Source: Cytobacillus gottheilii (GTDB taxonomy: Bacteria > Bacillota > Bacilli > Bacillales > Cytobacillaceae). Taken from it: a stretch of DNA of 64,000 bases. The position numbers were made by a program, and so were the translations under genes. The stretch lies in contig NZ_LT800494.1 in assembly GCF_900166665.1 (NCBI RefSeq), positions 3,494,061-3,558,060 of the forward strand. The letters run 5' to 3'. This document shows positions 1 to 64,000 of the stretch, one piece after another (position 1 is the first letter of the stretch; every line of letters begins with the position of its first letter). A model generated the notes under the pieces. It had not been told where the DNA came from. It ran no database searches and worked only from the letters and a program-made list of their open reading frames with translations.

Positions 1-118
1 TTGTGCTATTTTTTAAGAGCTGTAAATGGGTTTCTGAGCTTGGCGGATTTGGCCAGTCCACGAAAAACCCTCCTAACATCTCAGCTGTAATTCCATTAAT
101 ATCAGTTTTAAACATCAT
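1..118 (-). CDS. GNAT family N-acetyltransferase, N-terminal fragment (runs off window)
   Basis: Only the first 39 codons lie in the window and the gene continues beyond base 1. The visible protein starts MMFKTDINGITAEMLGGFF and continues with a WPNPPSSETHL segment. That N-terminus is typical of small Bacillus GNAT acetyltransferases, which move an acetyl group from acetyl-CoA to an amine; the substrate cannot be told. An AGGAG ribosome binding site lies about 9 bases before the double ATG, which supports the start at 118. The acetyl-CoA binding motif is outside the window, so the family call rests on N-terminal resemblance only. Confidence 0.6.
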   Translation of the reverse strand, partial: MMFKTDINGITAEMLGGFFVDWPNPPSSETHLQLLKNST

Positions 119-382
119 TTTAGATCCACTCCTATTTTGTTTATAAACACTTGTTGGAGCGGATTTATTAAAAATAAAGCAGCAAAATGAGACCTCCTAT
201 TTTGTAAGCAATCTACTAACCTATTCGGAAAGAACATCCATTTTCCTTCATTTGGTCTGCATTTTTTAAAACGAAAGAGCCCATAACCTCCTCTAAGAAA
301 TGGCTTCTTTTTTATAAAACGTCATCTTATCAAATTACAAATTCAAGCCAGCTTTCGGAATATTTCAGGGAAGCAGAGAAAT

Positions 383-704
383 GAAGAGGCTGGGACAAAA
401 CGAAAACTACTATTTGTAAAACACGAATGTTCATTTTCAAGGTTTATGTGTTAACACAAGCCCGTTCCATTGCGCTCCAGACCCTCGCTTTCCATGGGGA
501 GGAAGCTGAGTCTCCTCGGAGCAAAAGCTCCTGCGGGGTCTCACCTTTTCCTCTATTGCCCATAGGAGTCGAGGGTCCTCCGCTCCATTTCACTCATGTT
601 TAGAAATACTAAAGGTAAAGTAAATAAAAACCGAATGATTAGAAAGATTCACTCTTTAATCATTCGGTTCTGTGGTTGTGTTAAAACCTATGTCCCAGCC
701 TCTT
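383..704. mobile_element. MITE-like repeat element with 14-bp terminal inverted repeats
   Basis: The 322-bp element is bounded by AAGAGGCTGGGACA at 383-396 and its exact reverse complement TGTCCCAGCCTCTT at 691-704. It encodes no protein. Inside is a GC-rich block (about 470-590) with the layout of an intergenic repeat common in Bacillus genomes, and a 13-bp inverted repeat with arms 629-641 and 657-669 next to the right end. Similar GGCTGGGACA termini are, from memory, seen at ends of IS1182-type elements in Firmicutes, so this may be a non-autonomous derivative. No clear target-site duplication is visible. Confidence 0.7.
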
Positions 705-718
705 CTTAACTTTATGCA

Positions 719-1066
719 TCAAACGCCAAAATGAATCATATATTTCTCTTCTTCTATTGCCTGCAGAATTTTGGCTGCTAATTCAGCTAGATCATGGGAT
801 TCCTTAAAGTCTTTTGAAGAGGTCACCTTCTCATAAAAAAGCTGCAGTGATTCAGGGGGGATTAGTGTGATTCCCCACATAGCCAGGCCATATTCCTGCC
901 TTTTGTAAGATTGAAAATAAGTTTTCATGATGGTTAGGTCTGCTGCGATATTTTGAACAAAATCATCATCAACAGAAATACAGTTATATTTTTCCGGCTC
1001 GTAGTTTAAGTATTTTTTCTCTTTATCGAACTCATTCAGAATTCCGAATTCATGTACTAAGGGCAT
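719..1066 (-). CDS. conserved hypothetical protein, 115 aa
   Basis: A small soluble protein with no membrane segment, signal peptide or catalytic motif that I recognise. The start is supported by a GAGGAAG site about 7 bases before the ATG. It lies 29 bases downstream of the SgrR-like gene on the same strand, with no terminator visible between them, so the two may be co-transcribed. The protein has a PEKYNCISVDDD segment and a GITLIPPESL segment that look like a conserved fold rather than random sequence. Its right neighbour downstream is the MITE-like element, whose internal hairpin could end transcription. Function unknown. Confidence 0.6.
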   Translation of the reverse strand: MPLVHEFGILNEFDKEKKYLNYEPEKYNCISVDDDFVQNIAADLTIMKTYFQSYKRQEYGLAMWGITLIPPESLQLFYEKVTSSKDFKESHDLAELAAKILQAIEEEKYMIHFGV

Positions 1067-1095
1067 ACTTTGTCTTCCTCTCTATTCGTTCTATT

Positions 1096-2820
1096 TCAGG
1101 CTTCATACCATAATTTCGTAAAATCAATCCATCCTAGCGCATTAAATGATACACCTTTTACATCATGGTGATAAAAGGCGAATTGATTTAACCGGTAAAG
1201 ATGAATATGCCCGTTTTGTTTCAGTATTTTATTTTCTAAAGATAGTAAATCTTCATCATTCACAGCTTCCGGGAGATGATGTTTTAACAAGCTGTGATTT
1301 CCCCTGAATGCTGAAAGATAGGTATATACATCACTTTCATCACCGATTTGTTCACCGAGGAGAAGATCTGCTTCTTTGTGTAATGCTCGCTTATGCAATT
1401 CAGTATACGTGTAAAATGTGAGTTCTAATTCTATCCCTTTATTCCGTAAAACCTTCTGAATCCACTTTGCATCTGCTTCATTCCCTGCTCCAACATAACT
1501 AACCAAGGTAAGCGTTTCCCCTTTGTAACCACTTGCTGCTAGAGCCTTTTCACCAGCCGATACAGATCGTTCCTGATTCTTTTCTTCAAACTTTTTTAAT
1601 ATCCGAGACACCGTTTTAAAGCGTGAACCGCCTAATTCCTCGATTAGTTTTTCCGGTGATAAAAAATGAAAAATAGCTTCTCTTACATAGGCATTTTCAG
1701 CAAGAATCCCTTTATGCAAATTTAGCGTAAGCAGCTTGCTTCCCTTATCCAGCATCGTATACTTTTTAAATTCCTGAACCTTTCTCCCCTGATAGGGATA
1801 ATGGTAAAAGTTCATATCTTCATAATTGGAAACCGACTGCAGATCAGCAGCATTATCATAAAGCTGCGGGAAAAAGTATAGTGTAATCTCGTCAAGAAAA
1901 GGCTGTCTTAAGAAGTAGTCTGAAAAGACGGTTAAGACTAATTTATCTTCCGTATTATCACTGACTTTATATGGTCCTGTCCCTACTGGCAACTCACTAG
2001 TTACCGGTACATCCTCCGGCAAAATGCTTCCGCCTAATGAGGAAGCTAAATGCAGAAAAGATGGGCAAGTTTCACTAAACACAAATTGAATCGTATACCG
2101 ATGATTAACCTTTATATCTTCCAGTCCATCTAGGATCCATTCATAAGCGGATCTATTTTCACGATGGCGGATAAAACTATAACGGACATCGTCTGCTGTC
2201 ATTTCTTTTCCATGATGAAAAAGGACAGCTTTTTGCAGATAAAAAGTCCATTTTGTATAGTCTTCATTATGTTCCCAGTGATGAGCCAGATATGGGAGAA
2301 ACTCATCATTTTCCTGATCATATGTAACGAGCGTACTAAAAATATGGCGCATAATATGATTTTCGGAACGTCTGTTGACTTTGGCCGGATCAAGAACAGG
2401 AAGCGGCCGATAAGAAGGGAAATGCAATCGTGAAAGCTTACCACCTTCAGGACCGAGCAGTTTGCCGAGGTACGTATGAAACACCCAACCAACGAATTCA
2501 CGTTGCACAGATTCTTTTACTCCATATTTTTTTAACAGGCTGATTCCTGCATCAATGGAAGTCGGTGTTAACATGCTTTTCGCTTCGTCCACAACAAGGT
2601 GATCCAAAACTTTCAGAAGTTTTATACTGGAAAGATTCCCTCTCCCCTTCCCCGGCTTCCACTCGATCCAATTCTGCTCCTCTAACTTTCGGAGAATGAT
2701 TTTGGCATTTCGGTAGGTGCATGACAGCATCTCTGAAAGGTCTTGAACCGTTATCTTTATCTCTTTATTTGTTTCCTTTAAGCTTTGAAAAAGGATGTCA
2801 TAATGCTCTAATAGCTTCAT
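1096..2820 (-). CDS. SgrR-like transcriptional regulator with solute-binding domain
   Basis: The 574-aa protein has an N-terminal winged-helix DNA-binding domain (about residues 1-110, SgrR_N type) followed by a family 5 extracellular-solute-binding domain (about 150-570) with no signal peptide. That combination marks cytoplasmic SgrR-type regulators, which sense a small ligand through the binding domain. The start at 2820 (MKLLEHYDILF) is chosen because an AGGAGG site sits about 9 bases upstream; an in-frame upstream ATG at 2841 overlaps that site and is unlikely. The HAM1/MFS pair is divergently transcribed from the adjacent region and is a possible target, which is inference from position. 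The ligand cannot be told. Confidence 0.8.
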   Translation of the reverse strand: MKLLEHYDILFQSLKETNKEIKITVQDLSEMLSCTYRNAKIILRKLEEQNWIEWKPGKGRGNLSSIKLLKVLDHLVVDEAKSMLTPTSIDAGISLLKKYGVKESVQREFVGWVFHTYLGKLLGPEGGKLSRLHFPSYRPLPVLDPAKVNRRSENHIMRHIFSTLVTYDQENDEFLPYLAHHWEHNEDYTKWTFYLQKAVLFHHGKEMTADDVRYSFIRHRENRSAYEWILDGLEDIKVNHRYTIQFVFSETCPSFLHLASSLGGSILPEDVPVTSELPVGTGPYKVSDNTEDKLVLTVFSDYFLRQPFLDEITLYFFPQLYDNAADLQSVSNYEDMNFYHYPYQGRKVQEFKKYTMLDKGSKLLTLNLHKGILAENAYVREAIFHFLSPEKLIEELGGSRFKTVSRILKKFEEKNQERSVSAGEKALAASGYKGETLTLVSYVGAGNEADAKWIQKVLRNKGIELELTFYTYTELHKRALHKEADLLLGEQIGDESDVYTYLSAFRGNHSLLKHHLPEAVNDEDLLSLENKILKQNGHIHLYRLNQFAFYHHDVKGVSFNALGWIDFTKLWYEA

Positions 2821-2922
2821 ATTTTCAGCTCCTCCTGACAAAAGGGGAAAAACAATTAAAGCTATTATACACTTTTTTTCCTCTTTTCAAAAAGTACAAT
2901 GAATAGCAGGAGGTTGATATAT

Positions 2923-3492
2923 ATGAAAGTGATCATTGCATCCTGGAATCCATCCAAGGTGAAGAAAATCCAACGTTTTTTGAGTGAAGTTCCCATTGAG
3001 GTCACTTCTCTATCTGGTGTAATAGAAGATATTGAAGAAACTGCTCTTTCATTTGAAGGAAACGCAGCATTAAAAGTAGGAGCAGTCAGAAATGTTTTTC
3101 CAAAAGACATAATTATAGCAGAGGATTCTGGTTTAACGATTAATGCTTTAGAAGGTTTTCCCGGCGTTAAAACAGCGCGTTTTTCCCCAGGCAGTGATGC
3201 TGATCGGGCACATGTGCTGATGGAAAAGCTAGCAGATGTTCCTTTAAGCAAAAGAAGGGCACAATTCAACAGCAGCATCAGCGTTTCATTTCCGAACGGC
3301 GAATCTGCAGAGTGTCACGGAATCATGCATGGCTGGATCAGCAATAGAGATAACAAAGAAATCCAAGGATATGGAGATATTTTTTTATTAAGTAATGGAA
3401 AAGTTCTTTCTGAAATTGATGATAGCCCCTTTAATCATCAGCACCAGGCTTTATTTCAAGCAAAGCAGCATATCCTCGAATGGCTAAAATAA
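2923..3492 (+). CDS. HAM1/RdgB-family non-canonical purine NTP pyrophosphatase
   Basis: The 189-aa protein carries the family landmarks: an N-terminal SWNPSKVKKI segment that binds triphosphate, FEGNAALKV, the acidic IAEDSGL motif and FPGVKTARF. Members hydrolyse ITP, XTP or dITP to monophosphates and so keep deaminated purines out of nucleic acids. The usual C-terminal SHRxKAL motif is replaced by NHQHQALFQAK, so this is a divergent member, probably not the main chromosomal RdgB. The start at 2923 has AGGAGG about 8 bases upstream; the ATG at 2899 lies before that site. The MFS gene follows with a TAATG stop-start overlap, suggesting translational coupling. Confidence 0.8.
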   Translation: MKVIIASWNPSKVKKIQRFLSEVPIEVTSLSGVIEDIEETALSFEGNAALKVGAVRNVFPKDIIIAEDSGLTINALEGFPGVKTARFSPGSDADRAHVLMEKLADVPLSKRRAQFNSSISVSFPNGESAECHGIMHGWISNRDNKEIQGYGDIFLLSNGKVLSEIDDSPFNHQHQALFQAKQHILEWLK

Positions 3493-4682
3493 TGACTGCA
3501 GCTAAAAGGAAAGTAATTGGAATCGCCGCAATTACAGGAGCCGCACTGCTGGGAGATTCCATGCTGATCATCGCGCTGCCTGTCTACTGGCAGGAGTTTG
3601 GTCTAACTTCGCTATGGCAAATTGGTCTCCTGCTTTCAATCAACCGGTTTATTCGCCTGCCTATTAATCCTTTAGTGGGGTTGTTTTACCAAAGGTTTGA
3701 GCTGCGGACAGGTGTATTGCTTGCATTGCTGATTGCTGTTGGCACCACGGCAGGTTATGGATTTTTCAATGAATTTTGGCTGCTGTTCCTTATGCGGCTG
3801 TTATGGGGAGTTGCCTGGTCCCTTCTGCGCCTTGGCGGATTCCTGACTGTCGCAGAGGTTGCAACAGAGGATAATACAGGCAATCTTGTCGGCTTATATA
3901 ACGGTTTATGGGGAATCGGCGGTCTTGTTGGCATGCTCGGTGGAGGTTTACTTGTTGATCAAACTTCTATTTTGTTTGTGAGTTCCTTATTTGCTGCTAT
4001 AGGTCTTGTTATGGTGCCAGCAGTATTTTTTCTGATTCCACTTTCTAAAGTTGAACAAGAGGAGCCTGCGCAAATGAAGGCATCAAAAAACTGGCTTACC
4101 ATTGATAGCGGATTTATTTTAGGGACGGGTGCGATGGTTGGTTTCATTATATTTGGGCTTTTCGCTTCTACCCTCAGTACATCTATTGAAGCGCACTATG
4201 ACAATAAGTGGAGCGCTGCTGGATTGACGGTTGGGGCGGCTACGCTGGCAGGCATTATCCAAGCCTTGCGCTGGGGCTGGGACCCTTTCATCGCTCCGAA
4301 AATTGGCAAGATGATTGATTCAAGCAAAACACCGGTATTATTCATTATTGTTCCAATACTTATTGGAGCTGTTTTGCTTTTCGGCTTAGGTTTTGTGCAA
4401 AATATTGTACCACTGCTTTTGTTATTATTATTATTTCAATTCACTTCCACCATTTTCGTGACAACCGCTGACACTATGGCCGTAAAAACTGCCAGTCAAA
4501 CAAATAAAGTGAAAGTCATGACCGCCTACACCATTGTCGTTGACGTGGGAGCTGCCCTTGGACCGCTAGTTGCTTTTGCTTTACTTGGTACATATGACCT
4601 TGCAGTCGTTTACTATTTAGCCGGCTTGATGTTTTTGTTTTTGGGGATTGGGTGGGTTTTGAAGGCTTCTAGAGATGCTTAG
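3480..4682 (+). CDS. MFS transporter
   Basis: A hydrophobic 400-aa protein with about 12 membrane segments, matching the major facilitator superfamily. A loop between segments 2 and 3 contains RLPINPLVGLFYQRF, in the position of the MFS signature. Likely a proton-driven exporter; substrate unknown. The ORF opens at ATG 3480 inside the pyrophosphatase gene; an alternative start is ATG 3492, which forms a TAATG overlap with the upstream stop codon and may be the real one. Neither has a strong ribosome binding site, consistent with coupling to the upstream gene. A terminator hairpin follows at 4740. Confidence 0.85.
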   Translation: MAKIMTAAKRKVIGIAAITGAALLGDSMLIIALPVYWQEFGLTSLWQIGLLLSINRFIRLPINPLVGLFYQRFELRTGVLLALLIAVGTTAGYGFFNEFWLLFLMRLLWGVAWSLLRLGGFLTVAEVATEDNTGNLVGLYNGLWGIGGLVGMLGGGLLVDQTSILFVSSLFAAIGLVMVPAVFFLIPLSKVEQEEPAQMKASKNWLTIDSGFILGTGAMVGFIIFGLFASTLSTSIEAHYDNKWSAAGLTVGAATLAGIIQALRWGWDPFIAPKIGKMIDSSKTPVLFIIVPILIGAVLLFGLGFVQNIVPLLLLLLLFQFTSTIFVTTADTMAVKTASQTNKVKVMTAYTIVVDVGAALGPLVAFALLGTYDLAVVYYLAGLMFLFLGIGWVLKASRDA

Positions 4683-4739
4683 GTTTTCACCTTGACACCC
4701 AGAAATTACTTGAATAAACTCTAATTCACCCACTGAAAG

Positions 4740-4775
4740 ATACGCCCTTTAAGGAACACAAGAGGGCGTATTTAT
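4740..4775 (+). terminator. intrinsic terminator after the MFS gene
   Basis: Stem ATACGCCCT (4740-4748) pairs with AGGGCGTAT (4763-4771), followed by a short T-rich run. The rest of 4683-5091 has no ORF with a ribosome binding site; it holds this hairpin and the upstream region of the chemotaxis receptor. Confidence 0.7.
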
Positions 4776-5010
4776 AAAAGTTATCAGCTGCCGCTTTTCG
4801 ATTCTTCTCCCTCCCTTCTATTCTATCATTTCTAAAAGTATCCAATGAATAGGTCTATTGCAAACTTGAAAGTGTTTAATATGGGATGCAGCATTCACTG
4901 TAACGCCCAACACCACATTTCTTCATGCTATTTTACGTCCGTTTTTCGGTCTCCTCTTTAATAAATTGGCTATTGAAAAGTCCGATTACGAACAATAATC
5001 ATATTTAAAA

Positions 5011-5025
5011 TGGTAATCATTACAA
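5011..5025. promoter_or_regulatory. Fur/Zur-like 7-1-7 palindrome upstream of the chemotaxis receptor
   Basis: The sequence TGGTAATCATTACAA is a 7-1-7 near-palindrome (6 of 7 pairs match) with the core GTAATnATTAC, closest to the remembered Zur consensus of Bacillus. It lies about 67 bases before the receptor start codon. Such short AT-rich palindromes also arise by chance, so metal-dependent control is only a suggestion. Confidence 0.3.
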
Positions 5026-5091
5026 TTCGATATAGGATATTTTTTACCGATATTTATAGGGAGAGAATATTACTGCAGAGGAGCCTTCAAC

Positions 5092-6804
5092 TTGAAATTC
5101 ATAAAAAATTTAAGTATCAGCAAGAAATTACTCATTATTATCATTGTAAGTACATTAGGGCTTAGCTCAGTTGGAACCCTAGGAATTAGCTACATTAATG
5201 AAATGGCTAAGGGTTCCAATATTATGTATAAAGATAATCTAGTTCCTCTAAATATGGTTATGCAAATCAGAGTAAACGCTAGAGCTAGCGACGCTTATAC
5301 ATTAGAACTTTTAGTAACAGAAGATCCCGAAAGAAACCAGGAGTTAATAAATGAAATTTCATCCGCATGGGAAGAGATCGATTCACTTATTGCTGAAATT
5401 GAAAGTACAGTTTTAACAAAAGAACAACAAAATTTAGTCGAGCAATACAAACAAACCTCACAAGAGCTTGCTAAGAATCGAAATTTGGTAGTGGAGCTTG
5501 CTGCAGAGAATCAAAATGAAGAGGCTTACTCACTATACCTCGGTGCAGTTGAAGATAACAGATCTGCTTTGAATGAGACTTTAAAACAATTACAGAAATC
5601 AAATGTTCAAATTGCAGAATCTATAAATAACGAAAATAACGACAAAAAACAAGAGGTACTCTTTTTTGTCACTGGTATTGTTATTTTGGCACTCCTCATT
5701 TTAATAGTGTTAAGCACAATCATCAGCCGTATGATTACCCGTCCGATTAAAGAGGTTAAAGGCTTACTGATGGAAGCTGAAAATGGAAACTTTACTGTTA
5801 AAGGCAACTATGAATCAAAGGACGAAATTGGTGAGCTCTCTGTTTCTTTTAACAATATGACAAATACACTCAAAGCTGTATTTGGTACGGTTCAAGACTC
5901 TTCTCAGCAAGTTGCATCTGCCTCTGAACAATTAAGTGCAAGTGCAGAGCAAAATAGCAACGCAAGCGAGCATATCACGATGACCGTTCAAGAATTGGCA
6001 ATCGGTTCGGATAAGCAGCTTAATACAGTTGATAAGAGTGCTAGAGTGATAGAAGATATTACCGAACATACAAAAACGATTACGAATCATACAGAGAAAA
6101 TCACGAAAGATGTGCTTCATGCATCAACGCTTTCTAGTGAAGGAAATCAGGCTATAAAAAAAGTGAATGAACAAATGAATTCTATTTATGAAAATGTGAA
6201 TAGCTTATCTAAGGCTGTAGGAAGCCTGGATGCAAGATCGAATGAAATAAGTCAGATAACGAATGTAATAACAGGAATTTCTGCTCAAACGAACTTATTA
6301 GCATTAAATGCTGCGATTGAAGCAGCAAGAGCTGGAGAACATGGAAAGGGCTTTGCTGTTGTTGCAGATGAAGTAAGAAAACTAGCTGAAGAATCAACTA
6401 AATCAACTGAACAAATAGCAAACCTTATTCAATTAATCCAAAATGATACGAATGTGACTTTAGAAACAATGGAGAAAGCTGCCGAAGAAGTTCAATCTGG
6501 CCTTAATGTTGTTCATATAGCAGGAAGCTCTTTCGAGAAAATTGAAGAAGCAGTTAACGGAGTGGTCTTACAAATTGAAGACATTTCAGAATCACTTAAG
6601 AAATTATCAAGTGGAACGATTTCAGTAAACGACTCGATTAAAAATGTGAGCACTGTAGCGCAAGAAACTTCTATGGTCACTCAGAATATTTCAGCTGCCA
6701 CAGAAGAACAACTTGCATCCATGCAAGAAATCACTTCATCCTCACTAGCACTTGCCAAATTAGCTGACGATCTGCAGGTAATTATTAAGCAATTTAAAAT
6801 TTGA
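5092..6804 (+). CDS. methyl-accepting chemotaxis protein
   Basis: The 570-aa transducer has a first membrane segment at about residues 10-32, a periplasm-facing helical bundle of the 4HB_MCP type (33-185), a second membrane segment (about 187-210), a HAMP domain (211-265) and a long cytoplasmic signalling coiled coil (280-570). The hairpin tip contains the nearly invariant segment [20 protein letters not shown]. It would relay ligand binding to CheA/CheW and so steer flagellar rotation; the ligand is unknown. The start codon is TTG at 5092 with AGAGGAG about 8 bases upstream. The gene is monocistronic, followed by a strong terminator at 6856. Confidence 0.92.
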
Positions 6805-6819
6805 TTAAGCAGTCGCTGG

Positions 6820-6897
6820 GACACCACGAGAAAGCTCGGTTTTGTCGACTTAAATACGCCTCTTGGCAGTCTCTTCTGCCAGGAGGCGTGTTGTTTT
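6820..6897 (+). terminator. terminator hairpin within a dispersed repeat (copy 1)
   Basis: The hairpin arms are ACGCCTCTTGGCAG (6856-6869) and CTGCCAGGAGGCGT (6876-6889), 14 bp with one T-G pair, followed by TTGTTTT. It is preceded by a conserved lead containing a GAGAAA-CTCG motif and TTTGTCG. A related copy lies at 7495-7580, so this is a repeated unit and not only a local terminator. Confidence 0.75.
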
Positions 6898-6929
6898 CAC
6901 TATTACTGTTCTTCGGTAAGAGTATGAAC

Positions 6930-7412
6930 TCATGTAACTTCCTTTTCTCTTTTCGAAAACCAACGCTCAATTAAATATTGAAAACCATATAATAGGAATG
7001 ACTTATAGAAAAAGTAGAAGAAAAACTGGACATGATTGATACGATTTAAGCGATAATATTTTATTTGTTTTGCCATATATGTTAGAGGGAATGCAAAGAA
7101 AGCACTTATCCCCGCATTGAGCAGAATAAAAGGTTTGAAATCACCATATGCTTTTTTCAATGTCCACAGAGCCAGCATAAAAAAAGGACCAACCTGATAA
7201 GGGAATTCTCCAAAGAAATACGATTTGGGTTTGTTATAGAAAACCCACCATTTCTGCTTCTTCCCATGTGCAGCATGAAGCTTCTCAACGAATAAAATAA
7301 AGATAGATGCCGGCAAATATTTTTTAATATTTTCTTTGCCTAAAAGAAGTATGATGAACCATGACAATCCAACCATTCCAACATTTAGAAACACATGATT
7401 TTTCTTCTTCAT
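6930..7412 (-). CDS. putative membrane protein, 160 aa
   Basis: I do not recognise a named family. The protein has about four hydrophobic stretches (roughly residues 8-26, 32-42, 70-85 and 100-120) plus an aromatic-rich C-terminal stretch FFFYFFYKSFLLYGFQYLI. The start at 7412 is chosen because a GAGGAG site lies about 8 bases upstream; the ORF extends 10 codons further but without a better site. It is convergent with the chemotaxis receptor. Composition and the good ribosome binding site support it as a real gene; function unknown. Confidence 0.65.
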   Translation of the reverse strand: MKKKNHVFLNVGMVGLSWFIILLLGKENIKKYLPASIFILFVEKLHAAHGKKQKWWVFYNKPKSYFFGEFPYQVGPFFMLALWTLKKAYGDFKPFILLNAGISAFFAFPLTYMAKQIKYYRLNRINHVQFFFYFFYKSFLLYGFQYLIERWFSKREKEVT

Positions 7413-7494
7413 ATTGATCTCCTCGTTCATAGATTGATTCAATGTCTTTATTAAAATAACCAGTCATAAAGAAGATATGTATTAGCAGCCATAG

Positions 7495-7580
7495 GAACGC
7501 GCCAGAGAAACTCGAACTTTGTCGCCATAAAAATACGTCTGCTGGCAGAAGATCCATCCTTCTGCCAGCAGGCTTTTCGA
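7495..7580 (+). repeat. dispersed repeat with perfect hairpin (copy 2)
   Basis: This copy shares with the unit at 6820-6897 the lead GAGAAACTCG, TTTGTCG, the TAAA-TACG stretch and a hairpin built on TGGCAG/CTGCCA. Here the stem CTGCTGGCAGAAG (7539-7551) and CTTCTGCCAGCAG (7559-7571) is perfect over 13 bp with a 7-base loop, and is followed by GCTTTTCGATTTTC. There is no gene directly upstream on the plus strand for it to terminate. An overlapping minus-strand ORF has a TTG start without a ribosome binding site and is not believed. Confidence 0.6.
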
Positions 7581-7690
7581 TTTTCTTTGTTAGGGAATCC
7601 TTAATATAGTCATAAAAGCCTTTCTTTGTTTGAATTTCTTTTAATTGGTGAAAAGCACTTATAAAAGTGTCCAACAGGGGAGGTCATAAT

Positions 7691-8410
7691 ATGGAAATGC
7701 TGTTTAGCTTTATTTTTGCACTAGGCTTTACGCTGATTCACTATTTTTCAAAGTATATGAGGTTTATTAAGGCCATTCCAAGAAGCCGCTTCCTCTCAGC
7801 CGCCGGCGGTGTGGCTGTTGCTTATGTGTTTATTCATCTTCTGCCGGACTTAAACAAGCACCAGCAGGTTCTTGAAGAAGCCGCACGTCCAGGATTGTTT
7901 CGTTTCCTTGAGAATCATGCCTACATTATTGCATTGCTGGGACTTGCCTTATTTTATGGACTTGAAAAAATGGTAAAAAACTCCAAGTCGAGCCAAAACG
8001 ACAAAACTAGTCCAGGTGTATTTTGGATCCATATCACTTCCTTTTTCTTATACAATGCATTGATTGGATACTTATTGGTCAGAGAAGAATTCGAAAGTCT
8101 TTGGGGAATGTTCTTTTACTTTTTGGCACTGGCCGTGCATTTTGTGACAAATGACCATAGTTTGCGCAAAGATCACCAGGGCATCTATGACCATTACGGA
8201 CGCTGGGGATTAACGGCTGCCATTTTAATGGGCTGGACCATTGGCGCCTTTGTAAAATTGGAAGAAGTCTATATCTCCCTGCTTACTGCATTTTTGGCGG
8301 GCGGTATTGTGCTGAATGTACTAAAAGAAGAGCTGCCTGAAGAACGGAAAAGCAGCTTTGCTGCCTTCTTTTTAGGGGTGGTTGGGTATACAGCACTGCT
8401 CTTAGTTTAA
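7691..8410 (+). CDS. ZIP-like integral membrane protein
   Basis: The 239-aa protein has about seven to eight membrane helices. Helix 2 to 3 carries AAGGVAVAYVFIHLLPDL, which resembles the histidine- and proline-containing helix of ZIP-type metal transporters, but I cannot confirm the full metal site. A cytoplasmic loop near residue 105 is rich in Lys, Ser and Asn. The start at 7691 has GGGGAGG about 8 bases upstream. It stands alone between a repeat unit and the DUF3231 gene. Likely a transporter or related membrane protein; substrate unknown. Confidence 0.65.
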   Translation: MEMLFSFIFALGFTLIHYFSKYMRFIKAIPRSRFLSAAGGVAVAYVFIHLLPDLNKHQQVLEEAARPGLFRFLENHAYIIALLGLALFYGLEKMVKNSKSSQNDKTSPGVFWIHITSFFLYNALIGYLLVREEFESLWGMFFYFLALAVHFVTNDHSLRKDHQGIYDHYGRWGLTAAILMGWTIGAFVKLEEVYISLLTAFLAGGIVLNVLKEELPEERKSSFAAFFLGVVGYTALLLV

Positions 8411-8489
8411 AAAAACTCCGCTGAAAACAAACTCTCCGCAAAGATTATATTTTTTCAATATAAGGAAATATTATCGGAGAGGTGAATAT

Positions 8490-9488
8490 ATGGAGATGGA
8501 AAAAATGAAGCTTACCTCCTCTGAGATTGGCTCCTTGTGGGGAGAGTACATAAATGGAACAGCCACAGATATCGTCAATAAGTATATGTACTCTATTATT
8601 GAGGATGAGGCAATTAAGGCGATTTTTCATGAAGCGATCCAAACATTTGGAAGTCAGAAGGAACAAATTAAGACTTTTATTGAGAAAGAAGGTTTTCCTG
8701 TACCGATCGGATTTAATGAGACCGATTTGTTCCCAGGTAAACAGCGATTATTCACAGATGCATTTTGTCTAAATTATTTAAATATAATGACCTTGCACGG
8801 TTTATTAGGGCACAGCACTTCATTAGGCGTCTCTGTCAGAAAAGATTTAAGACTATTCTATGATTCTTGCGATGACGCTGCGAAAGATATGTATCACAAA
8901 ACAACTGATCTCTTACTTGAAAAAGGTCTTTTTCAGCGTGACCCTATGTTTTATGCCTATGACCAACCCACCTTTATTTCCAGTAAAGATTTTAAGGATG
9001 GCTTCTTTGGCAAAGGCAGAACCCTTTCAGCAATTGAGATTATTAGTATTTCTTTAAACCTCAAAAAAAGCATTATGGCAAAAACACTCTCTATCGCTTT
9101 TAGTCAGATCGCACAATCAAAAGAAGTGAAGAAATTTTTACGTGAGTCTGAAAAAACGGCTGATGGGCAAATCAAAACTCTAGCCAAAATACTGCAAACG
9201 GATAATCTGCCTGTTCCAAAATCGTGGGAAACAGAAGTTACTCAATCAACAGAATCCCCTTTTTCAGATAAATTAATCATGTATCATACTGGATTTTTAT
9301 TTCAGGCTGCACAAAACTATCATGGTGCAGGTCTGGCTTCATCCATGAGAACCGATTTAATCGCCACTTACGAAGCGACTATTTTACAGAACCTTCTAGT
9401 TACAAAAGATTGGTTTGACATTATGGTCAAAAACAAATGGCTGGAACAGCCGCCCCTTGCGCCGAATAGAAAGGAAATTTCTAAATAA
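8490..9488 (+). CDS. DUF3231 family protein
   Basis: The 332-aa protein matches the DUF3231 family of Bacillaceae. It appears to consist of two repeats of a ferritin-like helical bundle: the first half begins near LTSSEIGSLWGEYI and the second near LSAIEIISISLNLKKSIMAK. Paired helices carry HEAI, HKTTDLL and KTLAKIL-like segments. The biochemical role is not established; several members are linked with sporulating Bacillaceae. The start at 8490 has AGAGGTG about 7 bases upstream. A strong terminator overlaps the stop codon. Confidence 0.85.
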   Translation: MEMEKMKLTSSEIGSLWGEYINGTATDIVNKYMYSIIEDEAIKAIFHEAIQTFGSQKEQIKTFIEKEGFPVPIGFNETDLFPGKQRLFTDAFCLNYLNIMTLHGLLGHSTSLGVSVRKDLRLFYDSCDDAAKDMYHKTTDLLLEKGLFQRDPMFYAYDQPTFISSKDFKDGFFGKGRTLSAIEIISISLNLKKSIMAKTLSIAFSQIAQSKEVKKFLRESEKTADGQIKTLAKILQTDNLPVPKSWETEVTQSTESPFSDKLIMYHTGFLFQAAQNYHGAGLASSMRTDLIATYEATILQNLLVTKDWFDIMVKNKWLEQPPLAPNRKEISK

Positions 9489-9527
9489 CCCTAACTACGA
9501 GCCCTATCTGGTAGTTAGGGTGTTTTT
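9488..9527 (+). terminator. terminator of the DUF3231 gene
   Basis: ACCCTAACTAC (9488-9498) pairs with GTAGTTAGGGT (9511-9521) and is followed by GTTTTTG. The remaining 9528-9719 is AT-rich and shows no gene. Confidence 0.85.
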
Positions 9528-9719
9528 GTTCATAATGATAAAGCACCATCTGCTTTTCTTTTGTTATCACCACTGCATTAACATAATAATCATGAATATT
9601 GATGCCATTGGGCAGCTGACATGCATTTTTTTTCGTATATGGTCTGGACTTTTATGTATGTATTCTGATTTGATAGTGTTCCATTTTTTATCACCCTCCT
9701 CTCCAACATAAGAAATTTC

Positions 9720-10190
9720 TTAAAAAGAATCCCCCAACTCCCAAAATGCGTCACCCAATTGATTTATCAGTTCCCATGCTCTTTTTTCAATCTCATTTGG
9801 AAGATGATCTTTGCCAAAATACTTTAGCTCCAGACTTTCTCCGTCATTTATAGCTAATTCTCCAGTCACCTGCTGTGCATGGAATAAACTAATGACACTA
9901 TAGGTTTCATCCCCATTTGGATATTGAAAATAATAATGGGGACCGGAAAAGACACCCATTAATATAAGCTGATTCGCAGTTAATCCTGTTTCTTCTCTTA
10001 GTTCCCGCTGTGCAACTTCCTCTAATGTTTCGCCGAGTTCCATAGACCCACCAGGCAAACCCCAATCCAACGTATCTGAGCGATGCTGAAAAAGAACTTC
10101 TTTCTTTTGATTGATCACTAATATGGTTGCTCCTACACTGATGATCGGCCTGCTGCCAATCTGTTTTCGAAGCTCAGAAATATAGCCCAT
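9720..10190 (-). CDS. Nudix hydrolase
   Basis: The 156-aa protein has a complete Nudix box: G-SMELG-E-TLEEVAQ-RELREETGL at about residues 47-70, which binds Mg2+ and hydrolyses X-linked nucleoside diphosphates. The segment FQHRSDTLDWGLPGGSME is typical of the MutT-like subfamily found in Bacillus. The substrate is not determined. A GGAGGGG site lies just before the ATG at 10190. It is transcribed toward the DUF3231 gene and divergently from the stress protein gene. Confidence 0.9.
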   Translation of the reverse strand: MGYISELRKQIGSRPIISVGATILVINQKKEVLFQHRSDTLDWGLPGGSMELGETLEEVAQRELREETGLTANQLILMGVFSGPHYYFQYPNGDETYSVISLFHAQQVTGELAINDGESLELKYFGKDHLPNEIEKRAWELINQLGDAFWELGDSF

Positions 10191-10332
10191 TTTTCCCCTC
10201 CTAAAAACTCAATGATTATTATTTCTCTTCTTTTCAATGAGTTCCTTGTGTCATCTTCCATTTATGCATAAAAGTTTGTGCAAAGGGTAGTTTACCTCTA
10301 TAGAGACTATAGAAGTGAAGGAGATGCCCAAC

Positions 10333-10818
10333 ATGTTAAAACAAGAAGAACTGGAAACATTAAGAGAATTAATTAAAGACATTGATACCGCCATGCTGAC
10401 AACGGTTTCTGAAGATGGTCTTGTATCGCGTCCGATGAAAACACAGGAAGTCGAGTTCGATGGTGACTTATGGTTTTTCACGAAAAAAGAGACAGATAAG
10501 TATGAAGAAATTATGCATGATCAGGATGTGAATGTCGCTTATGCCGGCAAGTCCTATGTTTCTGTACGTGGTAGAGCTGAAATCGTTCAGGATTTAAACA
10601 AGAAAAAAGATCTGTGGAACAAAGGGCTTGAGAAGATTATGCAAACTTCTTACGATAACCCGAACGTTGTTTTAATCAAAGTCGAAGCGGAAGCAGCTGA
10701 ATATTGGGAAACAGGTAATTTCACCAAAAAAGTGGCCTTCTTTTACAAACGCATGACGGGTCAAAGTTCCCGATCTGCAGATGTAAATGAAACGATTGAA
10801 TTGAATAATAACAACTAG
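10333..10818 (+). CDS. general stress protein of the pyridoxamine 5'-phosphate oxidase-like fold (YdaG-like)
   Basis: The 161-aa protein resembles B. subtilis YdaG (general stress protein 26): MLTTVSEDGLVSRPM at the start of the split beta-barrel, FDGDLWFFTKKETDKYEEI, and SYVSVRGRAEIV. Family members bind flavin or pyridoxal phosphate; the physiological reaction is uncertain. The start at 10333 is chosen because GAAGGAGATG lies about 8 bases upstream; the ORF formally opens at a GTG 18 bases earlier within that site. A convincing sigma-B promoter could not be found. A terminator follows. Confidence 0.85.
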   Translation: MLKQEELETLRELIKDIDTAMLTTVSEDGLVSRPMKTQEVEFDGDLWFFTKKETDKYEEIMHDQDVNVAYAGKSYVSVRGRAEIVQDLNKKKDLWNKGLEKIMQTSYDNPNVVLIKVEAEAAEYWETGNFTKKVAFFYKRMTGQSSRSADVNETIELNNNN

Positions 10819-10823
10819 CAGCA

Positions 10824-10864
10824 GAAAAAAATGGATTGTCTAATTGGACAATCCATTTTTTTGT
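10824..10864 (+). terminator. terminator of the stress protein gene
   Basis: A-rich lead and GGATTGTC (10833-10840) pair with GACAATCC and a T-rich run ending in TTTTTTTGTTT. Confidence 0.85.
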
Positions 10865-10965
10865 TTAACATCATTCTTTATAAGTATTGTAAAACTCAGT
10901 TTTTTCACTCTTTTTTTCCAACTGAAACTATTGCTTCATCCTATCTTCTTTTTCAGTGTCCTGCA

Positions 10966-12888
10966 TTAATAAATGATAATTCTCTGATAGTTTTTCTCTG
11001 TAAATCGAAATATTACACCATATATAATAGTAAACAGAATAGCTGCAAAAAGTGCGCTTCCCAACACAACAAATGTATGATCCATCGCTGCGGTAGTTCC
11101 AATGATTTTTATCACAAGGGGCATTATTGCTGCTAAATGGATAGTAGCTACTGTTAGCGGAGCCAAAAACATAATGAGAGTTTGCCTTCTAATTATTTGT
11201 GTAATTTCCTTATCACCTATTCCAACTTTCTTCATAATAGCAAAACGATGACGATCATCATGCCCTTCCGAAATTTGCTTATAATAAATCATTAAAGCTG
11301 TTTCCGCAAACAAAACAACACTAATAAAAACACCTAGAAACAACAAACCGCCAAAACTACCTAACACCGTTTCTTTGTAAATTGACTTTGCTTCAACATA
11401 CACATTGCCAATCGTTTCGGCTTTATCAGCGATTGCATGGGAAAATTCATTTACCTGCTTTGAATCTCCTTGTACATTAATGTCTTGATACATCGTCAAT
11501 GAGTTTTCTAAATCTGCTGCTTGCGCAAACTCACCTGTTAACGATGCAACGACATAAATCCAATTACCATCTATACTATCAGCCAAGGAAGTATCAATAG
11601 GCAGTTCTTCCACCGTACCCTTCACGTTGAATGATTGATCATTTAACGTGATGCTCTGTAAATCCACAGTTTCTTGACCTTTTAAAAGCAGGACTTCATC
11701 TGAAGCTAACGATATGTTTTCACTTGTTAATGAGTTGAGATCTTCCAGGGGAAGGATACGAAAGAATTCTTCCTTCTCATCTCCTGTTAAATCTGCAGCA
11801 AACTGTCCGCCCCGGTAAGATGCAAATGATGTTATCTCAACGTCATATCTGTCTTTATGTTCTTCAATAAATGCTTGCAATTGCTGCTGTTCTGAAATAT
11901 TTTCAGCTGCATTTGTAATAGACACATCGAACTTAAATGTATTATTCACCATCGTATTGACACCTAAATATAAAGATACCGTGGTTGTCAAAACAATCAT
12001 GGTTGCTGTGCTTAGCACTGCAATATTGGATAAGCCAATTGCATTTTGTTTCATCCGATAAAGCATAGTTGATATGAGAGTAAAATAATCTTTGTTATAA
12101 TAGAAGTTTTCATTTTTTCGCAGCATTTTAAGCAGTACAATGCTAACAGCAGTAAATAGCAAATACGTTGCTGCGACCACAAACACGATTGCTGCAATCA
12201 TCGTATTTAAATCTCGTATAGGATCACTAACCGTAAATGATAAAAGATATCCGGCGATCAAAAGAATACCGCCCAGAACAGCAAGCACATACTTCGCCTT
12301 TGGTTCTCTCTCCCCTATTTGTCCACCTTTCATTAATTCTGTAATACGAATAGAGTTCATCTGTTTTAAATTATATAAGTATATAATAATGAAAATAATG
12401 CTGAAGGTGGCCAATGTTTTTATAACAGCCATTATAGAAAAGATCTTTAATGTTAACGGCACATTCATCGTAATGGACATTGCTATGCCTACAACTTGAT
12501 TAAGTATTAAACCAATGGTTAAGCCGCCTATAGTAGCCATCAGGGCAATCAGGGAATTTTCCATCCTCAATAATTTCCTAACATGCTTTTTTTCCATTCC
12601 CAGCAAATGATAAAGACCAAATTCCTTTTTTCTTCTCTTGAAAATAAAGCTATTCGCATATAGAAGAAAAAACAGAGAAAGAATCGTAAACAATAAGCTC
12701 CCAAACTTCATTACGTCAATCGTAAAATTTCCGCCTGGAATGTTCTTCAAAGCTGTATCATTCACCAGGCTATTCATTGTATAAAATAAGGCAATTGTAA
12801 CCATGCAAGTAATGATATATGGCAGCAACATTAAGCTATTCTTTTTAAGATTTGTCAGCGCTAATTTACCATATAATTTCTTATTCAT
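10966..12888 (-). CDS. BceB-type ABC transporter permease (FtsX-like)
   Basis: The 640-aa permease has the BceB/PsdB layout: ten membrane helices, an FtsX domain near residues 50-200, and a large extracellular domain (about residues 310-500) between helices 7 and 8 that in this family binds peptide antibiotics. The N-terminus reads MNKKLYGKLALTNLKKNS. Such transporters protect against cell-wall-active peptides and signal to a BceS-like kinase, but no two-component genes adjoin it here. It overlaps the upstream ATPase gene by four bases (ATGA). The nearby PadR regulator may replace the two-component system; that is inference. Confidence 0.9.
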   Translation of the reverse strand: MNKKLYGKLALTNLKKNSLMLLPYIITCMVTIALFYTMNSLVNDTALKNIPGGNFTIDVMKFGSLLFTILSLFFLLYANSFIFKRRKKEFGLYHLLGMEKKHVRKLLRMENSLIALMATIGGLTIGLILNQVVGIAMSITMNVPLTLKIFSIMAVIKTLATFSIIFIIIYLYNLKQMNSIRITELMKGGQIGEREPKAKYVLAVLGGILLIAGYLLSFTVSDPIRDLNTMIAAIVFVVAATYLLFTAVSIVLLKMLRKNENFYYNKDYFTLISTMLYRMKQNAIGLSNIAVLSTATMIVLTTTVSLYLGVNTMVNNTFKFDVSITNAAENISEQQQLQAFIEEHKDRYDVEITSFASYRGGQFAADLTGDEKEEFFRILPLEDLNSLTSENISLASDEVLLLKGQETVDLQSITLNDQSFNVKGTVEELPIDTSLADSIDGNWIYVVASLTGEFAQAADLENSLTMYQDINVQGDSKQVNEFSHAIADKAETIGNVYVEAKSIYKETVLGSFGGLLFLGVFISVVLFAETALMIYYKQISEGHDDRHRFAIMKKVGIGDKEITQIIRRQTLIMFLAPLTVATIHLAAIMPLVIKIIGTTAAMDHTFVVLGSALFAAILFTIIYGVIFRFTEKNYQRIIIY

Positions 12889-13646
12889 AAGCTAGTACTC
12901 CTTTTCGCAACTGCTGCTGACTGCATATCAAAAATCTGCTGAGTTATATCTTCATTCATACTCTTTTTTTGAATTTCATTATTGATTTTTCCATCTTTTA
13001 TAAATAACACCCGGCTTGCTTTACTTGCGGCATACACACTATGTGTGACCATAATAATAGTTTGTCCAGCTTGATGAAACGCTGCAAATAAGTCCAATAA
13101 CTCCTGTGCTGAACGAGAATCAAGAGCACCAGTCGGTTCATCTGCTAGAATCAGGCTTGGTGATGTGATTAACGCTCGTGCAACAGCAGCTCTCTGCTGC
13201 TGACCTCCAGAAACTTCGTAAGGATATTTATCTAAAATATGTTCAATCTCCAACGCAGCAGCTAAATCCTTAATCTTTGCATTCATTTCTTTTACACGAA
13301 GATTAGCCATTACAAGCGGCAGAAAAATATTATCCTTCAAAGTAAATTGATCTAACAAGTTAAAGTCCTGAAACACAAATCCTAAATGCTCCCTCCTGAA
13401 TGCGGCCAATTTCTCATTTGGGATTTCCTTGTAGTTCTTCCCTTCAAGCAGAACCTCACCAGCAGTCACATCATCCAAAGATGCTAAAATATTCAGCAGC
13501 GTTGACTTCCCGGAACCAGACTCTCCCATGATGGCAATATACTCGCCCTTATCCACAGTAAAACTGATATCAGAGAGCGCCTCTACCTTTGCCCCTTTCC
13601 GAGATTGATATACCTTTTTTACATTTTGAACCTTTAGAATTTCCAA
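12885..13646 (-). CDS. BceA-type ABC transporter ATP-binding protein
   Basis: The 253-aa ATPase has Walker A GESGSGKST, the Q-loop, signature VSGGQQQR and Walker B LILADEPTGALD followed by the H-loop IMVTHS. It belongs to the MacB/LolD-like group that powers BceB-type permeases, and its partner follows with a 4-base overlap. The start is taken as TTG at 13646, giving MEILKVQNVKKVYQ, because GGAGGG sits 7 bases upstream; the longer ORF to 13733 lacks a site. The PadR gene is divergent. Confidence 0.9.
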   Translation of the reverse strand: MEILKVQNVKKVYQSRKGAKVEALSDISFTVDKGEYIAIMGESGSGKSTLLNILASLDDVTAGEVLLEGKNYKEIPNEKLAAFRREHLGFVFQDFNLLDQFTLKDNIFLPLVMANLRVKEMNAKIKDLAAALEIEHILDKYPYEVSGGQQQRAAVARALITSPSLILADEPTGALDSRSAQELLDLFAAFHQAGQTIIMVTHSVYAASKASRVLFIKDGKINNEIQKKSMNEDITQQIFDMQSAAVAKRSTSL

Positions 13647-13884
13647 TACATATCCCTCCGAATAAAAAACCTTTGTCTCAGTGCCTTTATCATACTGAAA
13701 ACTATGGCAATCATTATTTGGAATACATAACAAAATTCTTCTATTTTTCTGCTTTAAATCTTACGAAGTTCTTATGGCGTCACAGCGACGCCCCGAATTT
13801 GGTCGAAAATTGTCGGGCGCTATTCCGCGTTAAGTCTTGTTTTATTTTCCAATTAAGGTTGACACTGGATGAAAATTCCTTCAC

Positions 13885-13918
13885 TATTATGTTAGACGAT
13901 ATAACGTGTAACATAATA
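13885..13918. promoter_or_regulatory. large palindromic operator before the PadR gene
   Basis: The arms TATTATGTTA (13885-13894) and TAACATAATA (13909-13918) are perfect inverted repeats, and inside them ACG and CGT (13896-13898, 13905-13907) extend the dyad. ATGT-ACAT dyads are the known binding pattern of PadR-type repressors. The left arm contains a possible -10 (TATTAT), and TTGACA lies at 13859-13864, though the 20-base spacing is long. The site starts 21 bases before the PadR start codon, so autorepression is the natural reading. Confidence 0.75.
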
Positions 13919-13938
13919 ACTTCAAAAGGATGATTGAA

Positions 13939-14259
13939 ATGGCCTACAACGGCGGCCCGATGACAGAAGCGATGTATTATGTCCTTCTAGCCTTAATGCG
14001 TCCTAACCACGGATATCAGCTCATGCATTCAATTGCAGAAGTGTCCAATGGCCGAGTAAACATGGGCCCTGGTACTCTTTATGGCGTCCTTTCAAGGATG
14101 CAAAAAGATGGGCTCATTTCTTTAGCGGAAGAGGATGGAAGAAGAAAAACGTATGAAATAACACCTGAAGGAGAAAAAGCACTGCGGCTGGAGCATGATC
14201 GTTTAAAAGCAGTAATTGAAGATAGCAGGATTTTAGAGGATGGTGATGAAAATGGCTAA
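13939..14259 (+). CDS. PadR family transcriptional regulator
   Basis: The 106-aa protein has the PadR winged helix: MYYVLLALMRPNHGYQLM, MGPGTLYGVLSRMQKDGLI and the wing EDGRRKTYEITPEG. PadR proteins are dimeric repressors that release DNA on binding small or peptide ligands. The start at 13939 is chosen because AAAGGATG is well spaced from it; the ATG at 13930 lies within that site. It overlaps the DUF2812 gene, the usual partner of this PadR subtype, and a matching palindrome lies directly upstream. It is divergent from the BceAB-like transporter, a possible second target. Confidence 0.92.
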   Translation: MAYNGGPMTEAMYYVLLALMRPNHGYQLMHSIAEVSNGRVNMGPGTLYGVLSRMQKDGLISLAEEDGRRKTYEITPEGEKALRLEHDRLKAVIEDSRILEDGDENG

Positions 14260-15448
14260 AACCATTTACAAACTGCGGCCCAGTGACAATTGGCGAATCG
14301 GAGAACATGAAAGCTGGTTTGCAGACATGGCTGCCCAGGGGCTTTTTCTTAAAAAGATGGGATTTCCTTTTGCTAAGTTTGTTAAAGGGGAACCAAAGAA
14401 AATGCGCTACCGAATTGAAGTGAATTCGGGAGACGAAATAACATCCGAACAAAAACAAATGTATGCAGAAAGCGGCTGGGAATATGTAACGAGCTATAAT
14501 TTATTTCATGTCTTTTCATCCCCCGAAGAGTTGCAGGCACCAGAACTTCATACCGATCCGGCCGAGCAGGCTTTTACAATCGAAACTTTGGATACTAAGT
14601 TAACTTTTAGCACAATCCTTTCGATTACGGGATTGCTTTTACTATTCGGAATGCAAGCTTCTGTTTGGTTTCTTGATGAAACACCTACACTGGTCTTAAT
14701 CGAGGGGAGCGCAGTTTTTCAAATCATTTTTGCACTGTTTTTACTTTATTCAACATACCTTTCACTTCAAGCAGCCATATCCATCCGCAAACTGCGCAGA
14801 AACCTAATTGAAGGAAAACCGATTGACCACCATGCGCCTTGGAAAAAACGATTCCAAACACAAAATATTATAGGCATACTGCTTACAATCGTAATGGGAC
14901 TAATTGCCGTCATTCCTATTTTTCAGCTGACAAAAATAGATACGAAAACATTGCCGGAAAGCAGCTCGGACTTACCGTTTATCAGATTAGCAGATTTAGA
15001 GAATAACCCGGATTTCATCAGAGAAGAACCTGTCTTTTTTAATGACGATGTAGATCGTGGAAATCAATATTCTTTTAATTGGAGTCCTCTTGCCCCCTTA
15101 CAATATGAAACTTCTGAACACGGATTAATTCCAGGTGAAATACAGAAATATGGAGAAGAATACTCATCTTCACTTGATACAAAAGTATACCAGTTGCGCT
15201 TTCCTTCCTTGGCAGAGCCAGTAATTTCGGATTTAATACAAAGCAGAAGTTTTCAAACTGAACGAGAAGATTTTATAGAAACCTCTCATCCTGAATTGGA
15301 TCTACTGATTACGTATGATAAGGATAAAATAAAAATGGTGTTTGCACATAAAGGAAAGGCTGTCATGTATGCTTCTTATTATGGTCACGCAACTATAGAA
15401 ACCATAATTGAAAACACTGTTGAAAAGATTAAATTGATTTCCGAATAG
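14246..15448 (+). CDS. DUF2812 domain membrane protein
   Basis: The 400-aa protein begins with a DUF2812 domain (about residues 1-110, with YKLRPSDNW and HESWFADMAAQGLFL) followed by paired membrane helices near residues 115-160 and 205-230 and a C-terminal soluble domain of about 160 residues. DUF2812 proteins are regularly encoded after PadR repressors, as here, and are thought to act as partner or anti-repressor proteins; the mechanism is not settled. The start is taken at ATG 14246, seven bases after GAGG; ATG 14240 and 14252 are alternatives. The gene overlaps padR by 14 bases. Confidence 0.8.
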   Translation: MKMAKTIYKLRPSDNWRIGEHESWFADMAAQGLFLKKMGFPFAKFVKGEPKKMRYRIEVNSGDEITSEQKQMYAESGWEYVTSYNLFHVFSSPEELQAPELHTDPAEQAFTIETLDTKLTFSTILSITGLLLLFGMQASVWFLDETPTLVLIEGSAVFQIIFALFLLYSTYLSLQAAISIRKLRRNLIEGKPIDHHAPWKKRFQTQNIIGILLTIVMGLIAVIPIFQLTKIDTKTLPESSSDLPFIRLADLENNPDFIREEPVFFNDDVDRGNQYSFNWSPLAPLQYETSEHGLIPGEIQKYGEEYSSSLDTKVYQLRFPSLAEPVISDLIQSRSFQTEREDFIETSHPELDLLITYDKDKIKMVFAHKGKAVMYASYYGHATIETIIENTVEKIKLISE

Positions 15449-15454
15449 AAACTA

Positions 15455-15491
15455 AAAAAGCTTACAGAATCAAAGTCTGTAAGCTTTTTTC
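15455..15491. terminator. bidirectional terminator between convergent genes
   Basis: AAAAAAGCTTACAGA (15455-15469) is the exact complement of TCTGTAAGCTTTTTT (15477-15491), a 15-bp stem with A and T runs on both sides. It can end transcription from the DUF2812 gene and from the opposing YdeI-like gene. Confidence 0.9.
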
Positions 15492-16141
15492 TATTTCTTT
15501 CCCTGTCTGTACAAATCTACTGTCTTAAATCCTTTAGATAAGATCTCGACCATTTGGACTTGGCGGTTATCACGCGTTTTCTGCTGCTTGGCTGAAAAGA
15601 TATACCGTGCCCAGTCACGCTTATAACCTGGTGTTAATGATTGATAAAAAGTTAATTGTTCAGGATGATCTGTTAACAGTTTTTCTACATCTGGTATCTG
15701 ATCCTCATAATCCGCCACACACTGGCTTGCAGCGGAAGATTTTTTCGCTTTTTTCTTTTCACGCTTCAAACCAATCACCGTGAAAACATCATCCATGCTC
15801 ACCATCCGTGCAAATTTGATATCACTTTCATCCACATAGCCATCCTCTCCTACCTTCATAGCCGGAAAGATCTCATCTCGATGTATGTGCGAATCAAACC
15901 GCTTATTCCCTTTTTTCGGATATGCAAAAAACAGATACCCTTTCTCAACTAATTGCTCCTCTTGTATTATGCGCTTCGTATGCTCAACCATTTGGTTGAT
16001 ATTCTCGATAAAAATAAAAATTGCATCATGATCTCCGGACAGTTCAGTCTTATAGCCATTAAATAAATCGTAGTCTTCTGGCTGATGTAGCACCGCTAGA
16101 TTGTTGTATTTAGTTAGATTTAATTTATCAATGATTGACAT
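15491..16141 (-). CDS. YdeI/OmdA-like protein
   Basis: The 216-aa protein has a C-terminal segment LTPGYKRDWARYIFSAK with a following R-NRQVQMVEIL helix, typical of the YdeI/OmpD-associated (OmdA) family. The N-terminal 130 residues, with HDAIFIFIENINQMVEHT and GYLFFAYPKKGNKRF, resemble the partner domain seen in Firmicutes members. The molecular role is unknown; some relatives are annotated as bacteriocin-protection proteins. The start at 16141 follows AAAGGAG by about 10 bases; the ORF extends upstream without a better site. Confidence 0.7.
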   Translation of the reverse strand: MSIIDKLNLTKYNNLAVLHQPEDYDLFNGYKTELSGDHDAIFIFIENINQMVEHTKRIIQEEQLVEKGYLFFAYPKKGNKRFDSHIHRDEIFPAMKVGEDGYVDESDIKFARMVSMDDVFTVIGLKREKKKAKKSSAASQCVADYEDQIPDVEKLLTDHPEQLTFYQSLTPGYKRDWARYIFSAKQQKTRDNRQVQMVEILSKGFKTVDLYRQGKK

Positions 16142-16228
16142 TATGATATTACTCCTTTTAGACAATTATGTAGTTACTGCGGGAGAGGTAGTTTGCGCTT
16201 TTGGGGCCCTCGGCTCTCTTTCACTTGT

Positions 16229-16862
16229 TGACGGGCACTTAGCTTGATCTTTAGTGCCCGTCAACTCGCTTTTCGCTGCCTGACGGGCACTTACCTTGTT
16301 CTTTAATGCCCGCCAACTCGCTTTTCATTGTCTGACGGGCACTTTGCCCGCTCTTTTGTGACCGCCAACTCGCTTTCCGCTGCCTGACGGGCACTTTGCC
16401 CGCTCTTTTGTGACCGCCAACTCGCTTTTCGTTGCCTGACGGGCACTTTGCCCACTCTTTTGTGACCTCCAACTCGCTTTTCGCTGCCTGACGGGCACTT
16501 TGCCCGCTCTTTTGTGACCGCCAACTCGCTTTTCGCTGCCTGACGGGCACTTACCTTGCTCTTTTGTGCCCTCCAACTCGCTTTTCATTGCCTGACGGGC
16601 ACTTTACCTGCTCTTTTGTGACCGCCAACTCGCTTTTCGCTACCTGACGGGCACTTACCTTGCTCTTTTGTTCCCGCCAACTCGCTTTTCGCTACCTGAC
16701 GGGCACTTTGCCCGCTCTTTAATGCCCGCCAACTCACTTTTCGTTGCCTGACGGGCACTTTGCCCGCTCTTTTGTGACCGCCAACTCGCTTTTCATTGCC
16801 TCACGGGCACTTTGCCTGCTCTTTAGTGCCCTCCAACTCGCACTTCGCTGCCTCACGGGCAC
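16229..16862. repeat. 13-copy 52-bp tandem repeat array
   Basis: Units start at 16229 and then every 52 bases exactly to 16853 (the last is partial). Each begins TGACGGGCACTT (TCACGGGC in the last two) and ends near CCAACTCGCTTTTCGCTGC. The first unit holds a perfect 12-bp hairpin, TTGACGGGCACT with AGTGCCCGTCAA; later units keep the left arm but often change the right one. The period is not a multiple of three, so ORFs through the array in several frames are artefacts. There are no unique spacers, so this is not CRISPR. 16142-16228 shows nothing else. Confidence 0.95.
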
Positions 16863-16952
16863 AATTCTCCCCCAAAATCTTCTATGCCATGATTATACAG
16901 TGCCCCGTATCTATAACTCAACACTACTATTGTTTACACACCCATCACCTGT

Positions 16953-17279
16953 CTAGCTTAAACCCCCAAAATAGTAAAGCACAAAATAAGCAACCAGACA
17001 TAATATCGATCCTACTAAAAATGGATTAATGGATAATGTTGTTTTCTCGCGTTCCGGTTTATAGCTTCCTAAAGACATATTAAACACTGCCCGCTGAGTG
17101 TTTCTCGATAAAACATCGCCGGTTGAGCTCATGATAAACGCAAAAAAGACAAGGATAAGCGACCCGATAAACATGGTATCTGCCAGATTTGTATTTAACA
17201 AGATTGCTATTCCGTAGAGCAAGCCTAATTCTAAGACTAAGACCAATAAAACGAATAAGAAATACCTTTTCACCCTCAT
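16953..17279 (-). CDS. DUF3899-like small membrane protein
   Basis: The 108-aa protein has three membrane helices (about residues 5-27, 35-52 and 88-106) and a central soluble loop with the segment SLGSYKPEREKTTLSINPFLVGS. This resembles the DUF3899 family of Bacillus, recalled from memory. AAAGGAGGAG lies about 5 bases before the ATG at 17279. The gene lies next to the tandem repeat array and appears monocistronic. Function unknown. Confidence 0.7.
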   Translation of the reverse strand: MRVKRYFLFVLLVLVLELGLLYGIAILLNTNLADTMFIGSLILVFFAFIMSSTGDVLSRNTQRAVFNMSLGSYKPEREKTTLSINPFLVGSILCLVAYFVLYYFGGLS

Positions 17280-17343
17280 TTCTCCTCCTTTACCTCTTAA
17301 ATACGAATATAATTAACAGAAGTTTCAGATATTTAACCCACAC

Positions 17344-17375
17344 CAAAAAGATCCTAAATCACTAAAGATTTAGGA
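17344..17375 (-). terminator. minus-strand terminator
   Basis: On the minus strand TCCTAAATC and GATTTAGGA (17367-17375 and 17352-17360) form a 9-bp stem followed by TCTTTTTGG. It ends the broken macro-domain gene. Confidence 0.7.
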
Positions 17376-17641
17376 CAGCTTATACCTTATTTCATTTTCT
17401 CCGCTCATTATAAGGTTAGGAGTGTGATATTTAGCAGGAAGCTTAAATCCATCCTTCAGCACGGCTTCCCCTATTGCACAGCCCCGATTTGATCACAAGC
17501 TTCTGTTAGCATCTCAACTCCAGCTGCTTGAAAAATGGCACCACAAACACCGCCACCCCTTTGCAATGTTGTATTGGCGGCATTCACGATGGCATCTACC
17601 TTCATGACTGTAAGATCCTGTCGAACAATTTCCAAAGGCAT
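17371..17641 (-). pseudogene. macro-domain protein, frameshifted and truncated
   Basis: The first 56 codons are a clean macro domain (MPLEIVRQDLTVMKVDAIVNAANTTL, then QRGGGVCGAIFQAAG) with the ADP-ribose-binding NAAN and GGGVCGAI motifs. The frame stops at a TAG near 17473, while the expected continuation IGEAVLKDGFKLPAKY is found in a neighbouring frame immediately after. Soon after PAKYHTP the homology ends, so about two thirds of the usual domain of roughly 150-180 aa is missing. An AAGGAG site lies about 8 bases before the ATG at 17641. Macro domains bind or hydrolyse ADP-ribose; this copy cannot be functional in full. Confidence 0.8.
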
Positions 17642-17710
17642 AATAATGCTCCTTTTTTTACTGTAAGCATAGCATCGACTCTGCTTTGCGACAACAGCAT
17701 TCTGCATCCA

Positions 17711-17744
17711 TTAAAAAGGAACCTATTCTAATCAATAGGTTCCT
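17711..17744 (-). terminator. terminator of the VUT transporter gene
   Basis: On the minus strand AGGAACCTATT and AATAGGTTCCT form an 11-bp stem with a 5- to 6-base loop and a TTTTTAAT tail, directly downstream of the transporter stop codon. Confidence 0.85.
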
Positions 17745-17751
17745 CGCCAGC

Positions 17752-18288
17752 TTAAAACGCCATTTTATTTTCTTTTCCAGTATGAATGCGATGGATAATG
17801 ATCGCTGCGATCATTTGAATGATCGTTTTCGCCAGTATTTGGCCAACGATCGCTGCCGGCACCGCTTCCCATGGGAGCATGTTTGCACCCAACGGACTTA
17901 AACCGATCACAACAAACACAACTGAATCCAGCAAGCCGCCGACGATTCCGCTGTAAAATACACGCCAAGCAAATGGGAGCTTTAAACGTGTGTAAATTTC
18001 CGTATCAGCTGTTTCCGCAATTAAGAAAGAAATAGCGGATGCAATCACAATCATCAGCGTATCTCCAAGCAGAAATGATACGACTCCGGATAGGATTAAT
18101 GCTGTAAAAATAAATAAGTACGTCTTTGATCTTCCATATTTATTTTGGACAAGATCTCGGAAGATGAAGGTCGCGCCAATAAACAGCGTACCCATTGGGA
18201 TCATGAAAATCCCTACAGCCAATGGTGCAAATTTAGCCGTTACGACATTGGCGATAATAATAGATAATAAATACAATAAAATTCTCAT
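17752..18288 (-). CDS. VUT/YhhQ family queuosine precursor transporter
   Basis: The 178-aa protein has six predicted membrane helices and the VUT-family features FIFRDLVQNKYG and FLIAETADTEIYTRL. YhhQ-type proteins import preQ0, preQ1 or related queuosine precursors. The assignment to queuosine is strengthened by a class I preQ1 riboswitch directly upstream on the same strand. AGGAGGAG precedes the ATG at 18288. The queC-queD-queE genes at 30.9-32.7 kb are under a similar riboswitch, so uptake and synthesis respond to the same signal. Confidence 0.9.
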   Translation of the reverse strand: MRILLYLLSIIIANVVTAKFAPLAVGIFMIPMGTLFIGATFIFRDLVQNKYGRSKTYLFIFTALILSGVVSFLLGDTLMIVIASAISFLIAETADTEIYTRLKLPFAWRVFYSGIVGGLLDSVVFVVIGLSPLGANMLPWEAVPAAIVGQILAKTIIQMIAAIIIHRIHTGKENKMAF

Positions 18289-18395
18289 GTATACTCCTCC
18301 TGAAGTTAAAGGTTTGTATGATAACCGAACGAAAAAAGACCTCCCATGCGAAGTTCAGAAAACTTCTCAAAAAGAGGCCTAGGTAATCTTTCTAT

Positions 18396-18472
18396 CAAAA
18401 AAATAAAAAGCTGTGACCACATGGACACAGCAATCCATAGTTTTTTATAGAGGGTTTAAGCTAGGAACCTCT
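18396..18472 (-). promoter_or_regulatory. preQ1-I riboswitch with terminator, upstream of VUT gene
   Basis: On the minus strand the aptamer (18472 to 18438) reads AGAGGTTCCTAGC, then an A-rich loop, CCCTCT and the A-rich tail ATAAAAAACTA, which is the class I preQ1 pattern with P1 stem AGAGG/CCTCT and pseudoknot tail. It is followed by GCTGTG/CACAGC (18431-18426 with 18415-18410) and a U-rich run, a terminator. Binding of preQ1 should favour termination, so the transporter would be expressed when precursor is scarce. Confidence 0.9.
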
Positions 18473-18649
18473 CCCGATCGGGTTATGCAATTGAGTTTAA
18501 TATTATCGTATAAGACAGGGCTGTGTCAATGGGATTTTTTATCCTCATTTTAGCTTACCAATCACAGAGCCCTCTTAAAATAATATGCTAAAATTTGACA
18601 CTATCATGTTATAATGATACCAATATTGCATGAAACGGGAGTCAATTCA

Positions 18650-20845
18650 ATGAAACCAGTTTTCAAAAAATATCACTACATTGTTCTTTTCATACTTTTT
18701 ACACTCTTCTTTCCTGTTTCAGTTTCTTATGCTGAAGCCAATACAGTGAACGTCAGCAATGATTTTACGGAAAAGGACATGACCTCCCATTTACAGGTGT
18801 ATGTTGATTCAAACGATCTTACCTCAGATCAAATTCTCGATAGGCAGGATCAGTTTGTTCCCTTCAGTCAGGCGGATATCGATGGGGATATTGCTGATTT
18901 GAATTATTGGATCAAGATCGACATGCAGAATACAAGTGACCGTGAAAAAGAATTGCTGCTTGAAATTAAAAAGCCGCATTTAAGCTTGGTTTCCTTTTAT
19001 AGTGATAACAATGGAAGCCTAGATTTACAAGAAACGATTGGCTACAGCCTGCCTTTTGATAATAGAACCATTAAACACCGTAATTTGGTTTTTCCGCTTC
19101 ACCTCGATTCATCTGAAAACTTACATACATATTATTTAAAAATTGAAACGGACAGTTTTTTTCAGGCACCCGTCACACTTTGGACTCCCGTTGCCTTTTC
19201 AGCCCAACATTCTGATTCGCAAATGATGTTTGGTCTTTTTTATGGCATTATGATTGCTATGATGATTTACAATAGTTTTTTATACCTTTCTCTTAGAGAA
19301 AAAACGTATTTATATTATATTTTGTTTATAGCTGGTTTTACGACCATGCAGGCGATTTGGGATGGATATGCATTTGAATGGCTCTGGGGCGATTATCCTT
19401 GGTGGGCACTGCGGTCAAATGCCTTTTTCATCCTTTTCACCTCCCTGTTCGGGTTGCTGTTTGCCAAACATTTTCTGCAGCTGAAAAGCATTGCACCAAG
19501 ACTGGATAAATGGGTGCTTATTTTTACGGCGATTTGCAGCGTTTCATTGATCATTCCGTTCATTTTTCCAATTGGAGTTGCGACAATGGCCAGCACGGTC
19601 ATCGCTACCATCTTTGCCGTATTCATTATCCTGATCATCATGAAAGTAAGGCTGCGAACAAGAGAAGCCAGATTTTTTATTGCTGCATGGTCACTTTTAT
19701 TAATAGGTGTATTAGCCAATCTTCTTGCGGCTTATCAGCTGCTTCCGCTTAATGCATTAACCTTATTTGCTCCAAAAATCGGCATGGTGGTGGAGGTGCT
19801 TGTCCTCTCATTCGGTCTTGGTGATAAAATTAAACGAGTGACCATTGAAAAAGAGCAGGAATCAAAGAAATATTACATGCAGACACTGATGCAGAATTTC
19901 TTTAAGCAAATGTCCAGCATTAAAGAGCCTACCCTTTTGGCGGAGAATGGCCTTTACACGCTCCTCTATCTGACAAAGCTTGAAAAAGGTTTGTATTTAC
20001 ATAAAAATAATGCAAAATGGGAAGTGGTTGTTCAGCAGGGGGATTTATCGCTTGATGATCGCTTTCATATAGATGATCAACATTTAAAAAGGATCATCTA
20101 TGCGACTGACATCACGCCTAGACCTTTTGGAATGGTTGATTCTTTTGGCACATTCCTGGCTATTCCGATCGTTTGTCAAAATCATACAGGTATCCTTATT
20201 GTCTGCGGAGATGAATTTGACCATATTGATCCGTATCAAAAGGATAAAATGGTTCTTTATTTTCATGATCAATTTACCGTTTTAATGGACAATCTTATGA
20301 ATTATACATCGATCAAAGAATCGGCTATGTACGACCATCTCACAAATGTCTTAAACCGTAAGTATTTTTTAGAAAAAGCAAATACTATAGTTAAAGATGC
20401 TAAAGAGGTAAGTATTTTACTAATCGACATTGACCATTTTAAAAGTGTAAATGATACATACGGTCATACAATGGGAGATAAGGCAATTATCTTTGTTGCC
20501 AATCGAATTGCAGATACATTCAAGGATATAGGGTTTGTGGGCAGATATGGCGGCGAAGAATTTATTGTCGTTACGAGTGATGTTAATGAACAAGAGGTGC
20601 TTCATGCGGCAAATGCGTTAAGAAAATCACTTCATTCCCGTCCACTTTTTTTAAATCGTAATCAAACACTGTCTTTAACGGTCAGTATTGGGGTTTGCAT
20701 TCAAAGAGAAAACAGCCTTTCATCCATCAAGGATATGATTCTCGAAGCAGATGACAATTTATATCGTGCCAAAAACGCGGGAAGAGACAAAGTCGTGATA
20801 AACACGGACATGAAGGTGAGATCATGCAAGGTGGCTGAAAAATGA
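18650..20845 (+). CDS. 7TMR-DISM type diguanylate cyclase
   Basis: The 731-aa protein has a signal peptide (cleavage expected after VSYA near residue 27), an extracellular 7TMR-DISMED2 domain (about 35-175), seven membrane helices (about 185-385), a linker coiled coil, a GAF-like domain (about 410-560) and a C-terminal GGDEF domain (about 565-725). The active-site motif is RYGGEEF, so it should make c-di-GMP. The inhibitory RxxD site is absent: KDIG stands in that position, so product inhibition through the usual I-site is unlikely. The start at 18650 has GGGAG 8 bases upstream, and TGTTATAAT at 18607-18615 may be an extended -10. Confidence 0.9.
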   Translation: MKPVFKKYHYIVLFILFTLFFPVSVSYAEANTVNVSNDFTEKDMTSHLQVYVDSNDLTSDQILDRQDQFVPFSQADIDGDIADLNYWIKIDMQNTSDREKELLLEIKKPHLSLVSFYSDNNGSLDLQETIGYSLPFDNRTIKHRNLVFPLHLDSSENLHTYYLKIETDSFFQAPVTLWTPVAFSAQHSDSQMMFGLFYGIMIAMMIYNSFLYLSLREKTYLYYILFIAGFTTMQAIWDGYAFEWLWGDYPWWALRSNAFFILFTSLFGLLFAKHFLQLKSIAPRLDKWVLIFTAICSVSLIIPFIFPIGVATMASTVIATIFAVFIILIIMKVRLRTREARFFIAAWSLLLIGVLANLLAAYQLLPLNALTLFAPKIGMVVEVLVLSFGLGDKIKRVTIEKEQESKKYYMQTLMQNFFKQMSSIKEPTLLAENGLYTLLYLTKLEKGLYLHKNNAKWEVVVQQGDLSLDDRFHIDDQHLKRIIYATDITPRPFGMVDSFGTFLAIPIVCQNHTGILIVCGDEFDHIDPYQKDKMVLYFHDQFTVLMDNLMNYTSIKESAMYDHLTNVLNRKYFLEKANTIVKDAKEVSILLIDIDHFKSVNDTYGHTMGDKAIIFVANRIADTFKDIGFVGRYGGEEFIVVTSDVNEQEVLHAANALRKSLHSRPLFLNRNQTLSLTVSIGVCIQRENSLSSIKDMILEADDNLYRAKNAGRDKVVINTDMKVRSCKVAEK

Positions 20846-20858
20846 CAGCCACCTTTTT
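20829..20858 (+). terminator. terminator overlapping the diguanylate cyclase stop
   Basis: AGGTGGCTG (20829-20837) pairs with CAGCCACCT (20845-20853), followed by TTTTT. The left arm is inside the coding sequence. Confidence 0.85.
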
Positions 20859-20865
20859 TATACCG

Positions 20866-21717
20866 TTATATAATATCCAAAGGCATTTTCCGAGCAGGTT
20901 TCGGGAATACTTCATCAAGTTTGTGTAAATCGACTTCTGTTAAAATGATTCTCGCTGCTTCCGCATTTGCCCGTACATGTTCTTCCTGAACAGCTTTTGG
21001 GATCGCCAGGCAATTGCCAGCTCGAATCGTCCATGCTAAAGCGATTTGCAATGGCTGGGCATTATATTTTTCGGCGATTTCCTTTACCGTTGGATCACTT
21101 AGCAGCTGCGTCCTTAATGAGCCTCCTTGAGCGAGCGGACTATATGCCATGATCGGCATATTATGCTCCTGATGCCAAGGAACTAAATCATAGTCAATAC
21201 CTCTAGAACCTAAATGATAGAGCACTTGATTGGTCATGCAATTCTTCCCATTCTCTGTCTTCCAAAGCTCCTTCATATCGGCTGTATCAAAATTAGAGAC
21301 TCCCCACCGTGCGATTTTTCCAGCTTTTAGCAGCTTCTCCATTCCTTCAATCGTTTCTGCTAAAGGCACAGATCCTCTCCAGTGTAAAAGATATAAATCG
21401 AGATGATCCGTTCCCAATCTTTTAAGGCTGTTTTCACATGCCTTTTCAATTCGATTCAATCCAGCGTTGTGCGGATACACTTTGGATACTAAAAAGACAT
21501 CGTCGCGGCGGCCTTTAAGCGCTTCCCCAACAACCAGCTCCGCTCCTCCTTCAGCATACATTTCCGCCGTATCAATGACATTCATGCCTAACTCAATGCC
21601 AAGCTGCAGTGCTTTGACTTCCTTTGACTTCATTTGTGGGTCTTCCCCCATAAACCATGTGCCTTGTCCCACATTTGGCAGCGATGTTTCGTCCGGTAAA
21701 GTGATGTTTCTGCTCAT
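20866..21717 (-). CDS. aldo/keto reductase
   Basis: The 283-aa enzyme has the complete AKR catalytic tetrad: Asp49 and Tyr54 in VIDTAEMYAEG, Lys79 in VSKVYP and His112 in LLHW. NADPH-binding features WGVSNF and IPKAV are present. It would reduce small aldehydes or ketones; the substrate is unknown. The start at 21717 (MSRNITLPDET) has AAAGGATG about 9 bases upstream and is preferred over 21726. The gene is convergent with the diguanylate cyclase. Confidence 0.92.
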   Translation of the reverse strand: MSRNITLPDETSLPNVGQGTWFMGEDPQMKSKEVKALQLGIELGMNVIDTAEMYAEGGAELVVGEALKGRRDDVFLVSKVYPHNAGLNRIEKACENSLKRLGTDHLDLYLLHWRGSVPLAETIEGMEKLLKAGKIARWGVSNFDTADMKELWKTENGKNCMTNQVLYHLGSRGIDYDLVPWHQEHNMPIMAYSPLAQGGSLRTQLLSDPTVKEIAEKYNAQPLQIALAWTIRAGNCLAIPKAVQEEHVRANAEAARIILTEVDLHKLDEVFPKPARKMPLDII

Positions 21718-21793
21718 TAGAATCATCCTTTCTTTTTTCGTGAATATCTACCCTATTATCTTATAATAAAATTTTAGCTCTCTGCCAAAATGT

Positions 21794-21991
21794 TCATATA
21801 TTGTCACTTTTCTGCTTACTCAATTTATAAACATTTGTTACAAATCCAAGAAAACCTGAAACTGCAAAAATTAAGGGAATAATCATAGAGGTAAAACCGG
21901 ATGAGTTCTCAATTAATAATCGGTACACACCAAATACACATAAAATAAAACATCCTGCGGTTCCTATCAACAATTTTGTTCTTTCTATCAT
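21794..21991 (-). CDS. small membrane protein, 65 aa
   Basis: Two hydrophobic segments (about residues 7-25 and 34-54) with a short hydrophilic linker and a Lys-rich C-terminus KLSKQKSDNI. A GGAGG site lies about 8 bases before ATG 21991, which selects this start over the in-frame codon at 22009. I recognise no family. It stands alone between the reductase and the AraC-type regulator. Confidence 0.6.
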   Translation of the reverse strand: MIERTKLLIGTAGCFILCVFGVYRLLIENSSGFTSMIIPLIFAVSGFLGFVTNVYKLSKQKSDNI

Positions 21992-22143
21992 AAATAGACC
22001 TCCACTCACTACGCTGGCAGTTTAAAACAACAGTCTGCTGCAAAAGAGAAGCGTTAAGTTTTCTCCCCCTCCTGATGCAAGACATTCTTCCTCATGGATA
22101 CATCCAGCTACATTGCATTAAATACGAACATAAGTAGATAACA

Positions 22144-23013
22144 TCAAACATCTGAATCGATCGGCAGCTTTTTGACTGGGACAACGATATGATACGACGA
22201 TTCTAAATTGTGAACGTCCTCAAATACTTGAATAAGCTCTATATCCGCATCCTCCGCTTCTTGTCTGGATATTTTTAAGAACCTCGCAAAGTCTGTAATA
22301 AAGACATCCCCAATTTCTAGCAAATCTCCATAGTAGTTAAATTTTGAACAAAAAAAAGCGGGAACATCTACAGTGAAAAAATGCGGCTTATCAATCTTTA
22401 TATGATGTGGAATCCCAACAAGCGCTTTAAACTTGGTCGAATCTGGCTGGCAGTTTGAATAAATGACATAGCAGGGACTTTTTATGGTGTGATTAATGCT
22501 TTCTGTCAGCATTTTCGAATGAAACCGGATGACTTCCTTAAAATCGTTTGTGGATAAATCAACCTCGAATGCAAGGCCGCTTATTTGTATAGAATCGAAG
22601 TTTGTTAAGGTAAAATCAGTTACAACGTCTCCATTAATATGTTTAATGGGTCTTTTAATAACAGGAGGAATATCAGCTAAATCGACTGTCTTTTCACTAT
22701 TTCTTAGAGAGTTCGGGGAAATACCGTATTGTTTTTTAAAAGCACGGGAGAAGGACGATGGTGTTCCAAAATTTAATTGATAGGCCAGATCTGTTAAGGA
22801 CAGATTTGAATTTTGAATGTATTTTACAGAGGTATTCAATCTTCTGACTCGTATGTATTCGTTTAAAGAACAGCCCATGATGGCAGAAAATAGTCTATGA
22901 AAATAGTACTTCGACATATGAAAAGCTCCTGAAACAGCTTCTAATGACAATGGCTGGTCCAAGTTATCCTCAATATGTATTAAAGCTTTTTCAATTACTT
23001 CATAATGCTCCAT
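22144..23013 (-). CDS. AraC-family regulator with GyrI-like effector domain
   Basis: The 289-aa protein has two helix-turn-helix motifs in an N-terminal AraC domain (about residues 8-105: LSLEAVSGAFHMSKYYFHRLF, split here as LSLEAVSGAF and HMSKYYFHRLF, and LTDLAYQLNFGTPSSFSRAF). The C-terminal 150 residues resemble the GyrI-like/effector-binding domain found in Rob- and BmrR-like regulators of drug response. AAGGTGAT precedes the ATG at 23013. Its target could be itself or the divergent membrane protein gene at 23277; that is inference. Confidence 0.88.
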   Translation of the reverse strand: MEHYEVIEKALIHIEDNLDQPLSLEAVSGAFHMSKYYFHRLFSAIMGCSLNEYIRVRRLNTSVKYIQNSNLSLTDLAYQLNFGTPSSFSRAFKKQYGISPNSLRNSEKTVDLADIPPVIKRPIKHINGDVVTDFTLTNFDSIQISGLAFEVDLSTNDFKEVIRFHSKMLTESINHTIKSPCYVIYSNCQPDSTKFKALVGIPHHIKIDKPHFFTVDVPAFFCSKFNYYGDLLEIGDVFITDFARFLKISRQEAEDADIELIQVFEDVHNLESSYHIVVPVKKLPIDSDV

Positions 23014-23276
23014 GAGATCACCTTATTTTGTATATTTTTATCGGTCTATATACCCTAAAATACTATATGCTGATTAATTCGTAAATATCTCCGGGTCTAA
23101 CTTACTATTAAATGAACATAGGACGAGTATGAAGCTGAATGGAAATTGGCATTACAGCAAGATATGGACAGTGAAAAGGAGATGAAAATGTTAATTTTGA
23201 TTTATCAAATATACAAAGAAGTGGAATTGGGGTAACAAAAACTTCAAACCCCTTCTTACAGGGAGATGGGTATCGT

Positions 23277-23948
23277 ATGAAAAAGATCAACAGTGATGCA
23301 ACAGCAGAAAGCGTCATTCAATTTGGTGGTTTATGTGCGATTTTAGCAGGGCTTTTTTACATCTCAATTCAATTTTTCCATCCAGCAGACCAACTATCGT
23401 CTGTTAACACAGATTTATGGATGATCACTGCTGTCATTACCATTTCCATTTCGCTGTTTAGTTTAATTGGCATACTGGGGATCTACTTGAAGCAAGCGGA
23501 AGAAACGAGATGGCTTGGCCTGATTGGATGGGTAACCTTCAGCCTGTTTTGGTTTATTTCGATGAATTTTAGTTTTATTGAGGCATTCGTTTTACCTTTG
23601 CTAACACATGATGCTCCAAGATTTGTAGAGGGCATCACAGGAATCTTTGGCGGGCTGCAAAGTGAAGTGAACCTTGGTATTTTCCCCATATTAGCACCGG
23701 TAGCAGGGATCCTTTATACAGGCGGCGGACTGCTCTTTGGGATTGCAACATTTCGTGCAGGAGTCCTGCCTCCCATGGCTGGCGCTTTACTTGCCGCTTC
23801 AGCAGTCATTACTCTTGCTGCCGCTGTCATCCCACATCCATTCGATCGGCTATTAGCCATTCCAATGGGAATAGCATTCATTTGGCTGGGAACTGCTCTT
23901 TGGTCGAGCCGCATAAGAAAGAAAAAGAAGCCATCTCAGATACAATAA
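23277..23948 (+). CDS. putative integral membrane protein, six helices
   Basis: The 223-aa protein has about six membrane segments, with an amphipathic N-terminus and a basic C-terminus RIRKKKKPSQ. Small conserved-looking segments include FIEAFVLPLLTHDAPRFVEG and GGGLLFGIATFRAGVLP. I do not recognise a named family with confidence. GGGAG lies about 11 bases before the ATG. The gene is divergent from the AraC-type regulator, which may control it. A terminator follows at 23960. Confidence 0.65.
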   Translation: MKKINSDATAESVIQFGGLCAILAGLFYISIQFFHPADQLSSVNTDLWMITAVITISISLFSLIGILGIYLKQAEETRWLGLIGWVTFSLFWFISMNFSFIEAFVLPLLTHDAPRFVEGITGIFGGLQSEVNLGIFPILAPVAGILYTGGGLLFGIATFRAGVLPPMAGALLAASAVITLAAAVIPHPFDRLLAIPMGIAFIWLGTALWSSRIRKKKKPSQIQ

Positions 23949-23959
23949 ACTTTTGTCTC

Positions 23960-24000
23960 AAAACCAAGTCAGGGAATCTTCTCCTTGTCTTGGTTTTTTT
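23960..24000 (+). terminator. terminator after the membrane protein gene
   Basis: AAAACCAAG (23960-23968) pairs with CTTGG and a following T run of seven. The rest of 24001-24320 is AT-rich and holds no gene that I can support. Confidence 0.75.
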
Positions 24001-24344
24001 ATGTGTTTTCACACCTGTATTTTTTAAAGGAATACACAAAAATTTAATAAAAACTTATCATAATCACCCTTTTAAGATCGTCATCTCTAACATACTCTAA
24101 AGGTACACTAAGCTCTCTTCTACTCCACGTAAACAAATACTAAAATAAATATTTTAATAAATTCAATTTCTCCAATGAAGCAAATGCAATTAAAATTCCA
24201 TCCATCCCATCTTGGAGATCAACACACTCGAATGACTCATTCGGCATCTTACATTTGTTTCGACTTATCTTCCCTTTCTGTTTAAATAAAAGCATGAAAA
24301 GGGAATAGAATACGAATAATAGTAGCAAGGAAAGGAGCAATACT

Positions 24345-26969
24345 ATGCAATTTTATCGTGAAAGTCAGGAAGATGTGCTGCAGCATGTTCAGTCGACTGA
24401 AGATGGTCTGGCACAGGAAGAAGTACATAAGCGGTTAGAAAGAGACGGCTATAACGAAATTAAAGGGAAAGAAAAGGTTCCTACCTGGAAGTTATTTTTA
24501 GAAACGTTTAAAGACTCGATGGTCATTGTTCTGTTAATTGCTGCCGGTGTGCAGCTTGTTCTCGGCGAAGTGGTCGAATCTTTAATTATTTTCCTTGTGC
24601 TTATTATTAATTCGATTATCAGTGTAGTTCAAACGAAAAAGGCGGAAGGATCTCTTGAAGCCTTGCAGAGCATGTCCGCACCAAATGCAAAAGTCATCAG
24701 GGGCGGCGAAAGACAGACCATTCCTGCGCGGGAGCTTGTTTCTGGAGATATTGTCCTGCTCGAGGCAGGCGATCATGTTCCTGCGGACGGGCGAATTCTT
24801 GAAAGCGGCTCGTTAAAGGTCAATGAAGGCATGCTGACGGGAGAGTCGGAAGCTGTGGAAAAGAACACCGACACTCTCAGCGAGGATGCTCCATTAGGGG
24901 ACCGGCGCAACATGGTATTCAGCAGTTCTTTAGTCGTCTACGGACGCGGCACATTCGTAGTGACAGGCACTGGCGAGCAAACGGAAATTGGCAAAATTGC
25001 CGACATGATTGCCACCGCTGAAGAAAAACAGACACCGTTGCAGCGGAAATTGGATGCTTTCAGCAAAAAGCTCGGCATTGCCATTCTCATTCTATGTATC
25101 CTCATCTTCGCAGTCGAAGTAGGCCGGATCTGGTTTGGCGATACGACAGAGGATATGACGACAGCGATTTTACATTCCTTAATGTTCGCGGTTGCGGTGG
25201 CTGTTGCAGCCATTCCAGAAGCACTCTCTTCCATCGTTACGATTGTTTTATCCGTTGGAACAAATAAAATGGCAAGACAGCATGCCATCATTCGGAAGCT
25301 GCCAGCAGTAGAAACGCTTGGATCCACGAGTGTCATCTGTACCGATAAAACCGGGACACTAACGCAAAATAAAATGACAGTGACAAACTACTACATTCCA
25401 GATGAAGGGAATAAAGACAAACCGCTTGAAAATCCGAATAACAGTGAAGAAATGCTGTTTAACATCATGGTGCTCTGCAACGATTCCTATATTAACAATG
25501 AAGGAAAAGAAGTTGGAGATCCAACCGAAGTAGCGCTGATCAACTATGTAGACGATTTTGAAGAAATCCGCAATCAAAACAAACGCGAAGCAGAATTGCC
25601 GTTTGATTCGGATCGGAAGTTAATGTCGACCGTCTACACTATTAATGGTTCACGGATGATTTTAACTAAAGGCGGTCCTGATGTGATGTTTAATCGGGTC
25701 AGTCATGTGCTCATCAATGGGAAAGAAGAAGCTTTAACAGACTCATCCCTGCAATCATTTAAAGATATGAATGAAGAGTACTCAAAGCAAGCTCTGCGTG
25801 TTCTTGCTTATGGCTATAAGAAACTGCCGGAGAATCATGGCATTGGGCACGAAGATGAACATGATTTAGTATTAGTTGGTTTAACAGCGATGATGGATCC
25901 GCCTCGTGAAGCAGTGTACGGTTCAATCGAGCAAGCGAAGCAGGCAGGTATCCGTACAATCATGATTACTGGTGATCATAAAACGACTGCACAGGCAATC
26001 GGAAAAGACATCGGCCTCATGGATGAAAATGATATTGCCTTAACTGGTCAGGAATTAGATGCACTCTCTGAGGAAGAGCTGGACCGGAAACTAGAAGATA
26101 TCTCCGTCTATGCCCGTGTTTCACCGGAAAATAAAATCCGCATTGTCCGAGCATGGCAAAAGAAAAATCGCATCACAGCAATGACTGGTGATGGTGTAAA
26201 TGATGCTCCTGCTTTAAAGCAGGCAGATATCGGGATTGCAATGGGAAGCGGGACGGATGTTGCCAAAGACGCCTCTTCGATGATTTTAACAGATGACAAT
26301 TTTGTCTCGATTGTTAATGCAGTCAGTGTGGGACGGACCGTTTTTGACAATATTAAAAAGTCAATCGGCTATCTATTCGCCGGAAACTTAGGTGCCATTA
26401 TTGCCATTCTGTTTGCGGTCATCATTGGCTGGGCAAACCCGTTTACAGCGATTCAGCTGTTATTTATTAACTTAGTCAATGACTCTCTTCCAGCTATTGC
26501 ACTTGGCATGGAAAAATCAGAACCAGGTGTCATGAAAAAGAAACCGCGTAATATTGATGAAGGCATTTTTGCAGGCGGGACGATGCGAGCGGTCTTAACA
26601 AGAGGAATTTTAATCGGGATCGCGGTAATCGTTGCACACTACCTTGGATTGCAGCATTCAGAAGAGTTAGGTGTAGCGATGGCATTCTCAACCTTAATTC
26701 TAGCACGGACCCTGCAGACATTTGCTGCACGATCCACGACTCAAACAGCCATTGGAGCTGGCTTTTTCAGCAACAAATATGTTATTGGTGCGGTAGCATT
26801 AGGATTTGTACTATACGGATTCACTCTTTTACCATTTACACGTGAGATCTTCTCGATTCCGGCCACTTTTGGAGTACAGGAATTCTTGACAGCATTGGGG
26901 TTATCCTTTGGGGCTCTTGTGCTGATGGAGATTTTGAAGTTGATTTTCAGACCGAAAAATCTAACTTAA
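24345..26969 (+). CDS. P-type Ca2+-transporting ATPase (PMR1/SERCA-like)
   Basis: The 874-aa pump has an N-terminal cation ATPase domain, membrane helices near residues 57-95, 243-300 and 690-870, the actuator motif TGES (165-168), the phosphorylation motif DKTGT with Asp334, and the hinge TGDGVND (614-620). Helix 4 reads AAIPEALSSIV, close to the PEGLP/PEALP type of calcium pumps, so Ca2+ or Mn2+ export is most likely. AAAGGAG precedes the ATG. A strong terminator follows. Length is normal for bacterial type IIA pumps. Confidence 0.92.
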   Translation: MQFYRESQEDVLQHVQSTEDGLAQEEVHKRLERDGYNEIKGKEKVPTWKLFLETFKDSMVIVLLIAAGVQLVLGEVVESLIIFLVLIINSIISVVQTKKAEGSLEALQSMSAPNAKVIRGGERQTIPARELVSGDIVLLEAGDHVPADGRILESGSLKVNEGMLTGESEAVEKNTDTLSEDAPLGDRRNMVFSSSLVVYGRGTFVVTGTGEQTEIGKIADMIATAEEKQTPLQRKLDAFSKKLGIAILILCILIFAVEVGRIWFGDTTEDMTTAILHSLMFAVAVAVAAIPEALSSIVTIVLSVGTNKMARQHAIIRKLPAVETLGSTSVICTDKTGTLTQNKMTVTNYYIPDEGNKDKPLENPNNSEEMLFNIMVLCNDSYINNEGKEVGDPTEVALINYVDDFEEIRNQNKREAELPFDSDRKLMSTVYTINGSRMILTKGGPDVMFNRVSHVLINGKEEALTDSSLQSFKDMNEEYSKQALRVLAYGYKKLPENHGIGHEDEHDLVLVGLTAMMDPPREAVYGSIEQAKQAGIRTIMITGDHKTTAQAIGKDIGLMDENDIALTGQELDALSEEELDRKLEDISVYARVSPENKIRIVRAWQKKNRITAMTGDGVNDAPALKQADIGIAMGSGTDVAKDASSMILTDDNFVSIVNAVSVGRTVFDNIKKSIGYLFAGNLGAIIAILFAVIIGWANPFTAIQLLFINLVNDSLPAIALGMEKSEPGVMKKKPRNIDEGIFAGGTMRAVLTRGILIGIAVIVAHYLGLQHSEELGVAMAFSTLILARTLQTFAARSTTQTAIGAGFFSNKYVIGAVALGFVLYGFTLLPFTREIFSIPATFGVQEFLTALGLSFGALVLMEILKLIFRPKNLT

Positions 26970-26974
26970 TCTAA

Positions 26975-27014
26975 AAAAATGCCAGGCACCTTTTCTATGG
27001 TGTCTGGCATTTTT
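26975..27014 (+). terminator. terminator of the P-type ATPase gene
   Basis: AAAAATGCCAGGCACC (26975-26990) pairs with GGTGTCTGGCATTTTT (26999-27014) with one G-T pair. Confidence 0.9.
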
Positions 27015-27113
27015 ATTCTTACAGTGCCTATAGGACTTGTTGTTGCAGTTCATAACATTGAAGTCATAAAATTGCTAGATTTAAAGCATCTTTTATTTCT
27101 AAATGTCGAAAGT

Positions 27114-27141
27114 TTGATATGTTTCCTAATTTTCCTATAAT
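27114..27141 (+). promoter_or_regulatory. sigma-A-like promoter of the 54-aa gene
   Basis: TTGATA (27114-27119) and TATAAT (27136-27141) are separated by 16 bases, about 65 bases before the ATG at 27207. Confidence 0.6.
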
Positions 27142-27206
27142 TTTAACACGAATTATGTTAGGCTTAAGGTATCCTTAAATTTATAAGGATAAAAGGAGTT
27201 GATCCA

Positions 27207-27371
27207 ATGTTCGTATTAATACGTAACATTAGCGGAACAACAGAACATTTAAAGAATTCAAACAGCCAAATGAGCAAAACCTTTGAAGACTACTCGGAAG
27301 CAGAAGACATGGCAAAAAGGCTAAACCAGAATACGATTCCTTCTCATAAGTGGTGTGTAAAAAAGCTATAA
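27207..27371 (+). CDS. small protein, 54 aa
   Basis: The product begins MFVLIRNISGTTEHLKNSN and ends SHKWCVKKL, with an acidic-basic helix near residues 26-40 (FEDYSEAEDMAKRL). AAAAGGAG lies about 9 bases before the ATG, a good promoter lies upstream and a terminator follows at 27385, so the gene has every signal of an expressed unit. It has no membrane segment. I do not recognise a family; the short beta-start and helix suggest a small soluble fold. Confidence 0.7.
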   Translation: MFVLIRNISGTTEHLKNSNSQMSKTFEDYSEAEDMAKRLNQNTIPSHKWCVKKL

Positions 27372-27384
27372 GTTTTATAAACAA

Positions 27385-27414
27385 GTTGGTGGATGCCAGC
27401 TTTTTTCTTTTTTT
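27385..27414 (+). terminator. terminator of the 54-aa gene
   Basis: GTTGG (27385-27389) pairs with CCAGC (27396-27400), one G-T pair, followed by a long T-rich run. Confidence 0.65.
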
Positions 27415-27573
27415 CTATGCCTGAACAGAAAAAAAAATTCTCCCAAACAACAAACTGTAGAACTAGTATTAGCATTCTCCGCCGATATCAGAACCTGCTT
27501 GCATTGTGCATCTCTTATCTTATTACACTCATTTTCCTCCACACCAAATCACTTGCAAACTTCCTTATGACAG

Positions 27574-27629
27574 AAAAAACGCTCGTGAAAGCAAACATGA
27601 ATCATACTGGCTTTCAGCGAGCGTTTTTT
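27574..27629. terminator. long hairpin terminator of the SDR gene
   Basis: AAAAAACGCTCG pairs with CGAGCGTTTTTT, and an inner GAAAGC pairs with GCTTTC, giving an extended stem with A and T runs on both strands. It lies directly downstream of the minus-strand SDR gene. Confidence 0.8.
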
Positions 27630-27641
27630 CAATTGCCTACT

Positions 27642-28388
27642 TTAAGGCAGACTCAGCTTGGACATTCTGCCGCCATCAACAGGGTAGATTTGTCCAGTAA
27701 TAAACCCTGACTCATCAGCCGCAAGAAAGGCCACGAGTGCTGCCACTTCTTCAGGAGAACCTGTGCGGCCAATTGGATGAATTCGCCCGATATTACGCTG
27801 AAACGCTTCTGCATCAGGCATATTTGCGATTAAATCAAGATTTAAATCTGTATCAATCCAGCCAGGTGCTACTGCATTGCAGCGGATTCCTTCATGTCCA
27901 TGGTCCACAGCTACTGCACGGGTCAGTCCATGAAGACCAGCTTTAGTCGCTCCATAAGCCGCATGCAGCGGGTTTGAAGCCAATCCCTCAACCGATCCTG
28001 TATTAACGATACTTCCTTTTGTTTTACGGAGATAAGGCAATGCAGCACGAATCATGAGAAAGGGAGCAGTTAGATTCAATGTAAGGTTCCTCTGCCAATC
28101 CTCCAGACTCATTTCTTCTATCGCTGCTTCCTGCATCATCCCTGCATTATTAATTAGCACATCAAGCTGTCCTGCCCTAGAGATCACCTCTTCTACAATT
28201 CGTTCTGGTGTTTGCGGATCGAAAAAATCAGCAGCGATCCAATCAAATTCCTTATCCTCCCCGCGCTGTGCCGTAATAACGGTTGCACCTTCGTCGCGCA
28301 AACGGCGTGCGATTGCCTGCCCAATTCCTGAACGTCCGCCTGTTACAAGTGCGACCTTATTTTCAAAACGTCTTAATGTTTTTTCCAT
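27642..28388 (-). CDS. short-chain dehydrogenase/reductase
   Basis: The 248-aa enzyme has the classical SDR features: TGGRSGIGQAIA cofactor motif near residue 17, NNAGM, the catalytic Ser in NTGSVEG, and YGATKAG with Tyr and Lys of the active site. It should oxidise or reduce an alcohol/ketone using NAD(P); the substrate is unknown. A weak AAGGAG site precedes the ATG at 28388. The Suppressor-of-fused-like gene lies upstream on the same strand, 42 bases away, so they may be co-transcribed. Confidence 0.92.
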   Translation of the reverse strand: MEKTLRRFENKVALVTGGRSGIGQAIARRLRDEGATVITAQRGEDKEFDWIAADFFDPQTPERIVEEVISRAGQLDVLINNAGMMQEAAIEEMSLEDWQRNLTLNLTAPFLMIRAALPYLRKTKGSIVNTGSVEGLASNPLHAAYGATKAGLHGLTRAVAVDHGHEGIRCNAVAPGWIDTDLNLDLIANMPDAEAFQRNIGRIHPIGRTGSPEEVAALVAFLAADESGFITGQIYPVDGGRMSKLSLP

Positions 28389-28430
28389 GATAAAATTCTC
28401 CTTCCTATGTATCGTACAATAACCAATCCT

Positions 28431-29090
28431 CTATAAGTAAGATCTCTTCCGTTCCATATCCGTTACCAAATACGGATTCTCCTTCTTCATCTCTTCAACA
28501 AGCTTTGGTGCCAATGTAAAATCCTCTTTCAATAGCTCTAATTCTCGTTCTGTAATGCCAACTACTTGCAGAAATTCTACTCTGCCATGTACCGAATTGA
28601 TCCCCTTCGCCTCTGTATCATTGACCACTAGCAATGCCGTGATGTCTGATTCCACTCCGTAATGAATAGTGGTTCCATTGCCCGCCACAAACTGCAGTGG
28701 TTCGAAAAAGCGCTGCTGCGTATACGTATAACGGGCAAGATTGGCCAACACATCACAAGCCCACAAGCAATCTTCAGCCGATTCAGCTTTCAGCTTAAAC
28801 GTCATCTCATATCCCCAGCCGCTCCATTCTCCGCCAAACGCTTCCTCATTCACATATAGCTCACTCATTCCATATGTCAGAATGTGTTTATATTCATTCA
28901 CGGAATCATAAATACTAAACCCGTCCAAATACTGATCTCCGCCAAACTTCGCTCGCTTATGTAATTCCATTCCATAATGAGCCGGGTTTTGATTGTCATA
29001 AAGCTGATCAAACACCCTGTCAATTGCTTCCCAGCCTGGTGCCCAATCCTCCTGCTGTTCTGAACGTGCTTTATATTCTTCTATCTCCAT
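28431..29090 (-). CDS. Suppressor-of-fused-like protein
   Basis: The 219-aa protein has the segment GWEAIDRVFDQLYDNQNPAH followed by DGFSIYDS and a FGGEWSGWGYEMTFKL strand pair, matching the bacterial SUFU-like domain. In bacteria these proteins often occur as immunity proteins in polymorphic toxin loci or as stand-alone genes of unknown role; no toxin is seen here. GGGAGG lies about 11 bases before the ATG. It precedes the SDR gene on the same strand. Confidence 0.85.
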   Translation of the reverse strand: MEIEEYKARSEQQEDWAPGWEAIDRVFDQLYDNQNPAHYGMELHKRAKFGGDQYLDGFSIYDSVNEYKHILTYGMSELYVNEEAFGGEWSGWGYEMTFKLKAESAEDCLWACDVLANLARYTYTQQRFFEPLQFVAGNGTTIHYGVESDITALLVVNDTEAKGINSVHGRVEFLQVVGITERELELLKEDFTLAPKLVEEMKKENPYLVTDMERKRSYL

Positions 29091-29262
29091 CTAAATATCC
29101 GCCTCCCTTCGCAACTTTTTATCCTTCTAGGCATTTCTCTTCCATTTAAGGATAACAAAATTGTTTGCAAATTTAAAAAGAGAACCTTCATAAAATAAAT
29201 TGTTTCAGTGTTTGCGGGAATTTCTAACAGCTAATAAAGATTTGACTCTTTTGCACAGCAAA

Positions 29263-29287
29263 CAAAAAAATCCCTCAATAGAAGGGA
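29263..29287 (-). terminator. minus-strand terminator of the 74-aa gene
   Basis: On the minus strand TCCCTTC and AGGGA form a short stem followed by seven T residues. Confidence 0.65.
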
Positions 29288-29294
29288 CGCTAGA

Positions 29295-29519
29295 TTAATA
29301 TAATGGCTGCTGGTTCTGACAAGCTGGAAATCCATTTATATCCTGAATCATATGAAAATCGTACTGCTTTATGGCGAATTGTGCTTGATACAAATATTCA
29401 ATCACAAGCAGCTTTCCATTAGATGTACCGCATAAAACACCTGACGTTCCTTGTCCGTTAGTCATTGAAATACCAACAGGCTGACCGATCAAATAGCGTA
29501 TTTTATGTTGCCACGGCAT
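29295..29519 (-). CDS. conserved small protein, 74 aa
   Basis: The protein starts MPWQHKIRYLIGQPVGIS and contains GTSGVLCGTSNGKLLVIEYLY, an SH3-like pattern of short beta strands, ending QNQQPLY. The start at 29519 is chosen because AGGAG sits 8 bases upstream; the ATG at 29525 is too close to it. It resembles small Bacillus proteins of unknown role, possibly spore-related; I cannot name it. A terminator follows. 29595-29770 shows no gene. Confidence 0.6.
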   Translation of the reverse strand: MPWQHKIRYLIGQPVGISMTNGQGTSGVLCGTSNGKLLVIEYLYQAQFAIKQYDFHMIQDINGFPACQNQQPLY

Positions 29520-29770
29520 CGTCATCACTCCTTCAAATTCATTATATTGAAAATGAAAAACAATAGGTGCCTCTCTTACTTTGATGTGACACACCTTTTA
29601 AGCAAACCCAAACTCCAAAGTCATTTAATTTGTGGATTTTTATTCTTTTTCATAAATTTGTTGCCACAGTTAACTGAACTTCTAATCCATGTCATTAAAA
29701 TAGAACCAGCAGCGCCAATCTGCCTGTAACCTTTACATGACGACCAAACAAACATAGCTTTTCATTAATT

Positions 29771-30739
29771 TTATACAGAAATAATGACTTTCCCCTGAGA
29801 ACGTCCTTTTTCAAAGTATTGAATGGCCTTTGAAACCTCTTGCAGGGAGTACGCTCGATCAATTGTTGGCCGTATCTTTCCCGCTTCTATTTTCTCTTTA
29901 AGAAAAAATAGATCCTCCTGCTTTGTTCTGTGCATAAATGTGCTGTATTTCTTTTTCCCAACCATGGATAACCATGAGCCCTTTAGGAGCGTTTGATACA
30001 TCTGGCTGCTTTCCCCTCCAACGTGGAAAAACTGGCCATTCTCTTTTAATAGCCTGCTATAAATGGAAAAAGGCTGAGCGCCATTCACACCAAAAATAAC
30101 ATCATAGGTTTGCTCAAGATTCTCTATGGTTTCCTTTTGATAGTCAATGACATGGTCAGCACCTAAGGCTCTTGCCATCTCTGTATTTCGAGTACTCACC
30201 ACCGCGGTTACTTCCGCACCATACATCTTTGCGATTTGAATAGCATAGGTTCCCACTCCTCCTGAAGCTCCATGAAGCAGCACTTTCATGCCAGCAGCTA
30301 CCTTCCCACTATCCCTGATCGCCTGCAATGCTGTTGCCCCTGCCATCGGCACAGCGGCCGCTTCGGCAAATGTCAGATTGCTGGGCTTCAAAGCCAAGGA
30401 TGTTTCATTTGCAGCTGCATATTCCGCAAAAGCCCCCCAGCCGCTGCTGGACAAATCTCCAAACACTTCATCGCCAATCTGAAACCCAGTCACGTTCTCA
30501 CCAACAGCCTCAACGATACCAGCTACATCCCCGCCTGGAATAGGGAACTTCGGTTTCAAAAACCCAAATGCAAGGCGGGCAGGCAGCGGCTTTCCTTTTA
30601 ATAGAACAAGATTTCCAAAATTAATGGATGATGCATGAACCTTTACCAGCACTTGATTGCGATCATGACTGGGAATTGCCACTTCCCTTAATGTAAGACT
30701 ATCTGCCTGGCCATACCTTTCTGAAACAATCGCCTTCAT
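29771..30739 (-). CDS. NAD(P)-dependent quinone oxidoreductase-like alcohol dehydrogenase
   Basis: The 322-aa enzyme belongs to the medium-chain dehydrogenase group. It has a GroES-like N-terminal domain (about residues 1-115, with SSINFGNLVLLKGKP) and a Rossmann domain with HGASGGVGTYAIQIAK near residue 150. The cysteines that bind structural zinc are missing, as in the zinc-free quinone reductase branch. Substrate unknown. The start at 30739 follows AGGAG. It is monocistronic on the minus strand, downstream of the queuosine operon. Confidence 0.9.
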   Translation of the reverse strand: MKAIVSERYGQADSLTLREVAIPSHDRNQVLVKVHASSINFGNLVLLKGKPLPARLAFGFLKPKFPIPGGDVAGIVEAVGENVTGFQIGDEVFGDLSSSGWGAFAEYAAANETSLALKPSNLTFAEAAAVPMAGATALQAIRDSGKVAAGMKVLLHGASGGVGTYAIQIAKMYGAEVTAVVSTRNTEMARALGADHVIDYQKETIENLEQTYDVIFGVNGAQPFSIYSRLLKENGQFFHVGGESSQMYQTLLKGSWLSMVGKKKYSTFMHRTKQEDLFFLKEKIEAGKIRPTIDRAYSLQEVSKAIQYFEKGRSQGKVIISV

Positions 30740-30877
30740 CTCGCACTCCTCCTAGTCCTTTTTACATTATTCTAGTCGGAGAAAATAAATACCGATGTAT
30801 TAAAATCTCATACGGGTAATATCTCGAATATAAAAAAAGACACTCCCGCAGAAGTATCTCTTTCCTAAAAAATATAA

Positions 30878-31606
30878 TTACACGCCCCGCTTATTGCCCC
30901 AAATATACGTATGAAGCTGCGGAAGCACCTTAATATCCTTTAGCTCGTGATCGGCCATTGTTTTATCAATCAGCCATTCATATTTCTCTATCAATTGAGC
31001 TAACAGCTGCTGGTTGTCGGCTGTTTGATTATCACTGTTTCCAACCTGCAGGAAAAACGGCACTTCAGGATAACGAAGATGCACGTTCTTGGCATAAAGA
31101 TAATCCTCATCATCAAACACAACCACTTTTAAACTTGCGTTACATGCATGAAGCTTTCCGATTATCTTATCCAGCATATTAAAATTCGTTATCATCCCAG
31201 AACTCGGCGGTTTGGGAGAGATTGTTAACTCGTCAATCTCCAGGAACCAGTCCTGCCATTTGCTTCCCTGTGTTTCCAGCCCAATTTTAATATTCTTTGA
31301 TTTTAATAGCTGGATTAGGTAACGAAGATTTTTTAGCAATGCCGGGTTGCCGCCTGATATGGTCACAAAAGAAAAGCCATCTCCGCCATGCTTCACAAGC
31401 TCTTCCCAAATTCCCTCTGCCTCCATCTGCTTGATGAGATCTTTCCCCGACCCATCCCATGTAAAAGCAGAATCACACCACGAACAAGAATAATCACAGC
31501 CGGCTGTTCTTACAAACATGGTCTTCTGGCCGATCACCATGCCTTCTCCCTGAATCGTCGGTCCAAAAATCTCCATCACTGGCACCTTACTCAAGCTTCC
31601 ATCCAC
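30878..31606 (-). CDS. queE: 7-carboxy-7-deazaguanine synthase
   Basis: QueE is a radical SAM enzyme that contracts the ring of 6-carboxytetrahydropterin to 7-carboxy-7-deazaguanine in the pathway to preQ0 and queuosine. The 242-aa protein has the family start FGPTIQGEGMVIGQKTMF and the cluster motif CDYSCSWC (CX3CX2C), plus SPKPPSS and a GNKRGV C-terminus as in B. subtilis QueE. The start at 31606 overlaps queD by 16 bases; MEIFGP, eleven codons in, has an AAGGTG site and is an alternative, but length comparison favours the longer form. Confidence 0.95.
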   Translation of the reverse strand: MDGSLSKVPVMEIFGPTIQGEGMVIGQKTMFVRTAGCDYSCSWCDSAFTWDGSGKDLIKQMEAEGIWEELVKHGGDGFSFVTISGGNPALLKNLRYLIQLLKSKNIKIGLETQGSKWQDWFLEIDELTISPKPPSSGMITNFNMLDKIIGKLHACNASLKVVVFDDEDYLYAKNVHLRYPEVPFFLQVGNSDNQTADNQQLLAQLIEKYEWLIDKTMADHELKDIKVLPQLHTYIWGNKRGV

Positions 31607-32076
31607 TCCCGTCTAACCTCTGCAAAACTCGTAGGTGTTTCATATAAACGAACAAATTCAACTCGTGCATCCTTGTACTGATTGGATCTGTCATTCAAGG
31701 ATTCCACCATTTTTTCAAAAATCCATACAACCATGTTCTCTGCCGTTGTATTCATTTTAGGCAGCGTCTCATTCAGATATCGGTGGTCCAGATAAATCCC
31801 AATTTCCTTCTTCCAGATTTCTTTGATATCTCCAAAATCAATCACAAGACCAATTTCATCAACAAAACCACTAATGCCAAACGCAACTTTGTAGGTGTGC
31901 CCGTGCAGATTCTTGCATTTCCCTTCATAGCAATGAAGATGATGGGCGGCATCAAACGTAAATTCCTTACTGACAAGTACACGCTTGTGATGATACTTTA
32001 AATCACTTTTCTTTATATCTTCATCGAGCTTCTGAAGCTTCTCCACAATTCGAAAACCAAAGAAATTATCTGTCAT
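31591..32076 (-). CDS. queD: 6-carboxy-5,6,7,8-tetrahydropterin synthase
   Basis: QueD converts 7,8-dihydroneopterin triphosphate to 6-carboxytetrahydropterin. The 161-aa protein has the zinc-binding histidines in FDAAHHL and LHGHTY and the catalytic Cys in [10 protein letters not shown]. It overlaps queC by 11 bases and queE by 16, so the three are translated from one transcript. The N-terminal 30 residues extend beyond the shortest family members but match Bacillus QueD. Confidence 0.95.
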
Positions 32077-32734
32077 ATGCAGCAGCTCCTTCTAGATACT
32101 TCTCCAGACCATTTCTTCTTAACTTACATGCCGGGCATGCACCGCAGCCATCGCCAATAACCCCTTCATAACATGTGAGCGTCTTCTCACGAACAAACTC
32201 TAATGCACCTAAATCATCCGCAAGCTTCCATGTTTCAGCCTTATCTAGCCACATCAACGGCGTATGAATCACAAACTGCTGATCCATCGACAAATTAATC
32301 GTCACATTCAGCGATTTAATAAACGCATCCCGGCAATCCGGATATCCGCTAAAATCCGTTTCACATACACCCGTAATAATATGCTTCGCCTTCACCTGAC
32401 TCGCCAAAACCGCTGCAAACGAAAGAAAAATCAAATTACGCCCAGGAACAAACGTCGATGGCAGCTCCCCATCTTCTCCCTCTTTAATCTCAATATCATC
32501 TCTTGTCAGCGCATTCGGAGCTAATTGATTCAACAGCTGCATGTCTAACAGATGATGCTTCACCTTTAGCTCCTCTGCAATCCGCTTCGCACACTCAATC
32601 TCTTCCTTATGGCGCTGATTATAATTAAACGTAACAACCTCAACCTCTTTAAACGTCTCTAACGCCCAAAACAAACAAGTCGTACTATCCTGCCCGCCAC
32701 TAAAAACGACAATTGCTTTTTCATCTCTTAACAT
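32066..32734 (-). CDS. queC: 7-cyano-7-deazaguanine synthase
   Basis: QueC makes preQ0 from 7-carboxy-7-deazaguanine, ammonia and ATP. The 222-aa protein has the PP-loop [12 protein letters not shown] near residue 10 and the C-terminal zinc site [16 protein letters not shown]. It is the first gene of queC-queD-queE and sits behind a preQ1-I riboswitch. AGGGAAGGGGAG lies before the ATG at 32734. Confidence 0.96.
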
Positions 32735-32760
32735 GTAAATACTCCCCTTCCCTAAAACAC

Positions 32761-32833
32761 AAGAAAAAACAGCACCCCAAGATCGAAGTGCTGCTTCATC
32801 TTAGTTTTTTTAGAGAGGGGTGCTAGAACCTCT
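32761..32833 (-). promoter_or_regulatory. preQ1-I riboswitch with terminator, upstream of queC
   Basis: On the minus strand the aptamer (32833 to 32801) reads AGAGGTTCTAGCACCCCTCT followed by an A-rich tail ending AACTAA, a textbook class I preQ1 pattern. CAGCAC and GTGCTG then form a stem (32793-32788 with 32775-32770) followed by a U run at 32769-32761. It should shut off queCDE when preQ1 is abundant. 32834-32984 holds no gene. Confidence 0.93.
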
Positions 32834-32984
32834 ACCGCTGTTTGAAAAGCGGATTTGGATTAGATTTTATATTGGTATCGTAACATAAGATTAAGTTAAA
32901 ATGAATTATTATTGGCTGTACGATTCTTTTTTACCAGACAAAATTAAGGAACAACACAGCAGTAATGCTAGATTTCTAATATAA

Positions 32985-33028
32985 AAATAACCGTATATTC
33001 TGATCTATCAACAGAAATACGGTTATTT
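32985..33028. terminator. hairpin terminator
   Basis: AAATAACCGTAT (32985-32996) pairs with ATACGGTTATTT (33017-33028), with A/T runs on both sides. It would end the 40-aa gene on the minus strand. Confidence 0.75.
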
Positions 33029-33036
33029 ATAAGTAC

Positions 33037-33159
33037 TTACTTTTTACCGCCAATAATAAGCTTGAGTTGAGGCTTTCTTCTGTCTTTGACTCGCTTTAGT
33101 AGCTCTTTGCCGAACTTTTCTGGGTTCTGCTTGATTTCTTCTACAGGGGTTCTTTTCAT
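33037..33159 (-). CDS. small basic protein, 40 aa
   Basis: The product begins MKRTPVEEIKQNPEKF and ends KLIIGGKK; about a third of residues are Lys or Arg. AAGGAG lies 8 bases before the ATG at 33159 and a good terminator follows the stop codon, so it looks like a real small gene. It lies at the edge between the queuosine operon and the defence island. No family recognised; a nucleic-acid-binding or signalling peptide role cannot be told. 33160-33425 is very AT-rich and shows no gene that I believe. Confidence 0.6.
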   Translation of the reverse strand: MKRTPVEEIKQNPEKFGKELLKRVKDRRKPQLKLIIGGKK

Positions 33160-33425
33160 GGTAGGTCTCCTTAAATTTAGGTCAATTTCCACACGAATAA
33201 CCTGGAAATTTCACACTTATTTATGAGTAATTTACTATAATACATTTCTCTTTTATGCTAATAAATATCCTACTACTTATTGATTGCATATCTAGAATTA
33301 TCCTTTATTTTCTCTTACTCATTCCTACGTTACTTTTAACTTTAGTCTGTATTTGTTACATTTATATTTCCTTGAATAAAAATATAATAGTAATAAATAT
33401 TATTCATATATATAAAACATGTTAC

Positions 33426-36401
33426 TCAGTCTTCTAGAAACCATGCCTTTCGCCTTTCTGTTGAGCGGCTGCCATTAGGAACAAACCGAAAATGAAAGTC
33501 CTTCGCTTTTAATTCATCAAATAATTGCTTAAGTTCCTCTCCACCCACAATCCATAACCGTCCATTACTACTCCGTTTATCAATTAACTCAACCTTCTTG
33601 GATTTTAAAAACAATTCTAATGAAAAGGATAGTTCTTTTGATTCCATTCTTTCTATTTTCTTGTGAGACGTGTTTCCATTTCTAATTCTATTTTCTGAGC
33701 TCTTCTTTGGTATATCTTCGTAATCTTGTGCGTAAATTCCATCATTGCAGATTAAAAGAAACGGGCAGTACCTACAATGTTTACCAGGGATAGCTTTATG
33801 AAGCACAACTTTTTCCTTTACTACTTCACTAGAATTTCTATGTGCATAGCTAGTAGGCATCAGATGCAAATAACTAATTGCCTGACTGTAATGCCTTCCG
33901 TTTAGCTCAATTAACTTCTTTGAAACTCGTCTATTTTTATAGCTAGATTCATATAAAAAATTTCGCTTCATATCATTCCACTGAGGAAACCATGAATCAA
34001 CTACACTACGTAGTTCCTGAGGAGCTATTACATTACTATCGACTAATTTATGGAGGGATCCCATTAAGTTCTGATATAAGAATCTATGATGAAAATCGGA
34101 TTGAAAGCTTGTATGCTCATTTAAAATAAAGCTAAAGGAAGCTCTCTTCCCACATACCTTTGCTTCGCGCTCCATTGAAAGTGTCCAACCTTCATCCCTA
34201 ACATTAATCTCATCAATTAATTCTTTCTTAACTTCACCAACTTTTTTAGTAACTCTTCCCATTTGTATTTTTTCAAAGTTTAATAGCTTAAGGTACAATG
34301 CAAGCTCTAATCTTGATTCATTTCCTACATGCTTTGCATAGGAGAAACGCACGTCATCAGCAGAATGAAACAGTACATAAAGCAAATAGCGTGTTATTGA
34401 GTTGCTTTGTTTCTCCCTCTCCTCCAGCAAATAAAGTTCAGTATTGTTTTTTCCTAACTGGGTCAAAGTATCACGAGAAATCGGCCAGATCGTATAGCCT
34501 TGAGATAAAGGCAATGCCTTTTGATCGGCAAAGGCTAAATGAAACTTCCGGTTAATACGAAACGGTGCACCATCTGCTTGATCTAAAGCAAACACATTGT
34601 CAGAGATTGTCTCTGATTTCCCTGCTTCATGCAACGAACCGTCTAAAAAAAATAATAACCCTTTTGAAATATCCTTAAGGGAAAACTCCAGTTCTTCGTC
34701 CTTTACTTCTGAAATTTCTTCCATCAAATTGTTAATTATTTCTTTTTCATCATTCTCAAAAAAGTCCTCGACATTTTTCAATACAATCTCTTCAAGTGTC
34801 TTAAAATGAGCTGAAACGCTTCTTTTTTCCATTTCCCACTCACCGAAGAGAGCATCATACATCCCTTTTAATAGCTTAATTCCCTCAATAATTCTCTCTA
34901 GATCCTTTGTGGCAACTGAAAAATAAGAAAGCTGTCTCATTGGCATCGAATGAAATAGATGAGCCCTATTATTAAAAGCATGGTTGTTATACTTTAGTGT
35001 CTTTTTCTCGATGGATTCTTTCTCTTTGATTAGGTTGTTAATCGTTCCTATCCAAGAATTAAAGTTTGTAGCTTTTCTACAGTATGGAATTACTTTTTCT
35101 AGTTGTTTTACATACTTCTTTAAATCCTCACCTTTAAGGATGAGACAACCGGAGGAGAAGCTCTCCAAAAGAGTTTCCGCTTTAACTATCTCGATAAATT
35201 TTTCAGTTCCATTTTCCAAGTCTGTTTCACGATTTTTTATTTGGTGAAGATGATATAAAAATCGTCCTATTGGATAGTCTGTTAGCTTTTTTTTGCTCGG
35301 TTCTACAAACTCATTGGCAATCAAATGTTTTTCGATTTCAGCTGCTCTTGGTGTTAGAATATGATATGGTTCATCTAACTCACTTCCAGAATCAGATGCA
35401 GATTCATAACGCTCTTTCTCAGATTCAACGAAATGTACTAAATCATTGTACACTTCTACTTTTTGATCAACTTCTATCCGAGAGCCGCCTTCTAGGCTTT
35501 CAACCATTCTAGCTGCAATTGGATGTATAGCGACAAAATCACTCACAACATTACAGGTTTCATTTTTCCCAATACCAAGAAAAGTTTTAACTGTTTCAAA
35601 CGTATTTGGAAAACGTTTATCATACGCATTCAGAAAGACCAGCTCGAACTCATCCTCTAACCGCTTTAATATTCTTTCCTGAATTGGTGTAATGAAGTAA
35701 AAGCCGTGTAGTATTAGTTTCTTCTTTGCAAGTGACTTCTCAATAATATGTCTCCAGTTTTCCTCAAGGAGATTGCTAATTCTCCTTTGGTTAAGAAGAT
35801 TCGTACGAGCTGCACCCTTCCTCTGACTTCTAAAGTGTGATTCCCCCCAATTATTTAAAGCCATTTTCATTATATTGGTGGCATATTCTTTGTCTTCTTT
35901 TTCTTCTAAAAAGGAACTTAAATCCTGAGAATTTTCTCGAAGCAAAGACAGCATTCGATTCCATATTTCCAAAAAGACTGTCTCTGACTCAGTTAGCTGA
36001 CCTTTTCTGCAAGAGAGATCTTTTGGTGACAAGCCAAGCTCTGTTACCATTCGTAACGTCTTTAAGACCTGAAGTTGGTTTCGTTCAATCGATTGTACAA
36101 TTAATCGATTTCCTGCTGGATTCTCACGCCAAAGCACTGATTGAATATCCGATAGAGTTAAAAATTGTTTTAACTGCGATTTAGAATCTGTCCATTTGAA
36201 TCCAGAAATCTCTTTAAAAAGTTCTGAAAAAGTGATAATTGGCGCTGTTATCCACCTCCCCATTTTCATGGATTCACCTAAGCCCATTTTCAAACTATTA
36301 GTTGCTACAATATGGAGACAATCAGAATAATTTCGATAAAAAAGTGAATCTGACCTGTATAGCTGTGCTGGTGCTTGATAGGTTAGCACTTTCCTTACCA
36401 T
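33426..36401 (-). CDS. AddB-like nuclease/helicase-partner protein, 991 aa
   Basis: A large soluble protein with no membrane segment. The N-terminal part (YRNYSDCLHIVATNSLK, FSELFKEISGF) resembles the inactive helicase-like fold of AddB-type proteins. Near the C-terminus (about residues 870-886) is a cysteine group CRYCPFLLIC, which resembles the cluster that precedes or follows PD-(D/E)XK nuclease domains in AddB and Cas4. I cannot point to the catalytic Asp/Lys residues with certainty. It begins at a TAATG overlap with the upstream UvrD-like gene and has GGGAGGG before it. The pair looks like a two-subunit helicase-nuclease distinct from housekeeping AddAB; a defence role is inferred from the location. 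Confidence 0.6.
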   Translation of the reverse strand: MVRKVLTYQAPAQLYRSDSLFYRNYSDCLHIVATNSLKMGLGESMKMGRWITAPIITFSELFKEISGFKWTDSKSQLKQFLTLSDIQSVLWRENPAGNRLIVQSIERNQLQVLKTLRMVTELGLSPKDLSCRKGQLTESETVFLEIWNRMLSLLRENSQDLSSFLEEKEDKEYATNIMKMALNNWGESHFRSQRKGAARTNLLNQRRISNLLEENWRHIIEKSLAKKKLILHGFYFITPIQERILKRLEDEFELVFLNAYDKRFPNTFETVKTFLGIGKNETCNVVSDFVAIHPIAARMVESLEGGSRIEVDQKVEVYNDLVHFVESEKERYESASDSGSELDEPYHILTPRAAEIEKHLIANEFVEPSKKKLTDYPIGRFLYHLHQIKNRETDLENGTEKFIEIVKAETLLESFSSGCLILKGEDLKKYVKQLEKVIPYCRKATNFNSWIGTINNLIKEKESIEKKTLKYNNHAFNNRAHLFHSMPMRQLSYFSVATKDLERIIEGIKLLKGMYDALFGEWEMEKRSVSAHFKTLEEIVLKNVEDFFENDEKEIINNLMEEISEVKDEELEFSLKDISKGLLFFLDGSLHEAGKSETISDNVFALDQADGAPFRINRKFHLAFADQKALPLSQGYTIWPISRDTLTQLGKNNTELYLLEEREKQSNSITRYLLYVLFHSADDVRFSYAKHVGNESRLELALYLKLLNFEKIQMGRVTKKVGEVKKELIDEINVRDEGWTLSMEREAKVCGKRASFSFILNEHTSFQSDFHHRFLYQNLMGSLHKLVDSNVIAPQELRSVVDSWFPQWNDMKRNFLYESSYKNRRVSKKLIELNGRHYSQAISYLHLMPTSYAHRNSSEVVKEKVVLHKAIPGKHCRYCPFLLICNDGIYAQDYEDIPKKSSENRIRNGNTSHKKIERMESKELSFSLELFLKSKKVELIDKRSSNGRLWIVGGEELKQLFDELKAKDFHFRFVPNGSRSTERRKAWFLED

Positions 36402-39400
36402 TATATCCCTCCCCCTAATCGAATTAATTCAGACCAATTATACAAATTATTTTTAACATATTTTGGTTCATTGTATTTCACTACTAATCGATGCTTCGCA
36501 CGAGTTAAAGCTACATACAATAATCGAGCTTCTTCACGAATACTTTCGTTATCCTCGATCTCTTTTAAATCATCATAATTTGTAGACTTAATTCCAATTT
36601 CATTTGTATTTACTTTAGTTTTCCATCCAGCTTTAATCTGCTCATTTTCCCTTACGACAATCATATTTTGAGCTGACTTTTTTACCAAAGGCTGATTTGT
36701 ATATGGCAAGAAAACAGTATCAAATTCCAAACCTTTGGCTTTATGAACAGTCATAACACGAATAAGCTTCTCTACATTGTTGATCTCAACTTCCATTTCA
36801 TCTTCTTTGCGATTTGTTGCAACCTGTCTTTCGAGCCAATCACGAAGATGAAGGATTCCAAGCATAGAAGGTTTTAAGGATTCTCCTGCAATTTCGAGGA
36901 TTCTGTATAGATTCAATCGATATTTTTGAATTTCATGGTCTTGAACATTCATTGCTTTTAAGACTTCCTGGTATGGGTTATTCATAAGAATTTGATAAAT
37001 TGCGTGTAGGGTTGGTTTTATTCTTAATGCCTTGAGAGTTTCTGAGTACCCGCTAACCTCATCAAACGACAGCCTATCCATTATTTCATTAGAATTACCT
37101 TCAAGAGATATAAATTCTACAGGGTTAAATGATTTAGTAGAAAACGCTGTTTGGCGAAGCGCATAAAAGCTTTCAGTATCTCCTATGTAACAAAGAGCAT
37201 TCACTAAGATAAGCAAGTCTTTTGCTGCTCTGGATTTAAACAGACTTCCACCTGTATTCACTTCAAACACAATCTCACGATGGTTTTGCCGAAGATCCTC
37301 TAATAACTTGCGTATTTCCTGTGCTTGATAATTAGTACGCACTAAGATTGCTAATTCAACTGGCTTATCTTGTTTCTCTTCTTCTTTGTCTCTTATTAAG
37401 GCATGATATAGTTCAAGTGTAGTCTGAGAAACATCAATGCAATTATTAATGTTATATGGTTCTGTGTATTTGGTTCTCATGACTGTTGGCACAAGTCGTA
37501 CCCCTACTGTATCATTAGACTTTGGTAAAACTTGAAGCGAATGGTTGCGCCACACATCAAATATGTTCTCAAGCGGATGAAGAATAGCAGCTTCAGTTCG
37601 ATAGTTTTTTTTCAATTTGTATTCTTTATTGATGGTACATTCACCTAATTTTTTGGTAAGTAAGTCGAAAGCAGTATAGTTCGCTCCTCTGAATCTATAA
37701 ATTGATTGTTTGATATCGCCTACTGCAAATAATTGAGAACCAGTTAATATTGTGAGAGAATGTATTAAATCGATCTGAACATCATCTGTGTCTTGAAATT
37801 CATCCACAAATAAGAAACGAAAAGGCTTACTCATTTGTTGCTTATTCAAATACGGTTTGAATGCACTGATCTTTTGTGTCAAATCATTAACAGTAAGTAC
37901 ATCTTCTTTCAGCTTTTCTTGAGTAAATTTACTCTCACATTCCGTAATCACATCTTTAAATAACCGAAAGTATTTTTTTTCCATTTCATTAGATGGAAGC
38001 TCTCCCCACTGAATCTCCTTATGATTTTCTAAAATAATTCCTTTTTGCTCAAGTTGATTCCAGAAATGATCAATTAGATTTATTATTTCATAATCATTCA
38101 AGTGACCTAAATCTTTATATGTCAATTTATGGTTTGTAATATACTCATCAAGTACGTCTGCTATCATTTCAGCACGTTTCATTTTTAGAGAACGCACTGA
38201 AAAGTTCCTGCCCATCCCAAGTTCTGAACTAAAATCTTGAATCAAGGTTTTAGAATATGAAGAGATGGTCATTATACTCATTGCAGTGACTTCTTCACTC
38301 CAATTTAAATACTGTATCTTCTTTGTAATCTCAAAAAGTTGTAAAAGTCTCTTTAAAAGTTTAGATTTCATACTGTCAGCTGCTTCGTTCGTAAAAGTAA
38401 TCATCACAACTTCTGAGAGGCTGGTTATGATCCCTGTATGAAGCAGATAAACTATACGTGAAATCATTGTTTCTGTTTTTCCACTTCCTGCACCTGCTTC
38501 GACCATCAAGTGCTTATCAAGTGTCCCGTGTTCAACCGCATATTGTTCAAAATTAAATGAAGACAGATCTCCAATTTCCTGAAGAATCTTTTTTTGTTCT
38601 TCTTTAAACATACCGTCATGAATAAAAAAATCATATCCTTGTGCATTCGGCCATTCATGAATACGTAAATTTGTCTTTCCTGCTCCTTTAAAGGGTGATA
38701 TCCATTCAATGCGTATACCTTTATTTAAAAGCAAGTCAATTTTGCTTGCATAATCGTTCGGATTCTTCCTTCCAACATATATAAGAGAATGCTTAGGTTG
38801 TCTGGTTGGGACATTCTTAGATGACTGTTTCAGTACAGTTGGAAATACGTATTGCTCTAATACTTCTGCATGGTTTAAAGAATCTGTTTGGATAGACAAC
38901 TTATGATATATCAACTCAACATCCTTCTCACTATACACATAAAAAGGATCTGTCTCAGAACCAATATTTATTGGAGTTGCATCTGAACCATTTAGCGGTA
39001 AGTAATAATCGGCATACCCCGGGCTTATCAGTCTTCTAGAAGTCTGCTTTTTTTTAATTGCTATATGAGTATCATTTCCTTTAAAGAGTTGCAACCCTAG
39101 CTTTTTCTCGCCCAAGGTCACTACCAAATCCTGTTTTGCTTCAATATCATAGGCATAATTTAATTGGACATTATCGAACTTTTTACTCTCTCTAAGTTTG
39201 AAAAAAAAATGTAAGTCACGAATCAAAGAATCGTATGCTTGGTCTATACGATATAAATAAGCAAAATATATGGATTCATTTGGTTTGACATGTGAATAAT
39301 AAGCATCCATGTACAAATCCCTAAACTGCTGATTTGAAGGCAATTTTTTAGATTCTATAATTAAGTCATATAAGAATGATACAAATATAGGCATCTGCTC

Positions 39401-39568
39401 ATACCTTACGTTCGGATGCCGCTCAATTTTCTCATGGTATTTCTTATATTTAGAAGTTATTTCTCGCTCGATATTAATGGTTGAATGTAGGATTTGAATC
39501 ACTTGATCCTCTAGCCTTAGTTTTAAAGTTTTCATTGAATGTTCATCTCTCCGTGAAGGTTTAGACAT
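36401..39568 (-). CDS. UvrD/AddA-like superfamily 1 helicase with unusual N-terminal domain
   Basis: The 1055-aa protein has all SF1A helicase motifs: Walker A EAGAGSGKT near residue 357, Walker B LFVDEFQDTD, motif III VGDIKQSIYRFRG, motif IV KKNYRTE, motif V VHKAKGLEFDTVF and motif VI LYVALTRAKHRL. The first 340 residues are not helicase; a stretch around 140-165 (DIEAKQDLVV then KKLGLQLF) could be a degenerate PD-(D/E)XK core, which is a guess. The start at 39568 (MSKPSRRDE) follows AGGAAG; the ORF extends 12 codons upstream. It is translationally coupled to the AddB-like gene and should unwind DNA for it. Confidence 0.85.
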   Translation of the reverse strand: MSKPSRRDEHSMKTLKLRLEDQVIQILHSTINIEREITSKYKKYHEKIERHPNVRYEQMPIFVSFLYDLIIESKKLPSNQQFRDLYMDAYYSHVKPNESIYFAYLYRIDQAYDSLIRDLHFFFKLRESKKFDNVQLNYAYDIEAKQDLVVTLGEKKLGLQLFKGNDTHIAIKKKQTSRRLISPGYADYYLPLNGSDATPINIGSETDPFYVYSEKDVELIYHKLSIQTDSLNHAEVLEQYVFPTVLKQSSKNVPTRQPKHSLIYVGRKNPNDYASKIDLLLNKGIRIEWISPFKGAGKTNLRIHEWPNAQGYDFFIHDGMFKEEQKKILQEIGDLSSFNFEQYAVEHGTLDKHLMVEAGAGSGKTETMISRIVYLLHTGIITSLSEVVMITFTNEAADSMKSKLLKRLLQLFEITKKIQYLNWSEEVTAMSIMTISSYSKTLIQDFSSELGMGRNFSVRSLKMKRAEMIADVLDEYITNHKLTYKDLGHLNDYEIINLIDHFWNQLEQKGIILENHKEIQWGELPSNEMEKKYFRLFKDVITECESKFTQEKLKEDVLTVNDLTQKISAFKPYLNKQQMSKPFRFLFVDEFQDTDDVQIDLIHSLTILTGSQLFAVGDIKQSIYRFRGANYTAFDLLTKKLGECTINKEYKLKKNYRTEAAILHPLENIFDVWRNHSLQVLPKSNDTVGVRLVPTVMRTKYTEPYNINNCIDVSQTTLELYHALIRDKEEEKQDKPVELAILVRTNYQAQEIRKLLEDLRQNHREIVFEVNTGGSLFKSRAAKDLLILVNALCYIGDTESFYALRQTAFSTKSFNPVEFISLEGNSNEIMDRLSFDEVSGYSETLKALRIKPTLHAIYQILMNNPYQEVLKAMNVQDHEIQKYRLNLYRILEIAGESLKPSMLGILHLRDWLERQVATNRKEDEMEVEINNVEKLIRVMTVHKAKGLEFDTVFLPYTNQPLVKKSAQNMIVVRENEQIKAGWKTKVNTNEIGIKSTNYDDLKEIEDNESIREEARLLYVALTRAKHRLVVKYNEPKYVKNNLYNWSELIRLGGGI

Positions 39569-39710
39569 TATTATTAATCTTCCTAATTTTCCACATAGGA
39601 CCATTATACCAAGAAAAAGGAGAAGGAAAAGATACAGATTTTAGTAAATTTATGTGAAATTTAATTAAGTTATTATAACCACTTACCTAAGGCTTTTCTC
39701 TTTAGATTTA

Positions 39711-39743
39711 AAAAAACTGTATCCACATAGATACAGTTTTAAA
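39711..39743 (-). terminator. terminator downstream of the first C5 methyltransferase
   Basis: AAAACTGTAT (39713-39722) pairs with ATACAGTTTT (39731-39740); on the minus strand a T run follows. It separates the methyltransferase from the helicase pair, so those need their own promoter in 39569-39710. Confidence 0.8.
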
Positions 39744-39768
39744 AAATATAATCCAACTATTGCTTTAC

Positions 39769-41487
39769 TCAATTTTTAATACATGCTTTTTCATTACAAA
39801 TTAAAATATCTTTGATTTTAAACTTTAGTTTTAATCCTATTGTTTCCAAAATTCCCTCAGCAATGGCTCTAGCAAGTAAAGGAGGAACCGCATTTCCTAT
39901 CTGCTGATACTGAGAATCTTTTGTTCCGCAAAACTTATATGAATCCTGGAAGGATTGCAACCTTGCAGCTTCTCTAATACTTATTGCTCTATCAATTACA
40001 GGATGTACCCACATTGACTTTCGAGCATTAAGTACTGTATCAGAAGGCTCGTTATATGCAAGTCTTCTGTAGATCGTATTCTGTGTTCTGCTATGGTCTG
40101 TGTAGGTTGTCTTTAATGATTCATCTAGATTATGAAAATTCTGCCCCTCTTTAAGGGCTTGAAATCTTTTTAAAGCTACTTCACGAGATTCGGTTCTGAT
40201 GTGGTTATATATCTTATCATTGTTATTAAGATAATTATTTAAGGGACTATCATGTAATGGGCGATGGAAAGTTTTATCCATTTCATCCTTTTTCACATCT
40301 ACCCCTGGAGATATAGTTTCCAAGTCACCTATAGCATCATAAATTTTGTTATACTCTTTCCTGTTATAAAAAAGCGGCTCAGGAATTACTACTGTTTTTG
40401 TTTTTAAGCATTCTCTTTTAATTCCCATTAAGACTAATCTGCTTCTTTCTTGTGCTACACCATATTGAGCCGCATTAAAAATATAATTGTCTTCATTTAA
40501 GACATAGCCCAAGGTAACAAACTTACTTTTAATATAATTAAACACATTAAATGATTTGATGATAATCTCAATATCATTCTGATCTTCCTTTATATCAAAT
40601 AACAAAACCTTATTCTCAATTATTTCTGAAATTTTGCGCATGATCTTTTGCGCCTCAATAATATTTTCTAGCTTATCTGTAAAGAAAGAGATTTCTTCAG
40701 TTTTGGTGAATATAAGATTTTTTAAGGTTTTTCCCAAGTCATCCCAATCTAATTGATAAAGGCTGTTCCAATATTCACGATGCTGATTAAGCCATTGCTT
40801 GTTTAGAACCTTCATAAAGAATTTATAGTTTGTCTCTTTCTTTATAAAGTGCAGTAAGTCATCGGTCGTTTGCTTTTTAGCATGCTTTAAAAGTGTATTT
40901 AGTTTAGAAAAGAGGTCTTTATTTATCATGAAAGGAGTTAAATCAATTCGGTGATCGTACGCATTCTTAAGGAAATTGCTTAAGTTAGCCGAATAGGATG
41001 TGCTACTGCCGACCTTGATATGTTCTTCCACCGGCTCGATTCCCAGATTAACTAGTTCAGCTTCGTCCTCCTCACTCATAAAGAATTTATGCTTTTCCGA
41101 CTCCATGCTTTTTACATTTTCCATTACAAAAGCTACTGGTTTTATATCTTCAATCGCCCGTAAATATTGCTTAACAAGATTGTTATTGGATGAGATTAAC
41201 GTATTCTGCTGCCGATTGGCATTGGAAAATCCCTGACACGGCGGACCCCCGATTATTACATCTATATCACGGAACTCACCAATTTTATCTCCATTTTCAT
41301 CTACAAACTTCAACTTTGTTATGTCTTCATGTAAAAGTACATCTTTATTGTGGTTCATTTTGTAGGTTTTACGTGCGTTCTCATTAATTTCGACAGCGAC
41401 TTTCACTTCAAAATTGCCTGTCTGTTCAAATCCGTTGCTGAGCCCGCCTGCCCCTGCAAACAGATCCATTACTTTTAGTTTTTTCAT
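39769..41487 (-). CDS. C5-cytosine DNA methyltransferase with large internal insertion
   Basis: The 572-aa enzyme has motif I DLFAGAGGLSNGF, motif IV GGPPCQGFSNANRQ with catalytic Cys84, motif VI FVMENVKS (122-129), motif VIII QYGVAQERSR (341-350), and motifs IX-X REAARLQSF and QIGNAVPPLLARAIAE. Between motifs VI and VIII there are about 220 residues, against the usual 40-50, so an insertion of roughly 170 mostly helical residues sits there. It methylates cytosine at C5 in an unknown DNA sequence. No dedicated endonuclease gene adjoins it; the divergent neighbour is Vsr. It may pair with the helicase proteins downstream or be solitary. Confidence 0.92.
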   Translation of the reverse strand: MKKLKVMDLFAGAGGLSNGFEQTGNFEVKVAVEINENARKTYKMNHNKDVLLHEDITKLKFVDENGDKIGEFRDIDVIIGGPPCQGFSNANRQQNTLISSNNNLVKQYLRAIEDIKPVAFVMENVKSMESEKHKFFMSEEDEAELVNLGIEPVEEHIKVGSSTSYSANLSNFLKNAYDHRIDLTPFMINKDLFSKLNTLLKHAKKQTTDDLLHFIKKETNYKFFMKVLNKQWLNQHREYWNSLYQLDWDDLGKTLKNLIFTKTEEISFFTDKLENIIEAQKIMRKISEIIENKVLLFDIKEDQNDIEIIIKSFNVFNYIKSKFVTLGYVLNEDNYIFNAAQYGVAQERSRLVLMGIKRECLKTKTVVIPEPLFYNRKEYNKIYDAIGDLETISPGVDVKKDEMDKTFHRPLHDSPLNNYLNNNDKIYNHIRTESREVALKRFQALKEGQNFHNLDESLKTTYTDHSRTQNTIYRRLAYNEPSDTVLNARKSMWVHPVIDRAISIREAARLQSFQDSYKFCGTKDSQYQQIGNAVPPLLARAIAEGILETIGLKLKFKIKDILICNEKACIKN

Positions 41488-41683
41488 TATAAAACCTCAC
41501 TTCAAATAAGAAGTAATCTTTCTTTACTATATATTTTTATACAAGAACAAATGTTCTCAGTTGTTATTTTTAGTCAACTTTTCAATTATAACATAATAAT
41601 TTTTCGGTGATTAATGACAAATGGTGTAATGTTGCGTCCTCATGGGTAATATTTCAATATAATCTCTAAACGGACGTGATTTA

Positions 41684-42130
41684 ATGCCTGATAGAATAAC
41701 AAAATTACAGCGATCCAATAATATGAGAGCAATAAAGTCCCAGTCCATGCTGGAGAATACTGTTACTAAGGCTCTCTGGAAAAGAGGCTTTAGATTTAGG
41801 AAAAATGCGAAAATGTTCGGAAAGCCGGATATTTCTATAAAGAAATATAAAATCGTCATTTTCATAGATTCTTGTTTCTGGCATTGCTGCCCGATTCATG
41901 GCAACATGCCAAAATCCAATCAAGAGTATTGGACTAAAAAACTGGCACGCAATGTCAGCAGGGATCGGGAAGTAAATCAATTTTATACTGAAAACGGCTG
42001 GAAAGTTATGCGTATTTGGGAGCATGAATTCAAGCAGAACTTTGACACTGCAGTTGACTCTATTGCCGATTTTATTAGGCGTCATAGACCTTCAAAGGAA
42101 AAACACCCTGAATCTCCACCAGAAGATTAG
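41684..42130 (+). CDS. vsr: very short patch repair endonuclease
   Basis: The 148-aa protein matches Vsr: RSNNMRAIKSQSMLENTV at the start, KPDISIKKYKIVIFIDSCFWHCC with catalytic Asp and the zinc-binding His/Cys residues, and YWTKKLARNVSRDREV. Vsr nicks T:G mismatches formed when 5-methylcytosine deaminates, limiting mutation at C5-methylated sites. It lies between the first methyltransferase (divergent) and the second (convergent), consistent with service to the C5 methyltransferases of the island. The ribosome binding site is weak. Confidence 0.93.
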   Translation: MPDRITKLQRSNNMRAIKSQSMLENTVTKALWKRGFRFRKNAKMFGKPDISIKKYKIVIFIDSCFWHCCPIHGNMPKSNQEYWTKKLARNVSRDREVNQFYTENGWKVMRIWEHEFKQNFDTAVDSIADFIRRHRPSKEKHPESPPED

Positions 42131-42136
42131 GGTGTT
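42102..42136. terminator. terminator between vsr and the second methyltransferase
   Basis: AACACCCT (42102-42109) pairs with AGGGTGTT (42129-42136), with an inner AATCT/AGATT pairing. The genes converge here and the left arm is inside vsr. Confidence 0.75.
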
Positions 42137-42155
42137 AAATGCTTAAAAAAATATT

Positions 42156-43655
42156 TTATATGTTTGTCTTGGGTATAGGTTTCTTTAAGGCATTTAATAC
42201 CCCTTCAGCAATTCCTCGGCTCATAAGAGGTGGAACTGCATTACCCACTTGCATATAAGTTTTAGTATACGGTCCTTTAAAGAAGTACTCATCAGGAAAA
42301 GTCTGTACTCTCGCAGCTTCTCTTGGTGTTAGTCCTCTAGCTTGGGTAGGATGGATATACATATTACAATCAAATTTCATATGCGCTGTAATAGTTTTAC
42401 AAGGAGCATTATAAATAAGCTTAAAATACTTATCTTTAAAAATTCCACTTCTACTCTGATATGGCATAATATCCGCTATCTTTGGATCATCTGATTTATC
42501 ACCTTGATCCATTCTTCCAAATATCTCTATATCTCGATCATTGTTATATCTTGCTTTATGATTGTACAAAACCTTAGGAATTGATCCACAGTTAATTACC
42601 TTTAAAAATTCATTTGAATTTGATAAGGGACTATTTGTAATGATTTTCCCGCTTTCTTCTGATTCTAAATTAGTTGCATTCTTTACTCTTGAAGCCTCTA
42701 GTTTAGGTAAGTCTTTAATTGCATCTTTAAGGGTAAACCGCCTATTTAAGTATGCATTCTGCATATTTATTTCCGCAAAAATAGATGCATTGTCTAAACC
42801 TAGCCTGTTACCGATGAAGATTACCCTTTTTCTATTTTGCGGAACCCCAAAATCTATTGCATTTAATACTTCACAATGAAGTTTGTATCCAATCGCCTCG
42901 AAGTCCTCTTGCACTTGTGAAGCCACAGAAAGCATCCCTTGTACATTTTCCATAACAAAAAATTTAGGTTGAATATTCTCCACAATCTTCACAAAACTCT
43001 TATAAAGTTTGTTTCGAGGATCATCAATAATTCTTTGTCTGTTAGCATTACTAAAACCTTGACAGGGCGGTCCGCCAATTACTACATCTACATCTTTATA
43101 TCTGATTCTTTCTTCAATTTCATCAATTATATTATTAATATCTTCATGGTAAATATATTCTTTTGGTAATTCAGGATGGTTAAAAGAATATGTTTCAATG
43201 CAAGATGGTTCAATGTCATTTGCAAAAGCAATTTTGTAACCTGCTTGTTTAAATCCAAGTGACATCCCTCCTGCACCACAGAATAGATCCACAATCACAG
43301 GTTTATCATCTTTTCCTTCCATCTCTGATATATGGCTAATACAATGATTACAGAACTTATAAGTACAGCATTTTTTTGTTTCATCGTGTTCAATTTTGCT
43401 TAACAATAAACTGAATTTATCCTTTGATATGTGAAACTCTTTCTCTATCAAAGCCAGCAAAGTTTTTAAATCTTCCTGCTCTGAAATGAGACCAATTTCG
43501 ACTAATTTCTGTTCTATACTTGATTGATCTTCCTTATTTATTTTTTTATCATCTACAATTTTTAGTATTTCTAAAAAGTCTTTAAGCTCATTAAGGAATA
43601 CCTTTTTTACTTTACTATCGTTAAGATCCTTGATGCTGTAGTTCACGAGCTTCAT
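42156..43655 (-). CDS. C5-cytosine DNA methyltransferase (LlaJI/BsuMI-type pair, second gene)
   Basis: The 499-aa enzyme has an extra N-terminal region of about 115 residues ending in a cysteine cluster (KKCCTYKFCNHC), then motif I DLFCGAGGMSLGF, motif IV GGPPCQGFSNANRQ, motif VI FVMENVQG, motif VIII DFGVPQNRKR and motif X QVGNAVPPLMSR. Its start overlaps the third methyltransferase gene by 35 bases. ATG 43655 has a poorly placed ribosome site; GTG 43646 is better spaced and may be the true start. Two methyltransferases beside an McrB-like/LlaJI-like pair is the LlaJI and BsuMI arrangement, where each may modify one strand or sequence of the target. Confidence 0.93.
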   Translation of the reverse strand: MKLVNYSIKDLNDSKVKKVFLNELKDFLEILKIVDDKKINKEDQSSIEQKLVEIGLISEQEDLKTLLALIEKEFHISKDKFSLLLSKIEHDETKKCCTYKFCNHCISHISEMEGKDDKPVIVDLFCGAGGMSLGFKQAGYKIAFANDIEPSCIETYSFNHPELPKEYIYHEDINNIIDEIEERIRYKDVDVVIGGPPCQGFSNANRQRIIDDPRNKLYKSFVKIVENIQPKFFVMENVQGMLSVASQVQEDFEAIGYKLHCEVLNAIDFGVPQNRKRVIFIGNRLGLDNASIFAEINMQNAYLNRRFTLKDAIKDLPKLEASRVKNATNLESEESGKIITNSPLSNSNEFLKVINCGSIPKVLYNHKARYNNDRDIEIFGRMDQGDKSDDPKIADIMPYQSRSGIFKDKYFKLIYNAPCKTITAHMKFDCNMYIHPTQARGLTPREAARVQTFPDEYFFKGPYTKTYMQVGNAVPPLMSRGIAEGVLNALKKPIPKTNI

Positions 43656-44598
43656 CCTTTTTGCTATTTAATTTGTCCAATATCGCCTTAGCAACATATT
43701 CAGCTACATTAACGGTAACTGCATTTCCAAATTGCTTATAGGCTTGAGAATCAGACACAATAATTTCATATTTAGACCCCTCAGGAAATCCTTGAAGACG
43801 AGCACATTCTCGTGGCGTTAATCTTCTAACTGATGTTTTACCCTCTATTTCTGCTAACTCACTCGGCTGGGTTACATAATTGTCTTGACTGGCACGATGC
43901 ATCTTAGCCATAGTAGCGCATAAAGGGCGGGCAATTGAAAGATCAATCTCTGTTTTTGCCTTATATGTCTTTGTCCCGCTTGCCATGATCGTTGGAAGAA
44001 TTTTGTGAGAAAGATAGTATTTAGCCGGTACATTTTTTTCTAGGATATTTTGCAATGTTGTTTCTAATGGAATAGGAGCTGGAAAGTCGAATTTGCCGAT
44101 ATTTAAGTCTTTTCTAAAACAAACCATAAAAATTCTGTTTCGTGTTTGAGGCACACCATAGTCAGCACTATTTAAAACCTGATCAAATACATCATAGCCT
44201 GCTAAATCAAGATGTTCTCTGATCACTTTATATGTTCTGCCATTTTCGTGATTTACCAAATTACGGACATTTTCTAAAACAACTACTTTAGGTTTATGAT
44301 GCAAAATAATCTGTTCAATATTAAAGAATAGTGTTCCCCTAGTATCTGTAAAGCCTTTCTGATCCCCCATCATACTAAATGGCTGGCATGGAAATCCCCC
44401 AATTAATACATCATGGTTTGGTATTTCACTAACCGGAATTTCCGTTAAATCTTTTTCAATTATATGATCACCAATATTATGTCTATAAGACTGTACTGCA
44501 AATTTATCGATATCATTTGCCCAAATTATATTAAATCCTGCCTGGATAAATCCCAGGTCCAAACCTCCGCATCCACTAAATAGTGAAACAACTTTCAT
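43621..44598 (-). CDS. C5-cytosine DNA methyltransferase (LlaJI/BsuMI-type pair, first gene)
   Basis: The 325-aa enzyme is of minimal length and has motif I SLFSGCGGLDLGF, motif IV GGFPCQPFSMMGD with the catalytic Cys, motif VI VLENVRN, motif VIII DYGVPQTRNR, and motifs IX-X RECARLQGFPEG and QFGNAVTVNV. Its start codon overlaps the ribbon-helix-helix gene by 4 bases (ATGA) and its end overlaps the next methyltransferase by 35, so the three form one tightly coupled operon. Target sequence unknown. Confidence 0.94.
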   Translation of the reverse strand: MKVVSLFSGCGGLDLGFIQAGFNIIWANDIDKFAVQSYRHNIGDHIIEKDLTEIPVSEIPNHDVLIGGFPCQPFSMMGDQKGFTDTRGTLFFNIEQIILHHKPKVVVLENVRNLVNHENGRTYKVIREHLDLAGYDVFDQVLNSADYGVPQTRNRIFMVCFRKDLNIGKFDFPAPIPLETTLQNILEKNVPAKYYLSHKILPTIMASGTKTYKAKTEIDLSIARPLCATMAKMHRASQDNYVTQPSELAEIEGKTSVRRLTPRECARLQGFPEGSKYEIIVSDSQAYKQFGNAVTVNVAEYVAKAILDKLNSKKDEARELQHQGS

Positions 44599-44780
44599 TC
44601 TTCTTCAACTCCATGTCTTTTTATGTAATCTACTATCCATTCTCTTAGTACTATAGATGCATACTGATTATTTTCATGTAGAGATTTCATAAATTCTTGT
44701 TTTAATTTCGGCTCAATCGTAATTTCTATTTTAGCAGTCTTTTTTTTCCCTCTCGGTCTTCCAACTAGGTTTGAGCTCAA
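44595..44780 (-). CDS. ribbon-helix-helix protein, putative regulator of the restriction system
   Basis: The 61-aa protein has a basic arm GRPRGKKKTAK followed by a short strand KIEITIEPKL and two helices, the Arc/CopG pattern for DNA-binding dimers. The start codon is TTG with AAGGATG about 9 bases upstream. It is the first gene of the methyltransferase operon and lies 115 bases from a perfect 11-bp inverted repeat at the divergent restriction promoter. A role comparable to a controller protein that delays restriction until methylation is in place is inferred, not shown. Confidence 0.75.
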   Translation of the reverse strand: MSSNLVGRPRGKKKTAKIEITIEPKLKQEFMKSLHENNQYASIVLREWIVDYIKRHGVEEE

Positions 44781-44894
44781 TTTTTATACATCCTTTACAT
44801 ACGAAAATATGTTCTAATATATCACATTTAGATCAGGGTGTAAATTAAAACAACCCATTTTAGATTGTAATAAATATGGAAGGAGTTAATTTTT

Positions 44895-44926
44895 TTTGTA
44901 CTTTTGGTATACTTTAAAAGTACAAA
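44895..44926. promoter_or_regulatory. 32-bp palindrome at the restriction gene promoter
   Basis: TTTGTACTTTT (44895-44905) and AAAAGTACAAA (44916-44926) are perfect inverted repeats separated by ten bases containing GTATAC. The segment TATACT at 44909-44914 fits a -10 box, so the palindrome would cover the promoter of the McrB-like gene. A site of this size 26 bases before the GTG start is a strong candidate operator. The likely binder is the ribbon-helix-helix protein or one of the methyltransferases. Confidence 0.65.
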
Positions 44927-44951
44927 CAAGATTAAAAACGGAGGACTGAAA

Positions 44952-46673
44952 GTGACAACTAACTTTAAGGAAACACTAGAAATATTGCAACAATTTCTTC
45001 AAAGAATAGATCAGCCACTTGCTAATAGATTAAACTTGGCAAATAGTAAAAACTATGATGGAGTTTTTATAAAAAAACTTGCTGAATCTAATACGTTAAC
45101 AAATAATAATGGAAAACAAAAACATATTGCCTTCAGCAGCAAACAGGAAATAAATTTCTTCCCTTACTTAAGTAACTTTGTAGAATTAATCGATAATAAA
45201 GATTCCAGCTACAATTCGAACGAGTTTAAAAGAAGATATGGCGTAAAAATCAATATTCATTTATTGAAGGAAAATCTCGAATATAAAACCCAAGAAGAAA
45301 AGTCAGATATTCATTGCTTTACAACTCATTTTTTGAGCAGAGGCGGGAATCAATCTGAAATGGGATCCATGTATACAGATGCAAAGGAGTTTACAGATTT
45401 CAGAAGACTTTTTGATATTGGAGATGCTCTAATTTTTCTTAAACATCGGAGCAGATTTACATATGATTTACTTATTATTAACAGCAATGACTATGCTGAA
45501 ATCGAACAGACATTTAAACGAGGTTTTGTTGTTTATGATGATTTCTCCCCTGCACGGCAACACTCAACTTTAACATCTCCGGAAGAGTGGGGTGATGATT
45601 CTTCAAATCCTTTAATACCAGGTATAAATTTAATTATGTACGGTGCTCCAGGTACTGGTAAAAGCCATGCACTAGATAAAAGGTATGCTGGGAACAACAG
45701 TATGAGGGTAACTTTTCACCCTGAATATACCTATCATGACTTTGTCGGAAGCTACCGTCCGCAGCCAATTTATAGAATAGGACCTACTCAAGATGAGGCT
45801 TATAATTTTATAACCGCATCAGGGGAACCTTTTGAAAAAGGAGAACCTTATATTAATTATAATTTTATTCCTGGCCCATTTACACTCTCACTAGAAAAAG
45901 CCATTCGTTCAGCTAGAGAAGATCAGATTCCGCAAAAACATACATTAATTATTGAGGAAATAAATCGTGCTAATGCACCTGCTGTGTTCGGTGATTTATT
46001 TCAGCTATTAGATCGGCAAGTCAATGGAGAAAGCTCATATGGTGTTTCTAACTTAGAAATTTTAAAGTATTTAAAAGGAAAAGGCGTTTTAGAAGCAGAT
46101 ATAACAGAAATTAAGATTCCAAGTAATTTAAATATAGTTGCAACGATGAATAGCGCTGACCAAGGAGTATTTGTAATGGACTCTGCTTTTAAAAGAAGGT
46201 GGCTTTTTGAATATTTACCAATAGATGCAGAAAAGGCAGTTCATAAAGATGAAAAGGTACTCTACAATAATAAATTCGTAAGATGGAGTGATTTTATAGA
46301 TTCACTTAACGACCTTCTAGCGGACCACGCGATTAATGAAGATCGCCATATCGGACCATACTTCTTAAAACCAGGCGAACCATCTAATAACAATACTATA
46401 ACCTCAAAATTACTTTTGTATCTATGGGATGATGCAGCACGCCTTAAGCGTTCAAAAGTGTTTATAGATGGAATTAAAACATTTTCTCAACTTGTTAGCT
46501 TTTTTAATAATGGGAATGCCGTTTTTCAGAAGAATTTTAACTTTATAGAGGAAAAAACTAACGAGGACTTTACGAACAATATCTCTGCTATGAATACTGC
46601 CTTAAAAGATAAAATCGCTGAAAATAATAATGAGTATAACATAGGTGATGTTGATAAAAATGAGCAATTATAA
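44952..46673 (+). CDS. McrB-like AAA+ GTPase, restriction subunit of LlaJI/BsuMI-type system
   Basis: The 573-aa protein has an N-terminal recognition region of about 225 residues without a family I can name, then a McrB-type AAA+ domain: Walker A MYGAPGTGKSHAL near residue 232, Walker B TLIIEEINRANAPAVFG, and the sensor MNSADQGVFVMDSAFKRRW, where MNxxD is the McrB GTP-binding signature. It should drive translocation or activation of the nuclease partner encoded next. The start is GTG 44952, which has CGGAGG 8 bases upstream; the upstream ORF extension crosses the palindrome. It overlaps the next gene. Confidence 0.92.
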   Translation: MTTNFKETLEILQQFLQRIDQPLANRLNLANSKNYDGVFIKKLAESNTLTNNNGKQKHIAFSSKQEINFFPYLSNFVELIDNKDSSYNSNEFKRRYGVKINIHLLKENLEYKTQEEKSDIHCFTTHFLSRGGNQSEMGSMYTDAKEFTDFRRLFDIGDALIFLKHRSRFTYDLLIINSNDYAEIEQTFKRGFVVYDDFSPARQHSTLTSPEEWGDDSSNPLIPGINLIMYGAPGTGKSHALDKRYAGNNSMRVTFHPEYTYHDFVGSYRPQPIYRIGPTQDEAYNFITASGEPFEKGEPYINYNFIPGPFTLSLEKAIRSAREDQIPQKHTLIIEEINRANAPAVFGDLFQLLDRQVNGESSYGVSNLEILKYLKGKGVLEADITEIKIPSNLNIVATMNSADQGVFVMDSAFKRRWLFEYLPIDAEKAVHKDEKVLYNNKFVRWSDFIDSLNDLLADHAINEDRHIGPYFLKPGEPSNNNTITSKLLLYLWDDAARLKRSKVFIDGIKTFSQLVSFFNNGNAVFQKNFNFIEEKTNEDFTNNISAMNTALKDKIAENNNEYNIGDVDKNEQL

Positions 46674-47907
46674 TTTATATGAGCATTGTTTTATCGAATT
46701 AAAGAAATATTCTTTTGACACATACAAAGAAAACATACCTAATGATTTGTTTGTTAGAGGGTTATGTATTAAAGAAGAAAATAATCTTGTATTTAAATGT
46801 ACTGGATTAATTGTGTCTCATAATAAAATTTTTGTTATCTTTCCCAAAGGCAGTGTTATTCCTACAGAGGAAACGGTGTTAAAAGAACATATTCGTCTTC
46901 TAATAGATGTATTAAGTAAATATAGTCTTTCAAGTACTCTGGATCCAATTGAAACTTCCCTGCTAGGTGGAATTGGGGAGAATAAATCTTTTATGGCTGC
47001 TGCCTTTTGGTTAATCAAAGATTATTTTGAACACGGAATTGTACATTTCCAGAATCAAGAATATGGGCTAAATCAGAGCACAAATATCAATTGGGCTCGA
47101 ACTATCAATACCATCTCACCTGTAATTTCTAATCATCAGCCGATATATTTAGATTTAGTAACGAAAAAGCACTTTAAGTATGATCACTTAATTACAAAAA
47201 TTCATCAATATGCAGTGGAACACTGTTTAAAATTATATGGATGGTTATTCGATTATGATGGAGAACAAGATAAAGAAACTGAACTTCCTTGCGATGAAGA
47301 TACAGCTCTACATTACCTAGAGCTAGAAGCTCATCGAACGTTTCATGAACGAAAATCCAACCTTTTTCAAAATTTGAGGGAATTTATATTAGGAAGTCAC
47401 ACTTTTTCAAAAGAAAGTATTTTTACTTTTGTCACACCATATTTTCATACTGTGTGGGAAAAAATCTGTCATTTGCTTTTTTCAGATTTAAACGATAAAA
47501 GTATACCTAAGCTTCCGCCCCCTTATTGGAGTGTTGGTCATAAAGTGGCAAAAACAGAGCAGATCCCTGATATAATGTTTAGGAAAGAGAAGAAGCTGTT
47601 TATACTTGATGCAAAGTATTACAGAGTTGATTATGCGCCATTCAAACTTCCTGGGTGGGGCGATCTCGTTAAACAGTTTTTCTATAGACATACCTTGTTA
47701 GAAAATGAAAATGAGGGAATAGAAAATATATTTATTTTCCCAGGACAAAGTCACCAGGGTCTTGAATACTTAGGTTTTGCTGCTGTGGAAGGGATAGCCA
47801 ATTTAGGCCAAATTAGAGGCTTTATCGTAGATGTCGTTGAAGGGATGAAATACTATGTAAACAATCAAAAAGGTGAATTTAGAGACAAATTATTGATGTT
47901 TTACTAA
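46660..47907 (+). CDS. LlaJI/McrC-family restriction endonuclease subunit
   Basis: The 415-aa protein resembles the LlaJI family (relative of McrC and B. subtilis YdjA). The nuclease core lies near residues 295-345: IPDIMFRKEKKLFILDAKYY, giving the P-D...D-x-K pattern of PD-(D/E)XK enzymes, followed by DLVKQFFYRHTL. It should cut DNA when driven by the McrB-like protein. The start at 46660 follows TAGGTGATG; it overlaps the McrB-like gene by 14 bases. In BsuMI three genes (ydiR, ydiS, ydjA) do the job done here by two. Confidence 0.9.
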   Translation: MSNYNLYEHCFIELKKYSFDTYKENIPNDLFVRGLCIKEENNLVFKCTGLIVSHNKIFVIFPKGSVIPTEETVLKEHIRLLIDVLSKYSLSSTLDPIETSLLGGIGENKSFMAAAFWLIKDYFEHGIVHFQNQEYGLNQSTNINWARTINTISPVISNHQPIYLDLVTKKHFKYDHLITKIHQYAVEHCLKLYGWLFDYDGEQDKETELPCDEDTALHYLELEAHRTFHERKSNLFQNLREFILGSHTFSKESIFTFVTPYFHTVWEKICHLLFSDLNDKSIPKLPPPYWSVGHKVAKTEQIPDIMFRKEKKLFILDAKYYRVDYAPFKLPGWGDLVKQFFYRHTLLENENEGIENIFIFPGQSHQGLEYLGFAAVEGIANLGQIRGFIVDVVEGMKYYVNNQKGEFRDKLLMFY

Positions 47908-47941
47908 CATTTTTGAACAGGTAAACTTAATACAAATAAAC

Positions 47942-47972
47942 ACAACTGGAGTGTTCAATACCCTCCAGTTGT
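47942..47972. terminator. hairpin after the LlaJI-like gene
   Basis: ACAACTGGAG (47942-47951) pairs with CTCCAGTTGT (47963-47972). There is no clear T run on the plus strand, so termination is likely but not certain. Confidence 0.55.
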
Positions 47973-47988
47973 ATGAGATATTTACCCA

Positions 47989-48232
47989 CTAATACTCAAT
48001 AGTTGCAGGTATTTCCCTAAGATCCTTACGGGCACTACTTATTACCGATGAGTTCTTAATAACTCCCTACTCCTTTTACCTCTTCTTCTACAACTTTTGC
48101 GAAGTATATGATTCAGCTGAATAACCTCTTATAAATAGAGATACTCAAAACTGAATTAGGTCTGCTAAACAGCATGTAGAGCTTTCCTTTAGCTCTAGTC
48201 AAAGCTTCATATCAAACCTATATCTCATCCCT
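47989..48232 (-). pseudogene. degenerate C-terminal fragment of a UvrD-like helicase
   Basis: On the minus strand the reading YEALTRAKGKLYMLFSRPNS is recovered from about 48210, which is helicase motif VI (ALTRAK) with its usual following strand. It is preceded by stop codons and followed by frame shifts; a later frame gives SSARKDLREIPATIEY before a stop at 47989. No start, Walker motifs or other helicase parts remain. It differs in sequence from motif VI of the intact helicase at 36.4-39.6 kb (ALTRAKHRLVV), so it is the relic of another helicase gene, perhaps of a lost defence system. Confidence 0.75.
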
Positions 48233-48239
48233 TGTATTA

Positions 48240-49151
48240 TTATAATTTTAAATCTATACTCTTTTTATCTAATCCAGTTAAATCAATGCTATAAAAAATT
48301 TGCTCAATATGCTTAGGAATTTGATTGTTTTTAAAATTTTCTGGTGTAATTCTTGGAAATTTTTCATCAACTTTGTACATTGAGAATTCTAATAATCTAT
48401 ATGACTCTTTACGTGAGGTACTGCCCTTCTCTACCCCCAGAACAATTAAACGTTCTTCAATATACTCTTGTTTTATTCCTCTTTTAATAAGCAATTCTGA
48501 TAAATGGTTGATTGATAACCCATTTTCACTTTTTTCCAAACGACAAAATAAAAGATACTGAGGTTTATCACTAAATAATTGATATTGTCCGCTTATTTGG
48601 ACAATAGATTTATAACGATTTACAGTTGATTTAACTTCATAATATCCAGTTTTACTAATTAAATCAATTGATCCTCCAAATGGACCATACCATTCAGAGT
48701 CCGTTGATTGGTCATACAAGTAAGTGAACGATATCATTTCAGCAATAATGCTATAAACCAGTTTATTGTGATTTGCGTTACCGAGAAGTTCCTTCATATG
48801 CATCCACCATTTAAGCGGCTCTGTTGTAAGCATTTTTCGGGTCTCATTATTAGGTCCTAGTTCAATAAAATCCCTGCATATTTTGGCGAATTCATTTCGT
48901 AAATGGTTTATATCTGAAGTAATGGCTAAAAGACGAATTCCTTTGTCGCCAATACTATAATCTTTAGTAAAAAAGTTCATTTTTGAAAACTTTTCATTTA
49001 CTTCTATTGACTTATCTACTTCTATTGCAACACCATTAGCTCCATTTATCTTTATTACCCAACTATTTAATGCAGATTTATTATTCACTTCAATTATTTG
49101 ACCATCTTGTAGATTTGAGAAATTTGATTGAATTGTTTCTAATAGGGTCAC
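48240..49151 (-). CDS. DUF4420 PD-(D/E)XK endonuclease
   Basis: The 303-aa protein matches the PD-(D/E)XK motif family DUF4420 found with cytosine methyltransferases. Its core near residues 165-180 reads GGSIDLIS then GYYEVKST, giving Asp and Glu-x-Lys. KWWMHMKELLGN and SIIAEMISFTYLYDQ precede the core as in relatives. It should be the DNA-cutting subunit of the six-gene system. Its start lies 10 bases after the stop of the fourth methyltransferase gene, and it is the last gene of the operon. Confidence 0.85.
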   Translation of the reverse strand: MTLLETIQSNFSNLQDGQIIEVNNKSALNSWVIKINGANGVAIEVDKSIEVNEKFSKMNFFTKDYSIGDKGIRLLAITSDINHLRNEFAKICRDFIELGPNNETRKMLTTEPLKWWMHMKELLGNANHNKLVYSIIAEMISFTYLYDQSTDSEWYGPFGGSIDLISKTGYYEVKSTVNRYKSIVQISGQYQLFSDKPQYLLFCRLEKSENGLSINHLSELLIKRGIKQEYIEERLIVLGVEKGSTSRKESYRLLEFSMYKVDEKFPRITPENFKNNQIPKHIEQIFYSIDLTGLDKKSIDLKL

Positions 49152-49161
49152 TTAAACACTC

Positions 49162-50496
49162 CTAATTCAAATATGGTTTAATAGAGCTTGCAATTGCTTG
49201 AGAAAGTAAAGGAGGTACTGCATTCCCAATCTGTTTAAATGCTTCACCCATTGTACAATTAAATAAAAAATCGTCTGGGAAAGATTGAAGTCTTGCAGCC
49301 TCTCTTACTGAGATACCACGTGGCTCCCAAGGATGAATATGACTGTAAGTATCAACACTTAAATGCGCGACAAGAGTATGAGATGGGCGATCCAGCTGTA
49401 ACTTTTGCCATTTTGATAAAAACTTTTCAGAAGAATATGGGGGAACAATGCTCTTTCTTAGTTCTTCATAACCATCTGTATTCTGAGTAATATTAAGGCG
49501 CTTGCATTCCTGTTCAAAAAGCTGGTTAGCTATTTTTATAGCTTGAATATAGTTATCACCAGGGTTCATTTTTGCAAAAATAGGAAAGTCCCTTACTGTT
49601 TTACGAAATCCATGCCCCGTTACCAAATGAGCCGGTAAAACATTCTTACGCATGGTTTCTTGAAATACATTTTGGGGTTTCAATGTGTAAGGGAAAGCCA
49701 TATTCAGTTTATTTAGCTTATAAGGTGATTTTGAAGCAGGAAATAATGAAGGTAAATCAGAAATCGCCTCTTTAACAGTAACCCAATATGGCAGGTGTTT
49801 TTCAGGTTCCAACGCAGTACGGAAATACTGTGAATCTGAAAAAGCTCTTTGTTTACGTATATAAGAACTCCTTGGTTGGTGTGTTGGAATTGGTAAACTT
49901 AATTGGTTTGTTATTTCTTTTTTTACTGCCACCACAAATATTCGTTCACGTGTTTGAGGAACACCAAAATCTGCTGAATTTAATAATGTCCAATACGCAG
50001 TATATCCAGCATTATCTAATTCTTCACATACAAGTTCAGGGATATTTTTATTATCATAATTGGTTGACTCTGGAACATTCTCCATTACAACAGCATTAGC
50101 ATTCAACTCTAAAGCATGGCGAAGAAAATCTTGATAAAGATATCCCCTTTTATCCTTTGTCTGTATACGTTCATCGCCTAAGGATCGAAGCTTTGCTCGA
50201 CCAGCCATTGAATATGCTTGACAGGGTGGTCCCCCAATTACTATAGGATTCTCTTTAATAATATTATTAAATACATTTGAATTGACTTTGGATATGTCTA
50301 AATTTAAGTGTTCCCTATCCACACCATGTTTCCAGTGAAGGTTGTATGAGGCAGTAAGATGGGCAGATTTATCAATCTCTATCCCAGTTGAGATAGAAAA
50401 TCCAGCTTGAAAGAAACCTAACGCCATACCACCACATCCTGAAAAAAGGTCAACTACTTCACTACATCTTGACTTTTGTTTTAACAAAGTATTCAA
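49162..50496 (-). CDS. C5-cytosine DNA methyltransferase of the Z1/GHKL system
   Basis: The 444-aa enzyme has motif I DLFSGCGGMALGF, motif IV GGPPCQAYSMAGR, motif VI VMENVPE, motif VIII DFGVPQTRER, and motifs IX-X REAARLQSFPDD and QIGNAVPPLLSQ. It has a long target recognition region between VIII and IX of about 195 residues. The start is TTG 50496 with AAGGG upstream, overlapping the preceding gene by 35 bases. It gives the self-marking for the restriction genes in the same operon; the sequence it modifies is unknown. Confidence 0.93.
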   Translation of the reverse strand: MNTLLKQKSRCSEVVDLFSGCGGMALGFFQAGFSISTGIEIDKSAHLTASYNLHWKHGVDREHLNLDISKVNSNVFNNIIKENPIVIGGPPCQAYSMAGRAKLRSLGDERIQTKDKRGYLYQDFLRHALELNANAVVMENVPESTNYDNKNIPELVCEELDNAGYTAYWTLLNSADFGVPQTRERIFVVAVKKEITNQLSLPIPTHQPRSSYIRKQRAFSDSQYFRTALEPEKHLPYWVTVKEAISDLPSLFPASKSPYKLNKLNMAFPYTLKPQNVFQETMRKNVLPAHLVTGHGFRKTVRDFPIFAKMNPGDNYIQAIKIANQLFEQECKRLNITQNTDGYEELRKSIVPPYSSEKFLSKWQKLQLDRPSHTLVAHLSVDTYSHIHPWEPRGISVREAARLQSFPDDFLFNCTMGEAFKQIGNAVPPLLSQAIASSIKPYLN

Positions 50497-51199
50497 ACAG
50501 CCCTTTCACATAAGTATTAATTCCACCTTCGACTAGGCTTGGTTCAATAATCTTTGTTCTAGCAGTACTTAACTTTAAAACTCGACGGAATAAAATAGTT
50601 CTCTGTGTTCCTACCACATCAAGATAATCATAGTGAAACACTGACATTAACTCACGAGTAAAATCAACTCGATATCCATTTATACCAGTACGTTCAACAA
50701 GTTGTGCAACAGTGTCAGTTGTATTATTCTTAAGTACATCAAATGTTAATTTTCTTGTATTTTGCCAAGATAAATGAATATACCACCAAAGTGATTTCAA
50801 CCAAATACGTCTTGGGTTTTCATAATACCTTCCTGCTTTTAAACCATGACGCTTATAAACTACCTCTGGGATAATTACTATTGATAAGTATCGCCAAATA
50901 TCATCTTGAGATGCAAGTCGTTCATTGAAGCCAAAATTTTCATTTAAAACTTCGTAAATTGCTAAACCTGTATAAAGATCAATATCATACAAATCAGGTG
51001 TAGAATTATTTTCACACAAAGGGGTTTGTGCTGTTCTAATCGCTTCAACCAAGGCAACTCTTAAGTCTTTAGATGCTTGAGTTAGTTTTTTTGGTAATAA
51101 GTCATCTTCTCGTAAGTTCTCAAACTTTTTTGTAGCATCAAGCTTCGTTAATTTTAATTTCTCCCAAACAGAAGGTTCAAGCCAATCTATATTAATCAT
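50462..51199 (-). CDS. DUF6339-like protein
   Basis: The 245-aa soluble protein resembles DUF6339, a family seen beside Z1 and GHKL genes. It has DDIWRYLSIVIIPEVVYKR and PRRIWLKSLWWYIHLSW, both aromatic-rich, and no recognisable catalytic site. The start at 51199 (MINIDWLEP) has GGAGAAG upstream and overlaps the previous gene by 8 bases; the ORF is open further but inside the previous gene. It must have a role in the complex, perhaps structural or target sensing, since relatives keep the same position. Confidence 0.65.
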   Translation of the reverse strand: MINIDWLEPSVWEKLKLTKLDATKKFENLREDDLLPKKLTQASKDLRVALVEAIRTAQTPLCENNSTPDLYDIDLYTGLAIYEVLNENFGFNERLASQDDIWRYLSIVIIPEVVYKRHGLKAGRYYENPRRIWLKSLWWYIHLSWQNTRKLTFDVLKNNTTDTVAQLVERTGINGYRVDFTRELMSVFHYDYLDVVGTQRTILFRRVLKLSTARTKIIEPSLVEGGINTYVKGLFEYFVKTKVKM

Positions 51200-52133
51200 T
51201 TTTTTCTTCTCCCAAATTTTCAAAATGCGCACGAATTGATTCAGAAAGTAGTTCTGGAGATTCAAAGTTCCAATTAAAAGTTTTTATAAAATAATGAATT
51301 GCTGATCCAATTGATCCTTCTTCAAGGTTATCCCCATTTTTGATGTAATCCCATTCTGGAAAAGTTTTTACATGAGTAATTATGAGTGTAAGTGCACTTG
51401 CTAACACTTCAGATTGTAAATACGTTCCAACTTGGGAATCCTGTTTTTCTAAATATTTAAAACCAGAATGTGCAGAATTGAAATATATACAGACATGCTC
51501 AATATCGAATAAATCAATAGTCGGATCATCAATATTGTACTCCACATACCATAAAGGTTTTAAAGGATCATGAACTTTTTGAATTGGTAATGTTGACATT
51601 GCACCATCAATATTAATTAATTGTTCAAAAATATTTCCAAGCATTATCCCAGGAATATTTGCTTTCCCCAATATTGGAGTGGTATCAGCTTTTTTTACAT
51701 AAAGACAAATGTTTATATTAAAGCTTCCATAAAATTGCTTTGCACTTAACTCTTCTTCGAAATCTATCACAACACTTTGCCCAAAACCTTTGCCAAATTC
51801 CCCTATAGGCCAGATGTGTTGCTGTGATGATTTTTTAGATGCTATTTGCAAAGCAACCCCTATCACTGCTCCATTACCTACTAATCCGTTTTGACCAAAT
51901 AAAAAGTCTGGATTATTAAAGATAACTTCACCCGCAACTATAACACCAGAATATCGAAATTCCCAAGTCGAATTAACATCCTCCAACACTGTACCTATAC
52001 CGTCATCAACTATAGTAAGCTCTTCCCGTTCTCCTTCTCTATTAATATAAAAATATCTTAAAGAGAACAAAGGGCATACTTTGTTTTCAAATGTATGATC
52101 AAATATTGTGTATGAACTTAACGTATTGCTCAT
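51192..52133 (-). CDS. unknown subunit of the Z1/GHKL restriction system, 313 aa
   Basis: I recognise no family. The protein has no membrane segment and looks mixed alpha/beta, with an N-terminal beta-rich part (PLFSLRYFYINREGERE, GVIVAGEVIFNNPDFLFGQNG) and a helical C-terminus. No nuclease or ATPase motif is visible. It overlaps the GHKL gene by 4 bases (ATGA) and the DUF6339-like gene by 8, so its level is tied to theirs. It is one of the two least understood members of the operon. Confidence 0.75.
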   Translation of the reverse strand: MSNTLSSYTIFDHTFENKVCPLFSLRYFYINREGEREELTIVDDGIGTVLEDVNSTWEFRYSGVIVAGEVIFNNPDFLFGQNGLVGNGAVIGVALQIASKKSSQQHIWPIGEFGKGFGQSVVIDFEEELSAKQFYGSFNINICLYVKKADTTPILGKANIPGIMLGNIFEQLINIDGAMSTLPIQKVHDPLKPLWYVEYNIDDPTIDLFDIEHVCIYFNSAHSGFKYLEKQDSQVGTYLQSEVLASALTLIITHVKTFPEWDYIKNGDNLEEGSIGSAIHYFIKTFNWNFESPELLSESIRAHFENLGEEKND

Positions 52134-54181
52134 GCTTGTCTCTCCTCAAATTTGTGTGTTAATGAGAATTGGACAAATGGATCATTATTATTAATAATAA
52201 TTTCTCCTTCCACTATTAAAGGCTTACCTAAATTCTTAATAATAAGCATACTATTTACATTGTATAATTGTGATGGAACAATAGTAATAAACTCTTTAAA
52301 AAATTCGTTATCAGTGACAATGACATCATCGTTAATTTTACTAATTCTGACACCTTTTATTTCTATTGGGAAAGCAGTTCCTATTCCACTTTTTTCATCT
52401 TCCCAGCCCATTGAATTAATTACGCCATTCTCTGATTGGATAATTAATTCAATACTAGCTTCATTAACTTTTGGAGTTAATTTCAACAAAAATTTCGCAA
52501 TTAAATTCCCTTTTTCATCATAATGATTATTATTTATAGTAAAAGAATCTCTCCTTTTACTTGAAGAATCGCTGTTAGGTGAATTTTTAGTGGTAGGCAT
52601 TGTCCCATTTAACCTCTTACCATAACCTCTTGGAGGAAGCAGTATTTTGCCGAATTTTTTTGCTAGCATAGTAGTGCCATAGTGTTCCTGTTTTTTTTCT
52701 TTCTGTTTATAAACACTAGATAGCGCTTTTCTAACGGAATTTTTAATACTAGATACTAATCTGGTACTTTTGCCTTCTACTTGCAGATTAGACCATGAAG
52801 CATGATCAGCTTCCTCACTTTTCCGCAAGTACTCTTCTAATATAGATATAGTATTAGTTGTAAGTTCTGAAAAAGAGTTAGGTACAAAAATAGCTAATAA
52901 AAACTCATCATTATTGACTTCAATATTAGTACACCAGTCACTACTTAATTCGTAGTTTATAAGCATACCTGGTTTACGAACATACGTAACAATTGGAGAA
53001 TTCATTGTATCACTAATATTTTCACGGTTAATATATTCAAAAGGACTTAAAGCATTTATAGGTCTAACCATACCCAATTCTTTTTTTGTATATTTTTTAA
53101 ATGCCACTATTCCACCATTTGGCATATCACCTTTAGGAGGCTTTACAATTCCTTTAAGATTGACATCGTGAATATGAACATTATTTTTTTCTAGCAGTTG
53201 CTTATCTTTTATAGAAAGCGGATTTGCAGCTTTATTATATAGGTATTGAATTTCTCGGAAAACTGGCTCCATTTTATCTATTTTTAAACTGCTTCCGTTA
53301 ATTTGAAAATCGAGCCATTTTCCATAATGGTACTTAGGATTATCTAACCTTGGTGCATACCACCGTTGAACAGCAATTTTTAAATATGATTCAATTGATG
53401 TTTCCCACCATGCAAATGCATCCTCAGTTGAAATATAGGATAACTCTTCATTTATAAAAGGAATTATAACTGTCGTACCAGTTTCTTCATTCTTAAGCGG
53501 TTTAATATGCAATGCTTCCAATATCTTGTGTATCTCTGAAGTATTCGTGATCGGTATAGTGCTATCCTTACCCGATTCTAGCTCCTGGCCCCACCAGGCA
53601 ATCCCACGACTCCAACTTTTATCATTAGGAAGTATTGCAGTTTGTGATTGTTCATCTTCTACCAAGGTTGCAGCCAGACGTTCTTCGTATGTGTTATCTT
53701 CATTTTGTATTCTTGAATAGTAAATAACAAGACCTATCCCTAAACGAAAATACACAGTTTTACCAAGCCCCCATGATCCACCGGCACCTTCTTTAGTTTG
53801 GGGCATGCTGATACCATATATTAGTTTGTATATGTTACCAGCTTCCTCTAAGCCTAATCGATAATCAAGGTTCCCGGTTAGTCCAGTAGTGTTCTTGTCA
53901 CTAATATAAAGTGACTTTGGCTGTATGTTTGTAAAACGTTTATTTAGTGTACCTTCAATTCCTTCAAAATGTTTTGAAAGTAAGGGGACATTTATATCTT
54001 TAACTCCCATATCAACTATAACAGAGTCATATTTACCAGAAGGCAATGCGGCATCCAAGCTATTTTGTATGGATTCCCTAATAAGTAAATCTAGTACGGG
54101 CAAATTATTATTTTGTAATGATTTTAATAATGAACTCCCCGTTTGAGACATTTTACTAAATTCAGCAAGCTCTATTTTCAA
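52130..54181 (-). CDS. MORC/MutL-like GHKL ATPase
   Basis: The 683-aa protein has the GHKL ATP-binding motifs: N-box LIRESIQNSLDA (residues 33-44) with Glu36 and Asn40, motif G1 SDKNTTG (94-100) and G2 GGSWGLGK (134-141). The rest has a likely S5-like domain and a low-complexity linker of Ser/Asn/Lys near 545-565. GHKL ATPases of this type dimerise on ATP binding and clamp DNA. Iyer and colleagues described such MutL/MORC homologues in restriction systems with Z1 proteins, as here. It starts 2 bases after the Z1 gene ends. Confidence 0.9.
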   Translation of the reverse strand: MKIELAEFSKMSQTGSSLLKSLQNNNLPVLDLLIRESIQNSLDAALPSGKYDSVIVDMGVKDINVPLLSKHFEGIEGTLNKRFTNIQPKSLYISDKNTTGLTGNLDYRLGLEEAGNIYKLIYGISMPQTKEGAGGSWGLGKTVYFRLGIGLVIYYSRIQNEDNTYEERLAATLVEDEQSQTAILPNDKSWSRGIAWWGQELESGKDSTIPITNTSEIHKILEALHIKPLKNEETGTTVIIPFINEELSYISTEDAFAWWETSIESYLKIAVQRWYAPRLDNPKYHYGKWLDFQINGSSLKIDKMEPVFREIQYLYNKAANPLSIKDKQLLEKNNVHIHDVNLKGIVKPPKGDMPNGGIVAFKKYTKKELGMVRPINALSPFEYINRENISDTMNSPIVTYVRKPGMLINYELSSDWCTNIEVNNDEFLLAIFVPNSFSELTTNTISILEEYLRKSEEADHASWSNLQVEGKSTRLVSSIKNSVRKALSSVYKQKEKKQEHYGTTMLAKKFGKILLPPRGYGKRLNGTMPTTKNSPNSDSSSKRRDSFTINNNHYDEKGNLIAKFLLKLTPKVNEASIELIIQSENGVINSMGWEDEKSGIGTAFPIEIKGVRISKINDDVIVTDNEFFKEFITIVPSQLYNVNSMLIIKNLGKPLIVEGEIIINNNDPFVQFSLTHKFEERQA

Positions 54182-54183
54182 CT

Positions 54184-57000
54184 TTACTCTCCACCCTCAA
54201 TATTTTCATATTTAGTTTCTGAACTATCCAGCTCAATCGTCAAGCTCGCAGCTAAACTCTTGCCATTTTCTTGTCCTGGGATATATAAGCTGACTCCTAT
54301 AATATCCTCATCAGCTTTTAATGAGGTTCGTGTGCCAGACATAGGATCAGCATTACTATCTTTATCTATACGATAAATAACCAATTGCGGAGTTTTCCCT
54401 AAACCAGCTTTTTTACGAACTTCACGAACATATGCATTAGAGGTCATAGTAAAATCTTTATGGTCTTCTGGAAGAAGTGCTAATCGATCCTCATCAATAT
54501 CTTCATACAAATCACTTGGCGCACGTAAAACACCTATGTTAATAAAGCCTTCATCTTGATCCTCTAATTTCCCTAATCTAGTACGCTTTATTTTGCCAAT
54601 TGAATGATTAGCTATCTTCCAAACGTTATCTCCATCACTATCGACTTTGCCAATACCTGAAATCAAAATATTCCATCCTGTAAAATCAGCTTCCTTAGCC
54701 TTTTCTTCATACCATTCACACAACTTATCAATTTGTTTAAAGGTGCGAGATCTTTGATTGAATTTAAACTTAGTTAAGAAATGATTTTTAACTAAATCAA
54801 AGTCAATATTCTCCCAGAATAGACCTTTTTTAGTACGTGTTATTTTAGGTGTTCCTAACTGGCAGATGAATTTTTCAGTAACTTCTATATTTTCTTGCAG
54901 CTCTTTACTATTATTATTAAAAAATGTTGTTTGACTTGTAGTACCAGAAAAATCTATATTTGTAGGAATAGCACTTTGACTACGATTCTTAGCAGTAACT
55001 AACATCCATGAAACTTTTGGTGAATTCTTTACTTTTGGTCCATAGAGAGCAGGTTCGTCTCCTTGTAATGAATATACTTTTAACTCTTCACGCAACTCTT
55101 CATCCAACAAAGCTAAGAAACGGTATTTTTCCTGTGTATCATTTGTCATCCATATACGCGGCAGCATTTCGTAGCCTTTTCTATAACCGAACCAACGACC
55201 CATTTGCATTAATGTATCTGCAGTTTTAGTTGTACGAAGAAAATAAGTACTAACCAGCCCTTCTATTGTCAAGCCTCGTGACAATGTACTTCCGCCTATT
55301 ACAATAAATGCTGGTGCCGGTGAAGGATAATGAGCACTATCAACAGGCACATCTGGGTAAGCTAATCGAACATGCATATCTTCATCATTAAATCCATTAT
55401 TTGCACAATTATCAATACAAAGGTGTATGCCATCATGATAATCTAATTTTCCTTCATCCCCCAAAGGTATATGAGAGATTTGATCTTTTAAACGAATAAT
55501 CTCCTCTTTTATTCTATTAAAACTTGGATAATCTTTTACTTTAAGAGGATAACCCTCGAAATCTAATTCAAAATCTTCAAGAGTCATACGTGTTCTTTCC
55601 TCATCATAAATTAGATTACATAACTTAACCCAATCATCAGTTGAGAATGATGTAATGTATCGCTGAATAGATTCCGCAATATTCGCATGATCTTTTTGTG
55701 CTTGACTAGTATGAATGAGCATACTAATTGGTTTTTTATACTTACGATATCTCATAACAGCTGTGGCACAAAAGAACCAATGAATAGCGTTTTTTAGTGA
55801 ATTTGGAATATCTTTACGACGTCCTTTGTGTATATCCTTAATATGTTTTTCTTCATCGAGTTCCTTAGAGACACTGATTTCTCGAATTATCCTTAAACCT
55901 CGATATTCTACCGTATCATCAAGACCAAATATCTGTTTAGGACCAAAGTATTCCTTTGCTGGGTTTAATACCCCTATAAAATCTTTAGGATATAGAGAAT
56001 CTATTTTTGCTTCATTTAAAAAGTTTGCATATGGTGTTGCTGTATAACTAATATAATTGACAGACTGCGGCTTTATTTTATTTCCAATATTCACAAGTTT
56101 TCTTATTTCATTATTGATTTTAGTTCGTTCATCAGTTGAGATATCCTTCGTATTTATACCAGCTTGATCTGCCTCATCATCAATTATTAGAATTCGCATT
56201 TGTTTCAGCTTGTGCGGGTTTTCTTTTAACCATGATTCTAGATTTTGTAATCGTTTTCTATTTTTTAAGCATACAGTTAGATATCTCTTTGAATCATCTT
56301 CTCCTAAATGTAATTGATGTGTCCTCTCTGCAGAATCACTCTGTAGGGACGGTTTTGATATACGTGTCCATGCAAGATTTCCTGGTTTATCTAAGTCACT
56401 AATCAACCGATCTTCAGTCTGTTTCCGTAAATTTTCAATAATACCTGAAAGTACAATAAATACATTCCAACCCCAGTCTGCTGCCATTGCCATTAAGCCA
56501 GACATATTAGCAGTTTTACCAGACTGAACATTACCAATTACTAAACCTTTTATAGGACCATTTTCAGTGGTATTGATATTAAGCTTTTTTAAGATACCTT
56601 CAGTAGTTTGTTCTAATTCATTAATAGATTCCTCAGACCAACCATTCTTTGATAAGGATTTTTTATATAGTTGCCAAGAACCTTGTTCATTGTCAGGAAC
56701 GTGCATCTCATTATCAGCATTTGCAGCCACCAATGTACTTTGCTTAATCCTTTCATCTAGACGCTTAGATTTCTCAGCTGTTTGTTTCAGTTCACTCCAT
56801 ATTGTCAACCACATCTCGGCAGTTAAATTTTCCGGACAACTTCCCTCTTCTATTCTATCATTTAGTTTATATTGTAAATAAGTTATATCAGGTCCCCCGA
56901 AAAATTGAGCTCCAGACCATCCTTTCCTATCTACTAAATTCCGTATTATAGTCCGATGTTCATCAAAACTTGGATTATTATATGTTTGCACTTTGCTCAC
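54184..57000 (-). CDS. Z1 domain helicase-like ATPase
   Basis: The 938-aa protein has a P-loop at residues 155-163 (GNVQSGKTA), a DEAD-like Walker B LIIDDEADQA (271-280) and late motifs SRGLTIEGL and QMGRWFGYR with the arginine finger, the pattern of Z1, a superfamily 2 helicase-like ATPase of restriction systems. It is the first gene of the six-gene operon and is expected to translocate on DNA. The start is GTG 57000; the ribosome site AGGAT lies very close, so a start a few codons away cannot be ruled out. It is divergent from a 73-aa gene. Confidence 0.9.
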   Translation of the reverse strand: MSKVQTYNNPSFDEHRTIIRNLVDRKGWSGAQFFGGPDITYLQYKLNDRIEEGSCPENLTAEMWLTIWSELKQTAEKSKRLDERIKQSTLVAANADNEMHVPDNEQGSWQLYKKSLSKNGWSEESINELEQTTEGILKKLNINTTENGPIKGLVIGNVQSGKTANMSGLMAMAADWGWNVFIVLSGIIENLRKQTEDRLISDLDKPGNLAWTRISKPSLQSDSAERTHQLHLGEDDSKRYLTVCLKNRKRLQNLESWLKENPHKLKQMRILIIDDEADQAGINTKDISTDERTKINNEIRKLVNIGNKIKPQSVNYISYTATPYANFLNEAKIDSLYPKDFIGVLNPAKEYFGPKQIFGLDDTVEYRGLRIIREISVSKELDEEKHIKDIHKGRRKDIPNSLKNAIHWFFCATAVMRYRKYKKPISMLIHTSQAQKDHANIAESIQRYITSFSTDDWVKLCNLIYDEERTRMTLEDFELDFEGYPLKVKDYPSFNRIKEEIIRLKDQISHIPLGDEGKLDYHDGIHLCIDNCANNGFNDEDMHVRLAYPDVPVDSAHYPSPAPAFIVIGGSTLSRGLTIEGLVSTYFLRTTKTADTLMQMGRWFGYRKGYEMLPRIWMTNDTQEKYRFLALLDEELREELKVYSLQGDEPALYGPKVKNSPKVSWMLVTAKNRSQSAIPTNIDFSGTTSQTTFFNNNSKELQENIEVTEKFICQLGTPKITRTKKGLFWENIDFDLVKNHFLTKFKFNQRSRTFKQIDKLCEWYEEKAKEADFTGWNILISGIGKVDSDGDNVWKIANHSIGKIKRTRLGKLEDQDEGFINIGVLRAPSDLYEDIDEDRLALLPEDHKDFTMTSNAYVREVRKKAGLGKTPQLVIYRIDKDSNADPMSGTRTSLKADEDIIGVSLYIPGQENGKSLAASLTIELDSSETKYENIEGGE

Positions 57001-57221
57001 ATCCTAAAAATTTTTCATAAATATTATTATATGGGAGTATCTTACTATTTTCTATTAAATTTACTAAATTTCTTTTTCCAAGTTTATCATATAATTTCTA
57101 TAATGATCTTTCCTTAATAACTTATCAACATTTGTCTAAATAATGGGTAATTCACAAAGTTGACAAAAGGGTCATCAATAGTTTCAGCGAATAATATAAT
57201 AATGAAAGGTGTGGGTTATAT

Positions 57222-57443
57222 ATGGATAGAAATCAACTTAATGAAAGATTAAGAAATATACATTCAGAAAAAGAATTGAGATTACTCTGCTATAAAAGAA
57301 ATCGCCAGTTACGGGGAATATTACATGGTACAATTGTTGACAAGATAAAAATTATTGATGATTATGCACACTATACATATTTGAATTCTAATATTATAGG
57401 ATATTGCAAGATACAGAAATTATATCAGTACGTTACTTTTTAA
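57222..57443 (+). CDS. hypothetical protein, 73 aa
   Basis: A small, basic protein, MDRNQLNERLRNIHSEKE at the start, with a Tyr-rich C-terminal half. AAAGGTG lies about 10 bases before the ATG and a terminator hairpin follows at 57489, which argue for a real gene. It is divergent from the Z1 operon, so it could be a regulator of it, but it has no clear DNA-binding motif. Its presence only at the edge of the island suggests an accessory role. Confidence 0.5.
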   Translation: MDRNQLNERLRNIHSEKELRLLCYKRNRQLRGILHGTIVDKIKIIDDYAHYTYLNSNIIGYCKIQKLYQYVTF

Positions 57444-57488
57444 AGACAATAGATAGTGGATTGAATCACCTATATTTTCATTCGGACT

Positions 57489-57520
57489 AAAATAGCCACC
57501 TTAAATAATGTGGCTATTTT
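57489..57520. terminator. hairpin terminator
   Basis: AAAATAGCCAC (57489-57499) pairs exactly with GTGGCTATTTT (57510-57520). It can serve the 73-aa gene. Confidence 0.75.
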
Positions 57521-57619
57521 AAATTTATTTATTGAAATGTATGAAGTTATTCTTAGGTTTCTCTGATCTTTATTACTAGCATGTTTTTCAGAGTAAATTA
57601 GAATAATATTAATAAGATC

Positions 57620-58144
57620 TCACCTAATAAAGAATTCCTTATATTCCTCTAATGTTTCTTTAATATTTTTCCAGATAACCACTTTATCATTTTCTACTTC
57701 AAATACTTTACCATGGGATTTAGGTCCATCAAACTTCATCTGAGCAAAATTACTAGCAAAGGTTTTAACATATGTATCAGGGGAATTTTCTATATCACTG
57801 CACTTCTTCTCTAAATCCGCCACAGTTACATATCCTAATTGTCTTTCCAATTTATAAAATGCTCTGACTATTTTATGGTTAATTTGATGGGAATTTTTAG
57901 CCCATTTTGGAATTCTACCTCTTGCCTTTCCAGTATCTGTATCCATAAAAATATTATTACTCTTTTCCTTTAATAAAGATTTATAAGTATGTGTCGTCTT
58001 TGAAAAGCTATTAGTTATATATTGAATCATAAAATTCTCAATAACTTCCTTAGACTCTTCCTTATTTATTGTTAAGGCAAGGTTAAATTTTTCTAATATG
58101 TCATCGTTAACATTACATTGGAATAAATTTGTCATTGGCTCCAC
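57620..58144 (-). CDS. putative DNA-binding protein, ribbon-helix-helix-like N-terminus
   Basis: The 174-aa protein begins with a strand and two helices (NLFQCNVNDDILEKF, NKEESKEVIENFMIQYI), which fit a ribbon-helix-helix fold, then an Asn/Lys-rich linker and a C-terminal region (INHKIVRAFYKLERQLGYVTVADLEKKC) that could be a second helix-turn-helix. A plausible regulator of the island. The start is GTG 58144 or ATG 58135; AGGAG lies 4 or 13 bases away respectively, so neither is ideal. No other family recognised. Confidence 0.55.
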   Translation of the reverse strand: MEPMTNLFQCNVNDDILEKFNLALTINKEESKEVIENFMIQYITNSFSKTTHTYKSLLKEKSNNIFMDTDTGKARGRIPKWAKNSHQINHKIVRAFYKLERQLGYVTVADLEKKCSDIENSPDTYVKTFASNFAQMKFDGPKSHGKVFEVENDKVVIWKNIKETLEEYKEFFIR

Positions 58145-58319
58145 CTTACTCCTTCTAAATAATTTTACTTATTTTACTAATTTATACTTATATACTAAAT
58201 TACATTGAAGTTACTTACAAACTAATATTTTTCAAATATGAGATTTAAGAGTGTTTTTTTATGGATAAATCTCAATCTCTAGGTCTAATTGATTCTTTTC
58301 TTTCTATACATCAACGGCT

Positions 58320-59303
58320 TTATTTTGTTCCTACTGCATCTAAAGCCTTCCTCTTACTTTTAACCACATACATATTCCCATCAGCCTGTGTAAATAAATT
58401 CCCCAGTTTTCCTTTCGAAGATTCAGTAAAAGCATGCCCAACTGACAGCTTAACCTTTAGCATCGATTCATAATTATAATGTTCAATCTTATCTTCAATT
58501 CTTTCTAACAGGCAATCTATTTCTTGCTCATTTTTCCCCTCTGCAAAAAGGATAAATTCATCTCCGCCAATTCTTGCTACAGTAATAGTCTGGGAAGAAA
58601 AAGCGTTTAATAGTTCCGCTGCTTTTTTTATAAGGAGATCTCCTTGTTTATGCCCGTAATTGTCATTTACAAATTTTAAATCATCTAAATCGCATAAAAT
58701 AATGGCAAGGGTTGTATTCACTTCTTCATTATATTTTGTGAAGATCATTTCAAAATAAGCTCTGTTATAAATCCCTGTTAGTGCATCATGATATAGCTGA
58801 TAATCTAGCTTTTCTTGTAAGGCAATTCTCTCATCAATGTTTCTTAGGACACCTTGAAGTGCTGTTAACTTTCCTTTGTTATAGACGGGTGTTGCATATT
58901 CTTCAAACCATCTGTATGTACCGTCTTTGTCTTTCCACCGCTGGATAATCGGTTTACTATAATCAATGTCTCCCCGTACTTTCTTCATAAGAATTTTATA
59001 ATCATCTGGGTGAATATCGATAAAAGCAATATTAGAGCTTGCATAGGCTCTTGCAATGGAATTTTCCCCAAAGAAATTTTCGGCCGATGGACTTAGGTAT
59101 TCAAATTTCACCTCTGGAATCACTTTTGCATAGTAAATAAAGTCATTCGGCGTTTCTATTAAGTGAACAAAACGGTTATGTTCTTCCGTAAGACTTTGCT
59201 GCTCCCTTTTCGATCTGCGATACACAAAAATATTTATGATGATCCCTAATATAAGCGCTATCAGAAAACCCGTTACAAAATGTAAATTAATCGTTAGACC
59301 CAT
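58320..59303 (-). CDS. membrane-anchored PAS-GGDEF diguanylate cyclase
   Basis: The 327-aa protein has one membrane helix (residues 8-28), a PAS domain (about 40-155, with the PAC-like end RWFEEYATPVYNKGKLTAL) and a GGDEF domain (about 165-320) with an intact RIGGDEF active site, so it should make c-di-GMP. The residues before it (AFSSQTITVARI) contain no RxxD, so it too lacks the standard I-site. The signal sensed by PAS is unknown. No clear ribosome site is seen beyond a GAGG-like stretch. It marks the return to ordinary chromosome right of the island. Confidence 0.9.
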   Translation of the reverse strand: MGLTINLHFVTGFLIALILGIIINIFVYRRSKREQQSLTEEHNRFVHLIETPNDFIYYAKVIPEVKFEYLSPSAENFFGENSIARAYASSNIAFIDIHPDDYKILMKKVRGDIDYSKPIIQRWKDKDGTYRWFEEYATPVYNKGKLTALQGVLRNIDERIALQEKLDYQLYHDALTGIYNRAYFEMIFTKYNEEVNTTLAIILCDLDDLKFVNDNYGHKQGDLLIKKAAELLNAFSSQTITVARIGGDEFILFAEGKNEQEIDCLLERIEDKIEHYNYESMLKVKLSVGHAFTESSKGKLGNLFTQADGNMYVVKSKRKALDAVGTK

Positions 59304-59467
59304 AGTTGTTAACTCCTCGAAGTAGTATATATTTACTATACTGGCAGTTCTATGTACTTACAATAGATAGAACCTTATCTTCAATTAATTACCTATTTTT
59401 ATAGTGCTTTGATTTAGATAGTAGTTCAAACACAAACGACACGACCGCACCTGAAAGCAGTGGGTCA

Positions 59468-59602
59468 TGTGACATTAAAGGAAACTAGAGCGAGATTTAA
59501 CATGTGCCGGGAAGTACGTATTATGACCGGACAAAAGCCGAAGAGTGGTTTTGCTCTGTAGAAGAAACAGAAGTTGCTGGGTTTCGGGCTCCGAAAAGAT
59601 AA
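59468..59602 (+). pseudogene. decayed sunset-domain protein, C-terminal remnant
   Basis: One frame reads C-D-I-K-G-N, a TAG, S-E-I, a TAA, then [33 protein letters not shown] and a stop. This is the sunset domain (CxIKGN...HVPGSxYYDxT...EEWFCxxxEAxxAGFR), normally a C-terminal tail of secreted nucleases and related proteins. Two in-frame stops and no upstream coding part show it is a relic. A terminator follows. The region 59304-59460 shows nothing else. Confidence 0.8.
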
Positions 59603-59611
59603 GAAGATTAG

Positions 59612-59645
59612 AAATAGCCACTCCGATTGGGATGGCTATTTTTTT
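59612..59645 (+). terminator. terminator after the sunset-domain relic
   Basis: AAATAGCCA (59612-59620) pairs with TGGCTATTT, with an inner CTCC/GGGA pairing, and a run of seven T follows. Confidence 0.8.
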
Positions 59646-59798
59646 ATCAATCCCCCTCTTAAATGGGGTTATTTATTTAAACAATAAATTTGTCATTGGC
59701 TGTTAATTAAGGTCTATATTTTTGTATCAATTTTAGAAGGAGTAAATAAAATCCATACAGAATATATACCTCATAAAAAATTTTAGGAAGGTGTATGT

Positions 59799-60149
59799 AT
59801 GTCAAAGCATTGGAGTAAAGAGGAAAATTCTATTTTAATTAATTATATTCAGTTATATCGGACAAACATTTTTAAAAAGGATTTGAAAAAAGCCAAACAA
59901 CTAACGAATGATTTAGCGCAGGAAATTCATCAGCAACATCCCGCTATCCAAAATAGAACAATCAATGCAATCTCCCAACGTTTACCTTACCTGGATAATC
60001 TCCTTGCCGGGGTTTTTGAGGAACAGCATTATGCAATGAAGGACAGGTATTTGTATTCCAGTCAATTAAGAGAAGACCAAAACAAAGAACCGAATTTATG
60101 TAATTGGAGACACTCTTATAATGGAGCACTAAAAGAATTGGAAATTTAA
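59799..60149 (+). CDS. hypothetical protein, 116 aa
   Basis: The protein begins MSKHWSKEENSILINYIQL, a pattern reminiscent of Myb/SANT-type helix-turn-helix domains (Trp and an EE-x-x-I-L helix), followed by a helical region with many Lys and Gln and ending LKELEI. AGGAAGGTG lies about 6 bases before the ATG. It precedes a small cysteine-containing gene by 30 bases, on the same strand. I cannot assign a function. Confidence 0.6.
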   Translation: MSKHWSKEENSILINYIQLYRTNIFKKDLKKAKQLTNDLAQEIHQQHPAIQNRTINAISQRLPYLDNLLAGVFEEQHYAMKDRYLYSSQLREDQNKEPNLCNWRHSYNGALKELEI

Positions 60150-60179
60150 TAACCATATCTAATTGAAGAGGTGAAAAGT

Positions 60180-60416
60180 ATGGGGTTAACATCATTTGCT
60201 GAAGTTCTGCAGTCTAATTATGTTATTATTTACGACAATGCAAATGGCAACAAAGTTCATAGTACTACATGCCGCTTTGTTACAGAGGATAATTTTAATA
60301 AAAAGGTTTTAGATAACAAGGAACAAAATGGATACTATCAGTCTTTACAGACATTAAATGATTTAACAGATGAAACGGTTGTTCCATGTAAGGTCTGTAA
60401 ACCACATCCTGTATAA
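60180..60416 (+). CDS. small putative zinc-binding protein, 78 aa
   Basis: The protein has the spaced pattern HSTTCRFV and VPCKVCKP, a His/Cys then Cys-x2-Cys layout as in the Ada-type zinc-binding domain (FHxxxC ... PCxxCxP). No other domain is present, so it may be a stand-alone zinc ribbon. GAGGTG lies about 7 bases before ATG 60180. It follows the 116-aa gene closely and probably shares its transcript. Such domains often sit at the end of nucleases; here no nuclease is seen nearby. Confidence 0.6.
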   Translation: MGLTSFAEVLQSNYVIIYDNANGNKVHSTTCRFVTEDNFNKKVLDNKEQNGYYQSLQTLNDLTDETVVPCKVCKPHPV

Positions 60417-60634
60417 GGATTGTTTTGAACCCCCCCTCATACACCGCATTATATAATCTTAAGGATTTCCCCATTTTCACTGCTTCTTCTTTTCTTACAT
60501 TTCCCCTCTGACTCCAAGCAGAGGGTCTTTGGATTAAACCTTCCCCCATATGTACTTATTACCCTTTTAAAAAAACCGAATCTTTTCCCGCCCTCCTCCG
60601 TAAGATAATATGAAATATGAAACGAGGTGAAAGT

Positions 60635-60970
60635 ATGGGTAAGACGAAGTTAGTCATGGCGGGCATTACGGCGACTGCTCTGACAATCGGTCTTTCGGGC
60701 TGCAGCTCGCAGGCAGAAGTTCCTCCCCCTCCCACTGATACGGATTGTGATGACTGGGAATGGGATGATGATGATGGTGTATATGAATGTGATGATGATC
60801 ATTCCCGGCATTATGGGCACTTTTTTTATGGCGGGACGTTTTACAAAGGAAAGAATGCATTGCTGAATAGCTCTGCCTATAAAAGTTATAAAAGCAGTTC
60901 TTCGTTTGCCGGAGATTCGAAAAACAGAAGTTCAGGGTTTGGAAGCGGGTCTTCAAGCTCGGGCGGATAA
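60635..60970 (+). CDS. acidic lipoprotein with Ser/Gly-rich C-terminal tail
   Basis: The 111-aa protein has a lipoprotein signal with lipobox LSGC near residue 23, then a Pro/Asp-rich linker and an acidic region (DDWEWDDDDG), a central part with Gly and Tyr, and ends in SSGFGSGSSSSGG. The start at 60635 has GAGGTG upstream. It is the first gene of a likely operon with DUF350, an unknown protein, an ATP-grasp enzyme and a potassium channel. The tail is a plausible site for peptide-ligase modification by the ATP-grasp enzyme; that is inference. Confidence 0.8.
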   Translation: MGKTKLVMAGITATALTIGLSGCSSQAEVPPPPTDTDCDDWEWDDDDGVYECDDDHSRHYGHFFYGGTFYKGKNALLNSSAYKSYKSSSSFAGDSKNRSSGFGSGSSSSGG

Positions 60971-60998
60971 TGACTTTTAGAAAAAGGAGGATGAAAAG

Positions 60999-61397
60999 AT
61001 GAATTTATACTTAAATTTTGCTTCTTATTTAGGGGTAGCTTTATTGCTTCTTATTGCAGGCATGATTATTTTTACGCTGAGTACCCCGAAGTTAAAGGAA
61101 TTTCGCCTGATTGGTGAAAAGAATGTAACTGCTGCTTTGTTTTTGGGCGGGAAGGTTTTAGGACTTGCGATTGTGCTTGGCGCTGCAGCGGAATATTCTA
61201 TTGACCTGATGGATATGGTGATTTGGGGAGCAATCGGCATTGTCTCGCAGATTCTTGTGTTCCTGATTGCCGAATTGGTGACAATCCGCTTTAGCATTAC
61301 GAAGGCGATTGAAGAAGATAATCGGGCGGTAGGTGTGATGCTTCTCTCCTTATCCTTGGCCATCGGTCTGATTATCGCAAAGTGTTTATCTTACTAA
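60999..61397 (+). CDS. DUF350 membrane protein
   Basis: The 132-aa protein has four membrane helices (about residues 8-28, 46-66, 72-94 and 108-128) in the DUF350 arrangement. DUF350 proteins are repeatedly encoded next to glutathionylspermidine-synthase-like ATP-grasp enzymes. AAAGGAGG lies about 7 bases before the ATG. Molecular function unknown; a role in membrane homeostasis or ion-related stress is suggested only by the channel gene in the same cluster. Confidence 0.85.
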   Translation: MNLYLNFASYLGVALLLLIAGMIIFTLSTPKLKEFRLIGEKNVTAALFLGGKVLGLAIVLGAAAEYSIDLMDMVIWGAIGIVSQILVFLIAELVTIRFSITKAIEEDNRAVGVMLLSLSLAIGLIIAKCLSY

Positions 61398-61413
61398 ATT
61401 AAGGGTGGGGCCT

Positions 61414-61872
61414 GTGTTGGACGCATTAACTTACTATATTGACCGTGGCAACGGACGATATGATCCATTCTATGAATATAAAACTTCCTCTGTTGGAAAA
61501 GACGAATTCTACGCCAGACAGCTTTGCACATATCTGATCTTGCGCGGGTCACAGTATGAATTAATCTCGAATGAAATGGACGGCAAGGAAGAGATTCTTG
61601 TCTTGAAAGAAATTGGCCGAAATTTATCTGGGGATGAAGAAAAAAGTTTTCGGGGAGAAGGAATACATATCGAGTTCCGAAGCCCAAATGAGCGGGAAAA
61701 TTATCGCCTTCTTTCTCGTATTCCCTGTGATACTCACTTTGACGTTCTGCGCTATCTGCTGAAAGACATTGTCGACATTCCGCAGCTCGGGAAAAGAAAA
61801 GTGACTTCAACAGAGATCGATGAGGACAGAGGCGTCTATGTTCTGTATGTCGAGGAATTTGAAGCATGGTGA
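61414..61872 (+). CDS. unknown protein of the ATP-grasp cluster, 152 aa
   Basis: A soluble alpha/beta protein with no motif I recognise; it contains GRYDPFYEYKTSSVGKDEF and a C-terminal VYVLYVEEFEAW. The start is taken as GTG 61414, preceded by GGGTGGGG; GTG 61405 is the alternative. Its end overlaps the ATP-grasp gene by 7 bases, so the two are translationally coupled. The position suggests a partner or substrate of the enzyme. Confidence 0.65.
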   Translation: MLDALTYYIDRGNGRYDPFYEYKTSSVGKDEFYARQLCTYLILRGSQYELISNEMDGKEEILVLKEIGRNLSGDEEKSFRGEGIHIEFRSPNERENYRLLSRIPCDTHFDVLRYLLKDIVDIPQLGKRKVTSTEIDEDRGVYVLYVEEFEAW

Positions 61873-63092
61873 ATACTGCTGACTACCGGACAAAACGGAA
61901 ACAATTTTATGAAAAAATCGAAGGCTTTTGGCACGATCTCTATGGGGAGGAATATGCCCTTTATGATATCAAGCCGCTGGAACAGGCTGAAGCAGATCGC
62001 ATACGTCTGATCAGCGAACGAATCGGAGCCGTTTTCTTTAAAACCGCCTCCCTTCTTCGCAAAGTTCCAAATGAAACATTGCTTGAAATGGGGTTTCCAG
62101 CTGAAACCCTTTCCTATATTCGTTTGAAAACGATGCATTCTGAGAGCGTGATCGCCAGGCTAGATCTGATCCCCTCCTGCGACAGCTATAAATGCATTGA
62201 GATTAATGCAGATACGCCTACTTTCATTAAAGAGCTCTTTTCGGTTAACGCTGAAATCTGCCGGGAGTTTGGGATGATCGATCCGAATGAAGGCATGGAA
62301 GCAAAGTTAAGATCCGCCGTACAGGAAAGTATTAAACAAAGCTCGCAAAAGAAAAACCCTAATATCGTTTTCACGGCACATGAAGACAATATCGAGGATC
62401 GGGAAACGGTTCTATATCTGCAAAAAGGGATAGATTCCAAGTTCACCCCTCTCCATAAGCTTCACATTGAAAAAGGTGTGGGTCTATTTGATGAGCAAGG
62501 GAAAAAAATCGATATTCTCTATCGTCAGACGTTTCCGATTGAAAACCTGATTAAAGATGAGGATGACAAAGGAAATCTCATCGGTCTTTGGTTACTAGAC
62601 CTGATTGAGGATGGAAAGCTTACTGTTATTAATCCTCCCTCCGCTTTTCTGCTGCAAAACAAAGCGGTTCAGGCCATTATTTGGGGTTTGCATGAAGAGC
62701 ACCATTCTTTTTTTACAGAAGAAGAGCATAGCTGGATTGGAGAGTACTTCCTTCCAACTTACCTGGAAGCAGATTATTTCATCCAAAATGGAATTCCTTT
62801 TGTGAAAAAGCCGATCTTTGGGCGTGAAGGCGATACGGTTGAGATTTTTAATCGTAGCGGAAAACTTGTTTTAGCCGATGCGCAAAGCTCTTATACCGAC
62901 TATCTCCCCGTATACCAGCAATATATCGAGCATCCGTCCATGGATTTTCAGAGTGAAAAAGGCAAACAAAATGGCAAACTGCTTCTCGGCAGCTTTCTGC
63001 TAAATGGGAAGCCTGGAGCTATCGGTTATCGGATTGGCGAAACCATTACGAATAACCTTTCTTATTATCTTCCTGCGGGAATCAGGAGGTAG
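61866..63092 (+). CDS. glutathionylspermidine synthase-like ATP-grasp enzyme
   Basis: The 408-aa protein matches the C-terminal synthetase family of GspS (YjfC/YgiC-type). Features are CIEINADTPTF, LLDLIEDGKLTVINPP, LPTYLEADYFIQNG and VKKPIFGREGDTVEIF, the ATP-grasp core. It lacks the amidase domain of E. coli GspS. It should form an amide bond between a carboxylate and an amine, possibly on a peptide or protein; the true substrate is unknown. It overlaps the preceding gene and is followed after 3 bases by the potassium channel gene. Confidence 0.85.
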   Translation: MVNTADYRTKRKQFYEKIEGFWHDLYGEEYALYDIKPLEQAEADRIRLISERIGAVFFKTASLLRKVPNETLLEMGFPAETLSYIRLKTMHSESVIARLDLIPSCDSYKCIEINADTPTFIKELFSVNAEICREFGMIDPNEGMEAKLRSAVQESIKQSSQKKNPNIVFTAHEDNIEDRETVLYLQKGIDSKFTPLHKLHIEKGVGLFDEQGKKIDILYRQTFPIENLIKDEDDKGNLIGLWLLDLIEDGKLTVINPPSAFLLQNKAVQAIIWGLHEEHHSFFTEEEHSWIGEYFLPTYLEADYFIQNGIPFVKKPIFGREGDTVEIFNRSGKLVLADAQSSYTDYLPVYQQYIEHPSMDFQSEKGKQNGKLLLGSFLLNGKPGAIGYRIGETITNNLSYYLPAGIRR

Positions 63093-63095
63093 AGC

Positions 63096-64000
63096 ATGTA
63101 TATCTTACATAAAATCTTTTCGAAGCTAACAAAAATTAGATTGATTGATGCGGCTCTGCTGGCTGCTGCGATGATTTTTATCAGCAGCGTTACGATGAAG
63201 CTCGTGGAGCCTGAGACTTTTCCCCGCTATATCGATGCCCTATGGTGGACGATGACCACGCTCGTCACTGTTGGATATGGCGATTATTATCCAACAAGTG
63301 ATCTCGGCAGGGTTTTCACCATGCTGCTTGTTTATACTTTTGGCATCGGCGGAATGGGGATTATTATTGGAAAACTATTTGAAGGCTTCAGCACTTACCG
63401 TAAATGGAAGGAGGAAGGAAAATTGCAGTATTCCGGGAAAGATCATTATATTTTAATCGGCGGCACGAAAGAAAAGTTAGCTAATGTCATAGAGGAAATC
63501 ACCAGCAGCGGCCCGAAAAAGGAAATCGTCATCATTGACCATCTGGAACGCGCACCAATTGAAGGCGATCAGGTGCATTTTATCAGCGGCAATCCTGCTG
63601 AAGAAGAAGTTTTACTGAAAGCCAATATCCTTGAAGCGAAATCGGTTGCTATTTTCTCTGATGACCGAAACGATCAGGCAGAATACGCCGATGGCAAAAC
63701 CCTGCTCACTGCCTCTCGCGTCGAACATATTTCCAAAAAGTACGACCGCAATATCTATACCATCGTCGAAGTCAAAAAAGATAAACATATCGCCCTGTTC
63801 GAACATGCCAATGTCGATGAATTTATTCTTTCCAATGATTCCGTTTCCCGTCTCATGGCTCAAGCCTCCCTCCACCATGGTTCAAGCAAACTATTCAACC
63901 AGATGCTAAGTAACAAAGATGGCGAAAACCTCTATGCTATCTCCGTAAAGCCTCAATGGAAAACCTACCGTGATGCGGCTATGGAGCTTTTTGATATGGG
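63096..64000 (+). CDS. potassium channel with TrkA-N (RCK) domain, 3' end outside window
   Basis: About 301 codons are visible. Two membrane helices (about residues 16-36 and 73-92) flank the pore loop with selectivity filter TVGYGD near residue 57. A Rossmann-like RCK domain follows (LIGGTKEKLANVIEEI onward), as in YugO-type channels. AGGAGG lies 6 bases before the ATG at 63096, 3 bases after the ATP-grasp gene. The channel is the last visible gene of the cluster and continues beyond base 64000. Confidence 0.9.
   Translation, partial: MYILHKIFSKLTKIRLIDAALLAAAMIFISSVTMKLVEPETFPRYIDALWWTMTTLVTVGYGDYYPTSDLGRVFTMLLVYTFGIGGMGIIIGKLFEGFSTYRKWKEEGKLQYSGKDHYILIGGTKEKLANVIEEITSSGPKKEIVIIDHLERAPIEGDQVHFISGNPAEEEVLLKANILEAKSVAIFSDDRNDQAEYADGKTLLTASRVEHISKKYDRNIYTIVEVKKDKHIALFEHANVDEFILSNDSVSRLMAQASLHHGSSKLFNQMLSNKDGENLYAISVKPQWKTYRDAAMELFDM

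What the first reader, a model, noticed from the sequence alone, without database searches (positions are those of the whole stretch)
48240..57000. Six-gene Z1 / GHKL / C5-methyltransferase / DUF4420 operon with two unexplained subunits
Six genes overlap or lie within 10 bases of each other: Z1 ATPase, MORC/MutL-like GHKL ATPase, an unknown 313-aa protein, a DUF6339-like protein, a C5 methyltransferase and a PD-(D/E)XK nuclease. The Z1/GHKL/methyltransferase core was proposed by Iyer, Abhiman and Aravind as an ATP-dependent restriction system, but the 313-aa and DUF6339-like members have no assigned role. Two different ATPases in one restriction system is unusual and suggests a clamp (GHKL) plus translocase (Z1) mechanism.
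Basis: partly seen in the sequence, partly recalled or inferred. Interest (0 to 1): 0.8.

Follow-up and report, generated by a model that had tools for sequence, protein, structure and literature searches.

The report
Restriction operon with three-protein ATPase module
This six-gene bacterial operon looks like a DNA restriction system against foreign DNA, and its two 'mystery' genes turn out to be regular partners of one of its two ATPases, forming a three-gene unit that is also found without the rest of the operon in other bacteria and in an archaeon.

The parts
54184..57000 (-). [not shown]
52130..54181 (-). paraMORC2-type GHKL ATPase, 683 aa
   Evidence: invariant RExxQNSxDA, DxxTxGL, GGSWGLGKT, TGT and ExxxH (E456, H460) in 11 sequences; ExxxH..W present and MORC motif absent; PADLOC PDC-M33A 2.9e-10
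51192..52133 (-). P313, middle protein of the GHKL module, 313 aa; predicted beta-sandwich plus C-terminal helices
   Evidence: family in 12 of 397 genomes of the order; model pLDDT 82.2, pTM 0.56; no Pfam or PADLOC match of note
50462..51199 (-). P245, DUF6339 family, 245 aa, predicted all-helical
   Evidence: 6 of 11 family members match PF19866; model pLDDT 86.3, pTM 0.83
49162..50496 (-). C5 cytosine DNA methyltransferase, 444 aa
   Evidence: Pfam DNA_methylase 2e-59; this family found in 20 six-gene loci and in no MZA locus
48240..49151 (-). DUF4420 PD-(D/E)XK nuclease, 303 aa; E138, D163, E172, K174 invariant
   Evidence: Pfam DUF4420 1.9e-19; alignment of 11; NCBIfam MzaD 6.4e-10, far below its cut-off
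39769..41487 (-). neighbouring C5 methyltransferase of the family that accompanies MZA loci (572 aa); possible second modification enzyme, membership not shown
   Evidence: clusters with 17 ORFs from 16 of 19 MZA loci
41684..42130 (+). Vsr-like very short patch repair endonuclease, 148 aa
   Evidence: match to a Vsr profile built here; Vsr-like genes in 16 of 22 six-gene loci
42156..43655 (-). further C5 methyltransferase, 499 aa
43621..44598 (-). further C5 methyltransferase beside a LlaJI-like restriction pair, 325 aa
   Evidence: Pfam DNA_methylase 1.3e-95

Best explanation
[not shown]
Against: No activity, methylation target or complex was measured. No structure of the complex could be predicted. 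No target-recognition domain was found in the operon. The standalone cassette shows the GHKL module may be a separate defence system that is only co-transcribed here. A C5 MTase was found near only 8 of 15 standalone cassettes. DUF6339 also occurs without a GHKL match in 68 of 88 plasmid records (64 Listeria, 3 Enterococcus, 1 Aerococcus); the two looked at are short split ORFs near transposases.
Confidence: 0.55

Rival explanations
1. [not shown]
Confidence: 0.25
2. The system is not protected by methylation but attacks modified or otherwise marked phage DNA, or kills the infected cell; the MTase is a passenger.
For: Two of 22 systems lack the in-operon MTase; AIPR (abortive infection phage resistance) replaces the module in MZA loci.
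Against: Every one of 22 six-gene and 19 MZA loci has some C5 MTase within about 20 kb; the in-operon MTase is the best conserved of the six proteins (mean pairwise identity 0.55 against 0.38-0.49).
Confidence: 0.12
3. The system needs two C5 methyltransferases because its site is asymmetric; a second, separately placed MTase (often with Vsr) is a seventh functional member.
For: At least two C5 MTases in 20 of 21 six-gene loci without the window (21 of 22 with it) against 3 of 19 MZA loci in windows of like size, Fisher p 3e-7; one second-MTase family occurs in 13 of 22 six-gene loci and 2 of 19 MZA loci.
Against: The extra MTases belong to several families and often have restriction partners of their own: NgoFVII-like PLD-B3 genes in 7 of 21 loci, LlaJI genes in the window. 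Clustering of C5 restriction systems would look the same, and the loci are not phylogenetically independent. L025 has one C5 MTase.
Confidence: 0.2
4. P313 and P245 are effectors or regulators (for example a toxin-antitoxin-like or signalling pair) set off by the ATPases.
For: Neither has a known function; P245 has many invariant polar residues (R47, D74, R131, D162, E169-R170, R177, R182, E219).
Against: No enzyme fold or nuclease motif recognised: P313 resembles beta-sandwich proteins weakly, P245 nothing.
Confidence: 0.15

Closest known systems
[not shown]
[not shown]
   Different: GHKL is MORC type there, paraMORC2 here; gene order differs; AIPR is absent near the window operon; no P313 or DUF6339 in 19 of 19 MZA loci
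PADLOC candidate PDC-M33 (PDC-M33A, B, C)
   Same: paraMORC2 GHKL ATPase, ~290-aa protein, DUF6339 protein, in that order
CglI / NgoAVII ATP-dependent restriction enzymes
   Different: Their nuclease is a PLD-B3 protein with its own target-recognition domain; here a PD-(D/E)XK DUF4420 protein; they have no GHKL, P313 or DUF6339 (papers)
VcSduA (Shedu with GHKL domain, paraMORC3)
   Same: GHKL ATPase coupled to a PD-(D/E)XK nuclease; both needed for defence

Membership tests
[not shown]
   [not shown]
[not shown]
   DUF4420 match; E138, D163, E172, K174 invariant in 11
[not shown]
   needs phage or transformation assay
MORC | GhXhhpXXRhl motif | tested here: not met
   0 of 22 six-gene GHKL proteins; 19 of 19 MZA GHKL proteins as positive control
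paraMORC2 | conserved ExxxH motif | tested here: met
   ExxxH..W in 22 of 22 six-gene and 18 of 18 cassette GHKL proteins, 0 of 19 MZA ones; its place in the S5 domain was not checked on a structure; ExxxH without the W is not discriminating (10 of 19 MZA proteins have it)
MZA | MzaC and MzaD models at NCBIfam cut-off | tested here: not met
   MzaC 260 bits against 1500, MzaD 39 against 420
MZA | AIPR gene and MORC-type GHKL in the operon | tested here: not met
   no AIPR or MORC profile match at E<=1e-5 in window 38241-64000; L140 does have an AIPR gene next to its six genes
PDC-M33 | matches to PDC-M33A, B and C | tested here: inconclusive
   A: window 2.9e-10. B: none, also 0 of 11 P313 members. 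C: none in the window, weak in L049 and L045. Profile-profile: GHKL E 7e-17, DUF6339 E 1e-5, P313-PDC-M33B E 0.072 at first and 5.7e-5 with more sequences
DUF6339 (PF19866) | match above gathering cut-off | tested here: inconclusive
   6 of 11 relatives match, best 7e-7; the window protein does not; above cut-off in 7 of 398 phylum genomes, none in the window's genome
[not shown]
   operon nuclease is DUF4420; no PLD profile match near the window operon; flanking NgoFVII-like genes in 7 of 21 other loci

The most novel reading that the evidence does not exclude
Probability: 0.35. Interest if true: 0.75.

Novelty: new variant of a known kind. Interest (0 to 1): 0.52.

Why it matters

Tried and rejected

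Considered and rejected: MORC identity of the ATPase; AIPR or toxin identity of P313/P245; filing under MZA.

Literature: searches, one library of open-licence PMC papers; 0 papers hold PDC-M33 or DUF6339, 7 hold paraMORC. Gao et al. 2020 (MZA) is not held; what I say of it beyond model names is recalled.

Full report

Which GHKL ATPase it is. Iyer et al. (PMC2292703, section 3 parts 1-2 of 3) define MORCs by a GhXhhpXXRhl motif and paraMORC2 by an ExxxH motif. I tested both. The MORC motif is in 0 of 22 six-gene GHKL proteins, 0 of 18 cassette GHKL proteins (below) and 19 of 19 from MZA-type loci; ExxxH..W is in 22 of 22, 18 of 18 and 0 of 19. A bare ExxxH is not discriminating, being in 10 of the 19. 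So the window's ATPase is a paraMORC2.

How firm the homology is. Profile comparison links the GHKL proteins (E 7e-17) and the DUF6339 proteins (E 1e-5). For the middle protein it is weaker: E 0.072 with few sequences, E 5.7e-5 with more, against 0.17 or worse for six decoys; PDC-M33B does not align with the Synechococcus, rhizobial or haloarchaeal middle proteins, and iterative searches do not join the families. P313 and the Synechococcus and rhizobial proteins form one family by stepwise evidence; PDC-M33B is a probable but unproven relative. Counter-example: 68 of 88 plasmid records with DUF6339 matches (64 Listeria, 3 Enterococcus, 1 Aerococcus) are outside the GHKL set. The two looked at hold short, split DUF6339 ORFs next to a transposase-like gene and look like remnants.

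Novelty. The restriction core was predicted in 2008 and the cassette is a PADLOC candidate, so the kind is known. What I did not find in print (one open-licence library) is the six-gene combination, the assignment of P313 and DUF6339 to the paraMORC2 ATPase, the exchangeable GHKL slot, and the methylase counts. The 2008 Figure 2, which could not be seen, may show part of it.

Noticed in passing
[not shown]
   Followed up: partly
window 44904-47907: LlaJI-like restriction pair: an McrB-like AAA protein and a protein with a strong RE_LlaJI match (3.1e-52), next to a C5 methyltransferase.
   Followed up: no
window 33426-39604: Two large adjacent ORFs (991 and 1067 aa) that read like an exonuclease-helicase (AddAB/RexAB or UvrD-like) pair; naming is by eye only.
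   Followed up: no
L140: A six-gene system outside the window's order with an AIPR gene and a Vsr-like gene directly upstream: a hybrid of the six-gene and MZA types.
   Followed up: partly
L151 10733-15001 and L040 1-3894: One genome in which P313 is cut at two contig ends, each with a transposase-like ORF, and the in-operon methyltransferase is missing; probably a disabled copy or an assembly break.
   Followed up: partly
L160 5010-5569, L161 4019-4578: Short, split DUF6339 ORFs beside a UPF0236 transposase-like gene in Listeria innocua and Enterococcus faecium plasmids, without an annotated GHKL partner in the stretch shown; similar DUF6339 matches in 64 Listeria plasmid records.
   Followed up: partly
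L152: Lactococcus lactis plasmid with the GHKL cassette between an AlwI-type restriction gene and AbiGI/AbiGII: a possible experimental model.
   Followed up: no
[not shown]
   Followed up: no
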